From an uncultured Marinifilum sp. (GTDB taxonomy: Bacteria; Bacteroidota; Bacteroidia; Bacteroidales; Marinifilaceae): a DNA stretch of 64,000 nt. Shown in pieces: positions 1 to 64,000 of this stretch. Position 1 is the first letter of the stretch. Each line of letters starts with the position of its first letter. The translations under genes and the position numbers were made by a program. The stretch is taken from contig NZ_OY781918.1 in assembly GCF_963677195.1 (NCBI RefSeq), positions 1,972,923 to 2,036,922 of the forward strand, written 5' to 3'. The notes below the pieces were generated by a model, which was not told the origin of the DNA, made no database searches, and saw only the letters and a program-made list of their open reading frames with translations.

Positions 1-527
1 ATGATGAAGTTTTATGCGCTCTTTATCCTGTAACAGGAAAACGCTTCTTGAAATGGAAATATGGTTTGGAAGAAGTTCCTGCTGATGTTAAAGCTAAAAC
101 CATGGCCGAAGTAGAAAAAGAGAATGAACTTGTAAGAAAAGCTCTTTCTGGAGAACTTACTTCTAAAGGAAAAGGTACAGGTCGTGAGCTTGAGGTTACT
201 GTTGATGGAGAAACCTTTACTGTAGAAGTTAACGATCCTAACGGTCCAGCTACACCTCAGTTTAAAGGTCGTAAGAAAAAAGATGCTGCCAAAGACGAAA
301 TGGAGTCAGGTAGTGTTGTTGCTCCAATCCCAGGTATGATTGTAGAGTGTAAAGTAAAAGTTGGCGACGAAGTAAAAGTAGGAGATACATTAGTAGTACT
401 TGAAGCAATGAAGATGATGAACAATCTTGATGCTAAATCGGAAGGTACTGTAAAAGAAATTAAATGCGATTCTGGTGATTCTGTTGCTAAAGGTGATTTG
501 CTTTTAGTAATTGAGCCAAAAGCCTAA
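1..527 (+). CDS. Biotin-carrying C-terminal part of an oxaloacetate decarboxylase alpha / pyruvate carboxylase B-type subunit (5' end outside window)
   Basis: The reading frame is open from base 3 and runs in from upstream, so only the C-terminus is present. The first visible residues (DEVLCALYPVTGKRFL) look like the end of the carboxyltransferase domain. They are followed by a charged linker and a biotinyl/lipoyl domain. The biotin attachment site is EAMKMMN, with the biotinylated Lys codon at 411-413. Enzymes of this family move CO2 between oxaloacetate (or pyruvate) and biotin, as part of a soluble carboxylase or of a Na+-pumping decarboxylase; which one applies cannot be decided without the N-terminal part. 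A strong terminator follows, so the gene ends its transcription unit. It is separate from the acyl-CoA carboxylase genes at 58-62 kb. Confidence 0.85.
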   Translation, partial: DEVLCALYPVTGKRFLKWKYGLEEVPADVKAKTMAEVEKENELVRKALSGELTSKGKGTGRELEVTVDGETFTVEVNDPNGPATPQFKGRKKKDAAKDEMESGSVVAPIPGMIVECKVKVGDEVKVGDTLVVLEAMKMMNNLDAKSEGTVKEIKCDSGDSVAKGDLLLVIEPKA

Positions 528-553
528 TGACTATTTAATTATTGAGTTTTTAT

Positions 554-588
554 TACCCCCTAAATTTATTTTTAGGGGGTATTTTTTT
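554..588 (+). terminator. Rho-independent terminator after the biotin enzyme gene
   Basis: An 11-bp perfect stem (arms 554-564 and 571-581, core CCCCC/GGGGG) is followed by seven T residues. It lies 27 bp after the stop codon. Confidence 0.9.
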
Positions 589-720
589 AATATTGCACAT
601 AGTTTTACTAGGTAAGTTGTGTTTTTTAATATATTTGCACTCGTATTAATAATGGGTTTTAATTGCGAAAACTAAGATTTTATTAAAGACTAATTTTCGT
701 ATGAATTTCGAAAGAAGGCT

Positions 721-1170
721 ATGGAAAATATAATGGAGTATTTTATCGATCCCGATAAAAAGTTGATCGTAGAATATTATTGTGGAGAGTTTAAGATTGA
801 GGAGTTGATTGACTGTAAATTTGATATAGCAAGCGATGAACAATACAATCCTAATTATCATGTTCTTCATGATATTAGAGATGCTATATTTCTTTTCTCC
901 TTCGAGGAAATTAATAAATATGTAGAGTTTTTAGAGGGTGATTCTAAATATATTGGTAAAAGAAAATCAATTGTGTTAGCTTCTACGCCAGAACAGGTTG
1001 TAGTAGGCTTGGGTTTGGATATGCAAAAACGAGATTTGCCCATAAATATTAAGGTTGCCAGTACTTTTAAAACAGCCTTCGAATTTTTTAAACTTCCTTT
1101 ATCCGAAATAGAGAAGGCAGAATCGTGGATAGAATACCACAGAAGTAAAAACAATATTATTATAAAATAA
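721..1170 (+). CDS. Hypothetical protein, possible STAS/SpoIIAA-like fold
   Basis: This is a 149-residue soluble protein with no signal peptide and no membrane segment. Two starts are possible: ATG 721 and ATG 733 (four codons later, MEYFIDPDKK). The pattern is a beta strand, then a helix (FKIEELIDCKFDIASDE), another strand (YHVLHDIRDAI), a helix (FEEINKYVEFLE) and a strand with RKSIVLASTPEQ. This resembles small STAS/SpoIIAA-like proteins common in Bacteroidota, but that is only a fold impression. It stands alone between a terminator and a convergent regulator gene, so context gives no function. I do not recognise a named family with certainty. Confidence 0.7.
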   Translation: MENIMEYFIDPDKKLIVEYYCGEFKIEELIDCKFDIASDEQYNPNYHVLHDIRDAIFLFSFEEINKYVEFLEGDSKYIGKRKSIVLASTPEQVVVGLGLDMQKRDLPINIKVASTFKTAFEFFKLPLSEIEKAESWIEYHRSKNNIIIK

Positions 1171-1285
1171 GAAATTCGCTTTTTTATTTTACAAAGGCAT
1201 ACTTGATATGTAAAAATATAAGAATTACTTAGCCGATTATCAGACTGTAAGCTGTTGATCTTTTCGATTAAGTTTTCCTAATATT

Positions 1286-2917
1286 TTATATCTTATCGAT
1301 AAAACTAACCAAATTGTCTTCTCTTTCCAGTTTTAACTTCTTACGAATGCGATAGCGCGATGTGTTTACACCATTCAATGAAATGTTTAGCAATTGTGCC
1401 ATTTCTTTAGATGAAAAGTTCAATTTAATCAAAGCACAATGCTTTAGTTCGGTAGGTGTTAATTCTGGGAAACGAGATTTTAGCTTTTCATAAAATCCTT
1501 TGTTTACATCAATAAATCGCTTATCAAACTCTTGCCACAACTTTAATCTTCCAGTAGTTTTTAGTTTTACCGATTTTAGCAAAACCTCATTAGCCGGAGC
1601 ATATTTATTTATTGATTCAACTAAATCATTAATCATTGCATCTTTATCTATTAAACGAAGGGTAAAAGAGGTTAATTCTTTATTTTTCATTTCTACCAAT
1701 ACTCTATTTTTTTCTTCTTGTATCTGGGCCTTATTGCTTTGCCTTTCTTTCTCAATCTTATGCTTTTTACGCTGAAACTGTATTCGAAATACCAGCAAAG
1801 CAATAATGAAAAGAGCAAAAGAACTTATTAAAAACATTCGAATTCGAAGGTTGCTAGCTTTTTGCTGTATAAGCTCTTTGTCTCGTTTTAAAATAATGCG
1901 GTCGCGTTCAATTATTTTTTCTCGATAGATATTTCTAATATTAAGTATTCCTGAATTCTGAAATCCCTTTGTACTGAACAGTTCCTCGTTTAACTCTTTT
2001 GCCTCAGTTAAAATGCGGTAAGCTTCTTTGTATTTAGCTTGTTGTTTTAAACTTTTTGCCATGCCATTTAAACACTCAGCTTTTATGTCATAATGTTTTG
2101 GTCGTAGATCGATATTTTTAATTGCTCTTTTAAAAGCAAGTTCGGCTTTTTTATAATTTTTTAAAGAGTAATAGGTATTTCCCAAATAGAAATAAATAAT
2201 GGTAAGATAGCTGGGATCAGTATTCTGGAATTCTTTTTCTGCCTTAATAAATATCTCAAGTGCTTCCGAAAGTTTTCTTTGATTTCGAAAAATATTCCCT
2301 TTTTCGGAAAATAAATATGCTTTTTGGCTATTTGTATAGTTAAACTTATTGGCGATATAATAACACGAATCTAGGTACTGAAGTGCTATTGTGTAATTTT
2401 TTTTTCTGCGGTATGAGTGTACAAAATCAAAATACGCAGATATAAGAGCGTTTTCATCTAGTAATTCGTTTTTCAAGCCTTTTTTAGATAAAACCAAAGC
2501 TTTTTGTTCATGTATAAATGCTTCTTTACTTTTTCCAAAAATATTATAAAGCCAACCCAGGTTAGTGTGAATACGATGCTGTAAAACTATGTTCTCATTT
2601 AAATTTGCTAAATCTAAAGCCTCCCATAAATCGGAAAATGCAGCACTATAATTTCCTTCATTACTTCTACTTTTCGAGCGCTTAATTAAGGTTTTACATA
2701 GTCGAGTTGTATCTTTTTTTTGTTCATAATACCGATAAAGTGCATTTAAGTCGTTCATGCATGAACTATCCTGTTTTAGAACAGAATTGTATGTGTCAAT
2801 ATACCAATCGGTGCTATCCTTTTGAGCTGAAAAAAGGGGGGTAAATGCAAATAATAATCCCAGTAAAATACTGTTTTTGTTTATTATCTTGCTTATATTC
2901 ATAGATTTATAGAGCAA
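1286..2917 (-). CDS. TPR-repeat sensor with transmembrane segment and LuxR-type DNA-binding domain
   Basis: The 543-residue protein has an N-terminal signal/anchor (about 1-30). A run of tetratricopeptide repeats (about 60-320, e.g. YFYLGNTYYSLKNYKKAELAF) is followed by a single membrane helix (about 359-381) and a Lys/Glu-rich coiled coil. The C-terminus (about 483-543) is a LuxR/GerE helix-turn-helix (LTPTELKHCALIKLNFSSKE). This architecture, with extracytoplasmic TPRs and a cytoplasmic HTH, is a common one-component sensor of Bacteroidota. The gene is divergent from the GH43 glycosidase at 3205 across 287 bp, so it may control that gene; this is inference. The ligand is unknown. The start is the ATG at 2915-2917; an in-frame ATG seven codons in (2894-2896) also precedes the hydrophobic signal. 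Confidence 0.85.
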   Translation of the reverse strand: MLYKSMNISKIINKNSILLGLLFAFTPLFSAQKDSTDWYIDTYNSVLKQDSSCMNDLNALYRYYEQKKDTTRLCKTLIKRSKSRSNEGNYSAAFSDLWEALDLANLNENIVLQHRIHTNLGWLYNIFGKSKEAFIHEQKALVLSKKGLKNELLDENALISAYFDFVHSYRRKKNYTIALQYLDSCYYIANKFNYTNSQKAYLFSEKGNIFRNQRKLSEALEIFIKAEKEFQNTDPSYLTIIYFYLGNTYYSLKNYKKAELAFKRAIKNIDLRPKHYDIKAECLNGMAKSLKQQAKYKEAYRILTEAKELNEELFSTKGFQNSGILNIRNIYREKIIERDRIILKRDKELIQQKASNLRIRMFLISSFALFIIALLVFRIQFQRKKHKIEKERQSNKAQIQEEKNRVLVEMKNKELTSFTLRLIDKDAMINDLVESINKYAPANEVLLKSVKLKTTGRLKLWQEFDKRFIDVNKGFYEKLKSRFPELTPTELKHCALIKLNFSSKEMAQLLNISLNGVNTSRYRIRKKLKLEREDNLVSFIDKI

Positions 2918-3204
2918 TAGTTTTTATTTTTGATATTCTTAAAATAGTATGTAAAAATAAGTATTTGTGTGCTAATAAAATTCGTATTGTATGATTTTTG
3001 AAGCAGTCATTTATTTTTAAATGCCTGCAATAAGCTGCACATTTACAAGAGAATTATAATTTTACTGATAGTTAAAGGTATTGATAGAAAATCTATGCTT
3101 AACACAATACTTTCTCAATTGTGTTTTTTTAAGAGAATTAGGCAATAGACTTTAAGTATTAGACTTATTTTCATAAACAAATTAAAAATCAAAACAATAT
3201 ACAA

Positions 3205-4857
3205 ATGGAGGCTCTACGGATAAAAACAATTTTTGTATTGATGACTTGCTTGTTATTTTTTTCAAGCACTTACGGACAATCAGCTCCCGAAACATTTAAA
3301 AATCCTATTCTTTCTGGATTTTACCCCGATCCTTCCATTTGTCGTGTGGGAGATACCTACTACATGGTAAATTCAAGTTTCGAATGGTATCCGGGTTTAC
3401 CAATTCATCGTAGTAAAGATCTGGTGAATTGGGAGAAAATTGGTCACGGTCTTCATCGCCCCGATCAAATTGTGTATCAGGATGGCCTTAAGAATTCTAA
3501 TGGTATATTTGCGCCAAGTATCCGGTATCATAAAGGCACCTTTTATATCATTACCACCATGGTTGGACAAAAAGGGAATTTCATTATTACTGCTAAAAAT
3601 CCATCAGGCCCTTGGAGCAATCCAATGTGGATTAAAGATGCTCCGGGCATTGATCCTTCTCTTTTTTGGGATGATGATGGGCGGTGTTATTATACCGGAG
3701 CAGCTGTAATTGATGGGACTAAAAAAGAATGGCCTGGTAAAAATGGTATTTGGATGCAGGAGATTAATCCTGATAAAGGCATTTTAATAGGAGAAAAAAA
3801 GCAGGTAACTTATGGGCATGCTTCAAATGCTCGTTGGGCCGAGGGACCACATTTGTATAAGATAGATGGAGAATATGTTTTGTTGATTGGAGAAGGTGGT
3901 ACAAGTGAATTTCATGCGGTTACTATTTTCAATAGTAAAAATTTATGGGGACCTTATGTTCCAAACCATGCAAACCCAGTAATTACGCATCGTCATTTAG
4001 GATATACTTATCCGATAATACAAACCGGTCATGCCGATTTAGTACAAACACAAAATGGCGAATGGTGGAGTGTTATGCTGGCAAAAAGGCCTGTTAATGG
4101 TTATTCTATTCTTGCTCGTGAAACATTTTTGGCAAAAGTTGAAATATCTCACCAGGAAAATGGTGTAACTCTTATTTATAATCCTGGTAAAGGTTTATTA
4201 CAAATGGAACAAAAAAGACCAGATTTGCCATGGACTCCTGTATCAGAGCCTATTTTAAAGGATAATTTTGACTCGGAATTACTCGATTTGGAATGGAATT
4301 GTTTGCGAACGCCTCAGGTTCAGTGGTATCGTCAGAAAAAAGGAAAAATGGAGATTGATCTGCGTCCGCAAACTATCAGCGAGTGGAAAAACCCTTCATT
4401 TTTGGCAAAGAGAGTAAAACATCACAATTATGAAGTTTGTACCAAAATGCAATTTTCATCCAATAAGAAAAATGAACAGGCAGGCTTGGTGCTCTATCGA
4501 AAATCATCTACGCATTATCAATTACTTCGTATAAAAAATGAAATGGTACTTTTAAAAAACACTGCGAAAAAAGTAAATGCAGAAAATGGAGTGCTTGAAG
4601 AAATTGCGAGAATGCCCATCAAGGGATCGCTTGTTTATCTTAAGCTTGTAAGTAAAGGTCTTGCTGCCAAGTTTTATTTTGGTACTTCCGAAACCGATTT
4701 AGTACAAATTGGCGAAGTACAGGACTTATCTTATTTTGGCGATGAAATAGCGTGGGGATTTAATGGCACTTATATTGGAATGTATGCTACATCTTTAGGC
4801 GAGAAAAGTAAAAGTAAAGCATATTTCGATTGGTTTGAGTATAAAAACCAGTACTAA
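3205..4857 (+). CDS. Secreted glycoside hydrolase family 43 enzyme (beta-xylosidase / alpha-L-arabinofuranosidase type)
   Basis: The 550-residue protein has a signal peptide (cleavage near STYGQ, residues 21-25). A five-bladed GH43 propeller follows. The expected acidic residues are visible: Asp42 in YPDPSI (general base), Asp150 in GIDPSLFW (pKa modulator) and Glu213 in WAEGPHLY (general acid). The C-terminal 200 residues look like the concanavalin-A-like beta-sandwich usual in beta-xylosidases. Such enzymes release xylose or arabinose from plant or algal polysaccharides. There is no susC/susD pair nearby, so this is not a complete polysaccharide utilisation locus. The divergent TPR-LuxR gene is a candidate regulator. 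The exact substrate cannot be read from the sequence. Confidence 0.9.
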   Translation: MEALRIKTIFVLMTCLLFFSSTYGQSAPETFKNPILSGFYPDPSICRVGDTYYMVNSSFEWYPGLPIHRSKDLVNWEKIGHGLHRPDQIVYQDGLKNSNGIFAPSIRYHKGTFYIITTMVGQKGNFIITAKNPSGPWSNPMWIKDAPGIDPSLFWDDDGRCYYTGAAVIDGTKKEWPGKNGIWMQEINPDKGILIGEKKQVTYGHASNARWAEGPHLYKIDGEYVLLIGEGGTSEFHAVTIFNSKNLWGPYVPNHANPVITHRHLGYTYPIIQTGHADLVQTQNGEWWSVMLAKRPVNGYSILARETFLAKVEISHQENGVTLIYNPGKGLLQMEQKRPDLPWTPVSEPILKDNFDSELLDLEWNCLRTPQVQWYRQKKGKMEIDLRPQTISEWKNPSFLAKRVKHHNYEVCTKMQFSSNKKNEQAGLVLYRKSSTHYQLLRIKNEMVLLKNTAKKVNAENGVLEEIARMPIKGSLVYLKLVSKGLAAKFYFGTSETDLVQIGEVQDLSYFGDEIAWGFNGTYIGMYATSLGEKSKSKAYFDWFEYKNQY

Positions 4858-5252
4858 TAAATAGAAATACTCTTATAATTATTACAAAGAAATTATAATA
4901 AGGCCATGAAATATTCAATATACATTCTACTGCTATACATTTTCGTTTATTTTTCCTGTGCAAAAGAAAATGTGTGAAGAACATAAGATTTTAATTTCAA
5001 TTGCAATATTTCTTTGGATGAATAAGCTCATGTAGATTAGCCTCCGAATAATTATACAAAAAAACTCATATTTGAATAGTATAACTTAACGAATTCATTG
5101 TTCAACAATACAAAGGGTAATATACTGTAATATTAACAGAGTATACTTTTCATAAAAACAATAGTTTCGATATATTTATTCTTTGTAAAGCATTTATTAT
5201 ATTTAAAACAAAAACAATCAGCAACTCTTCCTAAAGTAAATATATCGATAAC
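4858..5252. other. Intergenic AT-rich stretch, no gene seen
   Basis: About 395 bp with no convincing reading frame. It lies between the GH43 gene and decayed sequence, and looks like the left edge of the accessory region. A short inverted pair around TCGATATATT (about 5166) and AATATATCGA (about 5239) is AT-rich and may be chance. Confidence 0.5.
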
Positions 5253-5586
5253 ATGGGTAGGTTTAGTGAAAAGTTATCAGTTACAAAAAAAATGGATAGA
5301 GGAGATTTATTTGAAGAAACATATCGAGCAATAATGATTGAAGCGGGAATATTTAATCATGATTAGACATTGCAGTTTGGATTATTATCAGATTAATGTA
5401 AATTAATTTATCTTGGAAAGGGAAAAATTAATTTCAGAAATGATTAACTATGTCCAAATTGACCTTGACAATATGTTCTTTGGAACCTCACCAGAAATAA
5501 GGGATCTTAAAAATGCTTTATCAAAAAATTTCAGGACTATTGATGAAATAAAGAAAATACCTATTAAAAAACGCAATTATGGCTAA
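5253..5586 (+). pseudogene. Decayed small gene upstream of the DUF6398-like gene
   Basis: A frame starts at ATG 5253 (MGRFSEKLSV) and reads 37 codons to TAG 5364. The same frame then reads TLQFGLLSD to a second stop, TAA 5394. Sense continues in the +1 frame from about 5413 (LISEMINYVQIDLDNMF) and ends at TAA 5584, overlapping the next gene's ATG (5579) by 8 bp. The continuity of protein-like sequence, and the coupling overlap normal for two-gene units, suggest one original gene of about 100 codons. It has been broken by two stops and a frameshift. The alternative is two unrelated mini-genes (37 and 57 codons). I do not recognise the family. Confidence 0.45.
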
Positions 5587-6082
5587 GGAAGTATTTAAAA
5601 ATAAAGAAAAAGAATTATTAGAGCTTACAGGTAAGTTTTGTTCTCAAAAACTGAATGAAGAATATCTATTTTTATGTAGCAAACTTATAAATAAACTAGG
5701 TAAACAAAAAGAAGTCCCTTTTAAAAGAGGAAAGATTGAAATTTGGGCAGCAGCAATAATTTATGCTGTGGGTTCAATAAATTTTCTTTTTGACAAATCA
5801 TTTGAACCATATATTTCGACTGATGAACTAAATACTTTTTTTGGAACCAAGAAAACTACAGTATCAAACAAAGCCAGACAAATAAAAGATATGTTTGATA
5901 TGTGGCATTTTAGTCCAGAATTTTCAACTCAGAATATGGAAGAAAAGAATCCATTTAACAATATGGTAATGGTAGATGGATTAATTGTTCCTTTATCTTC
6001 AATTCCTGAAGATTTACAAGAAATGGTTAAGAAAGAACGTGCTGAAGGAAGAGATATAGAATTTACTTCTCAGACTGATTAA
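5579..6082 (+). CDS. DUF6398-like protein
   Basis: The 167-residue soluble protein is mostly helical. The middle section has KRGKIEIWAAAIIYAVGSIN followed by a turn and TKKTTVSNKARQIKDMFD. This resembles the cyclin/TFIIB-like helical core I associate with DUF6398; the family name is from memory and unverified. Such proteins are scattered accessory genes in Bacteroidota and Firmicutes, with no established function that I know of. The start overlaps the end of the decayed upstream frame (ATG 5579 against TAA 5584), which points to former translational coupling. The C-terminal 40 residues are acidic and probably disordered. Confidence 0.65.
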   Translation: MAKEVFKNKEKELLELTGKFCSQKLNEEYLFLCSKLINKLGKQKEVPFKRGKIEIWAAAIIYAVGSINFLFDKSFEPYISTDELNTFFGTKKTTVSNKARQIKDMFDMWHFSPEFSTQNMEEKNPFNNMVMVDGLIVPLSSIPEDLQEMVKKERAEGRDIEFTSQTD

Positions 6083-6349
6083 ATAGGAATACCAGCTAGT
6101 AACACTAATGAGTATAGTTCATGAGGCGTTCGTTAGTATGCGAAGCATTGCATCCCGCTTTAATCTTGGCAGTGGGGGTTAGGTGTCTGACTGTAAATTA
6201 TTTACAAAAAGGCGCACTAGTAGTAGCACTTCGGTATAAAACTGTAATGTATTCCTGCCATAGGCAGGATAACTTTATTTGAGATGGTGGAAAGTATTAA
6301 AAGCTAGCTCCACTGGTGTTATTTTACAGGAGAGGGCATCTAACCGAAC
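6083..6349. other. Non-coding remnant DNA between the DUF6398-like gene and the integrase fragment
   Basis: No open frame of note. A 7-bp hairpin (TCCTGCC at 6253-6259, GGCAGGA at 6263-6269) is present. The stretch from about 6120 is richer in G and C than its flanks and might be remnant mobile DNA, but no known RNA or gene was recognised. Confidence 0.4.
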
Positions 6350-6439
6350 GATCATACAACCGAAAAAACCACTCAAATCTATCTCGATAGTTTCGAAAAT
6401 GAAGTATTAGATGCAGCCAATAGATTGATTACACTTTGA
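6350..6439 (+). pseudogene. C-terminal fragment of a tyrosine recombinase (integrase)
   Basis: Thirty codons ending at TGA 6437 read DHTTEKTTQIYLDSFENE and then VLDAANRLITL. This matches the tail of Bacteroidota tyrosine recombinases: the end of the LGH box, the TT.IY motif containing the catalytic tyrosine (YLDSFEN), and a short helix. An in-frame TAA at 6341 lies just upstream, and the rest of the enzyme (the R..K..HxxR core) is absent. The gene is therefore a remnant. It marks former integration of a mobile element at the left of the accessory block, immediately before the AbiE operator region. Confidence 0.7.
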
Positions 6440-6516
6440 TTTTGTAACAAATTTTCACTAAATATGTTACAAAAATACATGTTTGGATGTAACAAATATT
6501 TACTAAATTTGTTACA
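6440..6516 (+). promoter_or_regulatory. Two tandem palindromic operators before the AbiE-type pair
   Basis: Two near-copies of one inverted repeat lie about 45 bp apart. Site 1 has arms 6440-6449 and 6465-6474 (TTTTGTAACA / TGTTACAAAA). Site 2 has arms 6489-6498 and 6507-6516 (TGTAACAAAT / ATTTGTTACA). The arms are exact 10-bp complements in each copy, and the spacers are also similar (TTTCACTAA and ATTTACTAA). Site 2 overlaps the -7 element. This is what is expected for binding by the AbiEi-like antitoxin, which autorepresses in characterised AbiE systems; binding here is inference. Confidence 0.7.
6482..6511 (+). promoter_or_regulatory. Bacteroidota-type promoter for the AbiE-type pair
   Basis: TTTG (6482-6485), an 18-bp spacer, then TAAATTTG (6504-6511), fitting the TTTG-N17-19-TAnnTTTG consensus. 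Transcription would begin near 6518-6520. That excludes the ATG at 6464 and supports the ATG at 6533 as the start of the antitoxin gene. Confidence 0.7.
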
Positions 6517-6532
6517 AAATGCATTGAGTGTT

Positions 6533-7129
6533 ATGTGTGGAATAGAAAAACAAGTTAAAGATAAAATTAGTAGCCGAAAGCGTGGAACGGTTTTGTTTCC
6601 AGATGATTTTGAAATGTGTGGATCTTCTGAGGCAGTTAGGCTTTCCTTACATCGATTGGTAAAACAAGGTTTTGTAAAAAGACTTGCCCATGGTATATAT
6701 TATCGTCCGATCATAGATGACTTCATAGGAGAACTAAGACCTTCAGCCGAGGATGTAGTACAGGCAATTGCCAAGCGTGATAAAATTCGTTTAATGCCTA
6801 CGGGAGCTTATGCTCTTAATGCATTGGGATTAAGTACCCAGGTGCCAATGAAATTGGTTTTTCTTACCGATGGAGCACCCAGAATCATTCATTTGGGAAA
6901 AATAACGATCAAGTTGAAAAAGACAACTCCCAAAGTACTTTCTGCAAAAGGAAAAATTAGTAGCCTGGTGATTCAGGCTTTAAAAGAAATTGGAAAAGAC
7001 AAAGTGTATCCCGAAGAAGAAATCAGAATATTGGATTTGCTAAAGAAAGAAGATCAAAAACATTTGGTACATGATATCAGTTTGGCACCAGTTTGGATTC
7101 AAAAAATAATGAAAAAAGCGCTTGACTAA
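6533..7129 (+). CDS. abiEi: AbiEi-like antitoxin (DUF6088-type) of a type IV toxin-antitoxin pair
   Basis: The preferred start ATG 6533 gives 198 residues (MCGIEKQVKD); a frame extension to 6464 would start upstream of the predicted transcription start. The N-terminal 65 residues form a winged helix-turn-helix (RGTVLFPDDF, then RLSLHRLVKQGFVKRLAHGIYY). A DUF6088/AbiEi-type domain follows (IRLMPTGAYALNALGLS, then PMKLVFLTDGAPRIIHLG). In characterised AbiE systems this protein represses its own operon and counteracts the AbiEii nucleotidyltransferase. The stop codon is 2 bp before the ATG of the toxin frame, as in a coupled operon. Two palindromic operators sit directly upstream. The gene looks intact even though its toxin partner is interrupted. 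Confidence 0.85.
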   Translation: MCGIEKQVKDKISSRKRGTVLFPDDFEMCGSSEAVRLSLHRLVKQGFVKRLAHGIYYRPIIDDFIGELRPSAEDVVQAIAKRDKIRLMPTGAYALNALGLSTQVPMKLVFLTDGAPRIIHLGKITIKLKKTTPKVLSAKGKISSLVIQALKEIGKDKVYPEEEIRILDLLKKEDQKHLVHDISLAPVWIQKIMKKALD

Positions 7130-7266
7130 AAATGTATAGATTTTATAATATCCCATCAGAAACAAAAGCAGTTGTATTTAATGAGCTGAGATCAAAAGTC
7201 GGATTACCTCCCTATGCCATCGTAAAAGACTGGTGGGTAGTGTAAACCCTGGCCATTATCTTCGAA

Positions 7267-8169
7267 ATGGAAATCGGAAAACATCTGGTATTTAAAGGAG
7301 GGACATCTCTTAGTAAGTCCTGGAATTTGATCGAACGATTTTCCGAAGATATCGACCTGGCAGTTGACAGAAGTTTTCTTGGATTTGAAGGAGAGCTCAC
7401 CCGCAAGAAAGAAATCACGAAACTACGCAAAGAATCCAATCGCTACATATCCGAAGTTTTCTTCCCGGAATTAACACAAAAATTTCAGGAAAAAGGCCTG
7501 ACAAATGTTGAATTAAAATTGGTAGAAGCCAAAGATTCCGATCAGGATCCGCGCATCATAGAAATCTATTATCCCAATGTAGTGGATTCTCCGGGTTACA
7601 TCCAACCCAGAGTTCAGGTTGAAATAGGTTGCAGATCATTAAAAGAACCATTTTCTCAATGTGCCATTTCATCTTTTGTCGATGAGCATTATCCCGATGC
7701 ACCATTTGCTCAGGATAAAGTAAGCATTCCAACCGTTAATCCGGAGCGAACCTTACTTGAGAAAATATTTTTACTGCATGAAGAATTCCAAAGACCACTG
7801 GAAAAAATCAGAGTCGATCGTTTAAGTCGTCACCTTTACGATGTTTACCAGCTGTCGCAAACCGAATTTGCAGAAAAGGCAATCGCCGATAAAGATTTGT
7901 ATGAAACAATCGTAAACCACCGGTACCGATTTGCCAAATTGGGAGGAGTAGATTACAATCTGCATCAACCTCAAAGCATCAGTATAATACCAATTTCGGA
8001 AATGATTGATGCTTGGAAAAAAGACTATATAACAATGCAGGAACAAATGATTTATGGAGAATCGCCATCTTTTGAGGAATTGATCAGCCAACTCCAAAAA
8101 TTCACACAACAGATCAATGAAATTGACTGGGTAATTCGTGGCGAATTTAAGCCTATTGTAAAGCAATAA
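7267..8169 (+). CDS. abiEii: AbiEii-like nucleotidyltransferase toxin, N-terminus cut off by an in-frame stop
   Basis: The full frame begins at ATG 7132 (MYRFYNIPSETKAVV), 2 bp after the antitoxin gene. It meets TAA at 7243-7245 (codon 38, context WVV-stop-TLAIIFEME) and continues in the same frame to 8169. The remaining open part starts at ATG 7267 and has 300 residues. It carries the nucleotidyltransferase signature: GGTS at residues 11-14 and the SEDIDL acidic pair (Asp28, Asp30). A single C-to-T change (CAA to TAA) would explain the stop. The original gene of 345 codons would be a normal AbiEii. Whether the shortened form is made or active is unknown, because it lacks the N-terminal helices that precede the active site. 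Confidence 0.8.
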   Translation: MEIGKHLVFKGGTSLSKSWNLIERFSEDIDLAVDRSFLGFEGELTRKKEITKLRKESNRYISEVFFPELTQKFQEKGLTNVELKLVEAKDSDQDPRIIEIYYPNVVDSPGYIQPRVQVEIGCRSLKEPFSQCAISSFVDEHYPDAPFAQDKVSIPTVNPERTLLEKIFLLHEEFQRPLEKIRVDRLSRHLYDVYQLSQTEFAEKAIADKDLYETIVNHRYRFAKLGGVDYNLHQPQSISIIPISEMIDAWKKDYITMQEQMIYGESPSFEELISQLQKFTQQINEIDWVIRGEFKPIVKQ

Positions 8170-8258
8170 AAGAGTTAAATTATTAGCAATATTGAACTTC
8201 CTTTTGTTTCGTATTGACGAATTTATTTTGCAGTATGTTTAATTAACCTTAAATTATT

Positions 8259-9275
8259 GTGAAAACAACTTTTCGTATGATAACCGAAAAAAGTTTTCTA
8301 CTACTGCGAGACGAACTGTCAAAGACAGTTGTTGAGTTTGAAAAAACTGACCATGACTACAAAACCTACTACAACAATTATGAAAATCTATCAAGCTATA
8401 AGCTCTACCTGAACAAACTCCATATTGACTTTGTAAATGAATTCAGAAGCAATTTGTTAGAATGTAAAACCAGTAGTGAAGCTCAAATGTATCTTGTAAC
8501 TACAAAAAGAGTTTTTGAACTGATTAAAGTCAGGCTGGAATCCTGTGTTAAAGCTGATTATTCAGGACTGAAAGTCAGAATGATATCAAGGTCAAATCAT
8601 GAAATCACATGTATTAATACCGGTCCTGAAGAATTTATGCAGATAGAGAAATATTTGCATTGTCAATACGAAACACTCAGGGAGGTAATAAAGGTGGTGA
8701 TGGATTGTATTGAAAATTACTCTCGGTCTTCTAAGAAAAAATCATCAAAGAAAAATAGAATAGATAAAAATTCCAGGAAAGATGATTTTAAAGACTTTTA
8801 TCCAATTGTGATGAGATTGAGAAGTGATCTTTACAAGGTCAATACATTAAAGGAAAAAATGAACCTTGTTCAGAATAATAAGGATCAAATGGAAGAAGTG
8901 TTTCGGAAAGAAAGTAGGGATTTCTATAATTCACGATTAAATCAGTTCTTGGAAAACAGATTGGAAGCCTATCGCGAAATACTTTTGATAGTTGAAGAAC
9001 CAAAAAAGCAAAACGCTTCTCCATTGGTATGGAGAAAAACCAAAACAGACTTCTTGGAGCTAATGAATGCGATTCACCAGGTAAAAGCCGTTGGCTTAAA
9101 AGCTGGTGATGAACTCAGCAGAAAAGAATTGATTGATCGCTTTACGGAATTTGTAAATATGGAGGATATACCTGATTCAGATAGTCGAATTTCAAAACTA
9201 CAAGTTCGCAACACTCCTCATTCATTTTTGTTGAAATTACTGGAAACAGTAGAGCGCATACTCATAGAAAAGTAA
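8259..9275 (+). CDS. RteC-domain protein
   Basis: The 338-residue protein starts at GTG 8259, or at ATG 8277 six codons later. The N-terminal two thirds are helical and charged. The C-terminal 90 residues (WRKTKTDFLELMNAIHQVKA, then SRKELIDRFTEFVNME and FLLKLLETVERILIE) match the winged-helix end of RteC-type proteins. RteC of the conjugative transposon CTnDOT is a DNA-binding activator of element excision. No transfer (tra) or excision genes lie next to this copy, so it may be a relic of an integrative element or a domesticated regulator. A hairpin terminator follows at 9309. Family assignment rests on the C-terminal pattern. Confidence 0.7.
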   Translation: MKTTFRMITEKSFLLLRDELSKTVVEFEKTDHDYKTYYNNYENLSSYKLYLNKLHIDFVNEFRSNLLECKTSSEAQMYLVTTKRVFELIKVRLESCVKADYSGLKVRMISRSNHEITCINTGPEEFMQIEKYLHCQYETLREVIKVVMDCIENYSRSSKKKSSKKNRIDKNSRKDDFKDFYPIVMRLRSDLYKVNTLKEKMNLVQNNKDQMEEVFRKESRDFYNSRLNQFLENRLEAYREILLIVEEPKKQNASPLVWRKTKTDFLELMNAIHQVKAVGLKAGDELSRKELIDRFTEFVNMEDIPDSDSRISKLQVRNTPHSFLLKLLETVERILIEK

Positions 9276-9308
9276 GAGCTTTTCAATTAGTAGTATAAAT
9301 CTAAAATG

Positions 9309-9348
9309 AAGCTTTTGCTAATGGCCAATAGCAAAAAAGCTTTTTTTT
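9309..9348 (+). terminator. Terminator after the RteC-like gene
   Basis: An imperfect stem (arms 9309-9320 and 9329-9342, AAGCTTTTGCTA against TAGCAAAAAAGCTT) is followed by a T run. A related GCTAATGGC / AATAGCAAAAAGCT pattern occurs at about 39392-39425. Confidence 0.75.
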
Positions 9349-9610
9349 GCTGCATTTTTCATTCACCCTGCATTCACCCTGAATCCTCATCGAAGCATTC
9401 AAGGCAAAAACAATGCAATCTTCAAAGCAATCAAAAAAATAAAAAGCCACTAAAGTCAAGTCCATAGGGTTTTATAAACCATTTTGCTGCAATTCTGTAA
9501 AAAAAAATACCATTCAACTTGGATATTTAATCCTTTTTCCCGCCGTAAACTTGTTGTGACTAATGAAAAGGTTGCTGAGCGAAGTCGAAGCAGCCAATTA
9601 TTAATTACTC

Positions 9611-10653
9611 ATGCGAATCCAGAGTTAAAAAACAATAAAAAAAGTTTGTTAAATCCTTGATTATCAGTGGAGTATATTTGTTTAAATCCTTGAAAATCAG
9701 TATCTTGAGGTCAGTTTCGAAGTGACAATTAGATATGATTTCCAAGGATAAAGACGACAAGTTAATAAGAATTTACTTTTTGGTTTGCGAAAAGTTTGAA
9801 GAACTTCAATTTTATTGTGAAAGATTCAGTAATAACAGTAAACCTGAATTTACCGATCAAGAAATTATGACCATTTATTTATACTGTATGCACTATGAAG
9901 AGCATATAAAAGTAAAACAAATTCACCGTTTTGCTTCTGACTGGTTGAGATCATGGTTTCCAAAGTTAGTAGGCTATAAAGCCTTTAATAACAGACTTAA
10001 TAAACTAAGTGGAGCTTTTGCCCGGTTAGTTGAAATACTTTTGTCAGACTATCAGCCGGAAGATTGTTGTCTGGATCAAAGTTTATTGGACTCAATGCCA
10101 ATTATTACCTGTTCAGGCAAACGTTCTGGAAAAGTTGCAACAGAAATAACAGATAAAGGATTCTGCTCGACAAAAGGTATTTATTATTATGGTATGAAAC
10201 TGCATTTATTGGGTTTCAGACGTATTGGTAAATTGCCACATCCTGAGCAAATACTATTTACTCCTGCTTCTGTTAATGATGTTAATGTTTTTAAAGAAGC
10301 ATGGTCAGGTATTGAGAACAGAACATTTTTTGGCGATAAAATATACTTTATTAATGAGCTTAACCAGAATATGTTGAAACATCAAAACTCTCAGACTCTT
10401 GCTCCAATCAAAGGGGTAAAAGGAATGCCAGATGTAATAAAACAGAGAATTAAAGCTGCCGATGATTTATTCTCAACGGCAGTATCTAGAATTAGGCAAC
10501 CTGTTGAGGCAATATTCAATTGGTTAATTGAAAAAACAGATATTCAAAAAGCTAGTAAAGTCAGATCTACAAAAGGATTAATGATACATACTTTTGGCAG
10601 GTTAGCTGCTGCTTTCATTGCATTAGCACTTTAGATCAACTCTGGATTCGCAT
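9611..10653 (+). mobile_element. Complete IS982-family insertion sequence (1043 bp)
   Basis: Perfect 16-bp terminal inverted repeats (ATGCGAATCCAGAGTT at 9611-9626, its complement at 10638-10653) enclose one intact transposase gene. A direct repeat TACTC flanks both ends (9606-9610 and 10654-10658), consistent with a target duplication. Between the left repeat and the gene are two near-identical repeats of about 22 bp (about 9648-9669 and 9679-9701, core AAATCCTTGA..ATCAGT), which may belong to the transposase promoter. Size, repeat length and transposase type fit the IS982 family. The 260 bp to the left (9349-9610) hold no gene. Confidence 0.9.
9735..10634 (+). CDS. IS982-family transposase
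   Basis: The 299-residue DDE transposase has an N-terminal helical DNA-binding part (ELQFYCERFSNNSKPEF, then EIMTIYLYCMHYEEH). The catalytic region has LDQSLLDSMPIITC (first Asp), ITDKGFCSTKGIYYYGMKLH (a typical IS982 block), FFGDKIYF (second Asp) and RQPVEAIFNWL (Glu). The length is normal for the family. The frame is uninterrupted and lies between perfect inverted repeats, so the element may still be active. It occupies most of the element and ends 19 bp before its right end. Confidence 0.92.
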   Translation: MISKDKDDKLIRIYFLVCEKFEELQFYCERFSNNSKPEFTDQEIMTIYLYCMHYEEHIKVKQIHRFASDWLRSWFPKLVGYKAFNNRLNKLSGAFARLVEILLSDYQPEDCCLDQSLLDSMPIITCSGKRSGKVATEITDKGFCSTKGIYYYGMKLHLLGFRRIGKLPHPEQILFTPASVNDVNVFKEAWSGIENRTFFGDKIYFINELNQNMLKHQNSQTLAPIKGVKGMPDVIKQRIKAADDLFSTAVSRIRQPVEAIFNWLIEKTDIQKASKVRSTKGLMIHTFGRLAAAFIALAL

Positions 10654-10684
10654 TACTCATTCTTCATTATTAATTAACTTGGTT

Positions 10685-11242
10685 ATGGAAAAAGACAACG
10701 CAACCCCAAAGCTGTTTCTCACCATTTATATGGAAAACGAAGCACTCCTTTCTCATCAGCTCGTTCAGATAATGGACCAGGCTCAGCTCGATCTAAATGA
10801 CATTATGCAGATAAAAGAAGAAGTAGATCGAAAAATATACCTCATCAACTCCATCGAAATAGTAGCCAATTACCCACGATACTTCATGGTCGAATCACCA
10901 GGAAAATTAATATCTACCTACACCCGGCAAGATACTTTCAGAAAGATAACACCCGCATTCAGCACTTTCCTTGCCTATGCCAATAATATTGCCGACAGCA
11001 TGCATAAATCAAACATCACCCTCATCGAAAATCTGCCACCACTGTATCAGTCAATCATTTGTAAAAGTAGGAAAAACAAACAAGAAGGCTTCCGCGATTT
11101 CATCGCCAAAATTGTTTACGACATGCAATACCCCGAAGTATTCGTAACCGAATACATCCGCATCACCACATTACTCTACGATACCTATAAAAGTAACACC
11201 TCCCTGCAATTCATCCTCTCAACCCTAAACCAAAAATTCTGA
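10685..11242 (+). CDS. Hypothetical protein
   Basis: Start ATG 10685 (MEKDNATPKL); an upstream ATG at 10679 adds two codons. The product has 185 residues, is all-helical by eye, and lacks a signal peptide, membrane segments or catalytic motifs that I recognise. Sense-strand composition is unusual: codons are C-rich (many atc, acc, ctc, ccc), unlike the A/T-ending codons of most of the window. The next gene at 11492 shares this bias. The IS982 copy is inserted 31 bp upstream and may have separated the gene from its promoter. The two C-rich genes may have travelled together with the RteC-like gene. No function can be proposed. Confidence 0.6.
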   Translation: MEKDNATPKLFLTIYMENEALLSHQLVQIMDQAQLDLNDIMQIKEEVDRKIYLINSIEIVANYPRYFMVESPGKLISTYTRQDTFRKITPAFSTFLAYANNIADSMHKSNITLIENLPPLYQSIICKSRKNKQEGFRDFIAKIVYDMQYPEVFVTEYIRITTLLYDTYKSNTSLQFILSTLNQKF

Positions 11243-11254
11243 ATATACTCTCTC

Positions 11255-11480
11255 TCTTTAACCTTTTTACTTTACCCTTTATCCTTGCTACTTTATCCTT
11301 TTTCCTTTATCCTTTTTCCTTTTTCCTTTATCCTTGCCACTTAGATTTTAGAATCTAGAATTTGAAATTTGGTTTTTGAAATTTGTTTTTTGGAATTTGA
11401 GATTTGGAACTTGGCTTTTGAAATTTGTTTTTTGAATTTTAAAACTTCTTCCTTTATCCTTCACTCTTATCACTTAAAAC
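11255..11480 (+). repeat. Pyrimidine-rich repeat tract (TTTATCCTT units) and TTTGAAATTTG units
   Basis: From 11255 to 11345 the strand is almost pure C/T, with repeated TTTATCCTT, CTTTTTCC and TTACTTT units. From 11350 to 11450 come repeated units of the TTTGAAATTTG / TTTTTTGAATTT type. A shorter tract of the same pyrimidine family lies at 26665-26730, on the other side of the Ssp island. No gene is seen in it. Such tracts may arise by slippage; function is unknown. Confidence 0.6.
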
Positions 11481-11491
11481 CCAATCACCCC

Positions 11492-11878
11492 ATGCCACCT
11501 CACACCCTAAATACCCTGCAGCACCTTCAAAGCAAAGTACGCCTCATCCGGGCCATATATCTTTACAAGCTTAAATTCGAAGAATTAGGAGCAAAAGAGG
11601 AGAGAAGCACACGAATCGAATTATCCCATTACGATCAGCTTCAGGACGAACTGAACCAACACATTTTCGCACTTAGTACAATCCTTAAAATCCTAAAACA
11701 GAGCAAATCAAAAGCAGAAGCCCAGAAAGCCATTAACAGCATCTTACAACAATTGCCATTAATCACAAAGCAAATGCATCTCTTTGTAAAACGAATCGAT
11801 GTACACAGCCAAAACATACAGCAGTGGCTCCAAAAAATCACCCCCCGAAATCCCTCACGAAAATCTCCATCTGTATAA
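11492..11878 (+). CDS. Hypothetical helical protein
   Basis: The chosen start ATG 11492 (MPPHTLNTLQHL) gives 128 residues. The frame is open further upstream, but only through the repeat tract with low-complexity translation, so that part is rejected. The protein is predicted helical with heptad-like stretches (LQSKVRLIRAIYLYKLKFEE, then LNQHIFALSTILKILKQ) and a basic C-terminus (RNPSRKSPSV). It could be a small coiled-coil protein. It shares the C-rich codon style of the 10685 gene and lies downstream on the same strand, so the two may form an accessory pair. No family is recognised. Confidence 0.5.
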   Translation: MPPHTLNTLQHLQSKVRLIRAIYLYKLKFEELGAKEERSTRIELSHYDQLQDELNQHIFALSTILKILKQSKSKAEAQKAINSILQQLPLITKQMHLFVKRIDVHSQNIQQWLQKITPRNPSRKSPSV

Positions 11879-12234
11879 ACAAAGTACCTCATCATTTCAA
11901 GCAAATTACAAGAGAAAATCATCAAAGCAATCAACAGAAGAAATTGTTGGGTGTTTTAATCAGTATGCCGCATCGCTTAAAATTCCAAAGATAAGATTCC
12001 AGATTAAGAGAAAATAGAGGAGATTTGATTTTGTATAATGGATTTTTGAAGACTTAAATGAATTTGACACTTTTGGCAGATTTTATTATGTGTGTTTGTA
12101 TTCATCTCATAGATTGTTGGTTGTGTGTTATTTGTATTAAATTTAGTTCGGATATAAATATTTTAATGTTTTAAAAGACTGTATTTTTAGTTGTCTTTTT
12201 CTTACATTAGCATAAGTTTTAAGTATAAATTCTT
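11879..12234. other. Intergenic region upstream of the ssp rightward operon
   Basis: About 356 bp. An open stretch to 12017 in another frame overlaps the 11492 gene and is not convincing as a gene. From about 12020 the sequence becomes AT-rich and must contain the promoter of sspA. No clear TTTG-N19-TAnnTTTG pair was found there by eye. Confidence 0.45.
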
Positions 12235-13368
12235 ATGTCGAATTCAAAATCTATTTATCTGGATTATGCAGCTTCTACTCCCGTTGTAGAGGAAGTGCTT
12301 AGTGCAATAATACCATATTTTACAACGATATATAGTAACCCTTCAAATGAAATAAATGCTGTGGGTCAAACGGCAACTAATGCAGTAAAAAAAGCTCAAG
12401 AGCAAATTAAGGATTTACTAAATGCTTGGGATTACGAAATAGTATTTACGAGTGGAGCAACCGAATCGATAAACACAGCGTTAAAAAGTCTGTTTACATT
12501 AGCTGGGGGTAAAAAAAATAAAATTATCACTTGCAAAACTGAGCATAAGGCTGTTTTGTCAGTTTGTGAGTATTTAGAAACTATTGGTGCAGAAATTGAA
12601 TACCTACCTGTCGATATTAATGGCAATATTTCTTTAGAGAATTTAAAAAATATTATAACAAAAGAAACTCTTGCCGTAGTTTTAATGTCGGTAAATAATG
12701 AAGCAGGTATTATTCATGATATTGATGGTATATCCAAAATTTGCCAAGAGAAATCTGTAAGATTTCTTTGTGATGCAACACAAGCTGTAGGAAAATTACC
12801 TTTGAACTTAACCGAAATTCCGGTAGATTATTTAATTTTTTCAGGCCATAAAATATATGCTCCAAAAGGAGTAGGTGTATTATTGATTCGAAAGGATGAA
12901 AAGCTAATCCCTTTGATACATGGAGGAGGCCAACAAGCAAATTTAAGATCAGGAACATTAAATGTCCCTGGTATTGTTGGTGTCGGAAAAGCTGCAGAGC
13001 TTTTGAAAGGAAAGATAGTTTCTGAATTTGTTAGAATTACTAAATTACAAAAGGAATTTGAAAAAGGCTTACTAAAAACTGGAAAGGTTTCGATAATTTC
13101 TAGGGATACAAATAGATCTCCATATATCTCAAATATTCACTTCTTAAGTAATGAAAGTGAGGAAATTATTTTTCCACTTAAAGATAAATTGTTTTTCTCC
13201 ACTGGATCTGCTTGTACAACGCAAATAATTGAAACTTCTCATGTATTAAGGGAAATGGGAATGAAATCAGAAGAAGCAGGAAATTGTTTAAGATTTAGTT
13301 TTGGTATATCAACGACTGCAGAGGAAATAAATCAAGCATTAACCCTATTAAAAAGTATTATCGAGTGA
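12235..13368 (+). CDS. sspA: Cysteine desulfurase SspA/DndA-type
   Basis: The 377-residue protein is a PLP-dependent IscS/NifS-type enzyme. It starts with the typical IYLDYAASTPV. The PLP lysine is Lys206 in SGHKIYAPKG. The sulfur-carrying cysteine is Cys327 in STGSACTTQ, on the mobile loop. IscS-family enzymes take sulfur from cysteine and pass it on as persulfide. There are no iron-sulfur assembly genes (iscU, sufB) nearby. Instead the gene heads an operon with a PLD-helicase and a DndD-like ATPase and faces sspBCD. I therefore assign it as the sulfur donor for DNA phosphorothioation. Its stop overlaps the next gene's ATG (TGATG at 13366-13370). Confidence 0.85.
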   Translation: MSNSKSIYLDYAASTPVVEEVLSAIIPYFTTIYSNPSNEINAVGQTATNAVKKAQEQIKDLLNAWDYEIVFTSGATESINTALKSLFTLAGGKKNKIITCKTEHKAVLSVCEYLETIGAEIEYLPVDINGNISLENLKNIITKETLAVVLMSVNNEAGIIHDIDGISKICQEKSVRFLCDATQAVGKLPLNLTEIPVDYLIFSGHKIYAPKGVGVLLIRKDEKLIPLIHGGGQQANLRSGTLNVPGIVGVGKAAELLKGKIVSEFVRITKLQKEFEKGLLKTGKVSIISRDTNRSPYISNIHFLSNESEEIIFPLKDKLFFSTGSACTTQIIETSHVLREMGMKSEEAGNCLRFSFGISTTAEEINQALTLLKSIIE

Positions 13369-15596
13369 TGTGCAATCTAAAATCCATAAATTATCCTAAA
13401 TCAAAAGAGTATTCTTCGGGAACTACTCATGAACCGATCGGATTTTATTTAGATGCACTTTCAAATAGCAAACACTTCGATTTATTATTAGGATATTTTA
13501 GTTCAAGTGCAATTAATATTTTAGCTTATGGTTTTACAAAGTTTTTAGCCAATGGCGGGCACATGCGTATGGCAATAAATCAATTTCTTCGAAAAGAAGA
13601 TAAAGAAGCAATTGTGAATGGGCTCGTCCAGGAACCAGGAGAATTTTACGGAAAACAATTATCCTTAACCGAAATCAAAAATCACCTTTCCGAAACTGGA
13701 AAGCACTTTTTTAATTGTATTGCCTGGTTAATAGCAGAGAAAAGAATTGAAGTCAAAATCATAAAACCCAAAGGAAGTCCGGGAATTGCTCATTACAAAT
13801 CAGGAATCTTTTCCGATGAGAACAATCAAATTCTTTTCAAAGGCTCATGCAATTTTACGGCAAATGCTCTATTTAATAATTTGGAAGAAATCGGAGTAAA
13901 ATTATCTTGGGATGATTCCGATCACTTTGCAATACAAGAAAACCAAGAAAAGTTCGATGATATTTTCTCAGAAGAAGCAGACTATATAGAATATTTGGAT
14001 GCTTCTGAAATTGAAGAGGTGATTTTAAATGAGTTTGGTGATAAAGATTTGAGTGATTTGATTAAAGATGAATTGGTTCTTTCTCAAAAAGAAGATCTTC
14101 TTTCAAAAACATCTGGCCGGACTAAAATGAAATTCCAAAAATTAGAAAAGGAACTTTTTAAGTTAGAAAACTCTCCTCGTTTTCCATACCCTTCTGGACC
14201 TCGCGATTATCAGGCAGAAGCTTATGAAAATTGGGTAAAAAATTCTCATTCGGGAATTTTTGATATGGCAACAGGAACAGGAAAAACGATAACGTCCTTA
14301 AATTGTCTTTTAGAAGAGTTTAATAGATCTGGTAAGTTTGACGCTTTAATTTTAGTTCCATCTATAGCTTTATTAAATCAATGGGAACAGGAATGTGCTA
14401 AATTCAACTTCAATAATGTAATAAAAATTGGGGGTGGTAATAAATGGGAGCAAGCTCTTTCTGATTATTTCTTCAGAAAATCTATGGGACAAAACTATTC
14501 AGCTATTATAATTAGTACTTATAATTCATTTACAACAAAAAAATTCCGTAAGTATTTGCCTCAATTAGATGGGATTTTAATAGCAGATGAAGCTCACAAT
14601 ATGGGCAGTAAATCAATTTTAAAAGTATTGCCTGAACTAATATGTGAGAAAAAAATTGGTTTGTCTGCAACATTAGAAAGACAATACGATGAATATGGAA
14701 ATGAGAAAATAAGAGGTTTTTTTAATTCTTATCCTCCATATACATTCAGCTATACAATGCAGGAAGCTATTGAAAATGGTGTGCTTTGTGAGTATTTTTA
14801 CTTTCCGCATCTTGTTTATCTAACAGAACAAGAATTGGAAGAATATGAAAAAATTTCAAAACAATTATCCAAATATTACAACCAGGATAATGATACCTAT
14901 TCAAAAAACGAAATAGTTGAAATATTACTGCAAAAACGTAAGAGAATAATTCATAAAGCGCAAAATAAACTTTCAAAATTCAAGCAAGTTGTCGCTAAAG
15001 AATATGAAAAAAGAGGTAACCTTAAAAATTCTTTAGTATATGCTCCGGAAGGGGATATTGATTTTGATATTGTAGATGAACCGGAATTTCATACAAACAT
15101 TTTAAACCAATTTACTAAGGTGGTTCGAGATGTAAATAGAAGAATGACAGTATCTCAATATACATCTAATACGAAGAATCGATCTAGAATACTACAAAAA
15201 TTCTCAGGTGGAGATATTCAAGTTCTAACATCAATGAAATGTTTGGATGAAGGTGTAGATATTCCACAAACTGAATTGGCATTCTTTTGTGCAAGTACAG
15301 GGAATCCAAAACAATTTATCCAGCGTAGAGGGAGAGTTTTAAGGCAATCTGAAGGCAAAACTTTTGCTACAATCCACGATTTAATTGTAGTGCCAAACCT
15401 AACAAATGAATACAATGCCAACTTTAGAATGCAACAAAGCATAGTACGCAAGGAATTGGAACGTGTAGTCAATTTTTCATTTTTGGCAATTAATAAGTAT
15501 CACACATTCGAGGAGCTTGATGAATTATGCAACCACTATAAATTAAACTTATTCAACATCAATAATACTATCAATAATAATGACAAGAAAAGATAA
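13368..15596 (+). CDS. PLD-nuclease / DEAD-like helicase fusion, phosphorothioate-linked restriction factor
   Basis: The product has about 742 residues (ATG 13368; an overlapping GTG at 13365 is possible). The N-terminal domain has a phospholipase D-type nuclease half-site: His143 and Lys145 in AHYKSGIFSD, then FKGSCNFTANAL. One HKD motif per chain is normal for dimeric PLD nucleases. The remainder is an SF2 helicase: Walker A ATGTGKT with Lys307, DEAH-type box at 408-411 (IADEAHN), and the C-terminal motif QRRGRVLRQ near 653-661. Helicases of this kind occur beside phosphorothioation genes. The position between sspA and a DndD-like ATPase points to detection or cutting of unmodified DNA; the activity is inferred. 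It may correspond to one of the SspFGH proteins, which I cannot verify. Confidence 0.8.
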   Translation: MCNLKSINYPKSKEYSSGTTHEPIGFYLDALSNSKHFDLLLGYFSSSAINILAYGFTKFLANGGHMRMAINQFLRKEDKEAIVNGLVQEPGEFYGKQLSLTEIKNHLSETGKHFFNCIAWLIAEKRIEVKIIKPKGSPGIAHYKSGIFSDENNQILFKGSCNFTANALFNNLEEIGVKLSWDDSDHFAIQENQEKFDDIFSEEADYIEYLDASEIEEVILNEFGDKDLSDLIKDELVLSQKEDLLSKTSGRTKMKFQKLEKELFKLENSPRFPYPSGPRDYQAEAYENWVKNSHSGIFDMATGTGKTITSLNCLLEEFNRSGKFDALILVPSIALLNQWEQECAKFNFNNVIKIGGGNKWEQALSDYFFRKSMGQNYSAIIISTYNSFTTKKFRKYLPQLDGILIADEAHNMGSKSILKVLPELICEKKIGLSATLERQYDEYGNEKIRGFFNSYPPYTFSYTMQEAIENGVLCEYFYFPHLVYLTEQELEEYEKISKQLSKYYNQDNDTYSKNEIVEILLQKRKRIIHKAQNKLSKFKQVVAKEYEKRGNLKNSLVYAPEGDIDFDIVDEPEFHTNILNQFTKVVRDVNRRMTVSQYTSNTKNRSRILQKFSGGDIQVLTSMKCLDEGVDIPQTELAFFCASTGNPKQFIQRRGRVLRQSEGKTFATIHDLIVVPNLTNEYNANFRMQQSIVRKELERVVNFSFLAINKYHTFEELDELCNHYKLNLFNINNTINNNDKKR

Positions 15597-15795
15597 AATC
15601 CTTCAAAAAATGTTAGCTCACCCTTTAATTAGGGAGAAGTACAATTGTGACAATTTAGAAAATGTCGAGGTACATGGTCCCGGTACAAATAACTTAATGA
15701 TTGAGTCGATCAGGACAATGATCAAAGAGGTAGAGGTACATAAAAAAGGGAAAGATGAGGTGGCAGCTACATTATTAAGAATGCTAAACGATTAG
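15580..15795 (+). CDS. Small protein of the ssp operon, unknown function
   Basis: The protein has 71 residues and starts at ATG 15580, inside the last 17 bp of the helicase gene. It ends 2 bp before the SMC-like gene. The tight packing on both sides argues for a real, translationally coupled gene. The sequence has a basic N-terminal helix (MTRKDKILQKMLAHPLI), a short central strand region (NVEVHGPGTNNLMIE) and a C-terminal helix ending DEVAATLLRMLND. I recognise no family. It could be the small middle member of a three- or four-protein restriction complex. Confidence 0.75.
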   Translation: MTRKDKILQKMLAHPLIREKYNCDNLENVEVHGPGTNNLMIESIRTMIKEVEVHKKGKDEVAATLLRMLND

Positions 15796-15797
15796 AG

Positions 15798-17960
15798 ATG
15801 GTTATAAAAGAAATAGAGTTGGTGAATTTTCAGTGCTATTTCGGTACTAAAGTTTTTTCATTCACCAAAGGATTAAATATTATCCTGGGTGCAAATGCGC
15901 ACGGAAAAAGTAAATTGTTTGATGGGATTAATTGGCTATTGAATGGTAATGTAGTCGATATTGAGAATCTTATATCAGAAAAGGCTAAAGCTACAAAAAG
16001 TAATTTCGAAGTGGCGGTAAGGTTAACTTGTGAACAAAACGGCATAAATTACTGTATTGAACGTTATTTTGATGTTGATATTATTGGAAATAAAACAGAA
16101 TGTTCACATCCGAAATGTTTGGGTTATGTGGATAATGAAGATGGTAGTAGAGATACAGTTGATGGTGAGGAGTTATTGGATAGTTTGTTCCCTCCGGTAT
16201 TAAGAAAGTACTCGCTTTTCAAGGGAGAGCGTGAATTGAATGTTTTCGATCCTACATCAAATAAAGATGCCTTATTAAATTTAGTAAATGCTCTTTCTGA
16301 TTTTAGAACTTTAGATGCTTATGTGGAGATTGCCAAGGAAGCATATCTGAGACACAATAAAGTTCTTGATAGTAAGGCTAGAAAGAACAAAAACGAACAA
16401 AGAAAATACGATCGTTTAGTAAAAGATAGAGATCATTATCAGTTTCAAATTAAGAAGTTTTCTGATGCCAATAAAGCTTTTAATGAAGATCTTTTTCAGA
16501 TTAGAAAAAGAAGAGAGGACAATTTAGCTTTTATTGAAACGGGTCCTCAGTTGGAAAAAGTAAACAGTAAGATATTTAATCAAGAAAAAGAAAGAAGTCA
16601 ATATCAATATAATTTGTCTACTAAAACAAATTTTACTGTTGATCTGTTTGATGAAAAATGGCTATTGATGTCTTTCAATGAAATTCAGGATGCTTTTGAT
16701 AAAAAAGTTGGTTCTTTAAGTAAAAAAAAGAGAAGATTGACTAAAGAATTCGATGAAAAACAAGGTGCAATAAAAGGTAAAAAGCAATTAATTGAGGATT
16801 TAACTAAAACGCAAACGCCTCTTCCTGTTGGTACTCCATCTAAAGAGATAATGGAAGAGATGCTCGAGGAGGAAATTTGTAAAGTATGCAATAGAGAAGC
16901 TCCCAAAGGTTCTGAAGCCTATGAGTATATGCAAAAAAGGTTGAAAGAATTTTTACAGCATATTCAACCTGAATTAGAGGAAGTTGAAGAAGAGCAAGCA
17001 TTCAAAAATGAATTCATTGAAGAGCTGAGGGCTTTGAGTCTGGAAATGACAAAAAAGAGAAGCAAAACCAGTGATGAAACAATTCAAAAAGAAATTAATG
17101 AGACTTATGAATTGATCGATTTGTTGAGAACTCGAATTCACGAAAAGGATATTGCAATTAATGATCTTGAAAAAGAGAGAGAAAAAATTCTTAGTAAAAG
17201 TACTGCTGGAGAAGAAACAATTTTAGAAGCAGCAAATTCAATTAGGCAGTATGATTATGAAATTCCCCGTATAGAAGCCAAAGTATTTCAGAACAGAGAA
17301 AAGGTTAAAAATTTTGAAGAGGAACTAAGAAAAACTCAGGAAGCAATTGATAAAATCAATTTTGAAGAAGGTTTGCAATCCGAAAATTTGAAGACTTTAA
17401 TTTTGCGAGATCTAAAAATAATCACACAGGAAGTCAAAGAGGAAATTTTTGATGATTTTATTAATGATCTGGAAACAAAATCAAATCATTATTATCGAAA
17501 ATTTGGAGAGGCTAGTTCTGGCTTCACAGGTCAGATTAAAATTCATCGCATAAGTGATACCAATAATATTCAAATCAAAACAATTGATAATTCCTCGGAT
17601 AGAGATATTACGCATACGCTGAGTAGCTCAACTTTAACATCAGTGAATATTTCCATTTTGATGGCAATTTCCGATCTGTCTATTAAGAATTCTGGTCAAG
17701 CATTACCTATGATTTTTGATGCTCCAACATCTGAATTCGACCTCCTTAAATCAATTGAGTTCTATAAGCTTTGTCGTGAAAATTTTGAACAAAGTATTAT
17801 CATGACTAAGGACTTTTTGGAAGACTTAGGGGATAGGAAATTTTTAGTAGGCGAAAACTTTAAGAAAATAAGCAAGGACAAAGCCTTTTGGGTAAAGCTG
17901 GATGAGAGTATCAATCCGGAAGAAATGCAATCTGTAGAATCTCAAATTATTAATTTGTAG
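15798..17960 (+). CDS. DndD/SMC/Rad50-like ATPase of the phosphorothioate system
   Basis: The 720-residue protein has an ABC-ATPase head at each end joined by a long coiled coil. Walker A is GANAHGKS at 31-38. A CxxC zinc-hook-like pair lies in the middle (Cys361 and Cys364, EICKVCNRE). The signature region is LSSSTLTSV (about 610-620), and Walker B is MIFDAPTSEFD (Asp641). This is the architecture of DndD and Rad50. DndD itself belongs to double-strand Dnd modification, yet no dndB, dndE or other dnd partner lies here. A role in the restriction half is more likely. It is separated by 2 bp from the preceding gene and 4 bp from the next one. Confidence 0.8.
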   Translation: MVIKEIELVNFQCYFGTKVFSFTKGLNIILGANAHGKSKLFDGINWLLNGNVVDIENLISEKAKATKSNFEVAVRLTCEQNGINYCIERYFDVDIIGNKTECSHPKCLGYVDNEDGSRDTVDGEELLDSLFPPVLRKYSLFKGERELNVFDPTSNKDALLNLVNALSDFRTLDAYVEIAKEAYLRHNKVLDSKARKNKNEQRKYDRLVKDRDHYQFQIKKFSDANKAFNEDLFQIRKRREDNLAFIETGPQLEKVNSKIFNQEKERSQYQYNLSTKTNFTVDLFDEKWLLMSFNEIQDAFDKKVGSLSKKKRRLTKEFDEKQGAIKGKKQLIEDLTKTQTPLPVGTPSKEIMEEMLEEEICKVCNREAPKGSEAYEYMQKRLKEFLQHIQPELEEVEEEQAFKNEFIEELRALSLEMTKKRSKTSDETIQKEINETYELIDLLRTRIHEKDIAINDLEKEREKILSKSTAGEETILEAANSIRQYDYEIPRIEAKVFQNREKVKNFEEELRKTQEAIDKINFEEGLQSENLKTLILRDLKIITQEVKEEIFDDFINDLETKSNHYYRKFGEASSGFTGQIKIHRISDTNNIQIKTIDNSSDRDITHTLSSSTLTSVNISILMAISDLSIKNSGQALPMIFDAPTSEFDLLKSIEFYKLCRENFEQSIIMTKDFLEDLGDRKFLVGENFKKISKDKAFWVKLDESINPEEMQSVESQIINL

Positions 17961-17964
17961 TAAA

Positions 17965-18498
17965 ATGGAAGAATTATTTGATAGGTGGGCTGCAGCAGCT
18001 CCTAAATACGATAAAATATTTGAACCTCTATTTAATAAATTGGCTAAAAAATTTGGTAGTTCAGAGGAGAAAAAAGAAGATTCTGGTAAAATATTTAATT
18101 CAAACTACGAATTATACATGTATGCATTCTTTCTAGGGTTATACAGAAACAAGCGAATTCCAATTGAAGGTGAGAAGATAGATTTTAGCCATGAAATTAA
18201 ACATTGGGGTAAAAAAGGTCGTCATGCCGATCGTAAAGATTACACCATCTTGCAGCGTTATATGTTCATGGCATTAGTTGCAAAAACTGACTTGGATTTT
18301 ATTGAGCTTGATAATGCTGAAGAAGTAGGTATTAAGAGAGCTGTATTGCAACTAAGAGCTGAATTCGCTGAATACACTAACACAGGCTTGTTAATTCTAC
18401 AAGAACAATATGAAACCGATAAACTGGCTTTTAATAATAAGAAGTGGTTTTTGGAGAAAATTCAACAGTATAATGCAGCGCTGATTGAAGAAAATTAA
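17965..18498 (+). CDS. Last gene of the ssp rightward operon, unknown function
   Basis: The protein has 177 residues and starts 4 bp after the SMC-like gene, so it is almost certainly cotranscribed and coupled. It has no signal peptide or membrane segment. The central part (NYELYMYAFFLGLYRNKRIP and HWGKKGRHADRKDYTILQRY) is rich in aromatic and basic residues and could contact DNA. This block resembles small proteins sometimes annotated as dnd-system associated. The flanking parts are helical. I cannot assign a family. Because it travels with the helicase and ATPase it may complete their complex. Confidence 0.75.
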   Translation: MEELFDRWAAAAPKYDKIFEPLFNKLAKKFGSSEEKKEDSGKIFNSNYELYMYAFFLGLYRNKRIPIEGEKIDFSHEIKHWGKKGRHADRKDYTILQRYMFMALVAKTDLDFIELDNAEEVGIKRAVLQLRAEFAEYTNTGLLILQEQYETDKLAFNNKKWFLEKIQQYNAALIEEN

Positions 18499-18671
18499 TC
18501 ATAAAAGGATTGTATTTAATGAATTTATTAAAAAAATCAAAAACCAAATAAGATGAACCTTGAAATATTTAATGAAATAAGAAGATATTATAAAATTTTG
18601 ATCCATTATTAGATTAGTTATATTCTAATGTTGAATTTGATTTAATGGCTAATGCTACATAATTTTAAGGT

Positions 18672-18694
18672 ATGGCTATCTACTTGATAGCCAT
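18672..18694. terminator. Hairpin between the convergent ssp operons
   Basis: A perfect 9-bp stem (ATGGCTATC at 18672-18680, GATAGCCAT at 18686-18694) with a 5-nt loop. It spans the stop codon of the leftward exonuclease gene. There is no long T run on either side, so it may slow transcription in both directions rather than terminate classically. Confidence 0.5.
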
Positions 18695-19216
18695 TAATCT
18701 CTTATACACCTCAAAAGTCAACCGTGCATCCTCAATCGCACTATGTTTCTCCCTTCTCTCCAAGTCAAATAAATCAACCAAATCACTCAATGATTTTTCC
18801 CTATCAGGCAAAATCCCTTTCTGCGATAGAAAATAAGAAATAGATTGCACATCGATATGTCGATGGTAAATTTTATTATACTCACGCATAAAATTGTTCA
18901 AATGGCACATTCTACGGAAAAATGAAACATCAAAATTAATATTCCAACCAGCAAAACGATAGTCTGTTCCAAATTCATCAAAAAATCGAACCAACATCTC
19001 CTTTTGCTTACAAGCATCAACTAAATTCGATTCATCTAATCCATGTATCGCTTTAGATTGTGCTGAAAACTTTCTTTTAGTTCTTAAGGACAAAAATGAA
19101 TGAAATTCTTTTATGATTTCATTTTCTTCATTCACTAACACTGCTCCAAACTCAATAGGATTATCCTTGAATACATCAATTCCAGTAGTTTCAAAATCTA
19201 TAAAACATATATTCAT
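18680..19216 (-). CDS. DnaQ-like 3'-5' exonuclease (DEDDh)
   Basis: The 178-residue single-domain exonuclease has all five residues of the DEDDh site: Asp7 and Glu9 in IDFETTG, Asp96 in GWNINFDVSFF, and His158 and Asp163 in HSAIEDAR. Such enzymes degrade single-stranded DNA or RNA from the 3' end. It is the last gene of the leftward ssp operon, 7 bp after the membrane-protein gene. That placement suggests a part in the defence unit, for example trimming nicked DNA, but exonucleases of this kind are also common housekeeping genes. A hairpin covers its stop codon. Confidence 0.85.
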   Translation of the reverse strand: MNICFIDFETTGIDVFKDNPIEFGAVLVNEENEIIKEFHSFLSLRTKRKFSAQSKAIHGLDESNLVDACKQKEMLVRFFDEFGTDYRFAGWNINFDVSFFRRMCHLNNFMREYNKIYHRHIDVQSISYFLSQKGILPDREKSLSDLVDLFDLERREKHSAIEDARLTFEVYKRLMAIK

Positions 19217-19223
19217 TTAATTA

Positions 19224-20003
19224 TTATATTTTATCAATTCCTCCATTCGACTTTCTCATTAAATCAAACTCTCCCAAAATCTTATTATAAATACCTTCTT
19301 TATTAATTGTTTTTTGAGCTTTTATTACTAAAGGTACCCATTCTTTAGATTCATACATTTTACTTGGAGAGAAATAGATTACATCATCACAAATGTAAAA
19401 AGAATAGTTGATTGGATATTTTAATATTTGGTACTTATTGAGCTTTCCATTTAATTCTCCTCTTTTCTTTAATTCACTTACTTTATGATCAAGAATTTCT
19501 TGTGATTCAGTGATTTTACTTTTAACCTTTAGTTTCCATAAGTCAGATAAATTATCTATAAATGGATTTTTTTTTGACAACATAAAAACATTAATCTCGG
19601 CATCCTTTTTTCGTAACAAACTATTTATTTCTTCAGATAAAGAGTTCAATAAAGAATATCCATAAGTAAAGTAAATTGTAACTTTTTGAGAATTCTGAAT
19701 TGATTTTTTAAGATCATATGTTGCTAGTTTAAAATTGCCATAATATTTAATAATACCTGAATCATTAAATGCATCTTTATGCTGCATAATAGCAAAATGT
19801 TCTTTCGAAAAATCTTCTTTCATTAAATTTTGAAAAAAAGCCCCTACTAAAAAACTTGCATAAACAGAAGTTCCAATTGAAATAGCAACAAGTAATAATT
19901 GGTTATCAGATCCAAAAATCCAAATGGAAAGAATTATCAATAAAATAACTACTAAAGTATAAACAGTTAATTTACAAGTGAAAATTTTTAAATAAGCATC
20001 CAT
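19224..20003 (-). CDS. Membrane-anchored protein of the ssp leftward operon, unknown function
   Basis: The 259-residue protein has two membrane helices near the N-terminus (about 12-30 and 36-57), then a soluble cytoplasmic domain of about 200 residues. The soluble part alternates strands and helices (VTIYFTYGYSLLNSLSEEI, AEINVFMLSKKNP, NYSFYICDDVIYFSP). This is reminiscent of degenerate PLD-like sensor domains, but no HKD residues are visible. It lies 23 bp after sspD and 7 bp before the exonuclease gene. A membrane protein is not part of the SspABCD or SspE sets that I know. It could be an abortive-infection effector or simply a passenger. Confidence 0.75.
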   Translation of the reverse strand: MDAYLKIFTCKLTVYTLVVILLIILSIWIFGSDNQLLLVAISIGTSVYASFLVGAFFQNLMKEDFSKEHFAIMQHKDAFNDSGIIKYYGNFKLATYDLKKSIQNSQKVTIYFTYGYSLLNSLSEEINSLLRKKDAEINVFMLSKKNPFIDNLSDLWKLKVKSKITESQEILDHKVSELKKRGELNGKLNKYQILKYPINYSFYICDDVIYFSPSKMYESKEWVPLVIKAQKTINKEGIYNKILGEFDLMRKSNGGIDKI

Positions 20004-20026
20004 ACTGTATAGGTTTAGATTTTATA

Positions 20027-21205
20027 CTATATAAAACAACTAGCACAACCATCACCTTCAGCATCCAACAACTCATCCAGCCAATTCGGATCAGCAGCAT
20101 TCTTCTCTTTCTTCACTCCCAAAATATCATCCTGCCAACTCGTTTTTGTTTGCAGATTCTCATAACGCTTCTTCATGCGCTTTAGGTGTTCTCTTTTAAT
20201 ACCAATCACACGATCAGGATGCGATAACTGTTCCAAGCTTTCACCCTGTATCCAGGTATAACCATCTTTCTCATATTTCATTGCCTCTTTAAATAAATCC
20301 GGATGCTGTTCCAGCAACCAAACCCATTCAATTTTCTGCTGGTAAAAACAGAAAAAGCAACCTGAACGACTTCGGAAATATTTTCCTTTTTCACCATCCA
20401 CCTCATACTCTCTTGGCAAATAGTAACTTGGTAAATCTACATTACTTTCCTCAATCAAATCAAAAATATCTTGTCTTACCAAAACATCATCATTTTCAAT
20501 CAAAGGAAAATAATCCAATTGTCCAACTGGATAATCAGTTGTTTTCAACCAATCAAAAACAACCTTATTAAATCCAATCACATTCACATCCAGTAAAGCA
20601 TCTAGCTTTTGTCTGATGGAGAAAAATGGAGAAATTTCTTGTTTTACAATTTCTAAAACTTTATCAAGTAAAGTATTATCTAAATGATTTTGATAATATC
20701 TCTCAATCTCAGCAATTTTTGAATTATGTAAGACCTTATTGATAACATCTACACTCCATATATTCCTTCTAAAAGGGAATATAGATTGTATATTAGACTT
20801 AGTAGAAATATATCCTTCTCTGTCTTCATCTCCTCGAATCCCCACATACGAAATTGCCGGACTGTCACCAATCGCAGCCTCAAAAGGAGCCAATTTTAAG
20901 TTTTTAGTACACCACCTTGCATTTTGCGCTGGAAGATAACCTCCATATTTTTTCCAGAAAAAATCAAATGGATTATCCTCGTTTGTACTTTGAAAATTCT
21001 TATCCTGGTATTTTTTTACAGAGACTTGTAACTCATGTTCCAATTGTTCTATTAAAACATAGGTCTCGGCTAATTCTCTACCTGTATCACATGTGTAATA
21101 CTCAATTGGCAATTCTTCCTTGCTATATATTTTATTCAGGTAAATGGCCAAAGCGGCACTATCTTTTCCACCACTAATTCCTAATACATGTTTAATTTCT
21201 GCCAT
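20027..21205 (-). CDS. sspD: SspD/DndC-like ATP pyrophosphatase (PAPS-reductase family)
   Basis: The 392-residue protein opens with the PP-loop motif SGGKDS at 11-16 and the PAPS-reductase block EYYTCDTGRELAETY. Further features are ARWCTKNLKLAPF and a cysteine pair SGCFFCFY (Cys283 and Cys286). A second pair lies at the very C-terminus (GCASCF, Cys387 and Cys390). Members of this group in phosphorothioation operons activate the DNA backbone by adenylation and insert sulfur delivered by the desulfurase. The ATG overlaps the TAA of sspC by one base (TAATG), so the two are coupled. The order sspB-sspC-sspD is as in known ssp clusters. Confidence 0.88.
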   Translation of the reverse strand: MAEIKHVLGISGGKDSAALAIYLNKIYSKEELPIEYYTCDTGRELAETYVLIEQLEHELQVSVKKYQDKNFQSTNEDNPFDFFWKKYGGYLPAQNARWCTKNLKLAPFEAAIGDSPAISYVGIRGDEDREGYISTKSNIQSIFPFRRNIWSVDVINKVLHNSKIAEIERYYQNHLDNTLLDKVLEIVKQEISPFFSIRQKLDALLDVNVIGFNKVVFDWLKTTDYPVGQLDYFPLIENDDVLVRQDIFDLIEESNVDLPSYYLPREYEVDGEKGKYFRSRSGCFFCFYQQKIEWVWLLEQHPDLFKEAMKYEKDGYTWIQGESLEQLSHPDRVIGIKREHLKRMKKRYENLQTKTSWQDDILGVKKEKNAADPNWLDELLDAEGDGCASCFI

Positions 21206-24200
21206 TAGATCAGTTCCTGTAATTTTTTTAATAATAAAGCTTTTCGTTCTTCAGGTTGAAGTTTCTGTATTAATTTTTCGACTTCATTTTCAGATTTTAA
21301 ATAATTTTCTGAAAATTCATGAGGAAAGATAATTCTTTCTTGTTTCACTTCTCCCGTTTGATCAATGATATCTACAGCATATACACTTTCATTCTTTCTA
21401 GTGTCATTTAGTTTGTGAATATCAACTAATCGTTCAAGTTGTTGAAATGATTTCTTGAATTTAGTAATAAAAATAGAAATTTCTTCATCTCTTATTTCGG
21501 AGAAATTCTTATTGAATAAGCTATTGTAAATACTTTTTATCCACTCACTTTTTTTCGAGCTAGGCAATCTGAATTTCTGTAACAGTCTCTTTAAGTGAGA
21601 GGGAATGATTTGTATGTCAATTTCATCGAATCGAGTTTCTAAATGATTTTTGTATTCTTTGTAAGATACATTCGATGCGCCAATAACTTTTTTAAACTTT
21701 TCTTCTACTTGCTCAATTAAATTCTGTTCACACTCTCTTAATTCCTTAATAACAGATTTAAGTTGTAAAGTGTAATCATCCAGATTAATGTTTTCATTCT
21801 TTAAATCAAGTCCGGAATATCCCAATGCTTTAGGAATGTCTTCAAAAAAAGCTGTTTCTGGATCTTGTGCTTTAGCAATTGCTTCTCTGAACAGTATTGC
21901 TTCAGCAGGTAAATTTTTTGTTCGTTTTGTGTAATTAGGCAATTCTCTGTAGAAAACAAATAATGGGCGTATGGTTTCAATATAAACCGATCTCTTTCCA
22001 TTTATTTCGTGATTCTTATTGATTAAAGTTCGATAAGTGTTAAGTAGGTTTAGCTTAATTCCTTCAACCGAAAATGTTTTAATATTATAATCTTTAGGGT
22101 TTTTTTGAATTAATTCAAAAACTTCTTCAGTTAAGAATGGTACGTATCCTTTACTATTGAATAAGGCAAAATTGTCTTGCTGAATATGTAAGAAAGTTGG
22201 TATCCAGAAAGAAAGGAAACCATTTTTTAACTTGAATGGAGCTACAGAGAATTCATTGTAAAATTCTTGTAGATTGATTTTTTCTTGTTTCGCACGGTTA
22301 AGGATTTCCATCGATTTTAACCACAACCCATAAAATACACCACTTTCATCAGGAGTTTCAAATTCCCATTTGCCTTCAGCGAAATGTTGATGTATTTGTG
22401 TGTCCTTTAGTAAGCTTAAATAAATTGTTTTTTCAGCTGGATATTTATTAGCTGCAAATCCTAAATCTTCTTGATCAGAATGATGAATCAATGCACGCAT
22501 ATAGTTTCTCCGGGCAGTTGCAATGGCCGGACTCACTTTATGTCTGTTGATAAGTTCGTTTCGTAGAATAGGTGTTTCGAAATAAACATCTTCACATATA
22601 CTCGATAATTCTCGATTTAATTCCCTTTGAGATTCAATCACAATATTTACACCATTGCGACACCAGCTGACATTCTCACTGGTTAAATTATTTAAAACCT
22701 CTTTTGTTAAATCATTTTCAAGTTTTTCCTTGAGTTTTTCAAGCTCTCTGCAAGCAACTCTATCTTCATGATTTTCGTTAATTACATATTCAGTCTTGTC
22801 TATTTCCCAAAGAATAGTTTTTATCTCTTCGGTTCTTCTAAACAGAGCGTAAAGGTTACTTGGGAAATTAACACTTGCTTCGTTGATTTTATCAGTTAAG
22901 TTTTGTTCTGAAAAAATTAAATTAATATATCCATCAAGTTCATCTTTTGCCTGTTGAAGGTAAGGTGTGTTTGAAATTTTGTAAGCAAAAAATCTTGGTG
23001 TTCCTCTTGTGTAACTAATCGATTTAGCTAATAAAACAGGTAACTGGTAATATTTTTCAATATCTCGTGAGATATCTTCTGATTTTGTAACCTTACTGCT
23101 AGCTTCAAGCATGGCCTTATCAAAATCCAAATCTGTTCCTTCAAAAAGAATAAATCTTTCAGAAAATTCTCTATATCGGATAATTTGTTTTTGCTCTAAC
23201 TGATGTAGAATGTTTTCAACTTTCTTTTTGTCATTTTCAAAGAAGTAGGCTAGTAATAAATTGTGATTTATTTTTCCTCCTTGTGAAGAGAAAATACTCA
23301 ATAAACCAATGGTTTTAACCAATTTTTCAGCGAGCCTAATATCTTTATTGAAACTAGCTTCTACTTTTTCTAAAGCTATTCTAATGGCATCCCATCCGTT
23401 TTTATCAGGATTACTACTGCTGATGATAGCTCCATAAAAGTTTTGAATTAAAAAGTCATAAACTTTACTCAAACTATACCACTTTGACTTTTTAGTAAAA
23501 TTATATAATGAGTTTGCCTCTTTTCTATTCAGGAAAGTAAATAGTGATCGTTCATTTTGTCCGTATGATTGTAAAGCACGTGTAAGACAATTAGCAGAAG
23601 CTAAATCCATTGGATATAATGCAGAAGCATATTCTAAATCATAATTGGCATAGTTTTTAATGATTTTAGAATCTAGGATTGCTTGATTGACAGATGAAAT
23701 TTCATCCAATTTATTTTTCTCAAACTTCCATTGTTTAATTCTTTCTCCGGCCAAATAAAGCAATTGTTCTATTGGCTCATTAAAAGTAATGTGAATAAAT
23801 CGACCGTTTACTTTTTGCCATTCATCTTGTTCTTTTCTATTTAGTCCGGTACCGTATTGAGAAAAGCTCTGATGTAATGAGGTCAGAAGAATAATATTGC
23901 GTTTAGGATCATTTACATATTCAGCTAGTTGCTGTATGAAATATATATTCTCCTCAACATCAACTTTTGAAGAGTATTCTAAAAATTTCCCATATTCATC
24001 AATAACAATGAATAAAAATTTATCCTCGCTCTTACATTTTAAATAATGTTTATCTAAAGCATTAAGTACATCTTTTCCATTGGAAGAATCAATGTTTAAT
24101 TGCTTAGCAAGGCTTTCTATTAAAGAAGAATAGGACCCAATTAGATTTATAAATTCGAAATTCTTGGCTCCGTTAAAATATTCTCCAGTATGGAAAAAGT

Positions 24201-24417
24201 ATTCTGTTTTTTGATTTAAATTTTGTTCTAAAGCCCAAATAAAGCTTGATTTTCCAGTGCCGTAAGAACCAATAATATTAAAACAGTGTCCTGTGCTTGT
24301 AAAACCAGATGCAATAGATTTAGCTACTTGCTCAGCATTTGGTGTAACGATATAATTTAAAGATAAATCCTTATCTCTGATAATATTGACAGAAGGTGAA
24401 TAGTTCTTGTTATCCAT
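21205..24417 (-). CDS. sspC: SspC-like large P-loop ATPase
   Basis: The protein has 1070 residues. The N-terminal AAA/STAND-like ATPase has Walker A GSYGTGKS at 50-57 and Walker B FLFIVIDEYG with Asp140 and Glu141. It is followed by ILLTSLHQSFSQY and a long helical region with no further motif that I know. A large ATPase of about 1000 residues between the DUF4007 nickase and the PAPS-reductase-like protein is the hallmark of SspC in single-strand phosphorothioate systems. It overlaps sspB by 8 bp at its start and sspD by 1 bp at its end. Assignment rests mainly on context and size. Confidence 0.85.
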   Translation of the reverse strand: MDNKNYSPSVNIIRDKDLSLNYIVTPNAEQVAKSIASGFTSTGHCFNIIGSYGTGKSSFIWALEQNLNQKTEYFFHTGEYFNGAKNFEFINLIGSYSSLIESLAKQLNIDSSNGKDVLNALDKHYLKCKSEDKFLFIVIDEYGKFLEYSSKVDVEENIYFIQQLAEYVNDPKRNIILLTSLHQSFSQYGTGLNRKEQDEWQKVNGRFIHITFNEPIEQLLYLAGERIKQWKFEKNKLDEISSVNQAILDSKIIKNYANYDLEYASALYPMDLASANCLTRALQSYGQNERSLFTFLNRKEANSLYNFTKKSKWYSLSKVYDFLIQNFYGAIISSSNPDKNGWDAIRIALEKVEASFNKDIRLAEKLVKTIGLLSIFSSQGGKINHNLLLAYFFENDKKKVENILHQLEQKQIIRYREFSERFILFEGTDLDFDKAMLEASSKVTKSEDISRDIEKYYQLPVLLAKSISYTRGTPRFFAYKISNTPYLQQAKDELDGYINLIFSEQNLTDKINEASVNFPSNLYALFRRTEEIKTILWEIDKTEYVINENHEDRVACRELEKLKEKLENDLTKEVLNNLTSENVSWCRNGVNIVIESQRELNRELSSICEDVYFETPILRNELINRHKVSPAIATARRNYMRALIHHSDQEDLGFAANKYPAEKTIYLSLLKDTQIHQHFAEGKWEFETPDESGVFYGLWLKSMEILNRAKQEKINLQEFYNEFSVAPFKLKNGFLSFWIPTFLHIQQDNFALFNSKGYVPFLTEEVFELIQKNPKDYNIKTFSVEGIKLNLLNTYRTLINKNHEINGKRSVYIETIRPLFVFYRELPNYTKRTKNLPAEAILFREAIAKAQDPETAFFEDIPKALGYSGLDLKNENINLDDYTLQLKSVIKELRECEQNLIEQVEEKFKKVIGASNVSYKEYKNHLETRFDEIDIQIIPSHLKRLLQKFRLPSSKKSEWIKSIYNSLFNKNFSEIRDEEISIFITKFKKSFQQLERLVDIHKLNDTRKNESVYAVDIIDQTGEVKQERIIFPHEFSENYLKSENEVEKLIQKLQPEERKALLLKKLQELI

Positions 24418-25270
24418 AATACTCTCCTAAAATTTCCCACTTATTTAGTGGCTGTTGAAACTGTAACTCTCTAACTCCTGAGTTTTCTGAAAAAACGATT
24501 GAGTCATACCTTTCCTCCAATCGTTTCAATTTTTTAATAACACCATGTTCTGTTATGCAGAATATTAGTGCAGGACTATTATTGGTTTTTAAAATATTTT
24601 CAACCGAAATAGAATTTTCTCCCTGAAATCTATCGAGTAAACAGTATAAGAAAAGTTCATCAGAAATTTCATCTCGATCAGTATTGTCTACAGCTATGTT
24701 TTTATTCGATTCAAATAAACGTAATTCTTGTAGTAAACCTATAAATTCATCTTCTATGTTTTTAGGGTTTTTAGGCTGCATGTAGTTAGCCTTAAAAACT
24801 TTAATGTCACTATCTAAAGTTTTATCACTTGGTCTTTCTTGATTGTGCTCTTCTGTTAGGTATATGAGTCCTTTCTTTATTCTTTCATCAGTGAATTCTC
24901 TGCTTCCATTTTTTAACTTATTAAAAAATAGATTGTAAATTGAAGCATATCCTTTTTTTACCAAATGATAATGCAATAGCCACAGTGAATTAGTATCTTC
25001 TAAAAAAGGATCAAATCCATTGTCTGAAAATATACAGTCTCCAAATTTACTAGTCAATTGATTATTTTCACCATCTTTGTTCTCATTAAGGATTCCGAAT
25101 GCTCGAATCCAAAATCGGATAGAGGTAACCATATTTTTCCCTACGCCTAGTTTTGTAACTGCATTATCATCACTAAATTTATTGCCTTCTTGTAGGAAAT
25201 CATAACCTTTTTTCAGCCAATAATGTCTGCAGTAAAAGGTTTCATGTCCCGAAAAAGTATATTTTGCCAT
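24410..25270 (-). CDS. sspB: SspB-like DUF4007 DNA nickase
   Basis: The 286-residue protein starts with the DUF4007 signature YTFSGHETFYCRHYWLKKG (residues 4-22), followed by KLGVGKNMVTSIRFWIRAFG. DUF4007 proteins in ssp clusters are reported as site-specific DNA-nicking enzymes needed for phosphorothioate modification. It is the first gene of the leftward operon and overlaps sspC by 8 bp. The C-terminal half (FCITEHGVIKKLKRLEER) looks like a winged-helix part. A palindrome lies 10 bp before its start codon and overlaps the probable promoter. Length and gene order agree with SspB. Confidence 0.88.
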   Translation of the reverse strand: MAKYTFSGHETFYCRHYWLKKGYDFLQEGNKFSDDNAVTKLGVGKNMVTSIRFWIRAFGILNENKDGENNQLTSKFGDCIFSDNGFDPFLEDTNSLWLLHYHLVKKGYASIYNLFFNKLKNGSREFTDERIKKGLIYLTEEHNQERPSDKTLDSDIKVFKANYMQPKNPKNIEDEFIGLLQELRLFESNKNIAVDNTDRDEISDELFLYCLLDRFQGENSISVENILKTNNSPALIFCITEHGVIKKLKRLEERYDSIVFSENSGVRELQFQQPLNKWEILGEYYG

Positions 25271-25279
25271 TTTTCTGTT

Positions 25280-25305
25280 TTTACTGGGTAAAACTATCCA
25301 GTAAA
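25280..25305 (-). promoter_or_regulatory. Palindromic site at the sspB promoter (putative operator)
   Basis: Arms of 11 bp with one mismatch (25280-25290 and 25295-25305, TTTACTGGGTA against TATCCAGTAAA on the + strand) are separated by AAAC. Read on the minus strand, TTTA, 19 bp, then TAGTTTTA resembles a weak -33/-7 promoter overlapped by the palindrome. It sits 10 bp before the sspB ATG, as expected for a repressor binding site. No repressor gene lies in the island. Confidence 0.5.
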
Positions 25306-26968
25306 GTTACTCTTTTAAATCTAAAATGCATTTTTAAACAGGATCATTTTTTATAATCTATAAGGATTAAGATAAATAAAACTTGTGTAGTCATCAAGAA
25401 TACAGATGATTGTGTGTGATTGGTTTATTACTTGGGCATGATTATTTAATAAAAGTGAAATTAAGAAATTCTCACCAATAGCGCGAGTTTTCACCTCTTG
25501 TTCTGCGCATGCAGAATTACTATAAGTGTTTCCCTTTAATTTGTAATTTACGAGTTATGAGTTCAGAATTTCTATATTGGAAAAAATAAACAGGAAATAA
25601 GGCGTTCCCTCCTCGGGTTTTGGCAAAAATTACGCCAGGGGTTCCAAAATCCTTTTGCCCATTTCGCTGGTTTTTCAACACGGGCAGTCCTTTTTCTAGT
25701 AAAGGGTCTTCATGGGCAAAAGGCCTTTGTTACAAAATTGCTACATCGCCAGTTAATTATAGTATTGTAGGGGGAGTTAAGGCAACAAAATGTTTAAGCT
25801 AATTGCAGGAAAGGCCGCAACCCTGTCACAATTTTCGCGCTGCAACCACTCGTCACTCACAGCAATTCCCGGCTTCCCGGCCTCGTGGTCTCAACCTCGC
25901 ACCCAGGTAGTATAAAGAAAGGGGAGAAGTAAATCGAAAGTAGCCATACAAATTATAAAAAAATACCACCAGGCAAAAAGCCTCCATTGCTCACTTAAGG
26001 CTCGCCTGCTAGGTCGGGTGCTATCAGTTTTTGTCATCTTTTTTGAGCGGCCACGCTCAGTACTTTCCCCTGGTAAAAATTTTGCATCCTGCAGTAAAAT
26101 TGTTTTGGTTTAAAGCCCGAAAGGAGACAGAAGTAATAAGTAAAGTGTATTTAAAGGCAAAATTTTCTACCTGGGTAAATCCCTTTCGCTACACACCCGG
26201 GTCAAGGATTATCAGCACAAAATTAAATATCTGTGCAAAATCAATCCAGGCACAAAATCCAAAACCACCACAAACTCCATCCTTCACCCGGCAACCCCCA
26301 CCGCCGCTTCAAAAAAGCCGCCAAAAACTGCTGGCAGGCAATCACAGGTTTTCAACCTGTTTTACTTGCCAGTCACACCCTCCCACTCGCGGGCGGCTCG
26401 CACCCTTTATGACACAGCAGCTATCACCACCACTTTCCCCACCACCACCCTTAAACTGCTTTGATATGCAGTTATTTTAGTTTAATGCCGATCGACTTTT
26501 TGTTGTCCTCTATTAAGTAGAAAGTTGGTAGAAATCATTAAAAAAGCGAATCGGTATAATGCATTAAAAACAAAAATATATTACACTGATCTTACTTCTA
26601 AATTGAATAGCAGATTTATATTTCATTCCCAATTGATCGCAGTAGTATTTATCATTCATATTTTCACTTTTTACTTATCCCTTTTTCCTTCATCCTTTAT
26701 CCTTCATCCTTGTTCCTTATACCTTTCAGGCATTTCCTCCTCCCTGATAAACAAAGATATTTCCTCTGTCCGTTCCAATATCAACAGTTTTTCCCGTTTG
26801 CAGGTCCAAATGGTACCAGCAAGTCAAGCTTATACAAAGTTTTGATGGATTTTTTGATCCAAACAATTTTAAGGGGCATAAAAAATCCACCAAAAAGCTT
26901 GACAAGTCCACGCATTTCGGATAATGATTGGATGTTTATCAGAGAGCAGGAAAAACTATGGATGAGGC
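25306..26968. other. Long C-rich non-coding stretch, no convincing gene
   Basis: Nearly 1.7 kb between sspB and the DUF5675 gene. From about 25590 to 26450 the + strand is rich in C (AACCACCACA, CTCCCACTCGCGGG) and clearly different from the AT-rich flanks. Open frames in it translate to Pro/Ser/Phe-rich low complexity and are not believed. Fragments such as GGCGTTCCCTCCTCGGG (about 25601) and TGCAACCACTCGTCACTCAC (about 25841) look like pieces of repeated intergenic elements of Bacteroidota. A pyrimidine tract follows at 26665. Confidence 0.55.
26665..26735 (+). repeat. Pyrimidine-rich repeat tract, second copy type
   Basis: Nearly all C and T, with TTTTCCTTCATCC, TTTATCCTTCATCC and similar units. 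It has the same style as the tract at 11255-11345, on the same strand, on the other side of the Ssp island. The two tracts are about 15.4 kb apart. Confidence 0.55.
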
Positions 26969-27418
26969 TTAGCTGTTAATGATTTCCAGCACTACCTTTT
27001 TTCCTGATTTAATGGTCTGATCAAGCAGAGCAGTTAGTTGCTTTTCTAGACTGCCCTGAATTACCTCCTCCGAAATCCGGTTCCTGGCAATGAGAATGCA
27101 TCCCGAAGTATCGCTATGCCGGTTTCCACCATGAAATCGAATGCCTGTAAATTTCAGACCCATCGCTTTAATACTACCATCATCCTGATTGTAAATTAAG
27201 CACATTCTTCTTTTAAAATGAGGACTGTAGTTAATCTTTACTTTGTAGATGTAGGCCGGAATAGCTGTGTGACCAGCTACCTTAATTCCCCAGGCCCTGA
27301 CAGTATCCTCCAGAGTGTATCCAAAAAAAGTACCATCGATATATAATTTTCCAGGTGTAGCATGAGCAGTATAGCCCGATCGAATTAATCGAAGCGATAA
27401 AATTTGTTCGTTTTCCAT
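26969..27418 (-). CDS. DUF5675 family protein
   Basis: The preferred start (ATG on the minus strand at 27418, MENEQILSLRLI) gives 149 residues. A longer frame to 27490 starts with a poor, non-homologous-looking stretch. The body reads GKLYIDGTFFGYTLEDTVR, HTAIPAYIYKVKINYSPHFK and GIRFHGGNRHSDTSGCILIA. This is the usual DUF5675 layout (ending ...SGCI...), with conserved His and Cys that recall L,D-transpeptidase-like sites. Members are frequent in prophages and phage-derived islands of Bacteroidota and may act on the cell wall; that role is inferred. It is divergent from the small membrane protein at 27537. Confidence 0.75.
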   Translation of the reverse strand: MENEQILSLRLIRSGYTAHATPGKLYIDGTFFGYTLEDTVRAWGIKVAGHTAIPAYIYKVKINYSPHFKRRMCLIYNQDDGSIKAMGLKFTGIRFHGGNRHSDTSGCILIARNRISEEVIQGSLEKQLTALLDQTIKSGKKVVLEIINS

Positions 27419-27536
27419 ATCTAAAAATAAATTTAAAGTAAATGAGTGTATTCTAAAGTAAATGAGGATGTTACAAAAACATTCTTTCATTTTGTTACGT
27501 AGGTTTGTGTAAAGTGTTTAAGCTAAAAATTTAATT

Positions 27537-27773
27537 ATGAAGAACATTACCTCATTTACAGTCGGAACTCTTTCCACTATGGGAATGGCCGAATCTCTTG
27601 GATTTCACCCCGAAGTTATTGATGCCGCTCAGGCAATGCCCATTGATAGCTTGGAAGCCATTCTTTCATTAATAGGTGGAACATTTTCTACTGTAATTAT
27701 CGCACTGCTAAAACGCAGGTGGAAAAGACGAGAAGAGAGACGAAAAAAACGGTCTGAACCTCCTGGGGACTAA
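27537..27773 (+). CDS. Small membrane protein, holin-like
   Basis: The 78-residue protein has one hydrophobic segment (about 42-61, LEAILSLIGGTFSTVIIALL) followed by a very basic tail (KRRWKRREERRKKR). The size, the single helix and the charged C-terminus are holin-like. The position between a DUF5675 cell-wall-type protein and a DUF6266 protein repeats a cassette seen in Bacteroidota. It is preceded by 46 bp of non-coding sequence after the divergent frame and followed by 64 bp before the next gene. No stronger assignment is possible, and the holin role is a guess from shape and context. Confidence 0.65.
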   Translation: MKNITSFTVGTLSTMGMAESLGFHPEVIDAAQAMPIDSLEAILSLIGGTFSTVIIALLKRRWKRREERRKKRSEPPGD

Positions 27774-27837
27774 GTCCGTATCTGTCTCAATTCTATGTTA
27801 AATAACTATTAATTACTAACCCCTAATTTTAATTATC

Positions 27838-28461
27838 ATGGGAAAATACACTCAAGGGATCCTGGGCCCATTCTCAGGAAAAGTTGGAGCCATAGTAGGT
27901 TCCAGTTGGAAAGGAGTGAATTATATCAAGTCGCTTCCAGGTCCTAACACCTCCAATACCGAGAAACAACAGGTGCAGCGCAGTCGCTTTAAGTCTGTTG
28001 TCAAAATGGCCTCCTCGCTATTGGCAAGTTTGATTCGTCCGGTTTGGAATCTGTCAGCCGGGAAAATAACCGGTTACAATTTGTTTGTGAAAACCAATCT
28101 TGCAGCTTTCGATGAAAGTGGTGAGTTGAGTAATTTCGAAGACTTTAAAGCTTCGGTAGGTTCTTTGGTTCTTCCTGGCAATTTGAGTATCGTGAATGAT
28201 ACTGAAGTGAGCTCCGGCATTACAGTTTCTTGGAGCGATGAAAGTGCAAATGGAATTGGCCAGGCCGATGATCAACTGCATTTACTGATTCTGAAAGATG
28301 ATCAGGTGCAGGTATTGCATCCCGGAACTTTACGTTCTGCCGAAACAGCAGATGTGACCCTTCCTTTTGAACCAGGTATGTTGCATGTGTATGCATATTT
28401 TGGAGCTGCAGATGGAAGTGAGTTTTCTGTAGATCTGCACGAAACGATCATGCTGACCTAA
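27838..28461 (+). CDS. DUF6266 family protein
   Basis: The 207-residue protein begins MGKYTQGILGPFSGKVGAIV and continues with SSWKGVNYIKSLPGP, which is the characteristic opening of DUF6266. A linker with phage-head-like wording (LLASLIRPVWNLSAGKITGY) and a C-terminal beta domain (about 115-207) follow. Proteins of this family are abundant and often multicopy in Bacteroidota; their role is not established to my knowledge, but they often sit beside phage-like or contractile-injection-type genes. It probably shares a transcript with the holin-like gene 64 bp upstream. A terminator follows at 28486. Confidence 0.8.
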   Translation: MGKYTQGILGPFSGKVGAIVGSSWKGVNYIKSLPGPNTSNTEKQQVQRSRFKSVVKMASSLLASLIRPVWNLSAGKITGYNLFVKTNLAAFDESGELSNFEDFKASVGSLVLPGNLSIVNDTEVSSGITVSWSDESANGIGQADDQLHLLILKDDQVQVLHPGTLRSAETADVTLPFEPGMLHVYAYFGAADGSEFSVDLHETIMLT

Positions 28462-28485
28462 TTTTTTGAAAGAAAATTTTTCTGT

Positions 28486-28517
28486 AAGCTGCCTCGAAAA
28501 TTTCGTGGCAGCTTTTT
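28486..28517 (+). terminator. Terminator after the DUF6266 gene
   Basis: 8-bp stem (AAGCTGCC at 28486-28493, GGCAGCTT at 28507-28514), with further pairing of CGAAA/TTTCG in the loop and a T run. Confidence 0.85.
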
Positions 28518-28665
28518 ATTTTTTGGTAAAAAATGAATTCAATATTATTTTGTAAAAAGAACATCTTGCATTTTGTTGCTCCAAAATTAAGTTCTGAACT
28601 GTACGTTTTAAAGCGATAAAATGAGAAAATTGTTGCAACCATGTTGCAACTTCTTAAAAAGTAAA

Positions 28666-28689
28666 AAGGCTTTCATTTCTGAAAGCCTT
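28666..28689 (-). terminator. Terminator after tRNA-Pro
   Basis: Arms AAGGCTTTCA (28666-28675) and TGAAAGCCTT (28680-28689) form a 10-bp stem with a 4-nt loop. On the minus strand it is followed by T5. It lies 11 bp beyond the tRNA 3' end. Confidence 0.85.
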
Positions 28690-28700
28690 GATTTTACTAG

Positions 28701-28776
28701 TCGGGGCGAGAAGATTCGAACTTCCGACCCCACGCCCCCCAGACGTGTACTCTAAACCTGGCTGAGCTACGCCCCG
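28701..28776 (-). tRNA. tRNA-Pro (anticodon GGG)
   Basis: Read on the minus strand, the 5' arm CGGGGCG pairs with CGCCCCG before discriminator A. The D stem (GCTC...GAGT) and the T arm with GTTCGAATC are present. The anticodon stem CACGT/GCGTG closes a 7-nt loop CTGGGGG, which gives anticodon GGG (proline). The 3' CCA is not encoded. Length is 76 nt. tRNA genes often serve as integration sites, and the accessory block ends just to the left of this one, but I found no duplicated tRNA end. Confidence 0.95.
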
Positions 28777-28884
28777 ATTTTAGTTTAGCAAATATAATGC
28801 ATGCAATATAATTGACAAAAAAAAACAATATGAAAGATTCAAGTTAATTGATGTTAATATCTATTTATTCTATAAATAAACACA

Positions 28885-28915
28885 TTTGTAGTTATCTAGA
28901 TATTTTGTAGATTTG
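28885..28915 (+). promoter_or_regulatory. Bacteroidota-type promoter of trxB
   Basis: TTTG (28885-28888), a 19-bp spacer, then TAGATTTG (28908-28915). This fits the TTTG-N19-TAnnTTTG consensus. Transcription would begin near 28922, about 35 bp before the trxB ATG. Confidence 0.7.
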
Positions 28916-28956
28916 CTTATCAAAATCTTATTTAGAAACAGAATTATTAAAGATAT

Positions 28957-29949
28957 ATGGAATTTAAGTCAATGAATTTGAAGGATAATGCACCTGTATC
29001 TCCTGAGGGTGAAGTAGAAAAAGTTAAATGTTTAATTGTTGGATCGGGACCTGCGGGTTATACAGCAGCTATTTATGCCGCAAGAGCCAATTTAAATCCG
29101 GTGTTGATTGAGGGGTTGCAGCCAGGAGGACAGTTAACTACTACTACCGAGGTTGATAATTTTCCAGGATATGCCGATGGTGTTACAGGTCCTGATATGA
29201 TGGCAGACTTAAAGAAGCAGGCAGAGCGTTTTGGTACTGATTGTCGCTGGGGTTTAGTTACTGAAGTCGATTTTTCTTCTTATCCGCACAAAGTAGTTGT
29301 TGATGGAAAGAAAAAAATAGAAGCTGAATCTGTAATTTTGGCGACAGGAGCTACAGCTAAATATTTAGGTTTCCCAACCGAAGCTAAATATATGGGGTCT
29401 GGTGTTTCCGCATGTGCTACCTGCGATGGATTTTTCTATCGCGGAAAAGATGTTGCCGTTGTAGGTGGTGGCGATACTGCTGCCGAAGAAGCAACCTATT
29501 TGGCAGGTTTGTGTAATAAAGTATATTTAATTGTTCGAAAAGATTACTTGCGTGCATCGAAGGCAATGCAGGATCGTGTGTTTAAAACCGAAAATATTGA
29601 AGTTTTATTTGAGCACAATACCAAAGAATTGTATGGCGATGGAGTAGTAGAGGGAGCAAAGCTAATTAAAAGAATGGGTGAATCCGATGAGAGCGAAGTC
29701 GATATAAAAATTGATGGTTATTTTGTAGCCATTGGACATACGCCGAACTCAAAAATATTCAGTGATTACGTAAAAACCGATGAGCAGGGTTATGTTTTAA
29801 CCGAGCCGGATACAACTAAAACGAATGTTCCAGGGGTATTTGCTTCAGGAGATTTAAAGGATCCTCATTATCGTCAGGCAATTACTTCAGCTGGTTCCGG
29901 ATGCATGGCAGCTATGGACGCAGAGAGATTCCTTGCTGAAAGAGAATAG
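28957..29949 (+). CDS. trxB: Thioredoxin reductase
   Basis: The 330-residue flavoprotein has the FAD-binding motif GSGPAGYTAAIYAARA (from residue 29) and the redox-active pair Cys153/Cys156 in ACATCDGFF. The NADPH-binding motif is VVGGGDTAAEEA, and the FAD-proximal end is GVFASGDLKD. It moves electrons from NADPH to thioredoxin in the cytosol, supporting ribonucleotide reductase and protein thiol repair. The N-terminus has about 22 residues before the first strand, a little longer than usual; ATG 28972 is an alternative start. A good promoter precedes it and a terminator follows, so it is a single-gene unit. Confidence 0.95.
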   Translation: MEFKSMNLKDNAPVSPEGEVEKVKCLIVGSGPAGYTAAIYAARANLNPVLIEGLQPGGQLTTTTEVDNFPGYADGVTGPDMMADLKKQAERFGTDCRWGLVTEVDFSSYPHKVVVDGKKKIEAESVILATGATAKYLGFPTEAKYMGSGVSACATCDGFFYRGKDVAVVGGGDTAAEEATYLAGLCNKVYLIVRKDYLRASKAMQDRVFKTENIEVLFEHNTKELYGDGVVEGAKLIKRMGESDESEVDIKIDGYFVAIGHTPNSKIFSDYVKTDEQGYVLTEPDTTKTNVPGVFASGDLKDPHYRQAITSAGSGCMAAMDAERFLAERE

Positions 29950-29995
29950 ATTTAATTATATAATTATTCAGATTTTGAATAAAGATTATTAAAAA

Positions 29996-30032
29996 AAATA
30001 TCCCGACTAAATTTTAGTTGGGATATTTTTTT
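29996..30032 (+). terminator. Terminator after trxB
   Basis: 16-bp stem with one G-T pair (arms about 29996-30011 and 30013-30028, AAATATCCCGACTAAA against TTTAGTTGGGATATTT) ending in a T run. Confidence 0.85.
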
Positions 30033-30042
30033 GTGCACAAAA

Positions 30043-30070
30043 AAAACGGTATTCAATTGAATACCGTTTT
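30043..30070 (-). terminator. Palindromic terminator of the alpha-oxoamine synthase gene
   Basis: A perfect 28-bp palindrome centred at 30056/30057 (arms AAAACGGTATTCAA and complement). It lies 20 bp after the stop of the leftward gene. Confidence 0.75.
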
Positions 30071-30090
30071 AAATATATTTTTAGCTTAAA

Positions 30091-31341
30091 TTACTGATTG
30101 AAAATATCAGCAAATTTTTCGTTGCTATATTTACCTTCTTTTAGTTTTTTAGATACTTCCTGAAATGCATTTACAGTGTACTCAACATCTTCAAGAGAGT
30201 GAGTAGCTGTAGGAATTAAACGAAGTAATAGCTGACCTTTAGGGATTACAGGATAAACTACGATTGAACAGAAAATATTGTAATTTTCTCTTAAGTCCAT
30301 TGTAACCTGAGTACCTTCAGCAACACTACCCGATAAATAAACAGGAGTTACAGGAGATTCAGTCACACCAATATTTAATCCAGCATCTTTTAACCCGTTT
30401 TGAAGAGAATGGGCAACGCTCCAAAGTTGTTCACGTAATCCTGGTTCTGTTTTTAGTAAGTCAAGTCGCTTAATAGCACCTTCAACCATTGGCATTGGTA
30501 ACGATTTAGCAAAGATCTGAGATCTCATTGTATATCTTAAATAAGTACCTACTTCTTCGCTACATGCGATAAAAGCACCAATACCTGCCATTGCTTTTGC
30601 AAATGTGCTAAAATGTAAGTCTACTTTATCTTCAACACCAAAGTGTTCAACCGTACCAGCACCGGTTTTCCCCATTACACCAAAACCATGAGCATCATCA
30701 ACCAATAAACGGAAATTGAAATCATCTTTCATTGCACAGATTTCGTCCAATTTACCAAGGTCACCAGCCATACCAAATACACCTTCAGTAATTACAAGAA
30801 TACCACCACCAGTTTTTTCAACCCATTTGGTAGCACGTTCTAATTCTTTCTTAAGGTTATCCATGTCGTTATGTGGGAATACAAAACGCTTGCCTGGATG
30901 AAGTCTAAGACCATCCATGATACATGCATGAGATTCTGAGTCATATACAATAACATCATGACGACCAACCATCGCATCGATAATTGATACCATTCCCTGA
31001 TAACCAAAATTTAAAAGGAAAGCATCTGGTTTTCCTACAAATTCAGCTAGTTGAGATTCTAATTCTTCATGAAGACTTGTTTGTCCCGACATCATACGGG
31101 CTCCCATAGGATAAGCTAAACCCCATTTTTCAGATGCTTCTGCATCAACTTTTCTAACTTCCGGGTGATTTGCTAATCCGATATAGTTATTTAAACTCCA
31201 TGTTAAAACCTCTTTTCCGCGAAATTTCATTCTTGAGTTAATTTCACCTTCCAACTTAGGAAAAGCAAAATAACCATGAGCTTGTTTTGCGTACTGTCCG
31301 ATATTCCCTTTTTGGGTTTTTATTTTGTCAAAAATATCCAC
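30091..31341 (-). CDS. Alpha-oxoamine synthase family PLP enzyme (Kbl/BioF/serine palmitoyltransferase-like)
   Basis: The 416-residue PLP-dependent acyltransferase has the family features NNYIGLANHPEV, SGQTSLHEELE, DDAHGFGVMGKTG, and the PLP lysine Lys249 in HFSTFAKAMAG. Enzymes of this family condense an amino acid with an acyl-CoA. Candidates are glycine C-acetyltransferase, 8-amino-7-oxononanoate synthase, serine palmitoyltransferase, or the cysteate acyltransferase of sulfonolipid synthesis. The long N-terminal section (KFRGKEVLTWSLNNY) and the C-terminal extension (KLKEGKYSNEKFADIFNQ) suggest a Bacteroidota subgroup distinct from classical Kbl. No tdh or bio gene is nearby, so the substrate is unassigned. 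Confidence 0.8.
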   Translation of the reverse strand: MDIFDKIKTQKGNIGQYAKQAHGYFAFPKLEGEINSRMKFRGKEVLTWSLNNYIGLANHPEVRKVDAEASEKWGLAYPMGARMMSGQTSLHEELESQLAEFVGKPDAFLLNFGYQGMVSIIDAMVGRHDVIVYDSESHACIMDGLRLHPGKRFVFPHNDMDNLKKELERATKWVEKTGGGILVITEGVFGMAGDLGKLDEICAMKDDFNFRLLVDDAHGFGVMGKTGAGTVEHFGVEDKVDLHFSTFAKAMAGIGAFIACSEEVGTYLRYTMRSQIFAKSLPMPMVEGAIKRLDLLKTEPGLREQLWSVAHSLQNGLKDAGLNIGVTESPVTPVYLSGSVAEGTQVTMDLRENYNIFCSIVVYPVIPKGQLLLRLIPTATHSLEDVEYTVNAFQEVSKKLKEGKYSNEKFADIFNQ

Positions 31342-31446
31342 GATTTATGCTTTTTGAGTTATATTCTTACTAATGCTTGCAAAAGTAATCTTTTTTAAAA
31401 TTAAACCAATAAATATTAAAGAATTGTATAATATGAACAGAAAGTA

Positions 31447-31477
31447 TTTAATAATTCGAATGAAAACTTTATCTTTG
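31447..31477 (+). promoter_or_regulatory. Probable promoter of bamD
   Basis: TTTA (31447-31450), 19 bp, TATCTTTG (31470-31477). Transcription would begin near 31484, after the upstream ATG at 31482. This supports the lipoprotein-type start ATG at 31509. Confidence 0.5.
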
Positions 31478-31508
31478 CAAAATGCAAAAAAATATAGTAG
31501 CTGAACCT

Positions 31509-32312
31509 ATGAGAAAAATAATTTTCCTGTTTGTGCTTTTTGCCTTTGTTTTAACAGGCTGTAGTGATTATCAAAAATTACTAAAAAGCACAGATAATTC
31601 CCTTAAGTACAAGAAAGCTGTGGAGTATTACAATGCTGAGCAATATGTAAAAGCCGCAACTCTTTTCGAGGATTTACTTCCTATTTACAGAGGAACAAGT
31701 AAAGCAGAAACAATAAGTTACTATATTTCTTACTGTTCTTACGGGCAAGGAGATTACATTTCGGCTGGGTATTTTTTTAGAAATTTTCTAAAAACATTTC
31801 CAGATAGCCCTTATTCAGAAGAGAGTTTATACATGAGTGCATATTGCTATTATTTAGAGTCGCCTAAGCCTCGTCTAGATCAGAGCCCAACAACGAATGC
31901 GATAGATGCATTACAATTATATATTAATCGATATCCGAATTCTACAAGAATTCCAAAATGTAATGAGTATATTGATGAGTTACAGGATAAGCTTGTTTAT
32001 AAATCTTATTTAAGTGCAAGGAACTATTACGATAGAGAAAAATATCCTTCAGCAATTATAGCATTGCAAAATGGGTTGAAAGATTATCCTGGATCTTCGT
32101 ATCGAGAAAGTTTAATGTTTATGCTTTTCGAATCGAAATTTCAATTGGCAAGTAAAAGTATTCCGTCGAAACAACGTGAGAGATATAACAATGCGAAAGA
32201 AGAATATTATTCTTTTGTAGATGAGTACCCTGAAAGTAAGTACCTAAAGCGTGCCGAAAATATGATTGAAGATATTGAATCATACTTAAGTAAGTTTAAT
32301 ACCAATAATTAA
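31509..32312 (+). CDS. bamD: Outer-membrane assembly lipoprotein BamD
   Basis: Start ATG 31509 gives 267 residues with a lipoprotein signal (MRKIIFLFVLFAFVLTGCS) and a lipid-attachment Cys after about 18 residues. ATG 31482 would put nine non-signal residues in front and lies before the likely transcription start. TPR-like repeats follow (YKKAVEYYNAEQYVKAATLF, then YFFRNFLKTFPDSPYSEESL). BamD forms part of the BAM complex that inserts beta-barrel proteins into the outer membrane, from the periplasmic side. It is 23 bp upstream of rpoZ, an order conserved in Bacteroidota, with coaBC, porD and recN following. Confidence 0.92.
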   Translation: MRKIIFLFVLFAFVLTGCSDYQKLLKSTDNSLKYKKAVEYYNAEQYVKAATLFEDLLPIYRGTSKAETISYYISYCSYGQGDYISAGYFFRNFLKTFPDSPYSEESLYMSAYCYYLESPKPRLDQSPTTNAIDALQLYINRYPNSTRIPKCNEYIDELQDKLVYKSYLSARNYYDREKYPSAIIALQNGLKDYPGSSYRESLMFMLFESKFQLASKSIPSKQRERYNNAKEEYYSFVDEYPESKYLKRAENMIEDIESYLSKFNTNN

Positions 32313-32335
32313 AATAGATCTAATTCTTAGACAGT

Positions 32336-32671
32336 ATGGATTACAAAAAAACAAATGCAGCAAGTTCTACTATTACCCGTAACATGACAGAACTAAGTGA
32401 AGATGTGGGTAATGTATATGAATCTGTTATGATTATGGCCAAAAGGTCAAATCAAATTGCTGTTGAACTGAAAAGTGAACTGAATAAGAAGTTGCAGGAA
32501 TTTGCATCTTATACAGACAACTTAGAAGAGGTCTTTGAGAATCGTGAGCAGATTGAAATCTCTAAATATTATGAGAGACTTCCTAAGCCAACTTTAATAG
32601 CAGTTGAGGAGTTTATCAATGGAGATATCTATTATAGAAATCCTGCGAAAGAGACAAAAACAGAAGAGTAA
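32336..32671 (+). CDS. rpoZ: RNA polymerase omega subunit (Bacteroidota type)
   Basis: The 111-residue protein has the Rpb6/omega core: TRNMTELSEDVGNVYESVMI, then MAKRSNQIAVELKSELNKKL. The form of N-terminus and the acidic tail are those of Bacteroidota omega proteins. Omega helps assemble the beta' subunit of RNA polymerase. It follows bamD by 23 bp and ends at a strong terminator (32688), so bamD and rpoZ form one unit separate from coaBC. Confidence 0.9.
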   Translation: MDYKKTNAASSTITRNMTELSEDVGNVYESVMIMAKRSNQIAVELKSELNKKLQEFASYTDNLEEVFENREQIEISKYYERLPKPTLIAVEEFINGDIYYRNPAKETKTEE

Positions 32672-32687
32672 TTATTAGATAATTAGC

Positions 32688-32719
32688 AGGTTCCCTTTTT
32701 TATTAGGGAACCTTTTTTA
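32688..32719 (+). terminator. Terminator after rpoZ
   Basis: 9-bp stem AGGTTCCCT (32688-32696) / AGGGAACCT (32705-32713) with a T-rich loop and a T run. Confidence 0.9.
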
Positions 32720-32734
32720 TTTTGATGAAAATTT

Positions 32735-33292
32735 ATGTTAAAAGGTAAAAATATCCTGCTTGGAGTTACTGCAAGTATTGCGGCATATAAAGCAGCCACA
32801 TTGGTTCGTTTATTGGTAAAAGAAGGTGCAACTGTAAAAGTGATAATGACACCTTATGGTAAAGAATTTATTTCGCCAGTAACTATGGCAACATTATCTA
32901 AAAATACGGTACTTTCCGATTTTTTTAAACATGATGATGGTGCTTGGAATAGTCATGTTGACCTTGGGATTTGGGCCGATGTTTTATTAATTGCTCCAAC
33001 TACTGCAAATACAATGGCCAAAATGGCTCACGGAATTTGTGATAACCTGCTTTTAACAACCTACCTATCTGCAAAATGTCCCGTAATTCACACACCAGCT
33101 ATGGATTTGGATATGTTTAAACATCCGGCAACTCTCCGTAATATGGAAATACTAAGATCTTATGGAGATACCTTTATTGAACCATCGAGCGGTGAATTAG
33201 CTAGTGGTTTATATGGGAAAGGCAGAATGGAAGAGCCGGAAGTTATCGTTAAAAAATTAGTTGACTTTTTTGAGGATAAAAAAAAAAGCTGA
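32735..33292 (+). CDS. coaBC: CoaC half of phosphopantothenoylcysteine decarboxylase/synthetase, frame broken in poly-A
   Basis: The 185-residue flavoprotein domain reads GVTASIAAYKAATLVRLLVK, with the catalytic His in SHVDLGIWAD (HxD), the Asn in APTTANTMAKMA and the PAMDLDMF block. It decarboxylates phosphopantothenoylcysteine in coenzyme A synthesis. The frame ends at TGA 33290-33292, directly after a run of ten A residues (33278-33287). In the -1 frame the sequence continues without interruption into the CoaB domain. A normal bifunctional CoaBC of about 401 residues would result if the run had one more A or if the ribosome slipped back by one. The separate-gene reading is less likely, because the CoaB part has no normal start. 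Confidence 0.88.
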   Translation: MLKGKNILLGVTASIAAYKAATLVRLLVKEGATVKVIMTPYGKEFISPVTMATLSKNTVLSDFFKHDDGAWNSHVDLGIWADVLLIAPTTANTMAKMAHGICDNLLLTTYLSAKCPVIHTPAMDLDMFKHPATLRNMEILRSYGDTFIEPSSGELASGLYGKGRMEEPEVIVKKLVDFFEDKKKS

Positions 33293-33939
33293 CTAACAAA
33301 AAAATATTAATTACTGCAGGTCCAACTTATGAAAAAATCGACCCGGTAAGGTTTATAGGTAATTTTTCATCTGGAAAAATGGGATATGCCATTGCCGAGG
33401 AACTAGCCAATGAAGGAGCTAGTGTTGTTCTAGTAAGTGGGCCTACAGCTCTAAAAATAAATCATCCAAATATCGAAAAGATAGATGTTCTTACTGCCGA
33501 AGAGATGTATAATGCTTCGGTTCAACACTTTTCGAAATGTGATGGAGGGATTATGACTGCTGCAGTTGCCGATTTTACACCTCTCGATCCTGTAGATAAA
33601 AAAGTAAAAAGAGGTAAAGAGAACTATTCTATCGAATTAACTCCAACAAAAGATATCGCTGCATCTTTGGGCGAAATGAAAACCACCAGTCAATTTTTAG
33701 TTGGTTTTGCTCTAGAAACTAACGACGAAGAATTTAATGCCAAATTAAAATTGAAAAAAAAGAACCTCGATTTTATTGTATTAAACTCTTTAAACGATAA
33801 AGGGGCAGGTTTTCAGCACGATACCAATAAGATATCAATAATTAGCTCTAATGCTTCGCCAAAAGAATTTGAACTGAAACCAAAATCAGAGGTTGCAAAA
33901 GATATTGTGTACGAATTAATTAATTTTTGTGAGAAATAA
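33289..33939 (+). CDS. coaBC: CoaB half of CoaBC (phosphopantothenate-cysteine ligase), reached by a -1 shift
   Basis: From about 33289 the frame reads LTNKKILITAGPTYEKID, then VRFIGNFSSGKMGYAIAEEL, which is the typical start of the CoaB domain. Further motifs are AAVADFTP, KKVKRGK, LTPTKDIA and GFALET. The first ATG of this frame is 33379, inside the nucleotide-binding part (after FSSGK), so initiation there would give a domain lacking its first strand. The intact reading frame therefore depends on the poly-A run at 33278-33287 being read with a frame change (transcript slippage, ribosomal -1 shift) or on a missing base in the sequence. CoaB joins cysteine to phosphopantothenate with CTP. 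Confidence 0.82.
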   Translation: MTNKKILITAGPTYEKIDPVRFIGNFSSGKMGYAIAEELANEGASVVLVSGPTALKINHPNIEKIDVLTAEEMYNASVQHFSKCDGGIMTAAVADFTPLDPVDKKVKRGKENYSIELTPTKDIAASLGEMKTTSQFLVGFALETNDEEFNAKLKLKKKNLDFIVLNSLNDKGAGFQHDTNKISIISSNASPKEFELKPKSEVAKDIVYELINFCEK

Positions 33940-33997
33940 TAATTCGACTGTTTCGTTTAAATTTATAACTTTAGCAGTAATCTTTTGAAAAATAATT

Positions 33998-34894
33998 ATG
34001 CGTAAACTTTTTATTCTTCTCCTGACTTGTTTGTTGTCTTTTCCTTTGTTTTCTCAAGAGTTAAGATGTAATATTCAAATTGTAAGTCAGAAAATACAAG
34101 GAACTAATAAGCAGGTTTTTAGAACTATGCAAACGGCAGTGAATGAGTTCATGAACTCTAGAAGGTGGACTAATCATGTTTATAGTTATGATGAAAGAAT
34201 AGAATGTACTTTCTTATTTAATCTTACCGAACAAATTTCAGCAGACGAATTTAAAGGTAGTTTGCAGGTGCAAGCGAGTCGTCCGGTTTTTAATTCATCT
34301 TACAATACAGTTTTGTTAAACTTTAAAGATGATGATGTTCAATTTAAATATGTAGAGTATCAATCTATCGATTTTAACGAAACAGTTACCCCTACTAATT
34401 TAACTGGCTTATTGGCATTTTATGCTAATCTGATTTTAGGTCTTGATTATGATACTTTTGCAATGGATGGTGGAGCTCCCTACTATTCAAAGGCTGAAGC
34501 TATTGTTAATAAAATGCAAAACTCTAACGTTGCAGGATGGAAAGCCTATGAAAGTAAAGATAACAGATATTGGCTTATTGAGAATATACTGAACAACTCC
34601 TATAGTCCTGTTCGTGAGTGTTTGTATCGATATCATAGGTTGGGTTTAGATCGCATGTCTGATCATTTAACAGAGTCGAGAGCCGAAATTGCCGATAGTA
34701 TGAAACTATTGCAAAAAGCATACAGAGCTAAACCTGGGGCTTTTATTTTACAGATTTTTTTCGACGCTAAAGCAGATGAAATCGTGAATATATTTACAGA
34801 GTCGTTTAACGACGAAAAAAAACGAGTCTACAATATCCTAAGTGAAATCGATCCTGCTAATATTAAAAAGTATAATAAAATTATAGGTCAATAA
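33998..34894 (+). CDS. porD: PorD/DUF4835 family protein of type IX secretion
   Basis: The 298-residue secreted protein has a signal peptide ending near FPLFSQE (about residue 20). The body (LRCNIQIVSQKIQGTNKQVF, then FKGSLQVQASRPVFNSSYNT and YANLILGLDYDTF) is characteristic of DUF4835. This family is linked to the type IX secretion system as PorD and is widespread in Bacteroidota. It is present here among bamD, coaBC and recN rather than with the por/gld core genes, a common arrangement. It begins 58 bp after coaBC, so cotranscription is possible. Confidence 0.85.
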   Translation: MRKLFILLLTCLLSFPLFSQELRCNIQIVSQKIQGTNKQVFRTMQTAVNEFMNSRRWTNHVYSYDERIECTFLFNLTEQISADEFKGSLQVQASRPVFNSSYNTVLLNFKDDDVQFKYVEYQSIDFNETVTPTNLTGLLAFYANLILGLDYDTFAMDGGAPYYSKAEAIVNKMQNSNVAGWKAYESKDNRYWLIENILNNSYSPVRECLYRYHRLGLDRMSDHLTESRAEIADSMKLLQKAYRAKPGAFILQIFFDAKADEIVNIFTESFNDEKKRVYNILSEIDPANIKKYNKIIGQ

Positions 34895-34965
34895 TAAAAT
34901 TTAATTTTCACTTATTTTTTTGATCCTTTAATTTTTATCGATAATAATTCTTCATTTTAAAATTT

Positions 34966-36621
34966 ATGCTTCAGTCAATATCCATTCAAAATTTTGCATT
35001 GATAAATCAATTAGAAATAGATTTTTCTGATGGATTTTCTGTAATAACAGGTGAAACCGGATCGGGTAAATCGATTTTATTGGGAGCTTTATCTTTAGTG
35101 TTAGGGCAAAGAGCCGAAGGAAATGTACTAAAGGATAAGAATAAAAAATGTATTATAGAATGTTCATTTTCCATTGCAAAATATAAACTGGAAACTTTTT
35201 TTACTGACTTTGAGCTTGATTACGAACAAGAGACTTTGTTACGCAGGGAAATATTACCAAATGGCAAAACACGGGCTTTTGTAAACGATTCACCGGTAAA
35301 TTTAAAAACTTTAAAAGAATTAGGACTTCGTTTGGTGGATATTCATAGTCAGAATCAGAATTTGATCTTAGGAAGTTTCGAATATCAGGTTGGAATAGTT
35401 GATACTTATGCCAAAAATGCTGATATCTTATTAAAATACCAGAAGAATTATAATAAATATCTAATACTTAAACAGGAATTAAAAAAACAAATTGAACTTG
35501 CCGAAAAAGAGAAGGCCGATTTGGATTATTTTCAATTTCAGTTAGAGCAATTAAACGAAGCAAACCTAATTGAAAATGAACAAAAAGAAATGGAGAGCGA
35601 GTTGGAAACTCTCAGTCATGCCGAAGAAATAAAATCGGGACTATTTTCTACTCTTGCTTATTTGTACGAAGGAGATTCTTCTGTTATTTCACAATTAAGA
35701 GATGCACGTACTTCCTTAAGTCAAATTCAAACTGTTTTTTCCGAAGCAAATGATTATTTCGAACGATTAGAAAGCTCATATATCGAGCTTCAGGATCTTG
35801 CTCAGGAGATTGATAAAGCAAACGAAAATATAGAGTTTGATGCCGCAAGAATAGATTATTTAAATCAGCGTTTGGATGCAATTTACTCTTTACAACAGAA
35901 GCACAGAGTCGATTCTGTTGAAGATTTAATTAAGATTCGTACGGAATTAGAGTTAAAAGTGAGTAAAATTGAATCGGGTGATGATTTAATTGAAGATCTG
36001 AAGAATCAATTAGAAAAACAAAAAATAAAATTAGAAAAAGCTGCTATAAGTCTTACTAATACTAGAAAAAAAGCAATTCCTAATATAGAAAATACAATTG
36101 TAAATCAACTGGTGCAATTGGGAATATCAAATGCAAATTTTAAAGTTCAGATTTTAAATAGCGAAGATTTTCAGTATTTAGGGGCCGATAAACTTAGCTT
36201 TCTGTTTAGTGCCAATAAGAATGGTAGTTTAGAAGAAGTGCAACGTGTTGCTTCAGGTGGTGAGCTGTCCAGATTAATGCTGAGTATTAAGTATTTAATA
36301 TCATCATCTACAGCTTTACCATCTATTGTTTTCGATGAAATAGATACCGGAGTTTCTGGTGAAATAGCCGATAAAATGGGAGCTATGATGACCCAAATGG
36401 CTGAAAATATTCAAGTAATAAGCATTACCCACCTGCCTCAGATTGCTGGAAAAGGAAAATATCACTACAAAGTTTATAAGGCAGACGATGAACACGAAAC
36501 CTACTCAAATATTGTGCTTCTCGACAAGCAAAGTAGGCTCGAAGAGCTTGCAAAAATGCTAAGTGGAGCCGACCTAACAAAGGCAGCTCTTGAAAATGCC
36601 AAAGTGCTGTTAGACAGTTAA
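34966..36621 (+). CDS. recN: DNA repair protein RecN
   Basis: The 551-residue SMC-like ATPase starts MLQSISIQNFALINQLEIDF, has Walker A GETGSGKS at 29-36, and contains a long central coiled coil. The signature is VASGGELSRLMLSIK and Walker B is SIVFDEIDTGVSG. The His-loop SITHLPQIAGKGKYH is typical of RecN. It acts in double-strand-break repair in the cytosol. The gene starts 71 bp after porD and ends the bamD-recN neighbourhood. Confidence 0.95.
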   Translation: MLQSISIQNFALINQLEIDFSDGFSVITGETGSGKSILLGALSLVLGQRAEGNVLKDKNKKCIIECSFSIAKYKLETFFTDFELDYEQETLLRREILPNGKTRAFVNDSPVNLKTLKELGLRLVDIHSQNQNLILGSFEYQVGIVDTYAKNADILLKYQKNYNKYLILKQELKKQIELAEKEKADLDYFQFQLEQLNEANLIENEQKEMESELETLSHAEEIKSGLFSTLAYLYEGDSSVISQLRDARTSLSQIQTVFSEANDYFERLESSYIELQDLAQEIDKANENIEFDAARIDYLNQRLDAIYSLQQKHRVDSVEDLIKIRTELELKVSKIESGDDLIEDLKNQLEKQKIKLEKAAISLTNTRKKAIPNIENTIVNQLVQLGISNANFKVQILNSEDFQYLGADKLSFLFSANKNGSLEEVQRVASGGELSRLMLSIKYLISSSTALPSIVFDEIDTGVSGEIADKMGAMMTQMAENIQVISITHLPQIAGKGKYHYKVYKADDEHETYSNIVLLDKQSRLEELAKMLSGADLTKAALENAKVLLDS

Positions 36622-36740
36622 ATAATCGTTCCAAATATTAATTAAAGAATTTATTCAGTCTTAATTAACAGACTTGTTTAGAATGCTTATGGAATTAATT
36701 GGTTATCTTTACAGCCTGAAAAAAATGAAAAATTCAATTT

Positions 36741-37577
36741 ATGTCATATAATTTATTAAAAGGGAAAAAGGGAATTATATTCGGAGCATTAAACGAGATG
36801 TCGATTGCATGGAAAGTTGCAGAATTGGCTGTTGAAGAAGGTGCTGAAATTGTTTTAACCAATACTCCGGTTTCAATTCGTATGGGAACAATCAACGAAT
36901 TGGCAAAAAAATGTAATGCTCAGGTTATTGCTGCAGATGCAACAAATCCTAAAGAACTTGAAGAGCTTTTTACTAAATCGATGGAAGCCTTAGGTGGAAA
37001 AGTTGATTTTATATTGCACTCAATAGGTATGTCTCCTAATGTTCGTAAAGGAAATCCTTATGATGATTTAAATTACGAGTACCTTAAAAAAACTTTAGAT
37101 GTGTCTGCAACATCTTTTCATAAAGTTTTGCAGGCTGCAAAAAAATTAGATGCAATTAACGAGTGGGGATCCGTAGTTGCTTTATCGTATGCTGCAGCAC
37201 AAAGAACAATGTATGAGTACAACGATATGGCCGATGCCAAAGCAATGTTAGAATCTATTGCTCGTAGTTTTGGATATATATATGGTCGCGAAAAACGTGT
37301 GCGTGTAAATACAATTTCTCAATCGCCTACAATGACAACTGCAGGTAGTGGAGTAAAAGGATTCGATTCTCTGATTGATTTCTCGGAGAGAATGTCTCCT
37401 CTTGGAAATGCCGATGCCCAAGAATGTGCTAATTTTTGTATCACTCTGTTCTCAGATTTAACAAAAAAAGTTACCATGCAAAATTTATTTCACGATGGTG
37501 GTTTTTCAAGCATGGGAATGAGTTTTAGAGCAATGAGCCAATATAATAAGAGTTTTAAGTCGAATGATGACGAATAA
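36741..37577 (+). CDS. fabI: Enoyl-ACP reductase FabI
   Basis: The 278-residue short-chain dehydrogenase-type reductase has the FabI pattern: LKGKKGIIFGALNEMSIAW, LHSIGMSPN, and the Tyr-x6-Lys site YNDMADAK (Tyr160, Lys167) following LSYAAAQRTM. It then has VNTISQSPTMTTAGSG and ITLFSDLTKKVTMQNLFHDG. It performs the last step of each cycle of fatty-acid elongation with NADH and is the target of triclosan in other bacteria. It stands alone, with a terminator after it. Confidence 0.95.
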   Translation: MSYNLLKGKKGIIFGALNEMSIAWKVAELAVEEGAEIVLTNTPVSIRMGTINELAKKCNAQVIAADATNPKELEELFTKSMEALGGKVDFILHSIGMSPNVRKGNPYDDLNYEYLKKTLDVSATSFHKVLQAAKKLDAINEWGSVVALSYAAAQRTMYEYNDMADAKAMLESIARSFGYIYGREKRVRVNTISQSPTMTTAGSGVKGFDSLIDFSERMSPLGNADAQECANFCITLFSDLTKKVTMQNLFHDGGFSSMGMSFRAMSQYNKSFKSNDDE

Positions 37578-37599
37578 TATTATTCAAATAATAATCTTA

Positions 37600-37631
37600 A
37601 AATCCGGGTTTTTAAATCCGGATTTTTTTTT
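37600..37631 (+). terminator. Terminator after fabI
   Basis: 8-bp stem AAATCCGG (37600-37607) / CCGGATTT (37618-37625), then T residues. Confidence 0.85.
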
Positions 37632-37666
37632 ACTCAAAAACTTAAACTTTATAAAAGGAATAGATT

Positions 37667-37696
37667 TTTAAAATCTAGTGATAATATGTACATTTG
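37667..37696 (+). promoter_or_regulatory. Probable promoter of cysC-cysD-cysN
   Basis: TTTA (37667-37670), an 18-bp spacer, TACATTTG (37689-37696). Transcription would begin near 37703, about 48 bp before the cysC ATG. Confidence 0.5.
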
Positions 37697-37750
37697 CCCA
37701 TAATTTTCTAAAACTTGATAGAAGTTTTACAGATATAAACAGTATTGTTG

Positions 37751-38356
37751 ATGACCACAAAAGCAACAAATATTCATCCTGTATTCGACAGGATATTAGG
37801 TAGAGACGAAAAACAGAAGTTTCTAAAGCAATCATCAAAGGTTATTTGGATGACAGGACTTTCTGGTTCTGGAAAAACAACCATTGCAATTGGTGTCGAG
37901 AAAGAGCTTCAAAAAAGAGGTATTCTCACTCAAATTTTGGATGGAGATAATATCCGTACAGGAATAAATAAAAATCTAGGTTTTTCTGAAGAAGATCGCA
38001 GCGAAAATATCAGAAGAATAGCCGAAGTTTCTAAGCTGTTTTTGAATTGTGGTATTGTTACAATAAACTGTTTTGTAAGTCCTACTATCGATATTCGAGA
38101 AATTGCTAAAGAGATAATTGGCGAAGAAGATTTTTTAGAAATTTATGTGAATGCATCTTTTAAAGTATGTGAGGAACGAGATGTAAAAGGATTGTATAAA
38201 AAAGCGCGCAATGGCGAAATAAAGAATTTTACTGGTTTAGATGCTCCTTTTGAAGCTCCGGAAAATCCTTTTTTAGAAATAAAAACCTCTGAGATTTCTG
38301 TAGAGGAATCGGTGGAACAGGTTGTAAATGCAATTTTACCTCAAATAATGCGCTAA
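37751..38356 (+). CDS. cysC: Adenylylsulfate kinase
   Basis: Start ATG 37751 (MTTKATNIHPVFDRI); two TTG codons directly before it are less likely starts. The 201-residue kinase has P-loop GLSGSGKT (36-43), ILDGDNIRTGINKNLGFSEE, NCFVSPTIDIRE, and VCEERDVKGLYKKARNGEIK. It phosphorylates APS to PAPS. It is the first gene of a sulfate-activation operon with cysD (64 bp downstream) and cysN. PAPS could feed assimilatory reduction or sulfation. The Ssp sulfur chemistry in the same window uses cysteine sulfur and is not directly linked. Confidence 0.93.
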   Translation: MTTKATNIHPVFDRILGRDEKQKFLKQSSKVIWMTGLSGSGKTTIAIGVEKELQKRGILTQILDGDNIRTGINKNLGFSEEDRSENIRRIAEVSKLFLNCGIVTINCFVSPTIDIREIAKEIIGEEDFLEIYVNASFKVCEERDVKGLYKKARNGEIKNFTGLDAPFEAPENPFLEIKTSEISVEESVEQVVNAILPQIMR

Positions 38357-38420
38357 TAAACAATTAATTGTACTAAAAAAAGGCTAATCGCCCGTAGAGA
38401 AGTAAATAAATTATTTTCGA

Positions 38421-39326
38421 ATGAAGGAATACAATATTAATCATTTAAGAGAACTTGAAGCGGAATCTATTTTCGTGATTCGCGAAGTAGCAGCTCAATT
38501 TGAGAATCCTGTGATGTTATTTTCGGGAGGAAAAGATTCCATTATAATGTTTCATCTGGCAAGAAAAGCTTTTGCTCCAGCAAAAGTGCCATTTGCATTA
38601 ATGCATGTAGATACCGGCCATAACTTTCCTGAAACAATACAATTTCGCGATGAGTTGATGAAAGAAACCGGAACTCGTATTATTGTTCGTTATGTACAGG
38701 ATTCTATCGATCAGGGAAAAGCTATCGAAGAAACTGGTTTTGATGCTAGTAGAAATAAATTACAAACGGTAACCTTACTCGACGGACTTGAAGAATTGCA
38801 AGTGGATTGTGCAATGGGTGGTGGCCGCCGCGACGAAGAGAAAGCTAGAGCTAAAGAACGTTTCTTTTCTCACCGCGATGAGTTCGGTCAGTGGGATCCT
38901 AAAAATCAAAGACCAGAGCTTTGGAATCTTTTTAACGGTAAAAAGAATATGGGAGAACATTTTAGAGTTTTTCCAATTTCAAACTGGACTGAGATGGATG
39001 TTTGGCAATATATCTATCTTGAAAATATTAAAATTCCTAATATTTATTTTTCTCACGAGCGCGAGGTTTTTGTTCGTCATGGAAACCTATTGTCAGTATC
39101 AGACTTTATTCCAATGAGAGATACCGAGAAGGTAGAAAAACGAATTGTTCGTTTTAGAACAATTGGCGATGCTACTTGTACTGGTGCTGTTGAATCACAA
39201 GCACATACTCTTGAAGATATTATTGAAGAGGTTGCTGCAACTAGAACTACAGAACGTGGTACTCGTCATGACGATAAACGCTCCGAGGCAGCAATGGAAG
39301 ATCGTAAAAAAGAAGGATATTTTTAA
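38421..39326 (+). CDS. cysD: Sulfate adenylyltransferase subunit 2
   Basis: The 301-residue PP-loop enzyme has SGGKDS at 35-40, LMHVDTGHNFPETIQFRDEL, GGGRRDEEKARAKERFFSH, and ISNWTEMDVWQYI. Together with the GTPase CysN it makes adenylylsulfate (APS) from sulfate and ATP. It lies between cysC and cysN on the same strand, with 64 bp and 107 bp gaps. Length and motif order are normal. Confidence 0.95.
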   Translation: MKEYNINHLRELEAESIFVIREVAAQFENPVMLFSGGKDSIIMFHLARKAFAPAKVPFALMHVDTGHNFPETIQFRDELMKETGTRIIVRYVQDSIDQGKAIEETGFDASRNKLQTVTLLDGLEELQVDCAMGGGRRDEEKARAKERFFSHRDEFGQWDPKNQRPELWNLFNGKKNMGEHFRVFPISNWTEMDVWQYIYLENIKIPNIYFSHEREVFVRHGNLLSVSDFIPMRDTEKVEKRIVRFRTIGDATCTGAVESQAHTLEDIIEEVAATRTTERGTRHDDKRSEAAMEDRKKEGYF

Positions 39327-39433
39327 GCTAAAAGCTTAAAAGAATTTATATATAAGTGGTTAACAAATTGCCACTTCCCAAAAATAGAACTTATAGCTAA
39401 TGGCTTATCGCTAATAGCAAAAAGCTAAAAAAA

Positions 39434-40705
39434 ATGTCAGAGAAAACATCAGGATATTTAGATATGGAACTTTTACGATTCACCACTGCAGGTAGTGTTG
39501 ATGATGGTAAAAGTACCCTTATCGGAAGATTATTATACGATAGTAAAGCCATTTTCGAAGATCAAATGGAAGCTATCGAAATTAGTAGCCAGAAAAGAGG
39601 CGATGAAGAAGTAGATTTAGCCTTGCTAACCGACGGATTAAGAGCCGAACGTGAGCAGGGAATTACAATTGACGTGGCTTACCGATATTTTGCAACACCT
39701 AAACGTAAGTTTATTATTGCTGATACACCAGGACATATTCAGTATACCAGAAATATGGTAACTGGCGCATCAACAGCAAATGCAGCATTAATCTTGGTCG
39801 ATGCACGTCATGGTGTAATTGAGCAAACTCTTCGTCATTCCTACATTGCAAATTTATTACAGATACCACATACCATTGTTTGTATCAATAAAATGGATTT
39901 GGTAGATCATTCAGAAGAAACTTATAATAAAATAAAAGAAGATTATCTTAAAGTAGTAGAGAAACTGAACATTCCTGATGTTCGTTTTATTCCTATTTCT
40001 GCAAAATTTGGTGATAATGTAGTAGATCCATCGACCAATATGGATTGGTATAAGGGAGAAACTCTTCTAAGTCTTCTTGAAACCCTAGAAATTGTTGATG
40101 ATAGAAATCACGACGATGCAAGATTTCCTGTACAATACGTCATCCGTCCTCAATCTGATGAATATCACGACTACAGAGGATATGCTGGTAGAGTAGCCAG
40201 TGGAGTTTTTCGTCCGGGCGATAAGGTAAAAGTATTGCCATCGGGGATTGAAACAAGCTTAAAATCAATTGATACTTTCGATGGTGAAATTGAAATGGCT
40301 TTTCCTCCTCAATCAGTTACTTTAAATTTAAGCGAGGATATTGATGTTTCGAGAGGCGATATGATTGTTTCTGCAGAAAAGCCTCCAAGAGTAGAGCAGG
40401 AAATTGAAGCAATGGTGTGTTGGATGAACGAAAAGGCTATGATGCCTAGAGGAAAATACACTATTAAGCATACTTCTAACGAAGCTCGTTGCATGATTCG
40501 TGATGTAAAATTTAAAGTAAATGTAAATACTTTAGAAGAGGTTACAGACGATAAACAAGTTGGCTTAAACGATATTGCTTGTATTTCTTTTAAATCGGCA
40601 AAACCATTATTTGTTGATTCATATAAAAAGAACAGAATTACTGGTAGTTTTATCTTAATTGATGAAGGTACTAATGAAACTGTAGCAGCAGGAATGATTT
40701 TGTAA
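39434..40705 (+). CDS. cysN: Sulfate adenylyltransferase subunit 1 (GTPase)
   Basis: The 423-residue EF-Tu-like GTPase has G1 GSVDDGKST (20-28), G3 DTPGH (97-101), G4 NKMD (152-155), then two beta-barrel domains. GTP hydrolysis drives APS formation by CysD. It lacks the fused C-terminal APS kinase found in some CysNC proteins, consistent with the separate cysC at the head of the operon. The 107 bp before it contain a GCTAATGGC / AATAGCAAAAAGCT repeat related to one at 9309. A terminator follows. Confidence 0.95.
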   Translation: MSEKTSGYLDMELLRFTTAGSVDDGKSTLIGRLLYDSKAIFEDQMEAIEISSQKRGDEEVDLALLTDGLRAEREQGITIDVAYRYFATPKRKFIIADTPGHIQYTRNMVTGASTANAALILVDARHGVIEQTLRHSYIANLLQIPHTIVCINKMDLVDHSEETYNKIKEDYLKVVEKLNIPDVRFIPISAKFGDNVVDPSTNMDWYKGETLLSLLETLEIVDDRNHDDARFPVQYVIRPQSDEYHDYRGYAGRVASGVFRPGDKVKVLPSGIETSLKSIDTFDGEIEMAFPPQSVTLNLSEDIDVSRGDMIVSAEKPPRVEQEIEAMVCWMNEKAMMPRGKYTIKHTSNEARCMIRDVKFKVNVNTLEEVTDDKQVGLNDIACISFKSAKPLFVDSYKKNRITGSFILIDEGTNETVAAGMIL

Positions 40706-40727
40706 GTTCTTGTAATTACAATATAAT

Positions 40728-40759
40728 AAGCTGGTATCTTTTAGGTACTAGCTTTTTTT
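40728..40759 (+). terminator. Terminator after cysN
   Basis: Imperfect stem AAGCTGGTATC / GGTACTAGCTT (about 40728-40738, 40744-40754), with a T run. Confidence 0.8.
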
Positions 40760-40823
40760 ATGCACAAAAAAAGGTGACTAAAAAGCCACCCTCACATTGT
40801 AGTAGTTATGTATTTGTATAATA

Positions 40824-42296
40824 TTAAAACTTAAACCCAAATGTCATTCTTAATTGATGATTTTTGTTGTTTAGTGATAAATTATCACTTCCTTCATAAA
40901 AAACGTATTCTTCATCGTATTCTTTATATTGATAAGCCAAATCGAAGAAGAAATTGTTTTGTTTAAATCCAAAACCTCCCGAATAAGTTTCATAGCTTTC
41001 GTCAATTATTCCTTTGTACGGATCTCCAATTCTTGCAAATCCTCCTCGTAAACTAATATTAGGGCTTAATCTGTACTCTCCACCAATTCTTAAATTTTGT
41101 GCAGATGTATATTTTTTGGAAATATTATCATTTAATTCGATATAACTATAGTCTCCGTCAAAATCTGAATTCGAATAATTTATCATTTCAAAATCTACGC
41201 TCAGTATAGCTTTTTTACCGAATAGGTAGGCTCCACTAAATATGGCTCTGAAAGGGGTTTCGAAGTCGTAATTAGTTCTGGCAATAACTTCGGAGTAAAA
41301 TCCATGAAAAGCATTACCATCTTCTGGAAATTCTGGGGCATCGTTCATTTCTGTACTAAATTGCGAACTCATATATGTATCGTATTTTTCATCCAAATTG
41401 TAATAAGTGGGTGTATGAATTGTTGCCCCTAAACGTAGGTTTTGTGTTGGACGAAAAATGGCTCCTATTTTAAAGTTAACACCAGCACCTGTAGTTTTTT
41501 GAAATTCTTTAAAGGTAAACTCATCTAAAGCACTTTGATTTGGAATTACATTTCCATCTGTACCAAAAATGGTTTCGATATATGTAGTTGTTGATTTGTA
41601 ATAAACATCCTGAATTCCAATGCTTGCTCCTAAATATAATTTATGAGAGATATTTAATCCACCCGAAATAATGAACTCTCCTATATATCCTTTTTCATCT
41701 ATATATTTCATCTGATCCATTCGATCACCTTCATATAAGGGGGTAAAGTAATTGTAATCATCGTCGGGGCTTAGTAAATATGTATCGTAAGCAAGTTTAT
41801 CTTCGAAAGGATAAAGATCGATTGGGTTAGTACCATTTGCAGTTTTGGCCCATGTCTCAAGAATTGAAGTTGGGGATTCTAATGTCATTAAAAATCCTTC
41901 ACGATTAAAATTAGCAACTCTATTGTAACCTATTGCAAAATTAAAATTTTGAATTCCTTTCTCAGGAGCTATTCTGGGAATAAAGCTACCAACGTATCCT
42001 ACATTTCCAATAGTAAAGCTGTATTTATCTTCCGAAACTCCACTATTTTTAGCTTGATTAAGTTCCAAAGAGCTTGTGAATGTGAATTCAGAACTACGAT
42101 AAACAGCAATACCTGCAGGGTTTATGCTTAAACTTGAAAAATCTCCGCCTAATGCGCCAAAAGCTCCACCCATGGCTGTAGAACGGGCTGTTCCATTGTA
42201 TTCATATTGCGAGAATCGCAATGCATCAACTATTGATTGGGCATTTGCAGTTCCTGCAATTAAAAATATGATGAGAATTAAATAAATGCGTTTCAT
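40824..42296 (-). CDS. FadL/OmpP1/TodX-family outer-membrane protein
   Basis: The 490-residue protein has a signal peptide (MKRIYLILIIFLIAGTANAQ). It starts the mature part with YNGTARSTAMGGAFGALGGD, then LSINPAGIAVYRSSEF, the usual opening of FadL-type barrels (hatch and first strands). Repeated amphipathic strands follow, and the protein ends with an aromatic residue (MTFGFKF), as outer-membrane barrels do. FadL-type channels import hydrophobic compounds; the substrate here is unknown. It lies 123 bp downstream of the lipoprotein gene on the same strand, with hairpins between, so it may have its own promoter. Confidence 0.85.
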   Translation of the reverse strand: MKRIYLILIIFLIAGTANAQSIVDALRFSQYEYNGTARSTAMGGAFGALGGDFSSLSINPAGIAVYRSSEFTFTSSLELNQAKNSGVSEDKYSFTIGNVGYVGSFIPRIAPEKGIQNFNFAIGYNRVANFNREGFLMTLESPTSILETWAKTANGTNPIDLYPFEDKLAYDTYLLSPDDDYNYFTPLYEGDRMDQMKYIDEKGYIGEFIISGGLNISHKLYLGASIGIQDVYYKSTTTYIETIFGTDGNVIPNQSALDEFTFKEFQKTTGAGVNFKIGAIFRPTQNLRLGATIHTPTYYNLDEKYDTYMSSQFSTEMNDAPEFPEDGNAFHGFYSEVIARTNYDFETPFRAIFSGAYLFGKKAILSVDFEMINYSNSDFDGDYSYIELNDNISKKYTSAQNLRIGGEYRLSPNISLRGGFARIGDPYKGIIDESYETYSGGFGFKQNNFFFDLAYQYKEYDEEYVFYEGSDNLSLNNKNHQLRMTFGFKF

Positions 42297-42378
42297 ATTG
42301 TACTATTTTAATGATGGTAGAAGGAAACACTTATTAATTAACAAGTGTTCTGTATTATTTAGAATTGTTTTTTTGGAT

Positions 42379-42413
42379 AACTAAAGGGAACTGGAGGAAA
42401 GTTCCCTTTAGTT
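42379..42413. terminator. Hairpin downstream of the Ser/Arg-rich lipoprotein gene
   Basis: 14-bp stem AACTAAAGGGAACT (42379-42392) / AGTTCCCTTTAGTT (42400-42413). The T run lies on the + strand side, so it is not an ideal terminator for the leftward gene. A second, 7-bp hairpin lies at 42326-42349. Confidence 0.6.
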
Positions 42414-42419
42414 TTTAAA

Positions 42420-43991
42420 TTATCTTCTACGGGTTCCAGAAGAACTAGAGCTACTTCCCGAAGATCTCGAGCTACTTCCTGAAGAACGAACCGAACTTCC
42501 TGATGATCTGGAACTACTTCCAGAAGAACGGAATGAGCTGCTTGATGATCTTGATTTAGTTCCAGAAGATTTGTATGAGCTTCCACTTGATCTTGAAGAA
42601 CCAGAACGATAAACAGGTTTTGTTCTGCTTGAGCTGCTTCTTACTTTTGAGTAGGAAGATTTTGTAGTTGATCCTTTAGAAAAACTTGATCTTCTTGTAC
42701 TGCTTGAAGAATTATAAGAAGGTCTGGTTGCAGTTCTTGTTTTGTTGTAGCTAGGAGAACTATTTCTTCTGGTATTTGAATAAGTACTATTTGTGTTAGT
42801 TCTACTTTGAGTACCATATCTTGTTCTAGGTGTAGTGCTATTTACACTTCTTCTTGAATTAGAGTATGTTCCAGTTCCGCTTTTTGTAATTGAAGAATTA
42901 CTTCCGTTAATATTTCTACGTGAGCTTGATCCGGATCTGCTAACACCATTTTGTCTGCTGTACGATTGTCTAGTAGACGAACTATATCTTGAAGCAGCTC
43001 TGCTTCTTCTTGCATCACTTGCTGTTGTTGAAGAAACTCTTCGAGATGTTACAGAAGTACCAGCTTTTGTTCCTGTTGCAGATCTTCTTGTTGTGGCTGT
43101 ACTATTGGTAATAGTGCCAGATCTTCTGTTAGTAGTTGTATTTGAAGCAGTTGCAGCTTTATATCCTGATGATCTTCTTGTGCCTCTGTAGCTTGCTACA
43201 TGATTGTAAGTTTTATGACTATATCCATGACCAAACCCGTGTCTATGGTTATAATATCCATAATAATGCCCATAAGGATTGTGATAATAGGAGTAATGAT
43301 AAGGGTAATAAGCTCCCCAGCCAAAATTCATATCCCAATACCAAGAATCCCAGCCAAAACCGATACCCCAGCTTGAGTATCCATAAGGATAGTTATAAGC
43401 ATAATAGTTTCCATATCTCATTGGAGAGTAGCTGTACGAATTATAATGTCTGTAGTTTGTCCAGCTAGGAGTCCACCAAACATTATTGCCATCAACATAA
43501 ACATTCCAGTCCGAATCTCCAGCAAGCCACATTGCTAAGTTGTAGCCACTATTGTCGTAGTATCCAAAACCTTGTGGGTACATGTCTCTAAGTCTTTCAG
43601 CTTCTTCCCGATCGTAATCAGAGCCCGAAAACCCTCCAAGATAGTAACCTGAATCTTCATTTTCATAAATAAGAGTATCGATACTACCAACAGAATCGTC
43701 GGCTAATATTGCTGTGTATTGTTCCTGAATTTCCTCAAAACTTCTATCTTCAGTAGTTTTGGTACTGATTTTTGGATTAGTTTTTGTTTGAGCTTGTGCT
43801 GAAACAGCAGGAGTTGCAGGATTACTTTTCTTTACAGTGAGCTTTTGTGATTCTGCTTTTTGCACAATCATTGGTGCTTCGTTGGGATTAAAGTAAATGT
43901 CGTCCTCATAAAGGGAAGCTCCCATGTAAGAAGGCGAACATCCTGTTGCAAACAGGCCTGCAATTAGTAGAATTTTGAAATAGGTTTTCAT
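42420..43991 (-). CDS. Lipoprotein with Tyr/Gly-rich and Ser/Arg/Thr-rich low-complexity regions
   Basis: The 523-residue protein has a lipoprotein signal with Cys18 (LLIAGLFATGCSPSY). Residues 40-170 are ordinary and acidic, including EEIQEQYTAILADDSVGS. About 170-265 is dominated by Tyr, Gly, Trp and His (YYPYHYSYYHNPYGHYYGYY). About 265-523 is a basic Ser/Arg/Thr-rich tail whose last 50 residues are repeats of the type SSGSSSR. Similar mixed-composition lipoproteins exist in Bacteroidota, often without known role. The tail could be surface-exposed or bind polyanions; that is speculation. Codon repeats in the tail mean the DNA is internally repetitive and may be prone to length change. Confidence 0.8.
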   Translation of the reverse strand: MKTYFKILLIAGLFATGCSPSYMGASLYEDDIYFNPNEAPMIVQKAESQKLTVKKSNPATPAVSAQAQTKTNPKISTKTTEDRSFEEIQEQYTAILADDSVGSIDTLIYENEDSGYYLGGFSGSDYDREEAERLRDMYPQGFGYYDNSGYNLAMWLAGDSDWNVYVDGNNVWWTPSWTNYRHYNSYSYSPMRYGNYYAYNYPYGYSSWGIGFGWDSWYWDMNFGWGAYYPYHYSYYHNPYGHYYGYYNHRHGFGHGYSHKTYNHVASYRGTRRSSGYKAATASNTTTNRRSGTITNSTATTRRSATGTKAGTSVTSRRVSSTTASDARRSRAASRYSSSTRQSYSRQNGVSRSGSSSRRNINGSNSSITKSGTGTYSNSRRSVNSTTPRTRYGTQSRTNTNSTYSNTRRNSSPSYNKTRTATRPSYNSSSSTRRSSFSKGSTTKSSYSKVRSSSSRTKPVYRSGSSRSSGSSYKSSGTKSRSSSSSFRSSGSSSRSSGSSVRSSGSSSRSSGSSSSSSGTRRR

Positions 43992-44092
43992 AGCTTGTCC
44001 TCCAATTAATGAATATTTAAGATAATTTTATACTTTTGTAATGAATTTTATTCAGCCTAATAGTAGCAAATACTATACCAAAACTATATCGA

Positions 44093-45568
44093 ATGGCAAA
44101 AGTTTTAACGAGCAGAAGCGAAAATTATTCGCAATGGTATAACGATCTGGTTATCAAAGCAGATTTAGCAGAGAATTCTGCAGTAAGAGGATGTATGATT
44201 ATTAAACCTTATGGTTATGCCATTTGGGAAAAGATACAGGCACAACTTGATAAAATGTTCAAGGATACTGGTCATCAAAATGCATATTTTCCACTATTAA
44301 TACCAAAATCATTTTTGAGCAAGGAGGCAGACCACGTAGAGGGATTTGCAAAAGAATGTGCAGTAGTAACTCATTACCGTTTAAAAAATGATCCTAACGG
44401 AAAAGGTGTTGTTGTTGATCCGGAAGCTAAATTGGAAGAAGAATTAATTATTCGCCCAACTTCTGAGACTATTATATGGAATACATATAAAAATTGGATT
44501 CAGTCTTATCGTGATCTTCCTATTCTTTGTAATCAGTGGGCAAATGTTATGCGATGGGAAATGCGTACCCGTTTGTTTTTAAGAACTGCTGAATTTTTAT
44601 GGCAGGAAGGGCATACTGCTCATGCTACTAAAGAAGAAGCATTGGTTGAGACCAAGCAAATGATAGATATTTATGGTGATTTTGCTGAACAATTTATGGG
44701 AGTTCCAGTTTTAAAGGGACACAAAACAGAATCGGAACGTTTTGCAGGAGCTTTAGATACTTATTGTATTGAAGCTTTAATGCAGGATGGTAAAGCTCTT
44801 CAGGCAGGTACTTCTCATTTTTTGGGACAGAATTTTGCAAAAGCTTTCGATGTAAAGTTTGCCAATAAAGAGGGTAAAGAAGATTATGTTTGGGCTACTT
44901 CATGGGGAGTTTCAACTCGCTTAATGGGAGCATTAATAATGGCTCATTCTGATGATAAGGGATTAGTTTTACCTCCAAAATTAGCGCCAATACAAGTTGT
45001 AATAGTACCAATTTATCGTAAAGAGGAAGAATTAGCAAAAATTACAGCAGCGATTGATCCTATTGTTGCCAAATTGAAAACAATGGGTATCTCTGTTAAA
45101 TTTGATGATAGTGATAATCGTAAGCCTGGATGGAAATTTGCCGAGTATGAACTTAAAGGTGTACCAGTTCGTTTGGCAATTGGTAATCGTGATTTAGAAA
45201 ATGGAACCATTGAATTGGCTCGTCGTGATACTTTAAGTAAAGAAACTTTGCCTATTGATGGTATTGAAGAGGTAATTGAGAAATTATTAGAAGAGATCCA
45301 GAATAATATTTTCCAGAAAGCTTTAGACTTTAGAGCAGAAAAAACAACTAAAGTTGATTCTTACGATGAATTTAAAGAGTTATTGGAAACTAAAACTGGC
45401 TTCTTTTTGGCACATTGGGATGGTACTCCAGAAACAGAAGAGAAAATTCAATCGGAAACAAAAGCAACTATTCGTTGTATTCCTTTCGATGCAGAAGAGG
45501 AAGAAGGTGTGTGCATGGTAACAGGAAAACCTTCGAAACGAAGAGTTGTTTTTGCCAAGTCTTACTAG
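44093..45568 (+). CDS. proS: Prolyl-tRNA synthetase (short, archaeal/eukaryotic-like type)
   Basis: The 491-residue class II synthetase has motif 2 [20 protein letters not shown], motif 3-type region [20 protein letters not shown], and the block RPTSETIIW. It lacks the editing insertion of the long bacterial ProRS and has the C-terminal zinc-like domain ([17 protein letters not shown]). It ends with a Tyr (KSY), as many enzymes of this type do. It charges tRNA-Pro; a tRNA-Pro(GGG) gene lies at 28701. Its terminator has been split by the IS1182 element 48 bp downstream. Confidence 0.95.
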
Positions 45569-45598
45569 TCAGGAAAAATATACACAATTATAATAAAA

Positions 45599-45616
45599 CA
45601 GTCATCGGAATTTCGG
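45599..45616 (+). other. Left half of the proS terminator, cut by IS1182
   Basis: CAGTCATCGG (45599-45608) would pair with TCGGTGACTG (47357-47366), which is followed by seven T residues at 47367-47373. Joining the two flanks and removing one copy of the 9-bp duplication GAATTTCGG restores a 10-bp hairpin with an AATT loop. The two halves are now about 1.75 kb apart. Confidence 0.75.
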
Positions 45617-45646
45617 GAGGCCACTGAAAAAGTCTCATAAATAATA

Positions 45647-45689
45647 AAAGCAGTAAAAAGATTGATTCATTCTTCTTTTTTACTGCTTT
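45647..45689 (+). terminator. Hairpin near the left end of the IS1182 element
   Basis: Arms AAAGCAGTAAAAAG (45647-45660) and CTTTTTTACTGCTTT (45675-45689). It lies between the left inverted repeat and the transposase ATG and may prevent read-in from proS. Confidence 0.6.
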
Positions 45690-45720
45690 CTTTGTATGAG
45701 TATTTTTCAAATAACTTCTC

Positions 45721-47166
45721 ATGTTAGCACAACAACAAAGCATATCATTTAGCTCCCATTCGGGGTTATACGACCTCATTATTCCCAAGGATAATATCCT
45801 GAGACAAATAAATGATTTGATTGATTTTACATTTATTTATGATGAGTTGTCTTCTAAATATTGTCAGGATAATGGGCGTACTGCAGAGAGTCCAATAAGG
45901 TTGTTTAAGTACCTCTTACTAAAAGTTATTTATAACGTTTCGGACGTAGATGTTGTTGAACGTTCAAGATTTGACATGTCGTTTAAGTACTTTTTAGGTA
46001 TGGCTCCTGAGGAGGATGTAATTAATCCAAGTACGTTAACAAAATTTCGTCGTTTGCGACTTAAGGACACTAAATTGTTAAATCTTCTCATTGGCAAAAC
46101 AGTTTCTATTGCTGTAGAAAAAGGAATAATCAAATCCACCTCTATTATTGTAGATGCTACTCATACAAAAAGTAGATCCAATCCCTTGTCTCCTATAGAA
46201 GTGTTAAAAAAAAGAGCAAAGTTGCTTCGAAAAATGATCTATAGTGTAGATGAAGATATAAAAGAGCAATTACCACAAAAGAACACAAATGATAATTTAG
46301 AGCTAGAGCTAAGCTACTGTTTGGATTTAGTAGATTTTATTTCTAAAAACGATGTCATTTCCAGTTACCCAAAAGTAAAAGAGAAAATAAATCATCTTCA
46401 AGAAATCATAGAAGATACCCAGCACAAGTATACTTTATCGAAAGATGAAGATGCACGAATTGGTCACAAATCAACAGACTCTTCCTTTTTCGGTTATAAA
46501 AGTCATATTGGAATGACAGAAGAACGTATCATAACAGCTGCAGTAATAACTTCTGGCGAAAAAGGCGATGGTCCTTTGTTACCTGAAATCATAGAGCAAA
46601 GCATTCAAAACGGAATAGAAAAAGTAGACACTGTCATTGGGGACTCTGCCTACTCAGGAAAAAGCAATTTAATTTATGGAAAAGAAAATGGCATACAAAT
46701 AGTCTCAAAATTAAACCCGGCAATTACACAAGGTTTTAGAAAGGAGGAAGACAAATTTGAATTCAATAAAGATGCTGATATGTTTGTTTGTCCCGCAGGA
46801 CATATGGCTATACGAAAAGCAAAGCAAGGAGCTAGAAAGACAAATCAAGTAATAGCCTACTATTTTGATGTCGAAAAATGTAAAGTCTGTTCACAAAGAG
46901 CAGGATGCTATAAAGATGGAGCCAAGAGTAAATCATATTCCGTTACAATAAACTCTAAAGAACATGAAAAACAGATAGAGTTTCAGAACTCAGAAGTCTT
47001 TAAAGAAAAATCAAAACATCGGTATAAGATAGAAGCTAAAAATGGAGAACTTAAAAACTCTCATGGCTTTGATCGAGCCACTTCATATGGTCTGGATTGT
47101 ATGCAAATGCAAGGAGCATTGACAATATTTGCAGTAAATCTGAAAAGAATACTGAAACTGATGTAG
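45721..47166 (+). CDS. IS1182-family transposase
   Basis: The 481-residue protein has the DUF772-type N-terminal domain (DLIDFTFIYDELSSKYCQDN, then RLFKYLLLKVIYNVSDVDVV). The DDE catalytic part has SIIVDATHTKS (first Asp), DTVIGDSAYSGKS (second Asp) and RYKIEAKNGELKNSHG (Glu). A cysteine group (FVCPAGHMA, then KCKVCSQRAGC) lies before the final Glu block, as usual in this family. The frame is intact, so the element may be mobile. It starts 104 bp inside the left end. Confidence 0.92.
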   Translation: MLAQQQSISFSSHSGLYDLIIPKDNILRQINDLIDFTFIYDELSSKYCQDNGRTAESPIRLFKYLLLKVIYNVSDVDVVERSRFDMSFKYFLGMAPEEDVINPSTLTKFRRLRLKDTKLLNLLIGKTVSIAVEKGIIKSTSIIVDATHTKSRSNPLSPIEVLKKRAKLLRKMIYSVDEDIKEQLPQKNTNDNLELELSYCLDLVDFISKNDVISSYPKVKEKINHLQEIIEDTQHKYTLSKDEDARIGHKSTDSSFFGYKSHIGMTEERIITAAVITSGEKGDGPLLPEIIEQSIQNGIEKVDTVIGDSAYSGKSNLIYGKENGIQIVSKLNPAITQGFRKEEDKFEFNKDADMFVCPAGHMAIRKAKQGARKTNQVIAYYFDVEKCKVCSQRAGCYKDGAKSKSYSVTINSKEHEKQIEFQNSEVFKEKSKHRYKIEAKNGELKNSHGFDRATSYGLDCMQMQGALTIFAVNLKRILKLM

Positions 47167-47263
47167 GTAAAGCACATAATACCTTGCATTTTTTCCAAAA
47201 CAAATCATTTCTGCCCATTTTCCGCCATTTAGAGCTAATCAAATATTAATCTCACAAAAAAAC

Positions 47264-47315
47264 AAAGAAGGCAACATCTAGGTGTTTAGCCTATAAATTA
47301 CCTTCTTTAATTTTT
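47264..47315 (+). terminator. Hairpin near the right end of the IS1182 element
   Basis: Arms AAAGAAGG (47264-47271) and CCTTCTTT (47301-47308), followed by a T run. It probably terminates the transposase transcript. Confidence 0.7.
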
Positions 47316-47406
47316 TTACTATCCTAAAACAGATAGTTTTTCAGTAGCCTCGAATTTCGGTGACTGTTTTTTTGTATATTTACTCATCACCTTAAACAAC
47401 TATATA

Positions 47407-48090
47407 ATGAATATATTAAATACAAAAGCTGCTATTCTAAATACCATTAGGGAAAAAGCTACTTTAAAGCAATTGGTATATCATAACACGAAACTTATTT
47501 TTGAAGATTTGCGCGAAGTGTTGGATGAACTGGTAACAGAATACAATGATGAATTGCAGGATTCGAGTAAGGATGTGGTATTAAAATATGAAGACAAAGG
47601 AGAGTTTGAATTTCAGATACAGGTAGCTTCAGATATTTTGGTATTTAGTTTGCATACCAATGTTTTTCAGTTTAATCGCGATCATAATGTATGGGAACAG
47701 GCCTATGTAAAAGCGAACCCAGATAATGCTTACTCAGGAATTATTAATATTTATAATTTTCTTTCCGATTCGTTTAAATATAACCGCTACGACGATTTAG
47801 GTTATTTGGTGGCACGTATATTTATTAATAAAGAAAAACATTTTATCGTAGAAGGAAAACGACAAATGGGATTGTTACAAACTGATTTATCGGCTTCGAA
47901 AGCAAATAAGGAAAGTTTGAAAAGAATTGTTGAAACGGCTATTAATTACTCCTTAAATTTCGATTTGCTGGTACCTCCTTACGATAATGTGAAAATCATG
48001 TCGGTGGCTCAAATTTTCGAAAAAATTGATAATTCTCGTATCCCAACAGGAAAAAGGTTAGGATTCCAGTTTAAATCGGATGATATTTAA
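47407..48090 (+). CDS. Conserved-looking hypothetical protein
   Basis: The 227-residue soluble protein has no signal peptide. The N-terminal 60 residues form a helix-rich, coiled region (LVYHNTKLIFEDLREVLDEL, then VTEYNDELQD). A mixed alpha/beta section follows (FEFQIQVASDILVFSLHTNV, GYLVARIFINKEKHFIVEGK). The C-terminus ends in a basic patch (RIPTGKRLGFQFKSDDI). Proteins of this look occur in Bacteroidota as single housekeeping-like genes, but I do not know a function. It lies between the IS1182 element and pepT, with about 110-150 bp on each side, and so is probably monocistronic. Confidence 0.75.
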   Translation: MNILNTKAAILNTIREKATLKQLVYHNTKLIFEDLREVLDELVTEYNDELQDSSKDVVLKYEDKGEFEFQIQVASDILVFSLHTNVFQFNRDHNVWEQAYVKANPDNAYSGIINIYNFLSDSFKYNRYDDLGYLVARIFINKEKHFIVEGKRQMGLLQTDLSASKANKESLKRIVETAINYSLNFDLLVPPYDNVKIMSVAQIFEKIDNSRIPTGKRLGFQFKSDDI

Positions 48091-48240
48091 ATTCCATAAG
48101 AATTTTTAATGAACAAATAGATTGATTCTTTTTTACACAATCAATTTATTAATATTGTACTGTTTCAAAAATAGAATTACTTTTTTAGATATTGATAGAC
48201 TTTGTATCTACCATCTAAAAATATATCAAAAAATATAAGA

Positions 48241-49467
48241 ATGAATAAAGTAATAGAAAAGTTTTTACGATATGTAAAATTTGATACCGAATCGGATACT
48301 GAAACAGGTTTAACTCCTAGTACTCCCGGACAAATGGTATTGGCTAAAGAATTAGCTAAGGAGCTCGAAGAAATTGGTCTCGAAAATGTAAGTTTAGATG
48401 AGAATGGATACGTAATGGGTATTCTTCCTTCGAATTTAGATCATGAGGTTCCTGCAGTTGGTTTTATTGCACACATGGATACAAGTCCTGATTTTTCAGG
48501 GAGAAATGTAAATCCTCAGTTTGTAGAGAATTACAATGGCGAAGATCTTGTTTTAAATGAGGCTGAGAATATTGTAATGAAAGTAGCCGATTTTCCAGAC
48601 TTAAAACAATATATTGGGCAAACATTAATTACTACCGACGGAACAACATTGCTTGGTGCAGATGATAAAGCCGGTGTTGCCGAAATTATTACTGCGCTTG
48701 AACATTTGGCCAATAACCCGGAGATTAAACACGGACCTGTTCACATTGGTTTTACTCCCGATGAGGAAATAGGGAAAGGTGCCGACTTTTTTAATGTACA
48801 AAAGTTTGGAGCAGACTTTGCTTATACTTTGGATGGTGGAGAAATAGGAGAGCTGCAATACGAGAACTTTAATGCTGCTTATGCAAAAATTACTTTTAAA
48901 GGGCGCAATGTTCATCCAGGAATGGCTAAGGATAAAATGATTAATTCAATGCTAATTGCAAACGAATATATTTCAAAATTACCTAAAGAAGATGTACCTG
49001 AAAAAACAGAAAATTATCAGGGATTCTATCATCTTATTTCCATGGAAGGCGGAGTTGAAAGTTCTAGTTTAGAGTATATTATTCGAGATTTCGATTTGGA
49101 TAATTATGAATCTCGCAAGAAGTTTGTAAAGGATTTATGCGAAGATTTTAATAAAAGATACGGTGAGGGTACAGCTAGCATAGAAATTACCAATCAGTAT
49201 TATAATATGCGCGAAAAAGTTGAACCTGTTAAGTATATTGTTGATATTGCTGAGGAAGCAATGAAACAGGTAGGAGTAGACCCAATGGTGATTCCAATAC
49301 GTGGAGGAACTGATGGAAGCCGACTTTCTTATATGGGTTTACCTTGTCCGAATATTTTTGCAGGAGGCCATAATTTTCACGGTCGATTCGAATATGTTCC
49401 TGTGGAATCAATGCAGAAAGCTGTTGATGTGATCTTGAAAATTGTAGAACTTATTTCAAAAAAATAA
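48241..49467 (+). CDS. pepT: Peptidase T (tripeptide aminopeptidase, M20B)
   Basis: Start ATG 48241 ([19 protein letters not shown]) gives 408 residues; the frame is open 39 bp further upstream but with unlikely sequence. Metal ligands and catalytic residues of M20B are visible: His78 and Asp80 in AHMDTSPD, the GADDKAG block, the Glu pair Glu175/Glu176 in TPDEEIG, and [12 protein letters not shown] near the end. It cleaves the N-terminal residue from tripeptides in the cytosol using two zinc ions. A terminator follows. Confidence 0.95.
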
Positions 49468-49489
49468 TTGTACTTATCAATTTGTAAGG

Positions 49490-49516
49490 AAAGGCAGCCT
49501 GTTGGTTGCCTTTTTT
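49490..49516 (+). terminator. Terminator after pepT
   Basis: Stem AGGCAGCC / GGTTGCCT with TGTT loop, then T residues. The same hairpin sequence recurs after the oxidoreductase gene (50994-51020). Confidence 0.85.
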
Positions 49517-49526
49517 AGTATTTTAT

Positions 49527-49841
49527 TTAATCGATTTCTTTTTCCAGAACTCTGCCTGCACGGTACATAGCAAGTAGTACAGGATGAATTTCTTTACCTA
49601 ACTTACTTAAACTATATTCAACTTTTGGTGGTACCTCAGGATATACTTTTCTTTCAATAAACCCCGATTCTTCCAATTCCTTCAGATTTTTGCTAAGCAT
49701 TCTGTCGCTTACATCGGGAATAAGTTTTATCAGTTCAGAATAGCGCTTGGTTCCTTGCATTAGGTGTAAAACAATTGTTGCCTTACGCTTTCCTTTCACG
49801 TAATTAATAAATGTATCGATGGGACAAGATCCTTTTTTCAA
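49527..49841 (-). CDS. HxlR-family transcriptional regulator
   Basis: The 104-residue winged-helix protein has Cys6 in SCPID, KRKATIVLHLMQGTKRYSEL, and then ISDRMLSKNLKELE-like helices (PDVSDRMLSKNLKELEESGF). This is the HxlR layout, with its near-N-terminal cysteine used by several members for redox or aldehyde sensing. The start is a TTG at 49839-49841, because an in-frame TAA lies four codons upstream and no ATG is available. The gene is divergent from the YhdH-type oxidoreductase at 49978, so it probably controls that gene and itself. Confidence 0.85.
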   Translation of the reverse strand: MKKGSCPIDTFINYVKGKRKATIVLHLMQGTKRYSELIKLIPDVSDRMLSKNLKELEESGFIERKVYPEVPPKVEYSLSKLGKEIHPVLLAMYRAGRVLEKEID

Positions 49842-49977
49842 TTTTTTTTAAATTTTTATCTGCTGATAATCAGCAAGTCAGAACAAAATGTTAGTATTCG
49901 CTTTATTTGTAAGTTCTTGATTAGTAGTTTAAATCAACTTATTTTTGTTACAAGATAAGAATAAAAATACAACTGAT

Positions 49978-50970
49978 ATGAATAAAGAATTTAAAGCACT
50001 TCGAATTTACGAGGAAGAGGGAAAGTTTATAAGAGGAATTGAAAAGTTGAAAATTGAAGATTTGCCAAGTGGTGATGTAATTGTAAAAGTGAAGTATTCT
50101 TCTTTAAATTTTAAGGATGCTCTTTCAGTAACAGGTAATAAAGGAGTAACCCGAGAATATCCACATACTCCGGGAATTGATGCTGCCGGAGTGGTAGAAT
50201 CATCGGCAAGTGATAAATTTAAAGCTGGCGACAAAGTTATTGTAACTAGCTATGATTTAGGTATGAATACCGATGGCGGATTTGCAGAGTATATTCGTGT
50301 GCCCGAAGACTGGGTAGTGGCAATGCCTCAGGAGTTGGATTTTAAACAGGCAATGATATATGGGACAGCAGGATTTACAGCAGCATTATCGGTGTATCGT
50401 TTGTTGGCAGCCGGACAAAAACCCGAAATGGGACCTGTTGTGGTAACAGGTGCTTTAGGTGGAGTAGGTAGTATAGCCATTAGTATTTTATCATCATTAG
50501 GTTTTGAGGTGATAGCAGCTACTTTTGAGTCAACTGGGGATGAGGAAGTATTGCAGGAATTAGGAGCTAGCAATCGAATTTCTACCGATATTACTGATGA
50601 TAAATCGGGAAGACCTTTACTAAGACCTTTGTGGGCTGGTGCCATTGATGTTATTGGTGGCAATACCTTACATACTTTACTAAAGGCCTGTAAACCATTA
50701 GGTAATGTAACTACTTGCGGTAATGTGGGGTCTGGAGATTTGGCAATGACCGTTTATCCTTTTATTTTAAATGGAATTAGTTTAATTGGTATCGATTCGC
50801 AAAACTGTCCAATGGAATTAAGACAAAAAGTTTGGGATAAATTGGCAGCCGATTGGAATGTTTATAAAAATAAAGAGCAGGTTATAGAATCAAGTTTAGA
50901 AGAATTAGATACTTATATTGATTTAATGTTGGAGAAAAAAAGTCGCGGACGAGTAATCGTAAAATTGTAG
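49978..50970 (+). CDS. YhdH/YhfP-family quinone oxidoreductase (acrylyl-CoA reductase-like)
   Basis: Start ATG 49978 (MNKEFKALRIYEEEGKF) gives 330 residues. The medium-chain dehydrogenase/reductase fold is clear: SSLNFKDALSVTGNKGV, PHTPGIDAAGVVE, and the nucleotide-binding VTGALGGVGSIAISIL. The zinc ligands of alcohol dehydrogenases are absent, as normal for this family. AcuI/YhdH reduces acryloyl-CoA or similar enones with NADPH. The divergent HxlR gene suggests induction by an electrophile or aldehyde; this is inference. Confidence 0.88.
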   Translation: MNKEFKALRIYEEEGKFIRGIEKLKIEDLPSGDVIVKVKYSSLNFKDALSVTGNKGVTREYPHTPGIDAAGVVESSASDKFKAGDKVIVTSYDLGMNTDGGFAEYIRVPEDWVVAMPQELDFKQAMIYGTAGFTAALSVYRLLAAGQKPEMGPVVVTGALGGVGSIAISILSSLGFEVIAATFESTGDEEVLQELGASNRISTDITDDKSGRPLLRPLWAGAIDVIGGNTLHTLLKACKPLGNVTTCGNVGSGDLAMTVYPFILNGISLIGIDSQNCPMELRQKVWDKLAADWNVYKNKEQVIESSLEELDTYIDLMLEKKSRGRVIVKL

Positions 50971-50993
50971 AAAAATTAATTTTATAGTATAAG

Positions 50994-51020
50994 AAAGGCA
51001 GCCTGTTGGTTGCCTTTTTT
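50994..51020 (+). terminator. Terminator after the oxidoreductase gene
   Basis: Same stem-loop as at 49490-49516 (AGGCAGCC / GGTTGCCT, TGTT loop), followed by T residues. Confidence 0.85.
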
Positions 51021-51314
51021 CTTATGTGCTATTTCGAAACTTACCGATAAATTGAATAGTAATTTATAAGCTATAATTTCTAAATAAATATATAATATTT
51101 GATTGCCTATTTTTTTCTATTCGTGTACTTATAATCTCAAACAAGTGCTAAGTTAATAAAATAAATCAGCAATATAAATGTTATGTGTAATAATATTGAA
51201 ACTTAGTACTTCTACTATTGTACCTATTATCAGTATATAATAGGTTTTGTTTATGGATGTTGTTTAACAGGTATTCTATTTTATTGTAGCTGTTTTAATT
51301 TTGAAAAGTTTCTA

Positions 51315-51322
51315 TACTTTTG
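51315..51322 (+). promoter_or_regulatory. Possible -7 element before the cobalamin riboswitch
   Basis: TACTTTTG fits TAnnTTTG and would start transcription near 51330, just before the riboswitch. No good -33 TTTG is seen at the right distance, so this is tentative. The roughly 290 bp before it (51021-51314) contain no gene. Confidence 0.35.
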
Positions 51323-51339
51323 TGTCAGTTTTGTGATTG

Positions 51340-51500
51340 TTAAGTTTCTATGCTTATCAATAAAGGGAATTCGGTGAAAATCCGATACTGTACCCGCAGC
51401 TGTAAGCTCCGAAATAATGTTTAATACTACAAAGTCACTGTTCATAAATACGACGGGAAGGCAGATTAAACAGGAGTAAGTCAGAAGACCTACAAAACAA
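51340..51500 (+). promoter_or_regulatory. Cobalamin riboswitch
   Basis: The conserved elements occur in order: AAGGGAAT (51363), CGGTGAAAATCCG (51373), CTGTACCCGCAGCTGTAAG, AAAGTCACTG, GGGAAGG and then GAGTAAGTCAGAAGACC (51474). This is the B12-box architecture. It lies 82 bp before the start of the TonB-dependent receptor gene, on the same strand, so adenosylcobalamin or a related corrinoid should reduce expression of the receptor and chelatase genes. Confidence 0.93.
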
Positions 51501-51581
51501 TGCTTTTTTGTCAGTAATTAGTCTCGGGATAGGATTAATACTGTAAGGATATATATTATCAACAGATTTTTGATTTTATCG

Positions 51582-53855
51582 ATGATGCGATTAATTATTA
51601 TTGCTTTAATGCAATTATGTTTATGCACCAGTGTTTTGTACGCACAGGAGTATTGTTTGACAGGTAATGTAAGAAACTTTCAAACAAATGAGCCTATTGA
51701 ATATGCCAATGTTTATTTGTCTAATTCTGCAATAACTTACACTAAAGCCGATGGTTCTTATTCTTTTTATGGTTTAAAAGCAGGAGAATATGAATTGTGT
51801 ATATCATGTATTCCTTATAAACCTTATAAGCAAAAAATTATAATTAAGACTTCCAATACTACTCAAAATGTGAAACTTATTCCCTCGGTAGAATTACTTT
51901 CTCCAATAGTTGTTACAGGAACAGGAACGCGTTATCGGGTCGATAATGTGCCGGTACAGACCGAGATTATTTCAGGAAAAAGTATACAAGAAATATCTGG
52001 TAGAAGTGTAGAAGAAATTATTACCAGCTTATCATCTTCGGTCGATTTTACATCGAGTGCCATGGGTACAAATATTAAAATTAACGGATTAGGAGAAGAT
52101 TATGTTTTAATATTGCTTGATGGAAAAAGACTAACGGGTAGTGTAGGGGGAAGAGTTGATTTAAGTAGAATTAATTCGGAAGATATAGAGCAAATAGAAA
52201 TTGTAAAAGGTGCCTCATCTACCTTATATGGATCCGATGCAATATCTGGAGTTATTAATATAATAAGTAAACGATCAAAAGGAAAGTTTAATTTATCAAA
52301 TAGTAGCAGATTTGGAGCGAATAACGAATGGAAACAACTAAATACTTTTACATATAATAAAGGTGCTTTATCGAGTAAAACCTCATTTTCCAGAAAACAG
52401 AACGATGGTTATCAGTTAAACAATATGAAAATAAATACCAGTTGGGAGAGTAATCACGACTTGCCTTATTTGGTTGTTACTTACGATATGCCCGTTAATA
52501 AAAAGAGATCGTATACTATAAATCAGTCTTTTGTGTACGATATAAATGCAAATTTGAAGCTTAGTGCCGATGCTTCCTGGTATGAGAAAACTTTGTATTT
52601 TCCTTTTAAAGGAAGAATGTATAATTATTATTACAATAATAAAAGTGCTTCGTTTGCTGCTAGGTATAAGTTAAAGAATAAAGATTTTATCAACTTTAGT
52701 TTCGATTTTGGTAACTATAAGTATTATAACGAATATCCATACAAATATAGCGAGCGCTATATAAGCGAAGATGGAGTAGTAAAAAAAACGTACTATCCGG
52801 GCGAGCGATTTAAAAATTCAGATCAAACAAATCTTACTCTTCAGTTAAAAGGTGTTTTTCATTTGAGTAAGGAGAATACTATTAGTTCTGGATTAGAATA
52901 TTTAGGAGACGATTTAGAAGCTAAATATCGCTTAATAAATAATAGTGCAAATGCTTATACTCTATCCGTATATGTTCAGGATGAATTTAAACTATCAGAG
53001 AGTTTAAATTTTGTTGGCGGCCTTCGTGTAATCAATCACGAGCGTTATGGTACTATTGTTACTCCTAAAATTGCTGCCATGTGTAAAAAAGGAAAATTTA
53101 CCCACAGAATATCTTATGCCAATGGTTTTAAGAGCCCTACGCTTAAAGAACTATATTATTACTACGAAAGCGAACGAATGGGAATGTATCGCCTGTATTT
53201 AGGCAATAAAGATTTAAAGCCGCAAAAATCCAATTATTACTCTTTATCAACCGAGTTTAAAACTAAAAGCTTTAGAAGCGGATTAAGTTTGTATATCAAT
53301 AAATTAACCGATATGATCGACTATAAAATAATACCAACAATTTATGATCATAAAAGACGAGGTATTGAAGAAACCAAGCTGCGTTATAATATTGATGATG
53401 CTCAAAATATAGGAATTGACTGGACTTTTAATGCAGGATTGTTTAAGGGGTTTTCGCTGGGAGTTGGATACAGTTATGTGGATGCTAAAAATAAAACTCA
53501 GGATATAAGACTTAATGGAGTGTCGAAACATAGTGCCACGCTAAAAGCAACATGGGTAAAGAACTGGCAAAAATATTTACTGAATTTAAATGTTACTGGT
53601 AATTATAAGTCCAATAAGTTTTATTTGGAAGAAGACGAGCAAAGAGCTTATGCAGATCCTTATCAATTATGGAAATTAACAGGAACATTAAGTTTTAAAA
53701 AATTGAAAAAATGTAAACTCTCAATAACTGCAGGAATCGATAATATTTTCGATTATGTAGACAATAAACCTTATGGTTCACATTATGGAACACTTAATCC
53801 GGGCAGAACCATTTTTGCTGGTTTAAATTTTAAGTTTACACAAGATAAAAAATAA
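51582..53855 (+). CDS. TonB-dependent receptor, BtuB-like (corrinoid uptake)
   Basis: Start ATG 51582 (or 51585) with signal peptide (ALMQLCLCTSVLYAQ), about 757 residues. A carboxypeptidase-regulatory-like domain (GNVRNFQTNEPIEYANVYLS) is followed by the plug (RYRVDNVPVQTEIISGKSIQ, then GLGEDYVLILLDGKRLTGSV, ending IEIVKGASSTLYGSDAISGV) and a 22-strand-type barrel. The terminal strand ends near GRTIFAGLNFKF. A cobalamin riboswitch lies directly upstream and a CbiK-like lipoprotein follows by 37 bp, so cobalamin or a corrinoid precursor is the expected ligand. The rest of a typical btu ABC system is not in this window. Confidence 0.9.
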   Translation: MMRLIIIALMQLCLCTSVLYAQEYCLTGNVRNFQTNEPIEYANVYLSNSAITYTKADGSYSFYGLKAGEYELCISCIPYKPYKQKIIIKTSNTTQNVKLIPSVELLSPIVVTGTGTRYRVDNVPVQTEIISGKSIQEISGRSVEEIITSLSSSVDFTSSAMGTNIKINGLGEDYVLILLDGKRLTGSVGGRVDLSRINSEDIEQIEIVKGASSTLYGSDAISGVINIISKRSKGKFNLSNSSRFGANNEWKQLNTFTYNKGALSSKTSFSRKQNDGYQLNNMKINTSWESNHDLPYLVVTYDMPVNKKRSYTINQSFVYDINANLKLSADASWYEKTLYFPFKGRMYNYYYNNKSASFAARYKLKNKDFINFSFDFGNYKYYNEYPYKYSERYISEDGVVKKTYYPGERFKNSDQTNLTLQLKGVFHLSKENTISSGLEYLGDDLEAKYRLINNSANAYTLSVYVQDEFKLSESLNFVGGLRVINHERYGTIVTPKIAAMCKKGKFTHRISYANGFKSPTLKELYYYYESERMGMYRLYLGNKDLKPQKSNYYSLSTEFKTKSFRSGLSLYINKLTDMIDYKIIPTIYDHKRRGIEETKLRYNIDDAQNIGIDWTFNAGLFKGFSLGVGYSYVDAKNKTQDIRLNGVSKHSATLKATWVKNWQKYLLNLNVTGNYKSNKFYLEEDEQRAYADPYQLWKLTGTLSFKKLKKCKLSITAGIDNIFDYVDNKPYGSHYGTLNPGRTIFAGLNFKFTQDKK

Positions 53856-53892
53856 ATAAAACCAACAATAAATTTAACTTAAACTCAAAATT

Positions 53893-54837
53893 ATGAAAAT
53901 TTTTAGAAAAACTATTTTAATGTTTGCAGCAGCTGCATTATTATTTACTGCCTGCGATAGCAATAGCAATGATGATGAACAAAAATTAGGAGATAAAGAG
54001 GGGGTACTACTTGTAACCTTTGGATCTTCTTTTCCTGATCCTCAAATTACATTCGATAATGTTGATAAGGCAGCAAAAGCTAAATTTTCAGGTGAAGAAA
54101 TTCGTTGGGGATTTACTTCAGACCTAATTATTAATAAATTACGTAAAGGTAATGGCGAAGGTTCTTTAGCAGGAAAAGTAATTGATAACGATACACCTGA
54201 AGAAGCTTTAAAAATAATGATTGAAGAAGGTTACTCAAAGTTTGCAGTACAATCTCTACACGTTATTCCAGGTGAGGAGTTCGACGAATTATTGGAAGCA
54301 ACAGAAAAAATTGAAAAAGAAAAACCAGGTGTACAATTTTCAATAGGAGTTCCTTTACTAAATAGCGATGACGATATTGCAGCAGTAGCTAAAATTATGG
54401 CTGCCAAGTTTGCAAACGAAGTTGCAGCAGGACCTGTTTTGTTTATGGGACACGGAACGCCACATAAGGCAGATGGACAGTATGCAAAACTTGAAGCTGA
54501 ATTGAAAAAAATAGATGAAAATTTCTTTGTGGGAACTGTTGAGGGAATTGGTTTTGAGGCAGGAACTACTTCAATTGGTGGTATTTTGACTAAAATAAAT
54601 GCCATTTCTCCAAAACCTGCTTCGGTTACCATTACTCCACTTATGTCTATTGCTGGTGATCATGCAAATAACGATATGAATGGTAGAACTGAAAGTTCAG
54701 ATCCAGAAGAGCAATCGTGGAGAGAAAGATTAGAAGCTGATGGTTATACCGTTAATTGTATAATGAAAGGTTTAGGAGATTATTCTGAGATTAGAGAAAT
54801 CTGGCTTGAACATCTTGATGAAGCAAAAGCCAAGTAG
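53893..54837 (+). CDS. CbiK-like sirohydrochlorin cobaltochelatase, exported lipoprotein
   Basis: The 314-residue protein has a lipoprotein signal (MFAAAALLFTACDSN, Cys near residue 21), then the two-domain CbiK fold. The motifs are GVLLVTFGSSFPDPQITFD, SLHVIPGEEFDEL, FMGHGTPHKADG with a probable active-site His187, and PLMSIAGDHANNDM. CbiK normally inserts cobalt into sirohydrochlorin in the cytosol. An exported form is known from sulfate reducers as CbiKP. Here it follows a riboswitch-controlled TonB receptor by 37 bp. It could bind or trim cobalt tetrapyrroles in the periplasm. No cobalamin synthesis genes lie nearby. Confidence 0.85.
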   Translation: MKIFRKTILMFAAAALLFTACDSNSNDDEQKLGDKEGVLLVTFGSSFPDPQITFDNVDKAAKAKFSGEEIRWGFTSDLIINKLRKGNGEGSLAGKVIDNDTPEEALKIMIEEGYSKFAVQSLHVIPGEEFDELLEATEKIEKEKPGVQFSIGVPLLNSDDDIAAVAKIMAAKFANEVAAGPVLFMGHGTPHKADGQYAKLEAELKKIDENFFVGTVEGIGFEAGTTSIGGILTKINAISPKPASVTITPLMSIAGDHANNDMNGRTESSDPEEQSWRERLEADGYTVNCIMKGLGDYSEIREIWLEHLDEAKAK

Positions 54838-54863
54838 TATTTAAAATATTAACTCATATAATT

Positions 54864-54896
54864 AAACCCTTCTTGTTTGTTCAGGAAGGGTTTTTT
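54864..54896 (+). terminator. Terminator after the cbiK-like gene
   Basis: AAACCCTTC / GAAGGGTTT stem with further pairing near the loop and a run of six T residues. Confidence 0.88.
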
Positions 54897-54975
54897 AATC
54901 GATTTTTTTACGATTATAGGATGCTAAGATGCCTGCAAAAAGCAATTCTATATATCTTTTGCTTAAATTTGTTGC

Positions 54976-56286
54976 ATGCGAAAAAAGCTTACTTTTCATA
55001 TACCCAATACTAAAAAGTTTAAAGAACAGTTGCTGTTTTGGAGTAAAAAGTTCGAATATGTCAGTATTCTGGATAGTAATAATGCGAACCAAAAAGCCAA
55101 TTCTAAACTTGAATACAATACCTGCGAATTGCTTGCCGGTATCGATGCACTTAAAGTTATTAAACCCCAAAAGGATTGTTTTAATTACTTAAAAAAAGAA
55201 GTTAGGAAAAACAAAGATTGGTGGTTTGGTTATTTGGCATACGATTTAAAAAATGAAATAGAGAAACTTGATTCAAAGAATGAGGATGGATTAGATTTTC
55301 CTGGAATGAATTTTTTTCGTCCACGTTGGGTTTTTATTTTAAATAAAAATACGCTAATTGTTCATTTTTATGATAAGGATTTTAGTGAAGATGAAATTTT
55401 AGACTTGATTCAAAACATTCAGCAATTAACGATTAAGAAGCATCACTTGGCTAAGCTTAATGATATTAAATTTAAAATTAGCAGGGAAGAATATCTCAAA
55501 TCTATAAATAAGTTGAAAGAACATATTCGCAGAGGCGATATTTATGAAGTTAATTTTTGTCAGGAATTTTATGCCGAAAATACATGTATAGAGCCCGAGC
55601 AGACTTATCGAAAATTAATGGAGGTTTCGCCGACTCCTTATTCTTGTTTTTATAGATTGGGAAAAAAATACTTATTATCTGCCAGTCCCGAGCGTTTTAT
55701 TAAGAAAGTGGGAAATAAAATTATTTCTCAGCCTATTAAAGGAACCGCGAAACGAGGTGCCAATATCGGAGAAGATAAGTTGATAAAAGAGCAATTGTAT
55801 AAGGATCCGAAAGAGAGAGCCGAGAATATTATGATTGTAGATTTAGTTCGTAACGATTTGTCGAGAACTGCAGCAAAAGGAAGTGTTAGAGTTGAGGAAT
55901 TGTGTGGGATTTATTCATTCCCTCAGGTACATCAAATGATATCAACTGTAGTTTCAGAGCTAAACAATAAGAGCCATTTTATAGATGCAATACGTGATAG
56001 TTTTCCAATGGGATCGATGACAGGAGCTCCAAAAGTTCGTGCAATGAAACTTATTGAGAAATACGAATCGACAAAGCGAGGTTTGTTCTCTGGCGCAGTT
56101 GGTTACATTACACCCAATGGCGATTTCGACTTTAATGTTGTAATTCGAAGTATTCAATACAATGCAATAAATAAATATCTGTCTTTTATGGTTGGAGGAG
56201 CAATAACCATGCAATCTAATCCTGAAAAGGAATATGAAGAATGCTTGTTAAAAGTAAAAGCGATAATGAAAGTACTTAAAGAGTAA
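54976..56286 (+). CDS. pabB: Aminodeoxychorismate synthase component I
   Basis: The 436-residue chorismate-binding enzyme has the C-terminal catalytic half with HIRRGDIYEVNFCQEF, ASPERFIKKVG, QPIKGTAKRG, IVDLVRNDLSRTA, and GSMTGAPKVRAMKLI. The Lys in PIKGT is the one that distinguishes PabB (aminodeoxychorismate synthase) from anthranilate synthase, where it is Ala. It makes 4-amino-4-deoxychorismate on the way to folate. It lies 71 bp before tilS on the same strand. There is no pabA or pabC in the window. ATG 54976 fits the start. Confidence 0.9.
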   Translation: MRKKLTFHIPNTKKFKEQLLFWSKKFEYVSILDSNNANQKANSKLEYNTCELLAGIDALKVIKPQKDCFNYLKKEVRKNKDWWFGYLAYDLKNEIEKLDSKNEDGLDFPGMNFFRPRWVFILNKNTLIVHFYDKDFSEDEILDLIQNIQQLTIKKHHLAKLNDIKFKISREEYLKSINKLKEHIRRGDIYEVNFCQEFYAENTCIEPEQTYRKLMEVSPTPYSCFYRLGKKYLLSASPERFIKKVGNKIISQPIKGTAKRGANIGEDKLIKEQLYKDPKERAENIMIVDLVRNDLSRTAAKGSVRVEELCGIYSFPQVHQMISTVVSELNNKSHFIDAIRDSFPMGSMTGAPKVRAMKLIEKYESTKRGLFSGAVGYITPNGDFDFNVVIRSIQYNAINKYLSFMVGGAITMQSNPEKEYEECLLKVKAIMKVLKE

Positions 56287-56357
56287 ATTGTAAACTTGAG
56301 AATGCGAAGGCATTAGAGTTTTAATTTTACTGATATATTTATATAATATTAAAAATC

Positions 56358-57698
56358 ATGTTTCGAAAATTAATCCGTTTTGTCGAAGAAGAAAAATTAT
56401 TTTATCGTGATGATAAAATATTAGTGGCGGTAAGCGGCGGAATCGATTCTGTTGTTTTATTACATCTGTTAAAGAAAATGGAGATTAATTGTGCTGTTGC
56501 TCATTGTAATTTTCATTTGCGAGGCGATGAATCGGATGGTGATTTTGATTTTGTGCAAAATCTTACAAAAAATTATGGAATACCGTTTTTTTCGATTGAT
56601 TTTTACACAAAAGAATATGCTGCCAAAAATAAATTGTCAATTGAGATGGCCGCCAGAGAATTGCGCTACAATTGGTTCGATAAAATTTGTAAAAGCAATT
56701 CCTATAAATACATAGCAGTAGGACATCATGCCGATGATGTGGCCGAAACTGTGTTAATTAATTTGGTTCGAGGAACAGGTATTCATGGTTTATCGGGAAT
56801 AAAATCTAAACTGGGAAAAATTGTTCGTCCTCTCTTGCCTTTTACCAGAAAAGAATTGGAACAGTATGCCATTGAAAATAATTTATCTTATCGCGAAGAT
56901 TCAACGAATAAGGAAACCGATTTTGTGCGAAATAAAATTCGTCATCAGGTAATGCCAGTTCTGGAAAAAATAAACCCAGCAATTCGCAATACAATGAGCG
57001 AGAATGTTTCTCGATTTCGCGAAGTAGAAGAAATGTATAATCATTTAATAGACAAGAATAGTCAGCATTTGTTGATTAAAAAAGAAAATAAATTATTGAT
57101 TTCTATTAGTGAATTAAAAGAAGTTAAAGGGCCTGTTTCGCATTTACATGAGATTTTGTCTCCTTATGGTTTTCATCATCGCGATGTAAAAAATATTGTA
57201 GATTCCATTTATGCAACATCGGGTAAAATGTTCTACTCATCAACATATCAATTACTTAGGGATAGGGAGTATTTAATTTTAACTAAGAAACAACAAAATA
57301 ACAAGAAAGAGTATTCTATTTCAGAATCTGAAAAACAATTAATTTTACCTGTAAAATTAAATTTTACTTTTATTAATAGAACTTCCTCTTTCAAATTTTC
57401 TAAAGATTCTAATATAGCCTGTTTCGATGCCGATAAATTAAAGTTTCCCTTAACTTTAAGAAAGTGGCAAAAAGGGGATACGTTTTGTCCAATTGGGATG
57501 ACGGGAAATAAGAAAATTTCAGATTTTTTTATCGATAAAAAATTTACTATTCAGGAAAAAGAAAATACCTGGCTTTTATGTTCTGATAACAAAATTATTT
57601 GGATTGTTGGTCATCGTATGGATAATCGGGTTAAGATTACAGATGAAAGCACAAAAATTTATCGTATAGAGATGCAGCGCACCGAAACTATAAAATAA
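56358..57698 (+). CDS. tilS: tRNA(Ile)-lysidine synthetase
   Basis: The 446-residue N-type ATP pyrophosphatase has SGGIDS at 26-31, AHCNFHLRGDESDGD, and GHHADDVAETVLINLVRGTG. The C-terminal domain (LRKWQKGDTFCPIGM, then KISDFFIDKKF) is the tRNA-binding part typical of TilS. The enzyme changes the C34 of tRNA-Ile2 to lysidine so that it reads AUA codons, and is essential. It probably shares a transcript with pabB. A terminator follows. Confidence 0.93.
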   Translation: MFRKLIRFVEEEKLFYRDDKILVAVSGGIDSVVLLHLLKKMEINCAVAHCNFHLRGDESDGDFDFVQNLTKNYGIPFFSIDFYTKEYAAKNKLSIEMAARELRYNWFDKICKSNSYKYIAVGHHADDVAETVLINLVRGTGIHGLSGIKSKLGKIVRPLLPFTRKELEQYAIENNLSYREDSTNKETDFVRNKIRHQVMPVLEKINPAIRNTMSENVSRFREVEEMYNHLIDKNSQHLLIKKENKLLISISELKEVKGPVSHLHEILSPYGFHHRDVKNIVDSIYATSGKMFYSSTYQLLRDREYLILTKKQQNNKKEYSISESEKQLILPVKLNFTFINRTSSFKFSKDSNIACFDADKLKFPLTLRKWQKGDTFCPIGMTGNKKISDFFIDKKFTIQEKENTWLLCSDNKIIWIVGHRMDNRVKITDESTKIYRIEMQRTETIK

Positions 57699-57711
57699 AC
57701 ATTGTAGACAT

Positions 57712-57752
57712 AAGAAGAGCTTATTCATTAAGAACAAGCTCTTCTTTTTTGA
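57712..57752 (+). terminator. Terminator after tilS
   Basis: 11-bp stem AAGAAGAGCTT (57712-57722) / AAGCTCTTCTT (57737-57747), then a T run. It also lies beyond the end of the convergent gene at 57761. Confidence 0.85.
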
Positions 57753-57760
57753 AGAAACCA

Positions 57761-58039
57761 TTAGGCAAGAGTTTCTGCACTTAAGCAATTTTCGAGATCT
57801 TTTAATAGGGCTTTTTTTACTTTTCGAGGTTTTTCGGCACTAATTTCTTTTAAACATGTAAAGGCTATATTACCTATTTCGTATAGTCCAACCGGATTTT
57901 TATCGTTGTTATAACTGGCAATAACATACTCCAGTTTTGCTTTAACTTCGTCGTATGCTTTATTTCCCGGTTTATTTAAACATGTTAATGCATCTAAACA
58001 TACATCTCTTAATTTTTCGTTTTGTTCATTCATAGTCAT
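57761..58039 (-). CDS. Small hypothetical helical protein
   Basis: The 92-residue soluble protein starts MTMNEQNEKLRDVCLDAL and is predicted entirely helical, with three Cys residues (positions about 14, 20 and 63) and a basic segment KPRKVKKALLKD. It shows no signal peptide. It is convergent with tilS and separated from it by the shared terminator region. It is followed upstream, on its own strand, by about 230 bp of non-coding DNA. I recognise no family; it may be a small HEAT-like or four-helix protein. A second ATG two codons in is an alternative start. Confidence 0.6.
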   Translation of the reverse strand: MTMNEQNEKLRDVCLDALTCLNKPGNKAYDEVKAKLEYVIASYNNDKNPVGLYEIGNIAFTCLKEISAEKPRKVKKALLKDLENCLSAETLA

Positions 58040-58217
58040 AGATTTAGTATTAAAATGTTAACTAAATTTACGAATAGACAATGATTTATGGATTAACAAT
58101 ATGTTATAAATCTGATAAATATTTATGTATGTATTTATTTTTACTGTCGAAATTGTTTGCGTTGTGTATCACAATGGTTTGCGTATTACAGAGACTTATT
58201 TAAGAGAAGCTTAAACA

Positions 58218-58247
58218 GAAAAGCATGGCTACATAGCCATGCTTTTT
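58218..58247 (-). terminator. Terminator of the acyl-CoA carboxylase operon
   Basis: 12-bp stem AAAGCATGGCTA (58220-58231) / TAGCCATGCTTT (58234-58245). On the minus strand the stem ends in TTT and is followed by CTGTTT. It lies 22 bp beyond the stop of the carboxyltransferase gene. Confidence 0.75.
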
Positions 58248-58268
58248 CTACTAACTTATTTGTATTTA

Positions 58269-59804
58269 TTACAAAGGAATATTTCCATGTTTTTTAGGTG
58301 GATTTTGTTCACTTTTATTAGAGCACATTTCCAGTGCCTGAATTAATTTATAGCGACTTTCTTTTGGCAGAATTACCTCGTCGATATATCCTAATTCTGC
58401 TGCTTTGTATGGATGCGCAAATTTGTCACGGTAATCTTCTATTGCTTTGGAACGTTCCGAATCAGATAAGTTTTTATGCATTATATTAACCGCACCCTCG
58501 GCCCCCATTACAGCAATTTCTCCTGTTGGATAGGAGTAATTTATATCGGCACCAATGTGTTTCGAAGCCATTACATCATAAGCACCACCATAAGCTTTAC
58601 GTGTAATTAAAGTAATTTTAGGCACTGTAGCTTCGGCAAAAGCATAAAGTAGTTTCGCTCCATGTTTAATAATTCCACCATATTCCTGAGCAGTTCCAGG
58701 CAAGAAACCAGGAACATCAACCAAAGTAATTAATGGGATATTAAAGGCATCGCAAAACCTTACAAAACGAGCAGCCTTTGTAGAACTGTTAATATCTAAA
58801 ACTCCAGCCATATTTGCAGGATTATTTGCAACAATACCTATTGGTTTACCTGCAAGTCTGGCAAAACCGATTGTAATATTTGGAGCATATAGTGGCATTA
58901 CTTCGAAGAAGTTATGATCATCAACTACGGTTTCTATTATTTCTTTTATATCGTAAGGTTTATTTGGATCGGCCGGAACAATAGATTGCAGTTTTTCATC
59001 TTCACGATGAATATTATCGGTGCAAGTTTTAGTTGGAGGATCTTCCATATTGTTAGAAGGAAGAAAGCCAATTAACTCTCGAAGCATCATCATTGCTTGT
59101 TCGTCGTTTTCGGCGGTAAAGTGTGCTACACCGCTTTTCGAATTGTGAGTAATGGCTCCACCCAGTTCCTCTTTAGTAACCTCTTCGTGAGTTACGGTTT
59201 TAATAACATCTGGGCCAGTAACAAACATATAGCTGGTATCTTTTACCATCATTATAAAATCGGTAAGGGCAGGAGAGTAGACTGCGCCGCCAGCACAAGG
59301 CCCCATAATAGCAGAGATTTGCGGAATAACTCCAGATCCTCTTACATTCTGATAAAATATATCGGCATAACCAGCTAAACTTTGTACTCCTTCTTGTATT
59401 CTGGCACCACCAGAATCGTTTAATCCAATGATAGGAGCGCCCATTTTCATAGCCAGTTTTGTTATTTTTACAATTTTATCGGCATTAGCACGACTTAAGG
59501 AACCACCAAAAACTGTAAAATCCTGAGCGAATACATATACTAGTCTACCATCAATTTTTCCGTATCCACAAACTACACCATCACCCATTATTTTGTTTTT
59601 TTCCATTCCAAAATCCGTAGATCGGTGAGTTACCATTTTATCTACTTCAACAAAGGTTTCTGTATCTAAAAGGTCTTTAATTCTTTCGCGAGCAGTTTTT
59701 TTACCTGCAGCATGATGTTTGTCTATTCTGCTTTGTCCGCCACCTGTTTGTGCAGCTTTATTTAACTCTTCAAATTTTTTGATTTTATCTTCTAATGTCA
59801 ACAT
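58269..59804 (-). CDS. Acyl-CoA carboxylase carboxyltransferase subunit (PccB/MmdA type)
   Basis: The 511-residue protein has the two crotonase-like halves of carboxyltransferases: [56 protein letters not shown], then [20 protein letters not shown] and [20 protein letters not shown]. It moves the carboxyl group from biotin to an acyl-CoA, most likely propionyl-CoA, or in reverse from methylmalonyl-CoA. It is the third gene of a leftward operon with biotin carboxylase and a biotin carrier, 102 bp after the carrier gene. Which substrate is used cannot be read from the sequence alone. Confidence 0.92.
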
Positions 59805-59906
59805 TTCTTTTCAATTATAAACAGAGAGAAAAATTATGGAATTCTTATTAATTTAGTACTTCATAATTAATGTCTCATAATTATTAAATCGTAACTTATA
59901 ATTCAC

Positions 59907-60416
59907 TTAGTCGATGAATACCAGAGGTTGATTTCCATCAATAATATCATTTTCACTAACGAAAATCTCTTGTATAACTCCATCTTTCATTGCTTTATAC
60001 TCACTTTCCATTTTCATAGCAGAAACAATTATTACCGTTTCGCCTTTTTTAACCTGATCGCCTAATTTAACTGGTATTTTAACAATTTTACCAGGCATAG
60101 GAGAGCTAATTGTACTTTCAGCAGTTTCTAAATTACCTGCATTTCTGGCTTGTTGATATTTGGTTTCGGCATCAATAATTTCGGCCTCGTAGGAGTGGTA
60201 AAAAGTATTGACTTTATATTTCTTTTTGGTTTCGTTTTCAATTAATTCAACATTAAAGGAATGTCCTTTATATATTACAGAATACACACCTTTTTCTACT
60301 TGCTGCATATCCAAATCGTATGTTTTATTGTCGACCATTATCTTTACAAAACTTCCATCTTCGACAAGAAGCTCTACATTTGCAATTCTATCATCTAATT
60401 TTATTTCAAGTGCCAT
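59907..60416 (-). CDS. Biotin carboxyl carrier subunit of the acyl-CoA carboxylase
   Basis: The 169-residue protein has an N-terminal beta-rich domain (about 1-85) with no catalytic motif. A biotinyl domain follows, with ISSPMPGKIVKIPVKLGDQV and VSAMKMESEYKA; the Lys of AMKM is the biotin site. It carries CO2 from the biotin carboxylase to the carboxyltransferase. It lies between the genes for these two partners, 23 bp after the biotin carboxylase gene. The site differs from the EAMKMM of the enzyme at the window's start, and the two are separate systems. Confidence 0.92.
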   Translation of the reverse strand: MALEIKLDDRIANVELLVEDGSFVKIMVDNKTYDLDMQQVEKGVYSVIYKGHSFNVELIENETKKKYKVNTFYHSYEAEIIDAETKYQQARNAGNLETAESTISSPMPGKIVKIPVKLGDQVKKGETVIIVSAMKMESEYKAMKDGVIQEIFVSENDIIDGNQPLVFID

Positions 60417-60439
60417 AACGCTTTTTTTATTGTTAAGAT

Positions 60440-61963
60440 TTAATTTTCACTACTTCGATACATTCCTCTTCGTTTTCCAAACTCTTTCCAATTATTTTGT
60501 TTGTGAGATGTTTGATCTACTTGTGCGTTTTTTATCTTATGATGATAATCAAGGAAAGCTGCAACAATTGCCAGATCTTCGAATTGTTGTTTTGCTTCGT
60601 CTTCGGCCAATAAAAATTCTTCGTTATCTTGAATAAAATGAGTGTCGTAGTTACCATTCCTAAAGTCTTTACAATCCATTATTTTTTCTAAAAATTTTAT
60701 GGATGTTTTAACGCCGGTAATTTTATACTCGTATAATGCTCGGCGCATTCTTTCAATGGCTTCATTTCTTGTTCTTGCCCAAATAATAAGTTTCGATATC
60801 ATTGGGTCGTAGTGAATTGGAATTTCATATCCTTCGTAAACATAACCATCTGTTCTAACTCCTAGCCCCATAGGTTCGGTAATGTGAGTAATCAGACCCG
60901 GACTAGGCATAAAATTGTTGTCGGTATCTTCTGCATAAATTCTGCATTCGATTGCGTGACCAAATTGAAAAACCTCTTCTTGTTTTATATTTAATTTATG
61001 TCCTTCGGCTATCAGAATCTGTTCTTTTACTAGGTCGTAACCAGTAGTTCTTTCAGTAATTGGATGTTCTACCTGAAGTCTGGTATTCATCTCTAAAAAA
61101 TAATAGTTGTGATCATTGTCTACTAAAAATTCAATAGTTCCTGCTCCATGATAGTTAACAGCTTTTGCAGCGGCAACAGCATGTTTTCCCATCTTTTCAC
61201 GTAGTTCGGGAGTAACTAAAGGAGAAGGGGTTTCTTCTACTACTTTTTGATGTCTTCGTTGAACAGAACATTCTCGTTCGCATAGGTGAATTACATTTCC
61301 ATGTTGATCGCCCAGAATTTGAAACTCGATATGGTGCGGAGAGGTAATATACTTTTCGACATAAACTGTATCATTGCCAAATGCTGTTTTTGCTTCAGAT
61401 TTAGCCGCTCGCAAACCTTCAAGAATATCTTCTTCTTTGTCTACCATTCGCATGCCTTTTCCACCACCACCTGCGGTAGCTTTAATCATAACAGGCAGTC
61501 CGATTTCTTTTATTGTTTTTAAGGCAGATTCATCGCTATCTAAATTATCTTTGGTTCCGGGAACAACAGGAACTCCTCCGTTTATCATTGTTTTTCGTGC
61601 GGTAATTTTATCTCCCATAGTTGAAATAACTTCGGGAGTGGGGCCAATAAAAATAATACCTTCTTTTTGGCATCTTTTTGATAGTTCGGCATTTTCGCTC
61701 AGAAATCCATAACCTGGATGAATTGCATCTGCTTTTGTAAGTTTGGCTACTTCGATAATCTTATCGATGTTTAAATAACTTTCAGACGAGGCTGCAGGTC
61801 CAATGTGATGAGCTTGGTTGGCATATCTAACATGCATAGATGTTCTATCGGCATCAGAATAGACCGCAACGGTTAAAATTCCTAACTCTCTGCACGAACG
61901 CATTACTCGCAGAGCAATTTCTCCCCGGTTAGCTATGAGGACTTTTGAAATTTTTTTGATCAT
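60440..61963 (-). CDS. Biotin carboxylase subunit of the acyl-CoA carboxylase
   Basis: The 507-residue ATP-grasp enzyme has the motifs VLIANRGEIALRVMRSCREL, KATAGGGGKGMRMV (ATP binding), ECSVQRRHQKVVEETPSP, FLEMNTRLQVEHPITE, and YDPMISKLIIWARTR. It carboxylates biotin with bicarbonate and ATP. It is the first gene of the three-gene operon and is about 50 residues longer than the AccC of fatty-acid synthesis. Together with the PccB-type partner, this points to propionyl-CoA carboxylase rather than acetyl-CoA carboxylase. The C-terminal 60 residues are charged and probably variable. Confidence 0.92.
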   Translation of the reverse strand: MIKKISKVLIANRGEIALRVMRSCRELGILTVAVYSDADRTSMHVRYANQAHHIGPAASSESYLNIDKIIEVAKLTKADAIHPGYGFLSENAELSKRCQKEGIIFIGPTPEVISTMGDKITARKTMINGGVPVVPGTKDNLDSDESALKTIKEIGLPVMIKATAGGGGKGMRMVDKEEDILEGLRAAKSEAKTAFGNDTVYVEKYITSPHHIEFQILGDQHGNVIHLCERECSVQRRHQKVVEETPSPLVTPELREKMGKHAVAAAKAVNYHGAGTIEFLVDNDHNYYFLEMNTRLQVEHPITERTTGYDLVKEQILIAEGHKLNIKQEEVFQFGHAIECRIYAEDTDNNFMPSPGLITHITEPMGLGVRTDGYVYEGYEIPIHYDPMISKLIIWARTRNEAIERMRRALYEYKITGVKTSIKFLEKIMDCKDFRNGNYDTHFIQDNEEFLLAEDEAKQQFEDLAIVAAFLDYHHKIKNAQVDQTSHKQNNWKEFGKRRGMYRSSEN

Positions 61964-62417
61964 TTTTGGTTATTATTATAAGCTTAAAAAAAGCTTTGGT
62001 TATAGTCAATTAATTCTATTGTTAGTTAGTAAAATGTTTTTCTTAAAATGATAATTTACAGCACAAATATGTTGTAAAACACATAAAAGTAATTAAAAAT
62101 TCGAAGTTTTCAAGTAATTAAATATAAAGATGTATGAATGCGTAAATCGAAAATAATGATTAGCTGTAGATGTGTAACTATCTATTTAATAGAGGTGTAT
62201 ATTTGTGATGATGCGCTAATGAAAAATTGTATTCTATGAAAAAAATAAAAATGGGTAAAAAACGCCAAATATGCTCAATAGCAGGTGTTGTATTGGTGAT
62301 ATTTTAATTATTAAGTTTAGAATATTGGGTGATATTTCTGTTTTTACAGATAAAAATGAGTGTTTTTTTTAACTAAATCGTCATTTTTTGTAATCTTGAC
62401 ATTACAAAAAAATAATT
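61964..62417. other. AT-rich intergenic stretch, nothing firm
   Basis: About 454 bp between the biotin carboxylase start and the end of the permease gene; both are leftward. It should contain the promoter of the carboxylase operon. A 23-codon frame at 62236-62307 (MKKIKMGKKRQICSI, then hydrophobic) is too short to support as a gene. No repeat or RNA motif was recognised. Confidence 0.5.
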
Positions 62418-63716
62418 TTAGAGAGTGCCTCCATATTCAAAACCTAAGCTCTCAAGTTCTTCTTTAATGATAGAAATATCGATTGATTCTCCTCTTAGGA
62501 ATAAATGTTTTTGTTCTAAATTTACTTCGGCACTGCTAATTTCTTTTAATGCTCCTATGTGTTTTTCTACACTATTTTTGCAATGATTGCAATTCATACC
62601 ATTAACTGTTATTGTCAATGTTTCAATCGTTTTTTTTGAATCATTGTTTTTAAAATTTCTTTTTCGAGAAAGATATTTCTGTAAGTATCCGTTAAGAATA
62701 AGTAAGCTTAAGGAAATGCTACTTGCCCATTGCAGGTATTTGGGCATTATCCAATGACCTTCATGTGCTCCAGCATGATGATGAATGCCACTTAATGAAA
62801 ACCATTCTCGTGGAAGGAAATTATCAATTAGCAAACCAAATAATAATGCGCCAGAAATTATAGAAATTAAATAGGCCCACATTGTTTTTTTTCCAAGCAC
62901 TTTATTTAAGACCGTTATAGTAGCGGCATTTGTTGCAGGTCCTGCCATTAAGAAAACCAAAGCTGCACCAGGAGAAATTCCTTTCATCATTAGTACTGCA
63001 GCAACAGGTACCGACGAGGTAGCACAAATGTATAATGGAATTGATGCAATTAGAATTACAATCATTCCTAAGAAATCATTACCAATATAACTGGAGAAAA
63101 AGTCGTTGGGAATTAATACGGAAATAAAGGCAGCAAGTAAAAGACCTATAATTAACCATTTGGATATATCTTGTAAAAAATCGACAAATGCATATTTGAA
63201 TAAAATATAAAGTTTAGATTTTTTAACAGTTATTGATTTGCTGTCGGTATTGTAATTACTGTTACATTGTTTTAAGTCGTTAGTTTTTATAGTATTTGGC
63301 TTATGGTAATCTATTTTGTTCGTTAATACTCCTCCTAAAAAACCTGTGAATAAAGCAATAAAAGGTCGAATAATGGCAAAGGGTAGTCCGAGAAGAGAAT
63401 AAGTAACCAAGATTGAATCGACACCTGTTTGTGGAGTAGAAATTAAAAATGAAACCGATGATCCTTTACTTGCACCGCTTTTGAAAAAGGAAATACCTGT
63501 TGGAATTACTCCGCATGAACATAAAGGAAGTGGAATTCCTATTAAAGATGCATTTAGTACCGATTTACTATTTTTTTTGCCTAAATACTTATCAATGAAT
63601 TTCTGAGGAAAAGCAACTTTTAATAATCCTGCAAAGAAAAATCCCAAGATTAAGTAGGGCGACATTTCATTTAATATTTGTACAAAATCGATTAAAAATT
63701 GATTGATATAGTTCAT
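62418..63716 (-). CDS. SO_0444-type metal permease with C-terminal HMA domain
   Basis: The start at ATG 63716 (MNYINQFLIDFVQILNEM) gives 432 residues; the frame is open to 63803, but that part reads as ordinary soluble sequence. Eight or more membrane segments lie in two halves. The first contains the conserved PLPLCSCGVIPTGISFFKSG with Cys-Ser-Cys. The loop before the C-terminal part is His-rich (GIHHHAGAHEGH). The last 65 residues are an HMA metal-binding domain with GMNCNHCKNS. The family exports heavy metals or metalloids (copper, zinc or arsenic have been proposed). The fusion suggests metal hand-over to the permease. Confidence 0.88.
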   Translation of the reverse strand: MNYINQFLIDFVQILNEMSPYLILGFFFAGLLKVAFPQKFIDKYLGKKNSKSVLNASLIGIPLPLCSCGVIPTGISFFKSGASKGSSVSFLISTPQTGVDSILVTYSLLGLPFAIIRPFIALFTGFLGGVLTNKIDYHKPNTIKTNDLKQCNSNYNTDSKSITVKKSKLYILFKYAFVDFLQDISKWLIIGLLLAAFISVLIPNDFFSSYIGNDFLGMIVILIASIPLYICATSSVPVAAVLMMKGISPGAALVFLMAGPATNAATITVLNKVLGKKTMWAYLISIISGALLFGLLIDNFLPREWFSLSGIHHHAGAHEGHWIMPKYLQWASSISLSLLILNGYLQKYLSRKRNFKNNDSKKTIETLTITVNGMNCNHCKNSVEKHIGALKEISSAEVNLEQKHLFLRGESIDISIIKEELESLGFEYGGTL

Positions 63717-63945
63717 AATTACATTTTGTCTATTCGTTAATACTTTAATCGTTATACTATTAAAATTACAACTATTCAAAAATAGTAATATATATGGATT
63801 CAAATATGATTTATGTGGCTTAGATAATCTTGAAACTTAAGAATACCTAAATGTTGGTATTCCGCTTTATTAAGACTTAATCTATTTTAGCAATCGAAAT
63901 AATGCTTGTATTTCAAGTCTTATAAAACCTAATAATATTGAACTG

Positions 63946-64000
63946 ATGAAAAAAGGATTATTATTTGTAGCACTATTTGTTGTTGTGTTTGTAATTAAAG
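63946..64000 (+). CDS. Start of a gene with an N-terminal hydrophobic signal (cut by the window end)
   Basis: ATG 63946 opens a frame reading MKKGLLFVALFVVVFVIK up to the window end. Two lysines followed by a long hydrophobic stretch indicate a signal peptide or membrane anchor. Only 18 codons are visible, so the product cannot be identified. It is divergent from the permease gene across about 230 bp. A metal-related partner protein would fit that position, but this is only a guess. Confidence 0.5.
   Translation, partial: MKKGLLFVALFVVVFVIK

What the first reader, a model, noticed from the sequence alone, without database searches (positions are those of the whole stretch)
12235..25270. Phosphorothioate (Ssp-type) defence island with two convergent operons and no SspE
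The sequence shows a cysteine desulfurase, a PLD-helicase, a 71-aa protein, an SMC/DndD-like ATPase and a 177-aa protein in one coupled operon. A DUF4007 protein, a 1070-aa ATPase and a PAPS-reductase-like protein form the facing one. DUF4007 + large ATPase + PP-loop protein + desulfurase is the SspBCD/SspA set (single-strand DNA phosphorothioation, established for this family). No DUF262/GmrSD-type SspE is present. The rightward operon is therefore the likely restriction arm, perhaps related to the SspFGH type. The desulfurase sits with the restriction genes, not with sspBCD, which is unusual.
Basis: partly seen in the sequence, partly recalled or inferred. Interest (0 to 1): 0.85.

Follow-up and report, generated by a model that had tools for sequence, protein, structure and literature searches.

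The report
Sulfur-DNA defence with swappable weapon slot
This stretch of a bacterial chromosome holds genes predicted to mark the cell's own DNA with sulfur beside genes that likely attack unmarked phage DNA, a pairing that recurs in distantly related microbes and has a neighbouring slot in which different relatives carry different genes that would act as extra weapons.

Summary
The rightward operon is sspA followed by PbeA, a PbeB-like 71-aa protein, a PbeC-like ATPase and a DndE-fold PbeD: a PbeABCD-type cassette, not SspFGH. A genome-wide search found no SspE-type (GmrSD_N) protein. PbeABCD was described with the Dnd modification genes; here it sits with Ssp. That pairing recurs: 7 of 10 PbeA-bearing genomes among 395 of the same phylum have SspC in the same locus (Fisher p = 6.5e-8); 34 of 76 PbeA loci have SspBCD neighbours, in three separate PbeA clades that include Bacillota and a Methanobrevibacter MAG. 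In seven relatives pbeA starts within 11 bp of the end of sspD. Directly 3' of sspD lies a slot whose content is uncorrelated with the SspD tree; four loci with SspD at least 95% identical carry four different cassettes. The passages I read do not describe an SspBCD-PbeABCD locus. Phosphorothioation and defence were not measured. Verdict: a new variant of a known kind.

The parts
12235..13368 (+). SspA/DndA-type cysteine desulfurase; PLP-lysine (SGHK) and catalytic-cysteine (GSAC) motifs present
   Evidence: PADLOC SspA 432 bits; motifs (motif roles recalled)
13365..15596 (+). PbeA: PLD/HKD nuclease domain + SF2 helicase
   Evidence: PADLOC PbeA 966 bits; ResIII 88 bits, PLDc_2 19 bits, the latter below its cut-off of 27; TIGR04095 415 bits, below its cut-off of 600; HxK...D...GSxN motif
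15580..15795 (+). PbeB-like small protein, 71 aa
   Evidence: no hit above a cut-off; size and position as PbeB (66 aa, PMC6459918); a family HMM built here finds similar ORFs at the same place in relatives
15798..17960 (+). PbeC-like ABC ATPase with coiled coil; Walker A GANAHGKS; CxxC hook
   Evidence: AAA_15 57 bits; LmuB 79 bits and PbeC 35 bits; hook CKVC
17965..18498 (+). PbeD, DndE-fold protein
18499..18679 (.). 181-bp gap between the convergent operons
18680..19216 (-). DEDDh (DnaQ-type) exonuclease homologue; second gene of the sspD-3' cassette
   Evidence: RNase_T 82 bits; PolC-type exonuclease 2p1j 50 bits; DxE, D and H...D motifs by eye in the translation
19224..20003 (-). 259-aa protein with two likely N-terminal membrane helices; first gene of the sspD-3' cassette
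   Evidence: no family hit above a cut-off; three further members found among 5.8 billion proteins, one of them the protein beside SspBCD-PbeABC in G218; low-confidence AF2 helices 3-29 and 34-61; no membrane predictor was run
20027..21205 (-). SspD: PP-loop/PAPS-reductase-like sulfurtransferase, SGGKDS motif
   Evidence: PADLOC SspD 275 bits; motif
21205..24417 (-). SspC: large ATPase
   Evidence: PADLOC SspC 1155 bits, BrxC 237 bits
24410..25270 (-). SspB: DUF4007 protein
   Evidence: PF13182 262 bits; PADLOC SspB 299 bits

Best explanation
The locus encodes SspB, SspC, SspD and SspA homologues, predicted to write phosphorothioate marks on host DNA, facing a PbeABCD-type cassette that is likely the restriction arm gated by those marks, plus a two-gene membrane-protein/exonuclease cassette that would act as an exchangeable extra effector. 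Predicted steps: SspA takes sulfur from cysteine; SspD carries it; SspB and SspC choose and open the target so that one strand is marked. PbeA (HKD nuclease plus SF2 helicase), with the PbeC ATPase, the DndE-fold PbeD and the small PbeB, would scan DNA and block or cut DNA lacking the mark. The DEDDh exonuclease, perhaps tethered by the two-helix protein, would digest nicked unmarked DNA; phosphorothioate bonds resist many 3'-5' exonucleases (recalled), so the mark itself could shield host DNA. Shown here: gene identities, gene order, recurrence of the pairing, and different cassettes on near-identical backbones. Inferred: phosphorothioation, single-strand marking, gating, phage defence, and the role of the extra cassette.
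For: HMM identities of the Ssp genes and PbeA; DndE fold of PbeD. Co-occurrence: of 395 genomes of the same phylum, SspC in 22, PbeA in 10, both in 7, always in one locus (Fisher p = 6.5e-8). PbeA tree of 76 rows: 34 SspBCD-linked (window included), 19 Dnd-linked, 23 neither; the SspBCD label needs 6 changes against 25.3 when shuffled (0 of 500 as low), in three clades. A sample of 398 genomes of the phylum of L091 (Clostridiaceae): 23 with PbeA, 12 of them beside SspBCD counting L091's own genome, 1 beside Dnd, 10 neither in the flank. Near-fusions: pbeA starts 1-11 bp after the last base of sspD in L065, L066, L067, L069, L070 and L177 and overlaps it by 13 bp in L073; in L066, L067, L069, L070 and L177 sspB, sspC and sspD are all present. 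sspA directly upstream of pbeA in 21 of 21 SspBCD-linked loci that have it.
Against: No phosphorothioate measurement exists for this organism. The ATPase scores better with LmuB (79 bits) than PbeC (35 bits), and its hook is CxxC, not the CxC that named the family. PbeD is below its curated cut-off. PbeABCD was characterised with double-strand Dnd marks (PMC6459918), so its use of Ssp marks is unproven. 23 of 76 PbeA loci show neither writer in the fetched flank, and 15 of 22 SspC-bearing genomes of the phylum sample show no PbeA at the thresholds used. The extra cassette has no tested function, and its model is poor (pLDDT 55).
Confidence: 0.72

Rival explanations
1. Two independent defence systems lie side by side in a defence island: an SspBCD writer using its own 3' cassette, and a PbeABCD cassette working alone or with another modification.
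For: Defence genes cluster; an AbiE pair lies 4 kb away. PbeABCD occurs without either writer in the fetched flank in 23 of 76 loci. PMC6459918 reports 320 of 553 PbeAC without dndCD (passages).
Against: Co-location 7 of 10; three stable PbeA clades; pbeA within 11 bp of sspD in seven loci; sspA, a sulfur donor, is the gene before pbeA in 21 of 21 SspBCD-linked loci that have it.
Confidence: 0.17
2. The rightward operon is an SspFGH-type or SspE-substitute restriction arm.
For: It stands where SspE or SspFGH would be expected, and SspE is absent.
Against: No SspF/G/H model and no FtsK/HerA-type domain among the hits (I did not verify that the library holds SspF/G/H models); PbeA at 966 bits; DndE fold of the fourth gene. 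SspF and SspH are described as a Walker-A protein and an FtsK-like protein (PMC8092258).
Confidence: 0.02
3. The rightward operon is a Lamassu-like SMC system, judged by the LmuB match of its ATPase.
For: LmuB 79 bits against PbeC 35 bits.
Against: Neighbours are PbeA and a DndE-fold protein; no LmuA-type model was among the hits to the ten proteins; related ATPases with the same kind of CxxC hook stand in Dnd-linked PbeA loci (L055, L056, L076, L077).
Confidence: 0.03
4. The membrane-protein/exonuclease pair is the actual effector of this SspBCD, and PbeABCD is a passenger.
For: It is in the sspBCD operon; near-identical SspD backbones carry different cassettes there.
Against: In L066, L067, L069, L070 and L177 sspBCD runs straight into pbeA with no cassette between, so PbeABCD can pair with SspBCD without one.
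Confidence: 0.06

Closest known systems
DndCDEA-PbeABCD (Haloterrigena jeotgali; PMC6459918, passages)
   Same: Four-gene PbeABCD cassette with PLD-helicase, small protein, SMC-like ATPase and small fourth protein (a DndE cognate according to PMC10853773), beside phosphorothioation genes
   Different: Writer here is SspBCD + SspA, not DndCDE; CxxC hook in PbeC; an extra two-gene cassette in the writer operon
SspABCD-SspE
   Same: SspA, B, C, D writer
   Different: No SspE or any GmrSD_N protein found in the genome; PbeABCD in its place
SspABCD-SspFGH (Vibrio anguillarum; PMC8092258, passages)
   Same: SspBCD writer with a multi-gene restriction arm
   Different: No SspF/G/H match; PbeABCD instead
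CxC ABC ATPase-DndE systems with variable boundary nucleases (PMC10853773, sections 16 and 17 and passages)
   Same: HKD-SF2, small protein, ABC ATPase, DndE cognate; standalone nucleases near the writer read there as backup effectors
   Different: That survey treats Dnd neighbourhoods; in the parts read Ssp appears only as a separate variant
BREX type 4 (brxPCZL), named as a phosphorothioate writer in PMC11931770 (passages)
   Same: SspC resembles BrxC (237 bits); in the two loci scanned by PADLOC (L091, L103) the SspD slot holds a BrxP-like PP-loop protein (280 and 262 bits)
   Different: SspB, SspA and Pbe genes present; I did not search for PglZ or BrxL

Membership tests
Ssp phosphorothioation (SspABCD) | SspB (DUF4007), SspC, SspD (PP-loop), SspA homologues in one locus | tested here: met
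   motifs
Ssp phosphorothioation (SspABCD) | Phosphorothioate in DNA, single-stranded, at a fixed motif | not testable with these tools
   needs iodine cleavage or LC-MS
SspABCD-SspE | SspE (GmrSD_N/DUF262 nickase) | tested here: not met
   0 PF03235 matches in the whole genome; control rings in 8 of 14
SspABCD-SspFGH | SspH with FtsK/SpoIIIE-like end, SspF, SspG | tested here: not met
   no FtsK-type domain and no SspF/G/H hit among ten proteins; presence of SspF/G/H models in the library not verified; the rest of the genome not searched for them
PbeABCD | PbeA: PLD domain + Res/helicase | tested here: met
   PADLOC PbeA 966 bits, ResIII 88 bits, PLDc_2 19 bits (below cut-off); HKD-type residues
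PbeABCD | Small PbeB between PbeA and PbeC | tested here: met
   71-aa ORF in that place; related ORFs in relatives by a family HMM built here
PbeABCD | PbeC: ABC ATPase with coiled coil | tested here: met
   AAA_15 57 bits; PbeC 35 bits, LmuB 79 bits
CxC ABC ATPase clade (strict) | CxC hook at the coiled-coil apex | tested here: not met
   CKVC, i.e. CxxC; not filed in the strict CxC clade, but as a PbeABCD-type cassette
PbeABCD | PbeD: DndE cognate | tested here: met
PbeABCD | Phosphorothioate-dependent block of virus replication | not testable with these tools
   needs phage plating
Lamassu (LmuB) | LmuB with LmuA-type effector | tested here: not met
   LmuB-like ATPase only; no LmuA model among the hits to the ten proteins

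The most novel reading that the evidence does not exclude
SspBCD is a plug-in writer with a fixed cassette-exchange slot at the sspD stop codon: whole effector cassettes (membrane protein + DEDDh exonuclease, membrane protein + deoxyribosyltransferase-like, DndB-like + GIY-YIG, GmrSD_N + kinase or SIR2, HNH + HIT, GHKL sets, an AAA triple) are swapped in and out by recombination over sspD, while a slower-changing main arm (PbeABCD, or an unnamed ~815-aa GHKL protein that replaces it) is kept. The window's pair is a new phosphorothioate-gated exonuclease arm that uses the nuclease resistance of the mark itself to tell self from phage.
Probability: 0.3. Interest if true: 0.8.

Novelty: new variant of a known kind. 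Interest (0 to 1): 0.62.

Why it matters
Two published puzzles may be halves of one answer. PMC6459918 left 320 of 553 PbeAC without dndCD. PMC8092258 found 2,211 of 2,678 sspBCD (83.9% as printed) without sspFGH or sspE and asked whether more diversified restriction counterparts pair with SspBCD. Here PbeABCD and SspBCD are shown to travel together in several lineages, so part of both orphan sets likely belong to each other, which is directly testable. If the sspD-3' slot is an effector-exchange site, it is also a place to look for further, unnamed anti-phage effectors.

Tried and rejected
SspFGH reading: rejected. Structure of the 259-aa protein: AF2 on three sequences gave pLDDT 55, so no fold search was run with it; its profile against the PDB gave only weak rows of unlike proteins, best E 0.009; a second, profile-based database search added one member, which proved to be the G218 protein already fetched. 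A ~120-bp stretch 89-93% alike in L030, L072 and L075 at the far end of the cassette looked like a possible recombination site, but it did not align with the corresponding stretch of G324, L059, L179 or the window; dropped. NAR gkaa726, the earlier ABC-ATPase survey, is not held, so it may already show this pairing; the SspE discovery paper (Nat Microbiol 2020) was not looked up.

The PbeA tree left out L161 (333-aa truncated PbeA) and duplicate or partial loci. Partner labels there were automatic: the SspD model had drifted to include DndC, and the two were told apart by a DndD-like neighbour; some loci called 'neither' are at contig ends or may have a Dnd set (L121, and L221). The SspD tree left out L035 and L071 (no SspD), the divergent L036/L060/L061 set, L063, and duplicates (L159 repeats L064). 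Cassette and main-arm labels were assigned by hand. Both trees are quick ones with SH-aLRT support only. The Bacillota-type sample was drawn with one PbeA from an SspBCD-linked locus, so its 12 of 23 leans towards that lineage; the 80 loci lean towards the window's PbeA in the same way. ORF starts in relatives are the first possible start codon, so short gaps are approximate.

Full report
WHAT IS THERE. The window is bases 1,972,923-2,036,922 of a 4.80-Mb single-contig genome. Ten ORFs form two convergent operons. Rightward: SspA (432 bits), PbeA (966 bits), a 71-aa protein, an ABC ATPase (LmuB 79, PbeC 35 bits) and a 177-aa protein (TIGR04062, 25.5 bits, below cut-off).

THE PAIRING RECURS. 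In one sample of 395 genomes of the phylum, SspC was found in 22 and PbeA in 10 (the same sample, judged by size and shared handles); 7 have both, always in one locus with at most about 9 kb between them (Fisher p = 6.5e-8). In the PbeA tree of 76 rows, 34 (window included) have SspBCD neighbours, 19 Dnd, 23 neither in the fetched flank (two of these, L063 and L073, lie near contig ends; L073 has SspD next to PbeA). The SspBCD label needs 6 changes against 25.3 shuffled (0 of 500 as low). It falls into a Bacteroidota clade (20 rows, 18 labelled, SH-aLRT 96), a mostly Bacillota clade that includes a Fusobacteriaceae MAG, an Acholeplasmatales MAG and a Methanobrevibacter MAG (15 rows, 14 labelled, 97), and L060/L061 (100). 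In L091 (Clostridiaceae) PADLOC finds SspB (219 bits), SspC (455), SspA (148), PbeA (831) and PbeC (375); of the three proteins tested in L103 (Methanobrevibacter) it finds SspB (195) and SspA (127). In both, the SspD place is taken by a BrxP-like PP-loop protein (280 and 262 bits). In a separate sample of 398 genomes of L091's phylum, 23 have PbeA: SspBCD stands beside it in 12 (11 of the 22 fetched here plus L091's own), Dnd in 1, neither in 10.

OPERON EVIDENCE. In L065, L066, L067, L069, L070 and L177 pbeA starts 1-11 bp after the last base of sspD, and in L073 it overlaps by 13 bp. L066, L067, L069, L070 and L177 have sspB, sspC and sspD complete in front; in L065 SspB is cut to 149 aa and no SspC was found, and the L073 contig starts within sspD. 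Where an SspA match occurs in an SspBCD-linked PbeA locus, it is directly upstream of pbeA in 21 of 21; 12 of the 33 loci lack one nearby. In Dnd-linked loci with room upstream, 10 of 17 have an SspA-type gene and in 2 it is directly upstream. The window's arrangement is therefore ordinary for this pairing.

THE SLOT AFTER sspD. In 39 SspBCD loci, clustering of the ORFs that follow sspD gave recurring sets (domains, tested on single members): DndB-like + GIY-YIG-like in 8 (DndB 111 bits; GIY-YIG 21.4 bits, just below its cut-off of 22.6; on the opposite strand in four); deoxyribosyltransferase-like + a protein that looks membrane-bound by eye in 4; GmrSD_N-like in 4, with a kinase-type partner in three and SIR2 in one; an HNH set in 3, whose HNH protein also matches that of L065; an AAA-like triple in 3; GHKL sets in 8 (two clusters); and the window's pair in one of the 39 (L030, genome G218; identities to the window 32% and 51%). 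Ten loci had no cassette there (nine none, L068 a 125-aa ORF only); of these, L065 carries an insert before sspD and L036/L061 carry GHKL genes after the Pbe genes. On the SspD tree (36 rows) cassette type needs 24 changes against 25.1 shuffled (as low in 60 of 200), so it is not distinguishable from random placement. The main arm needs 5 changes against 9.5 (0 of 300 as low). Four loci (L030, L162/G324, L072, L075) have SspD 95-98% identical but four different cassettes. DNA similarity stops within about 15 bp of the sspD stop codon. Identity rises towards that point for L030 against G324 (75% to 90%) and G324 against L072 (78% to 89%), is roughly flat or slightly rising for L030 against L072 and against L075, and falls for L072 against L075 (96% to 89%), so the gradient is not general. 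I read the pattern as cassette replacement by homologous recombination over sspD; that is inference.

AN ALTERNATIVE MAIN ARM. Among 23 SspC-anchored loci of the window's SspC branch (the 13 phylum-sample hits at E 3e-146 or better, window included, plus 10 more from the order sample), 10 carry PbeABCD, 7 carry an ORF of about 815 aa (508 aa in L035) with a GHKL-type ATPase match in the member tested (28 bits; no PADLOC hit), none carries both, and 6 carry neither (chance of no overlap 0.007). Some of these contigs end inside the flank (G817, G908). Four of the six (L025, L026, L029, L032) have a GHKL + helicase set instead, with a PLD-like gene in three.

THE WINDOW'S CASSETTE. The 259-aa family is rare: besides the window's own protein, three members were found among 5.8 billion proteins, one of them the G218 protein (100% over 236 aa). 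In G218 it is again followed by the exonuclease gene; the context of the other two was not available. I propose a membrane-tethered exonuclease arm; this is inference.

LITERATURE. Searches for SspBCD with PbeABCD (1 paper), PbeA with SspB (7 papers), SspABCD with PbeABCD (9 papers) and a five-term search (3 papers) gave papers of which I read passages: PMC8053081, PMC7464106, PMC12707154, PMC10853773, PMC9239217, PMC7461809, PMC11676413, PMC9646914, PMC9239176 and PMC11662687; also PMC11931770. They list PbeABCD among restriction partners of phosphorothioation or beside SspABCD; none of the passages describes one locus with SspBCD and PbeABCD. PMC9239176 names SspE, PbeABCD and SspFGH together as partners of DndABCDE. 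Supplementary tables and subscription papers were not available.

SCORE. Gene identities are firm; the pairing is well supported; biochemical function is inferred from homologues. New variant of a known kind, interest 0.62.

Noticed in passing
window 6464-8169 (+): AbiEi (232 bits) and AbiEii (310 bits) toxin-antitoxin homologues 4 kb before sspA. ORFs that look similar by eye stand directly before sspB in L161 and L175 (not tested).
   Followed up: partly
window 9735-10634 (+): DDE transposase of an insertion sequence; a ~1.05-kb stretch here has at least six more copies at 99-100% identity in the genome.
   Followed up: partly
L182:4321-6774, L027, L028, L034, L035, L174, L178: An ORF of about 815 aa (508 aa in L035), on the strand opposite to sspD, in seven SspBCD loci where no PbeABCD was found; one member tested has a weak GHKL ATPase match and no PADLOC family. 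A candidate unnamed phosphorothioate effector.
   Followed up: partly
L062:7613-8848 and seven other loci: A DndB-like gene paired with a GIY-YIG-like gene next to SspBCD, although DndB is known as a partner of Dnd.
   Followed up: partly
L161:9706-10707: PbeA cut to 333 aa beside sspBCD and a DndB/GIY-YIG cassette, with PbeB-D not seen: a decaying copy.
   Followed up: no
L091 and L103: SspD place filled by a BrxP-like PP-loop protein in an SspB-SspC-SspA-Pbe locus: a bridge between Ssp and BREX type 4.
   Followed up: partly
L030:13543-13664; also in L072 and L075: A ~120-bp stretch 89-93% alike at the far end of the cassette, more alike than the neighbouring pbe genes.
   Followed up: partly
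sspD 3' end in L030, L162, L072, L075 and window 20027: The last ~22 bases of sspD are nearly the same in all five, right at the cassette boundary (window).
   Followed up: no
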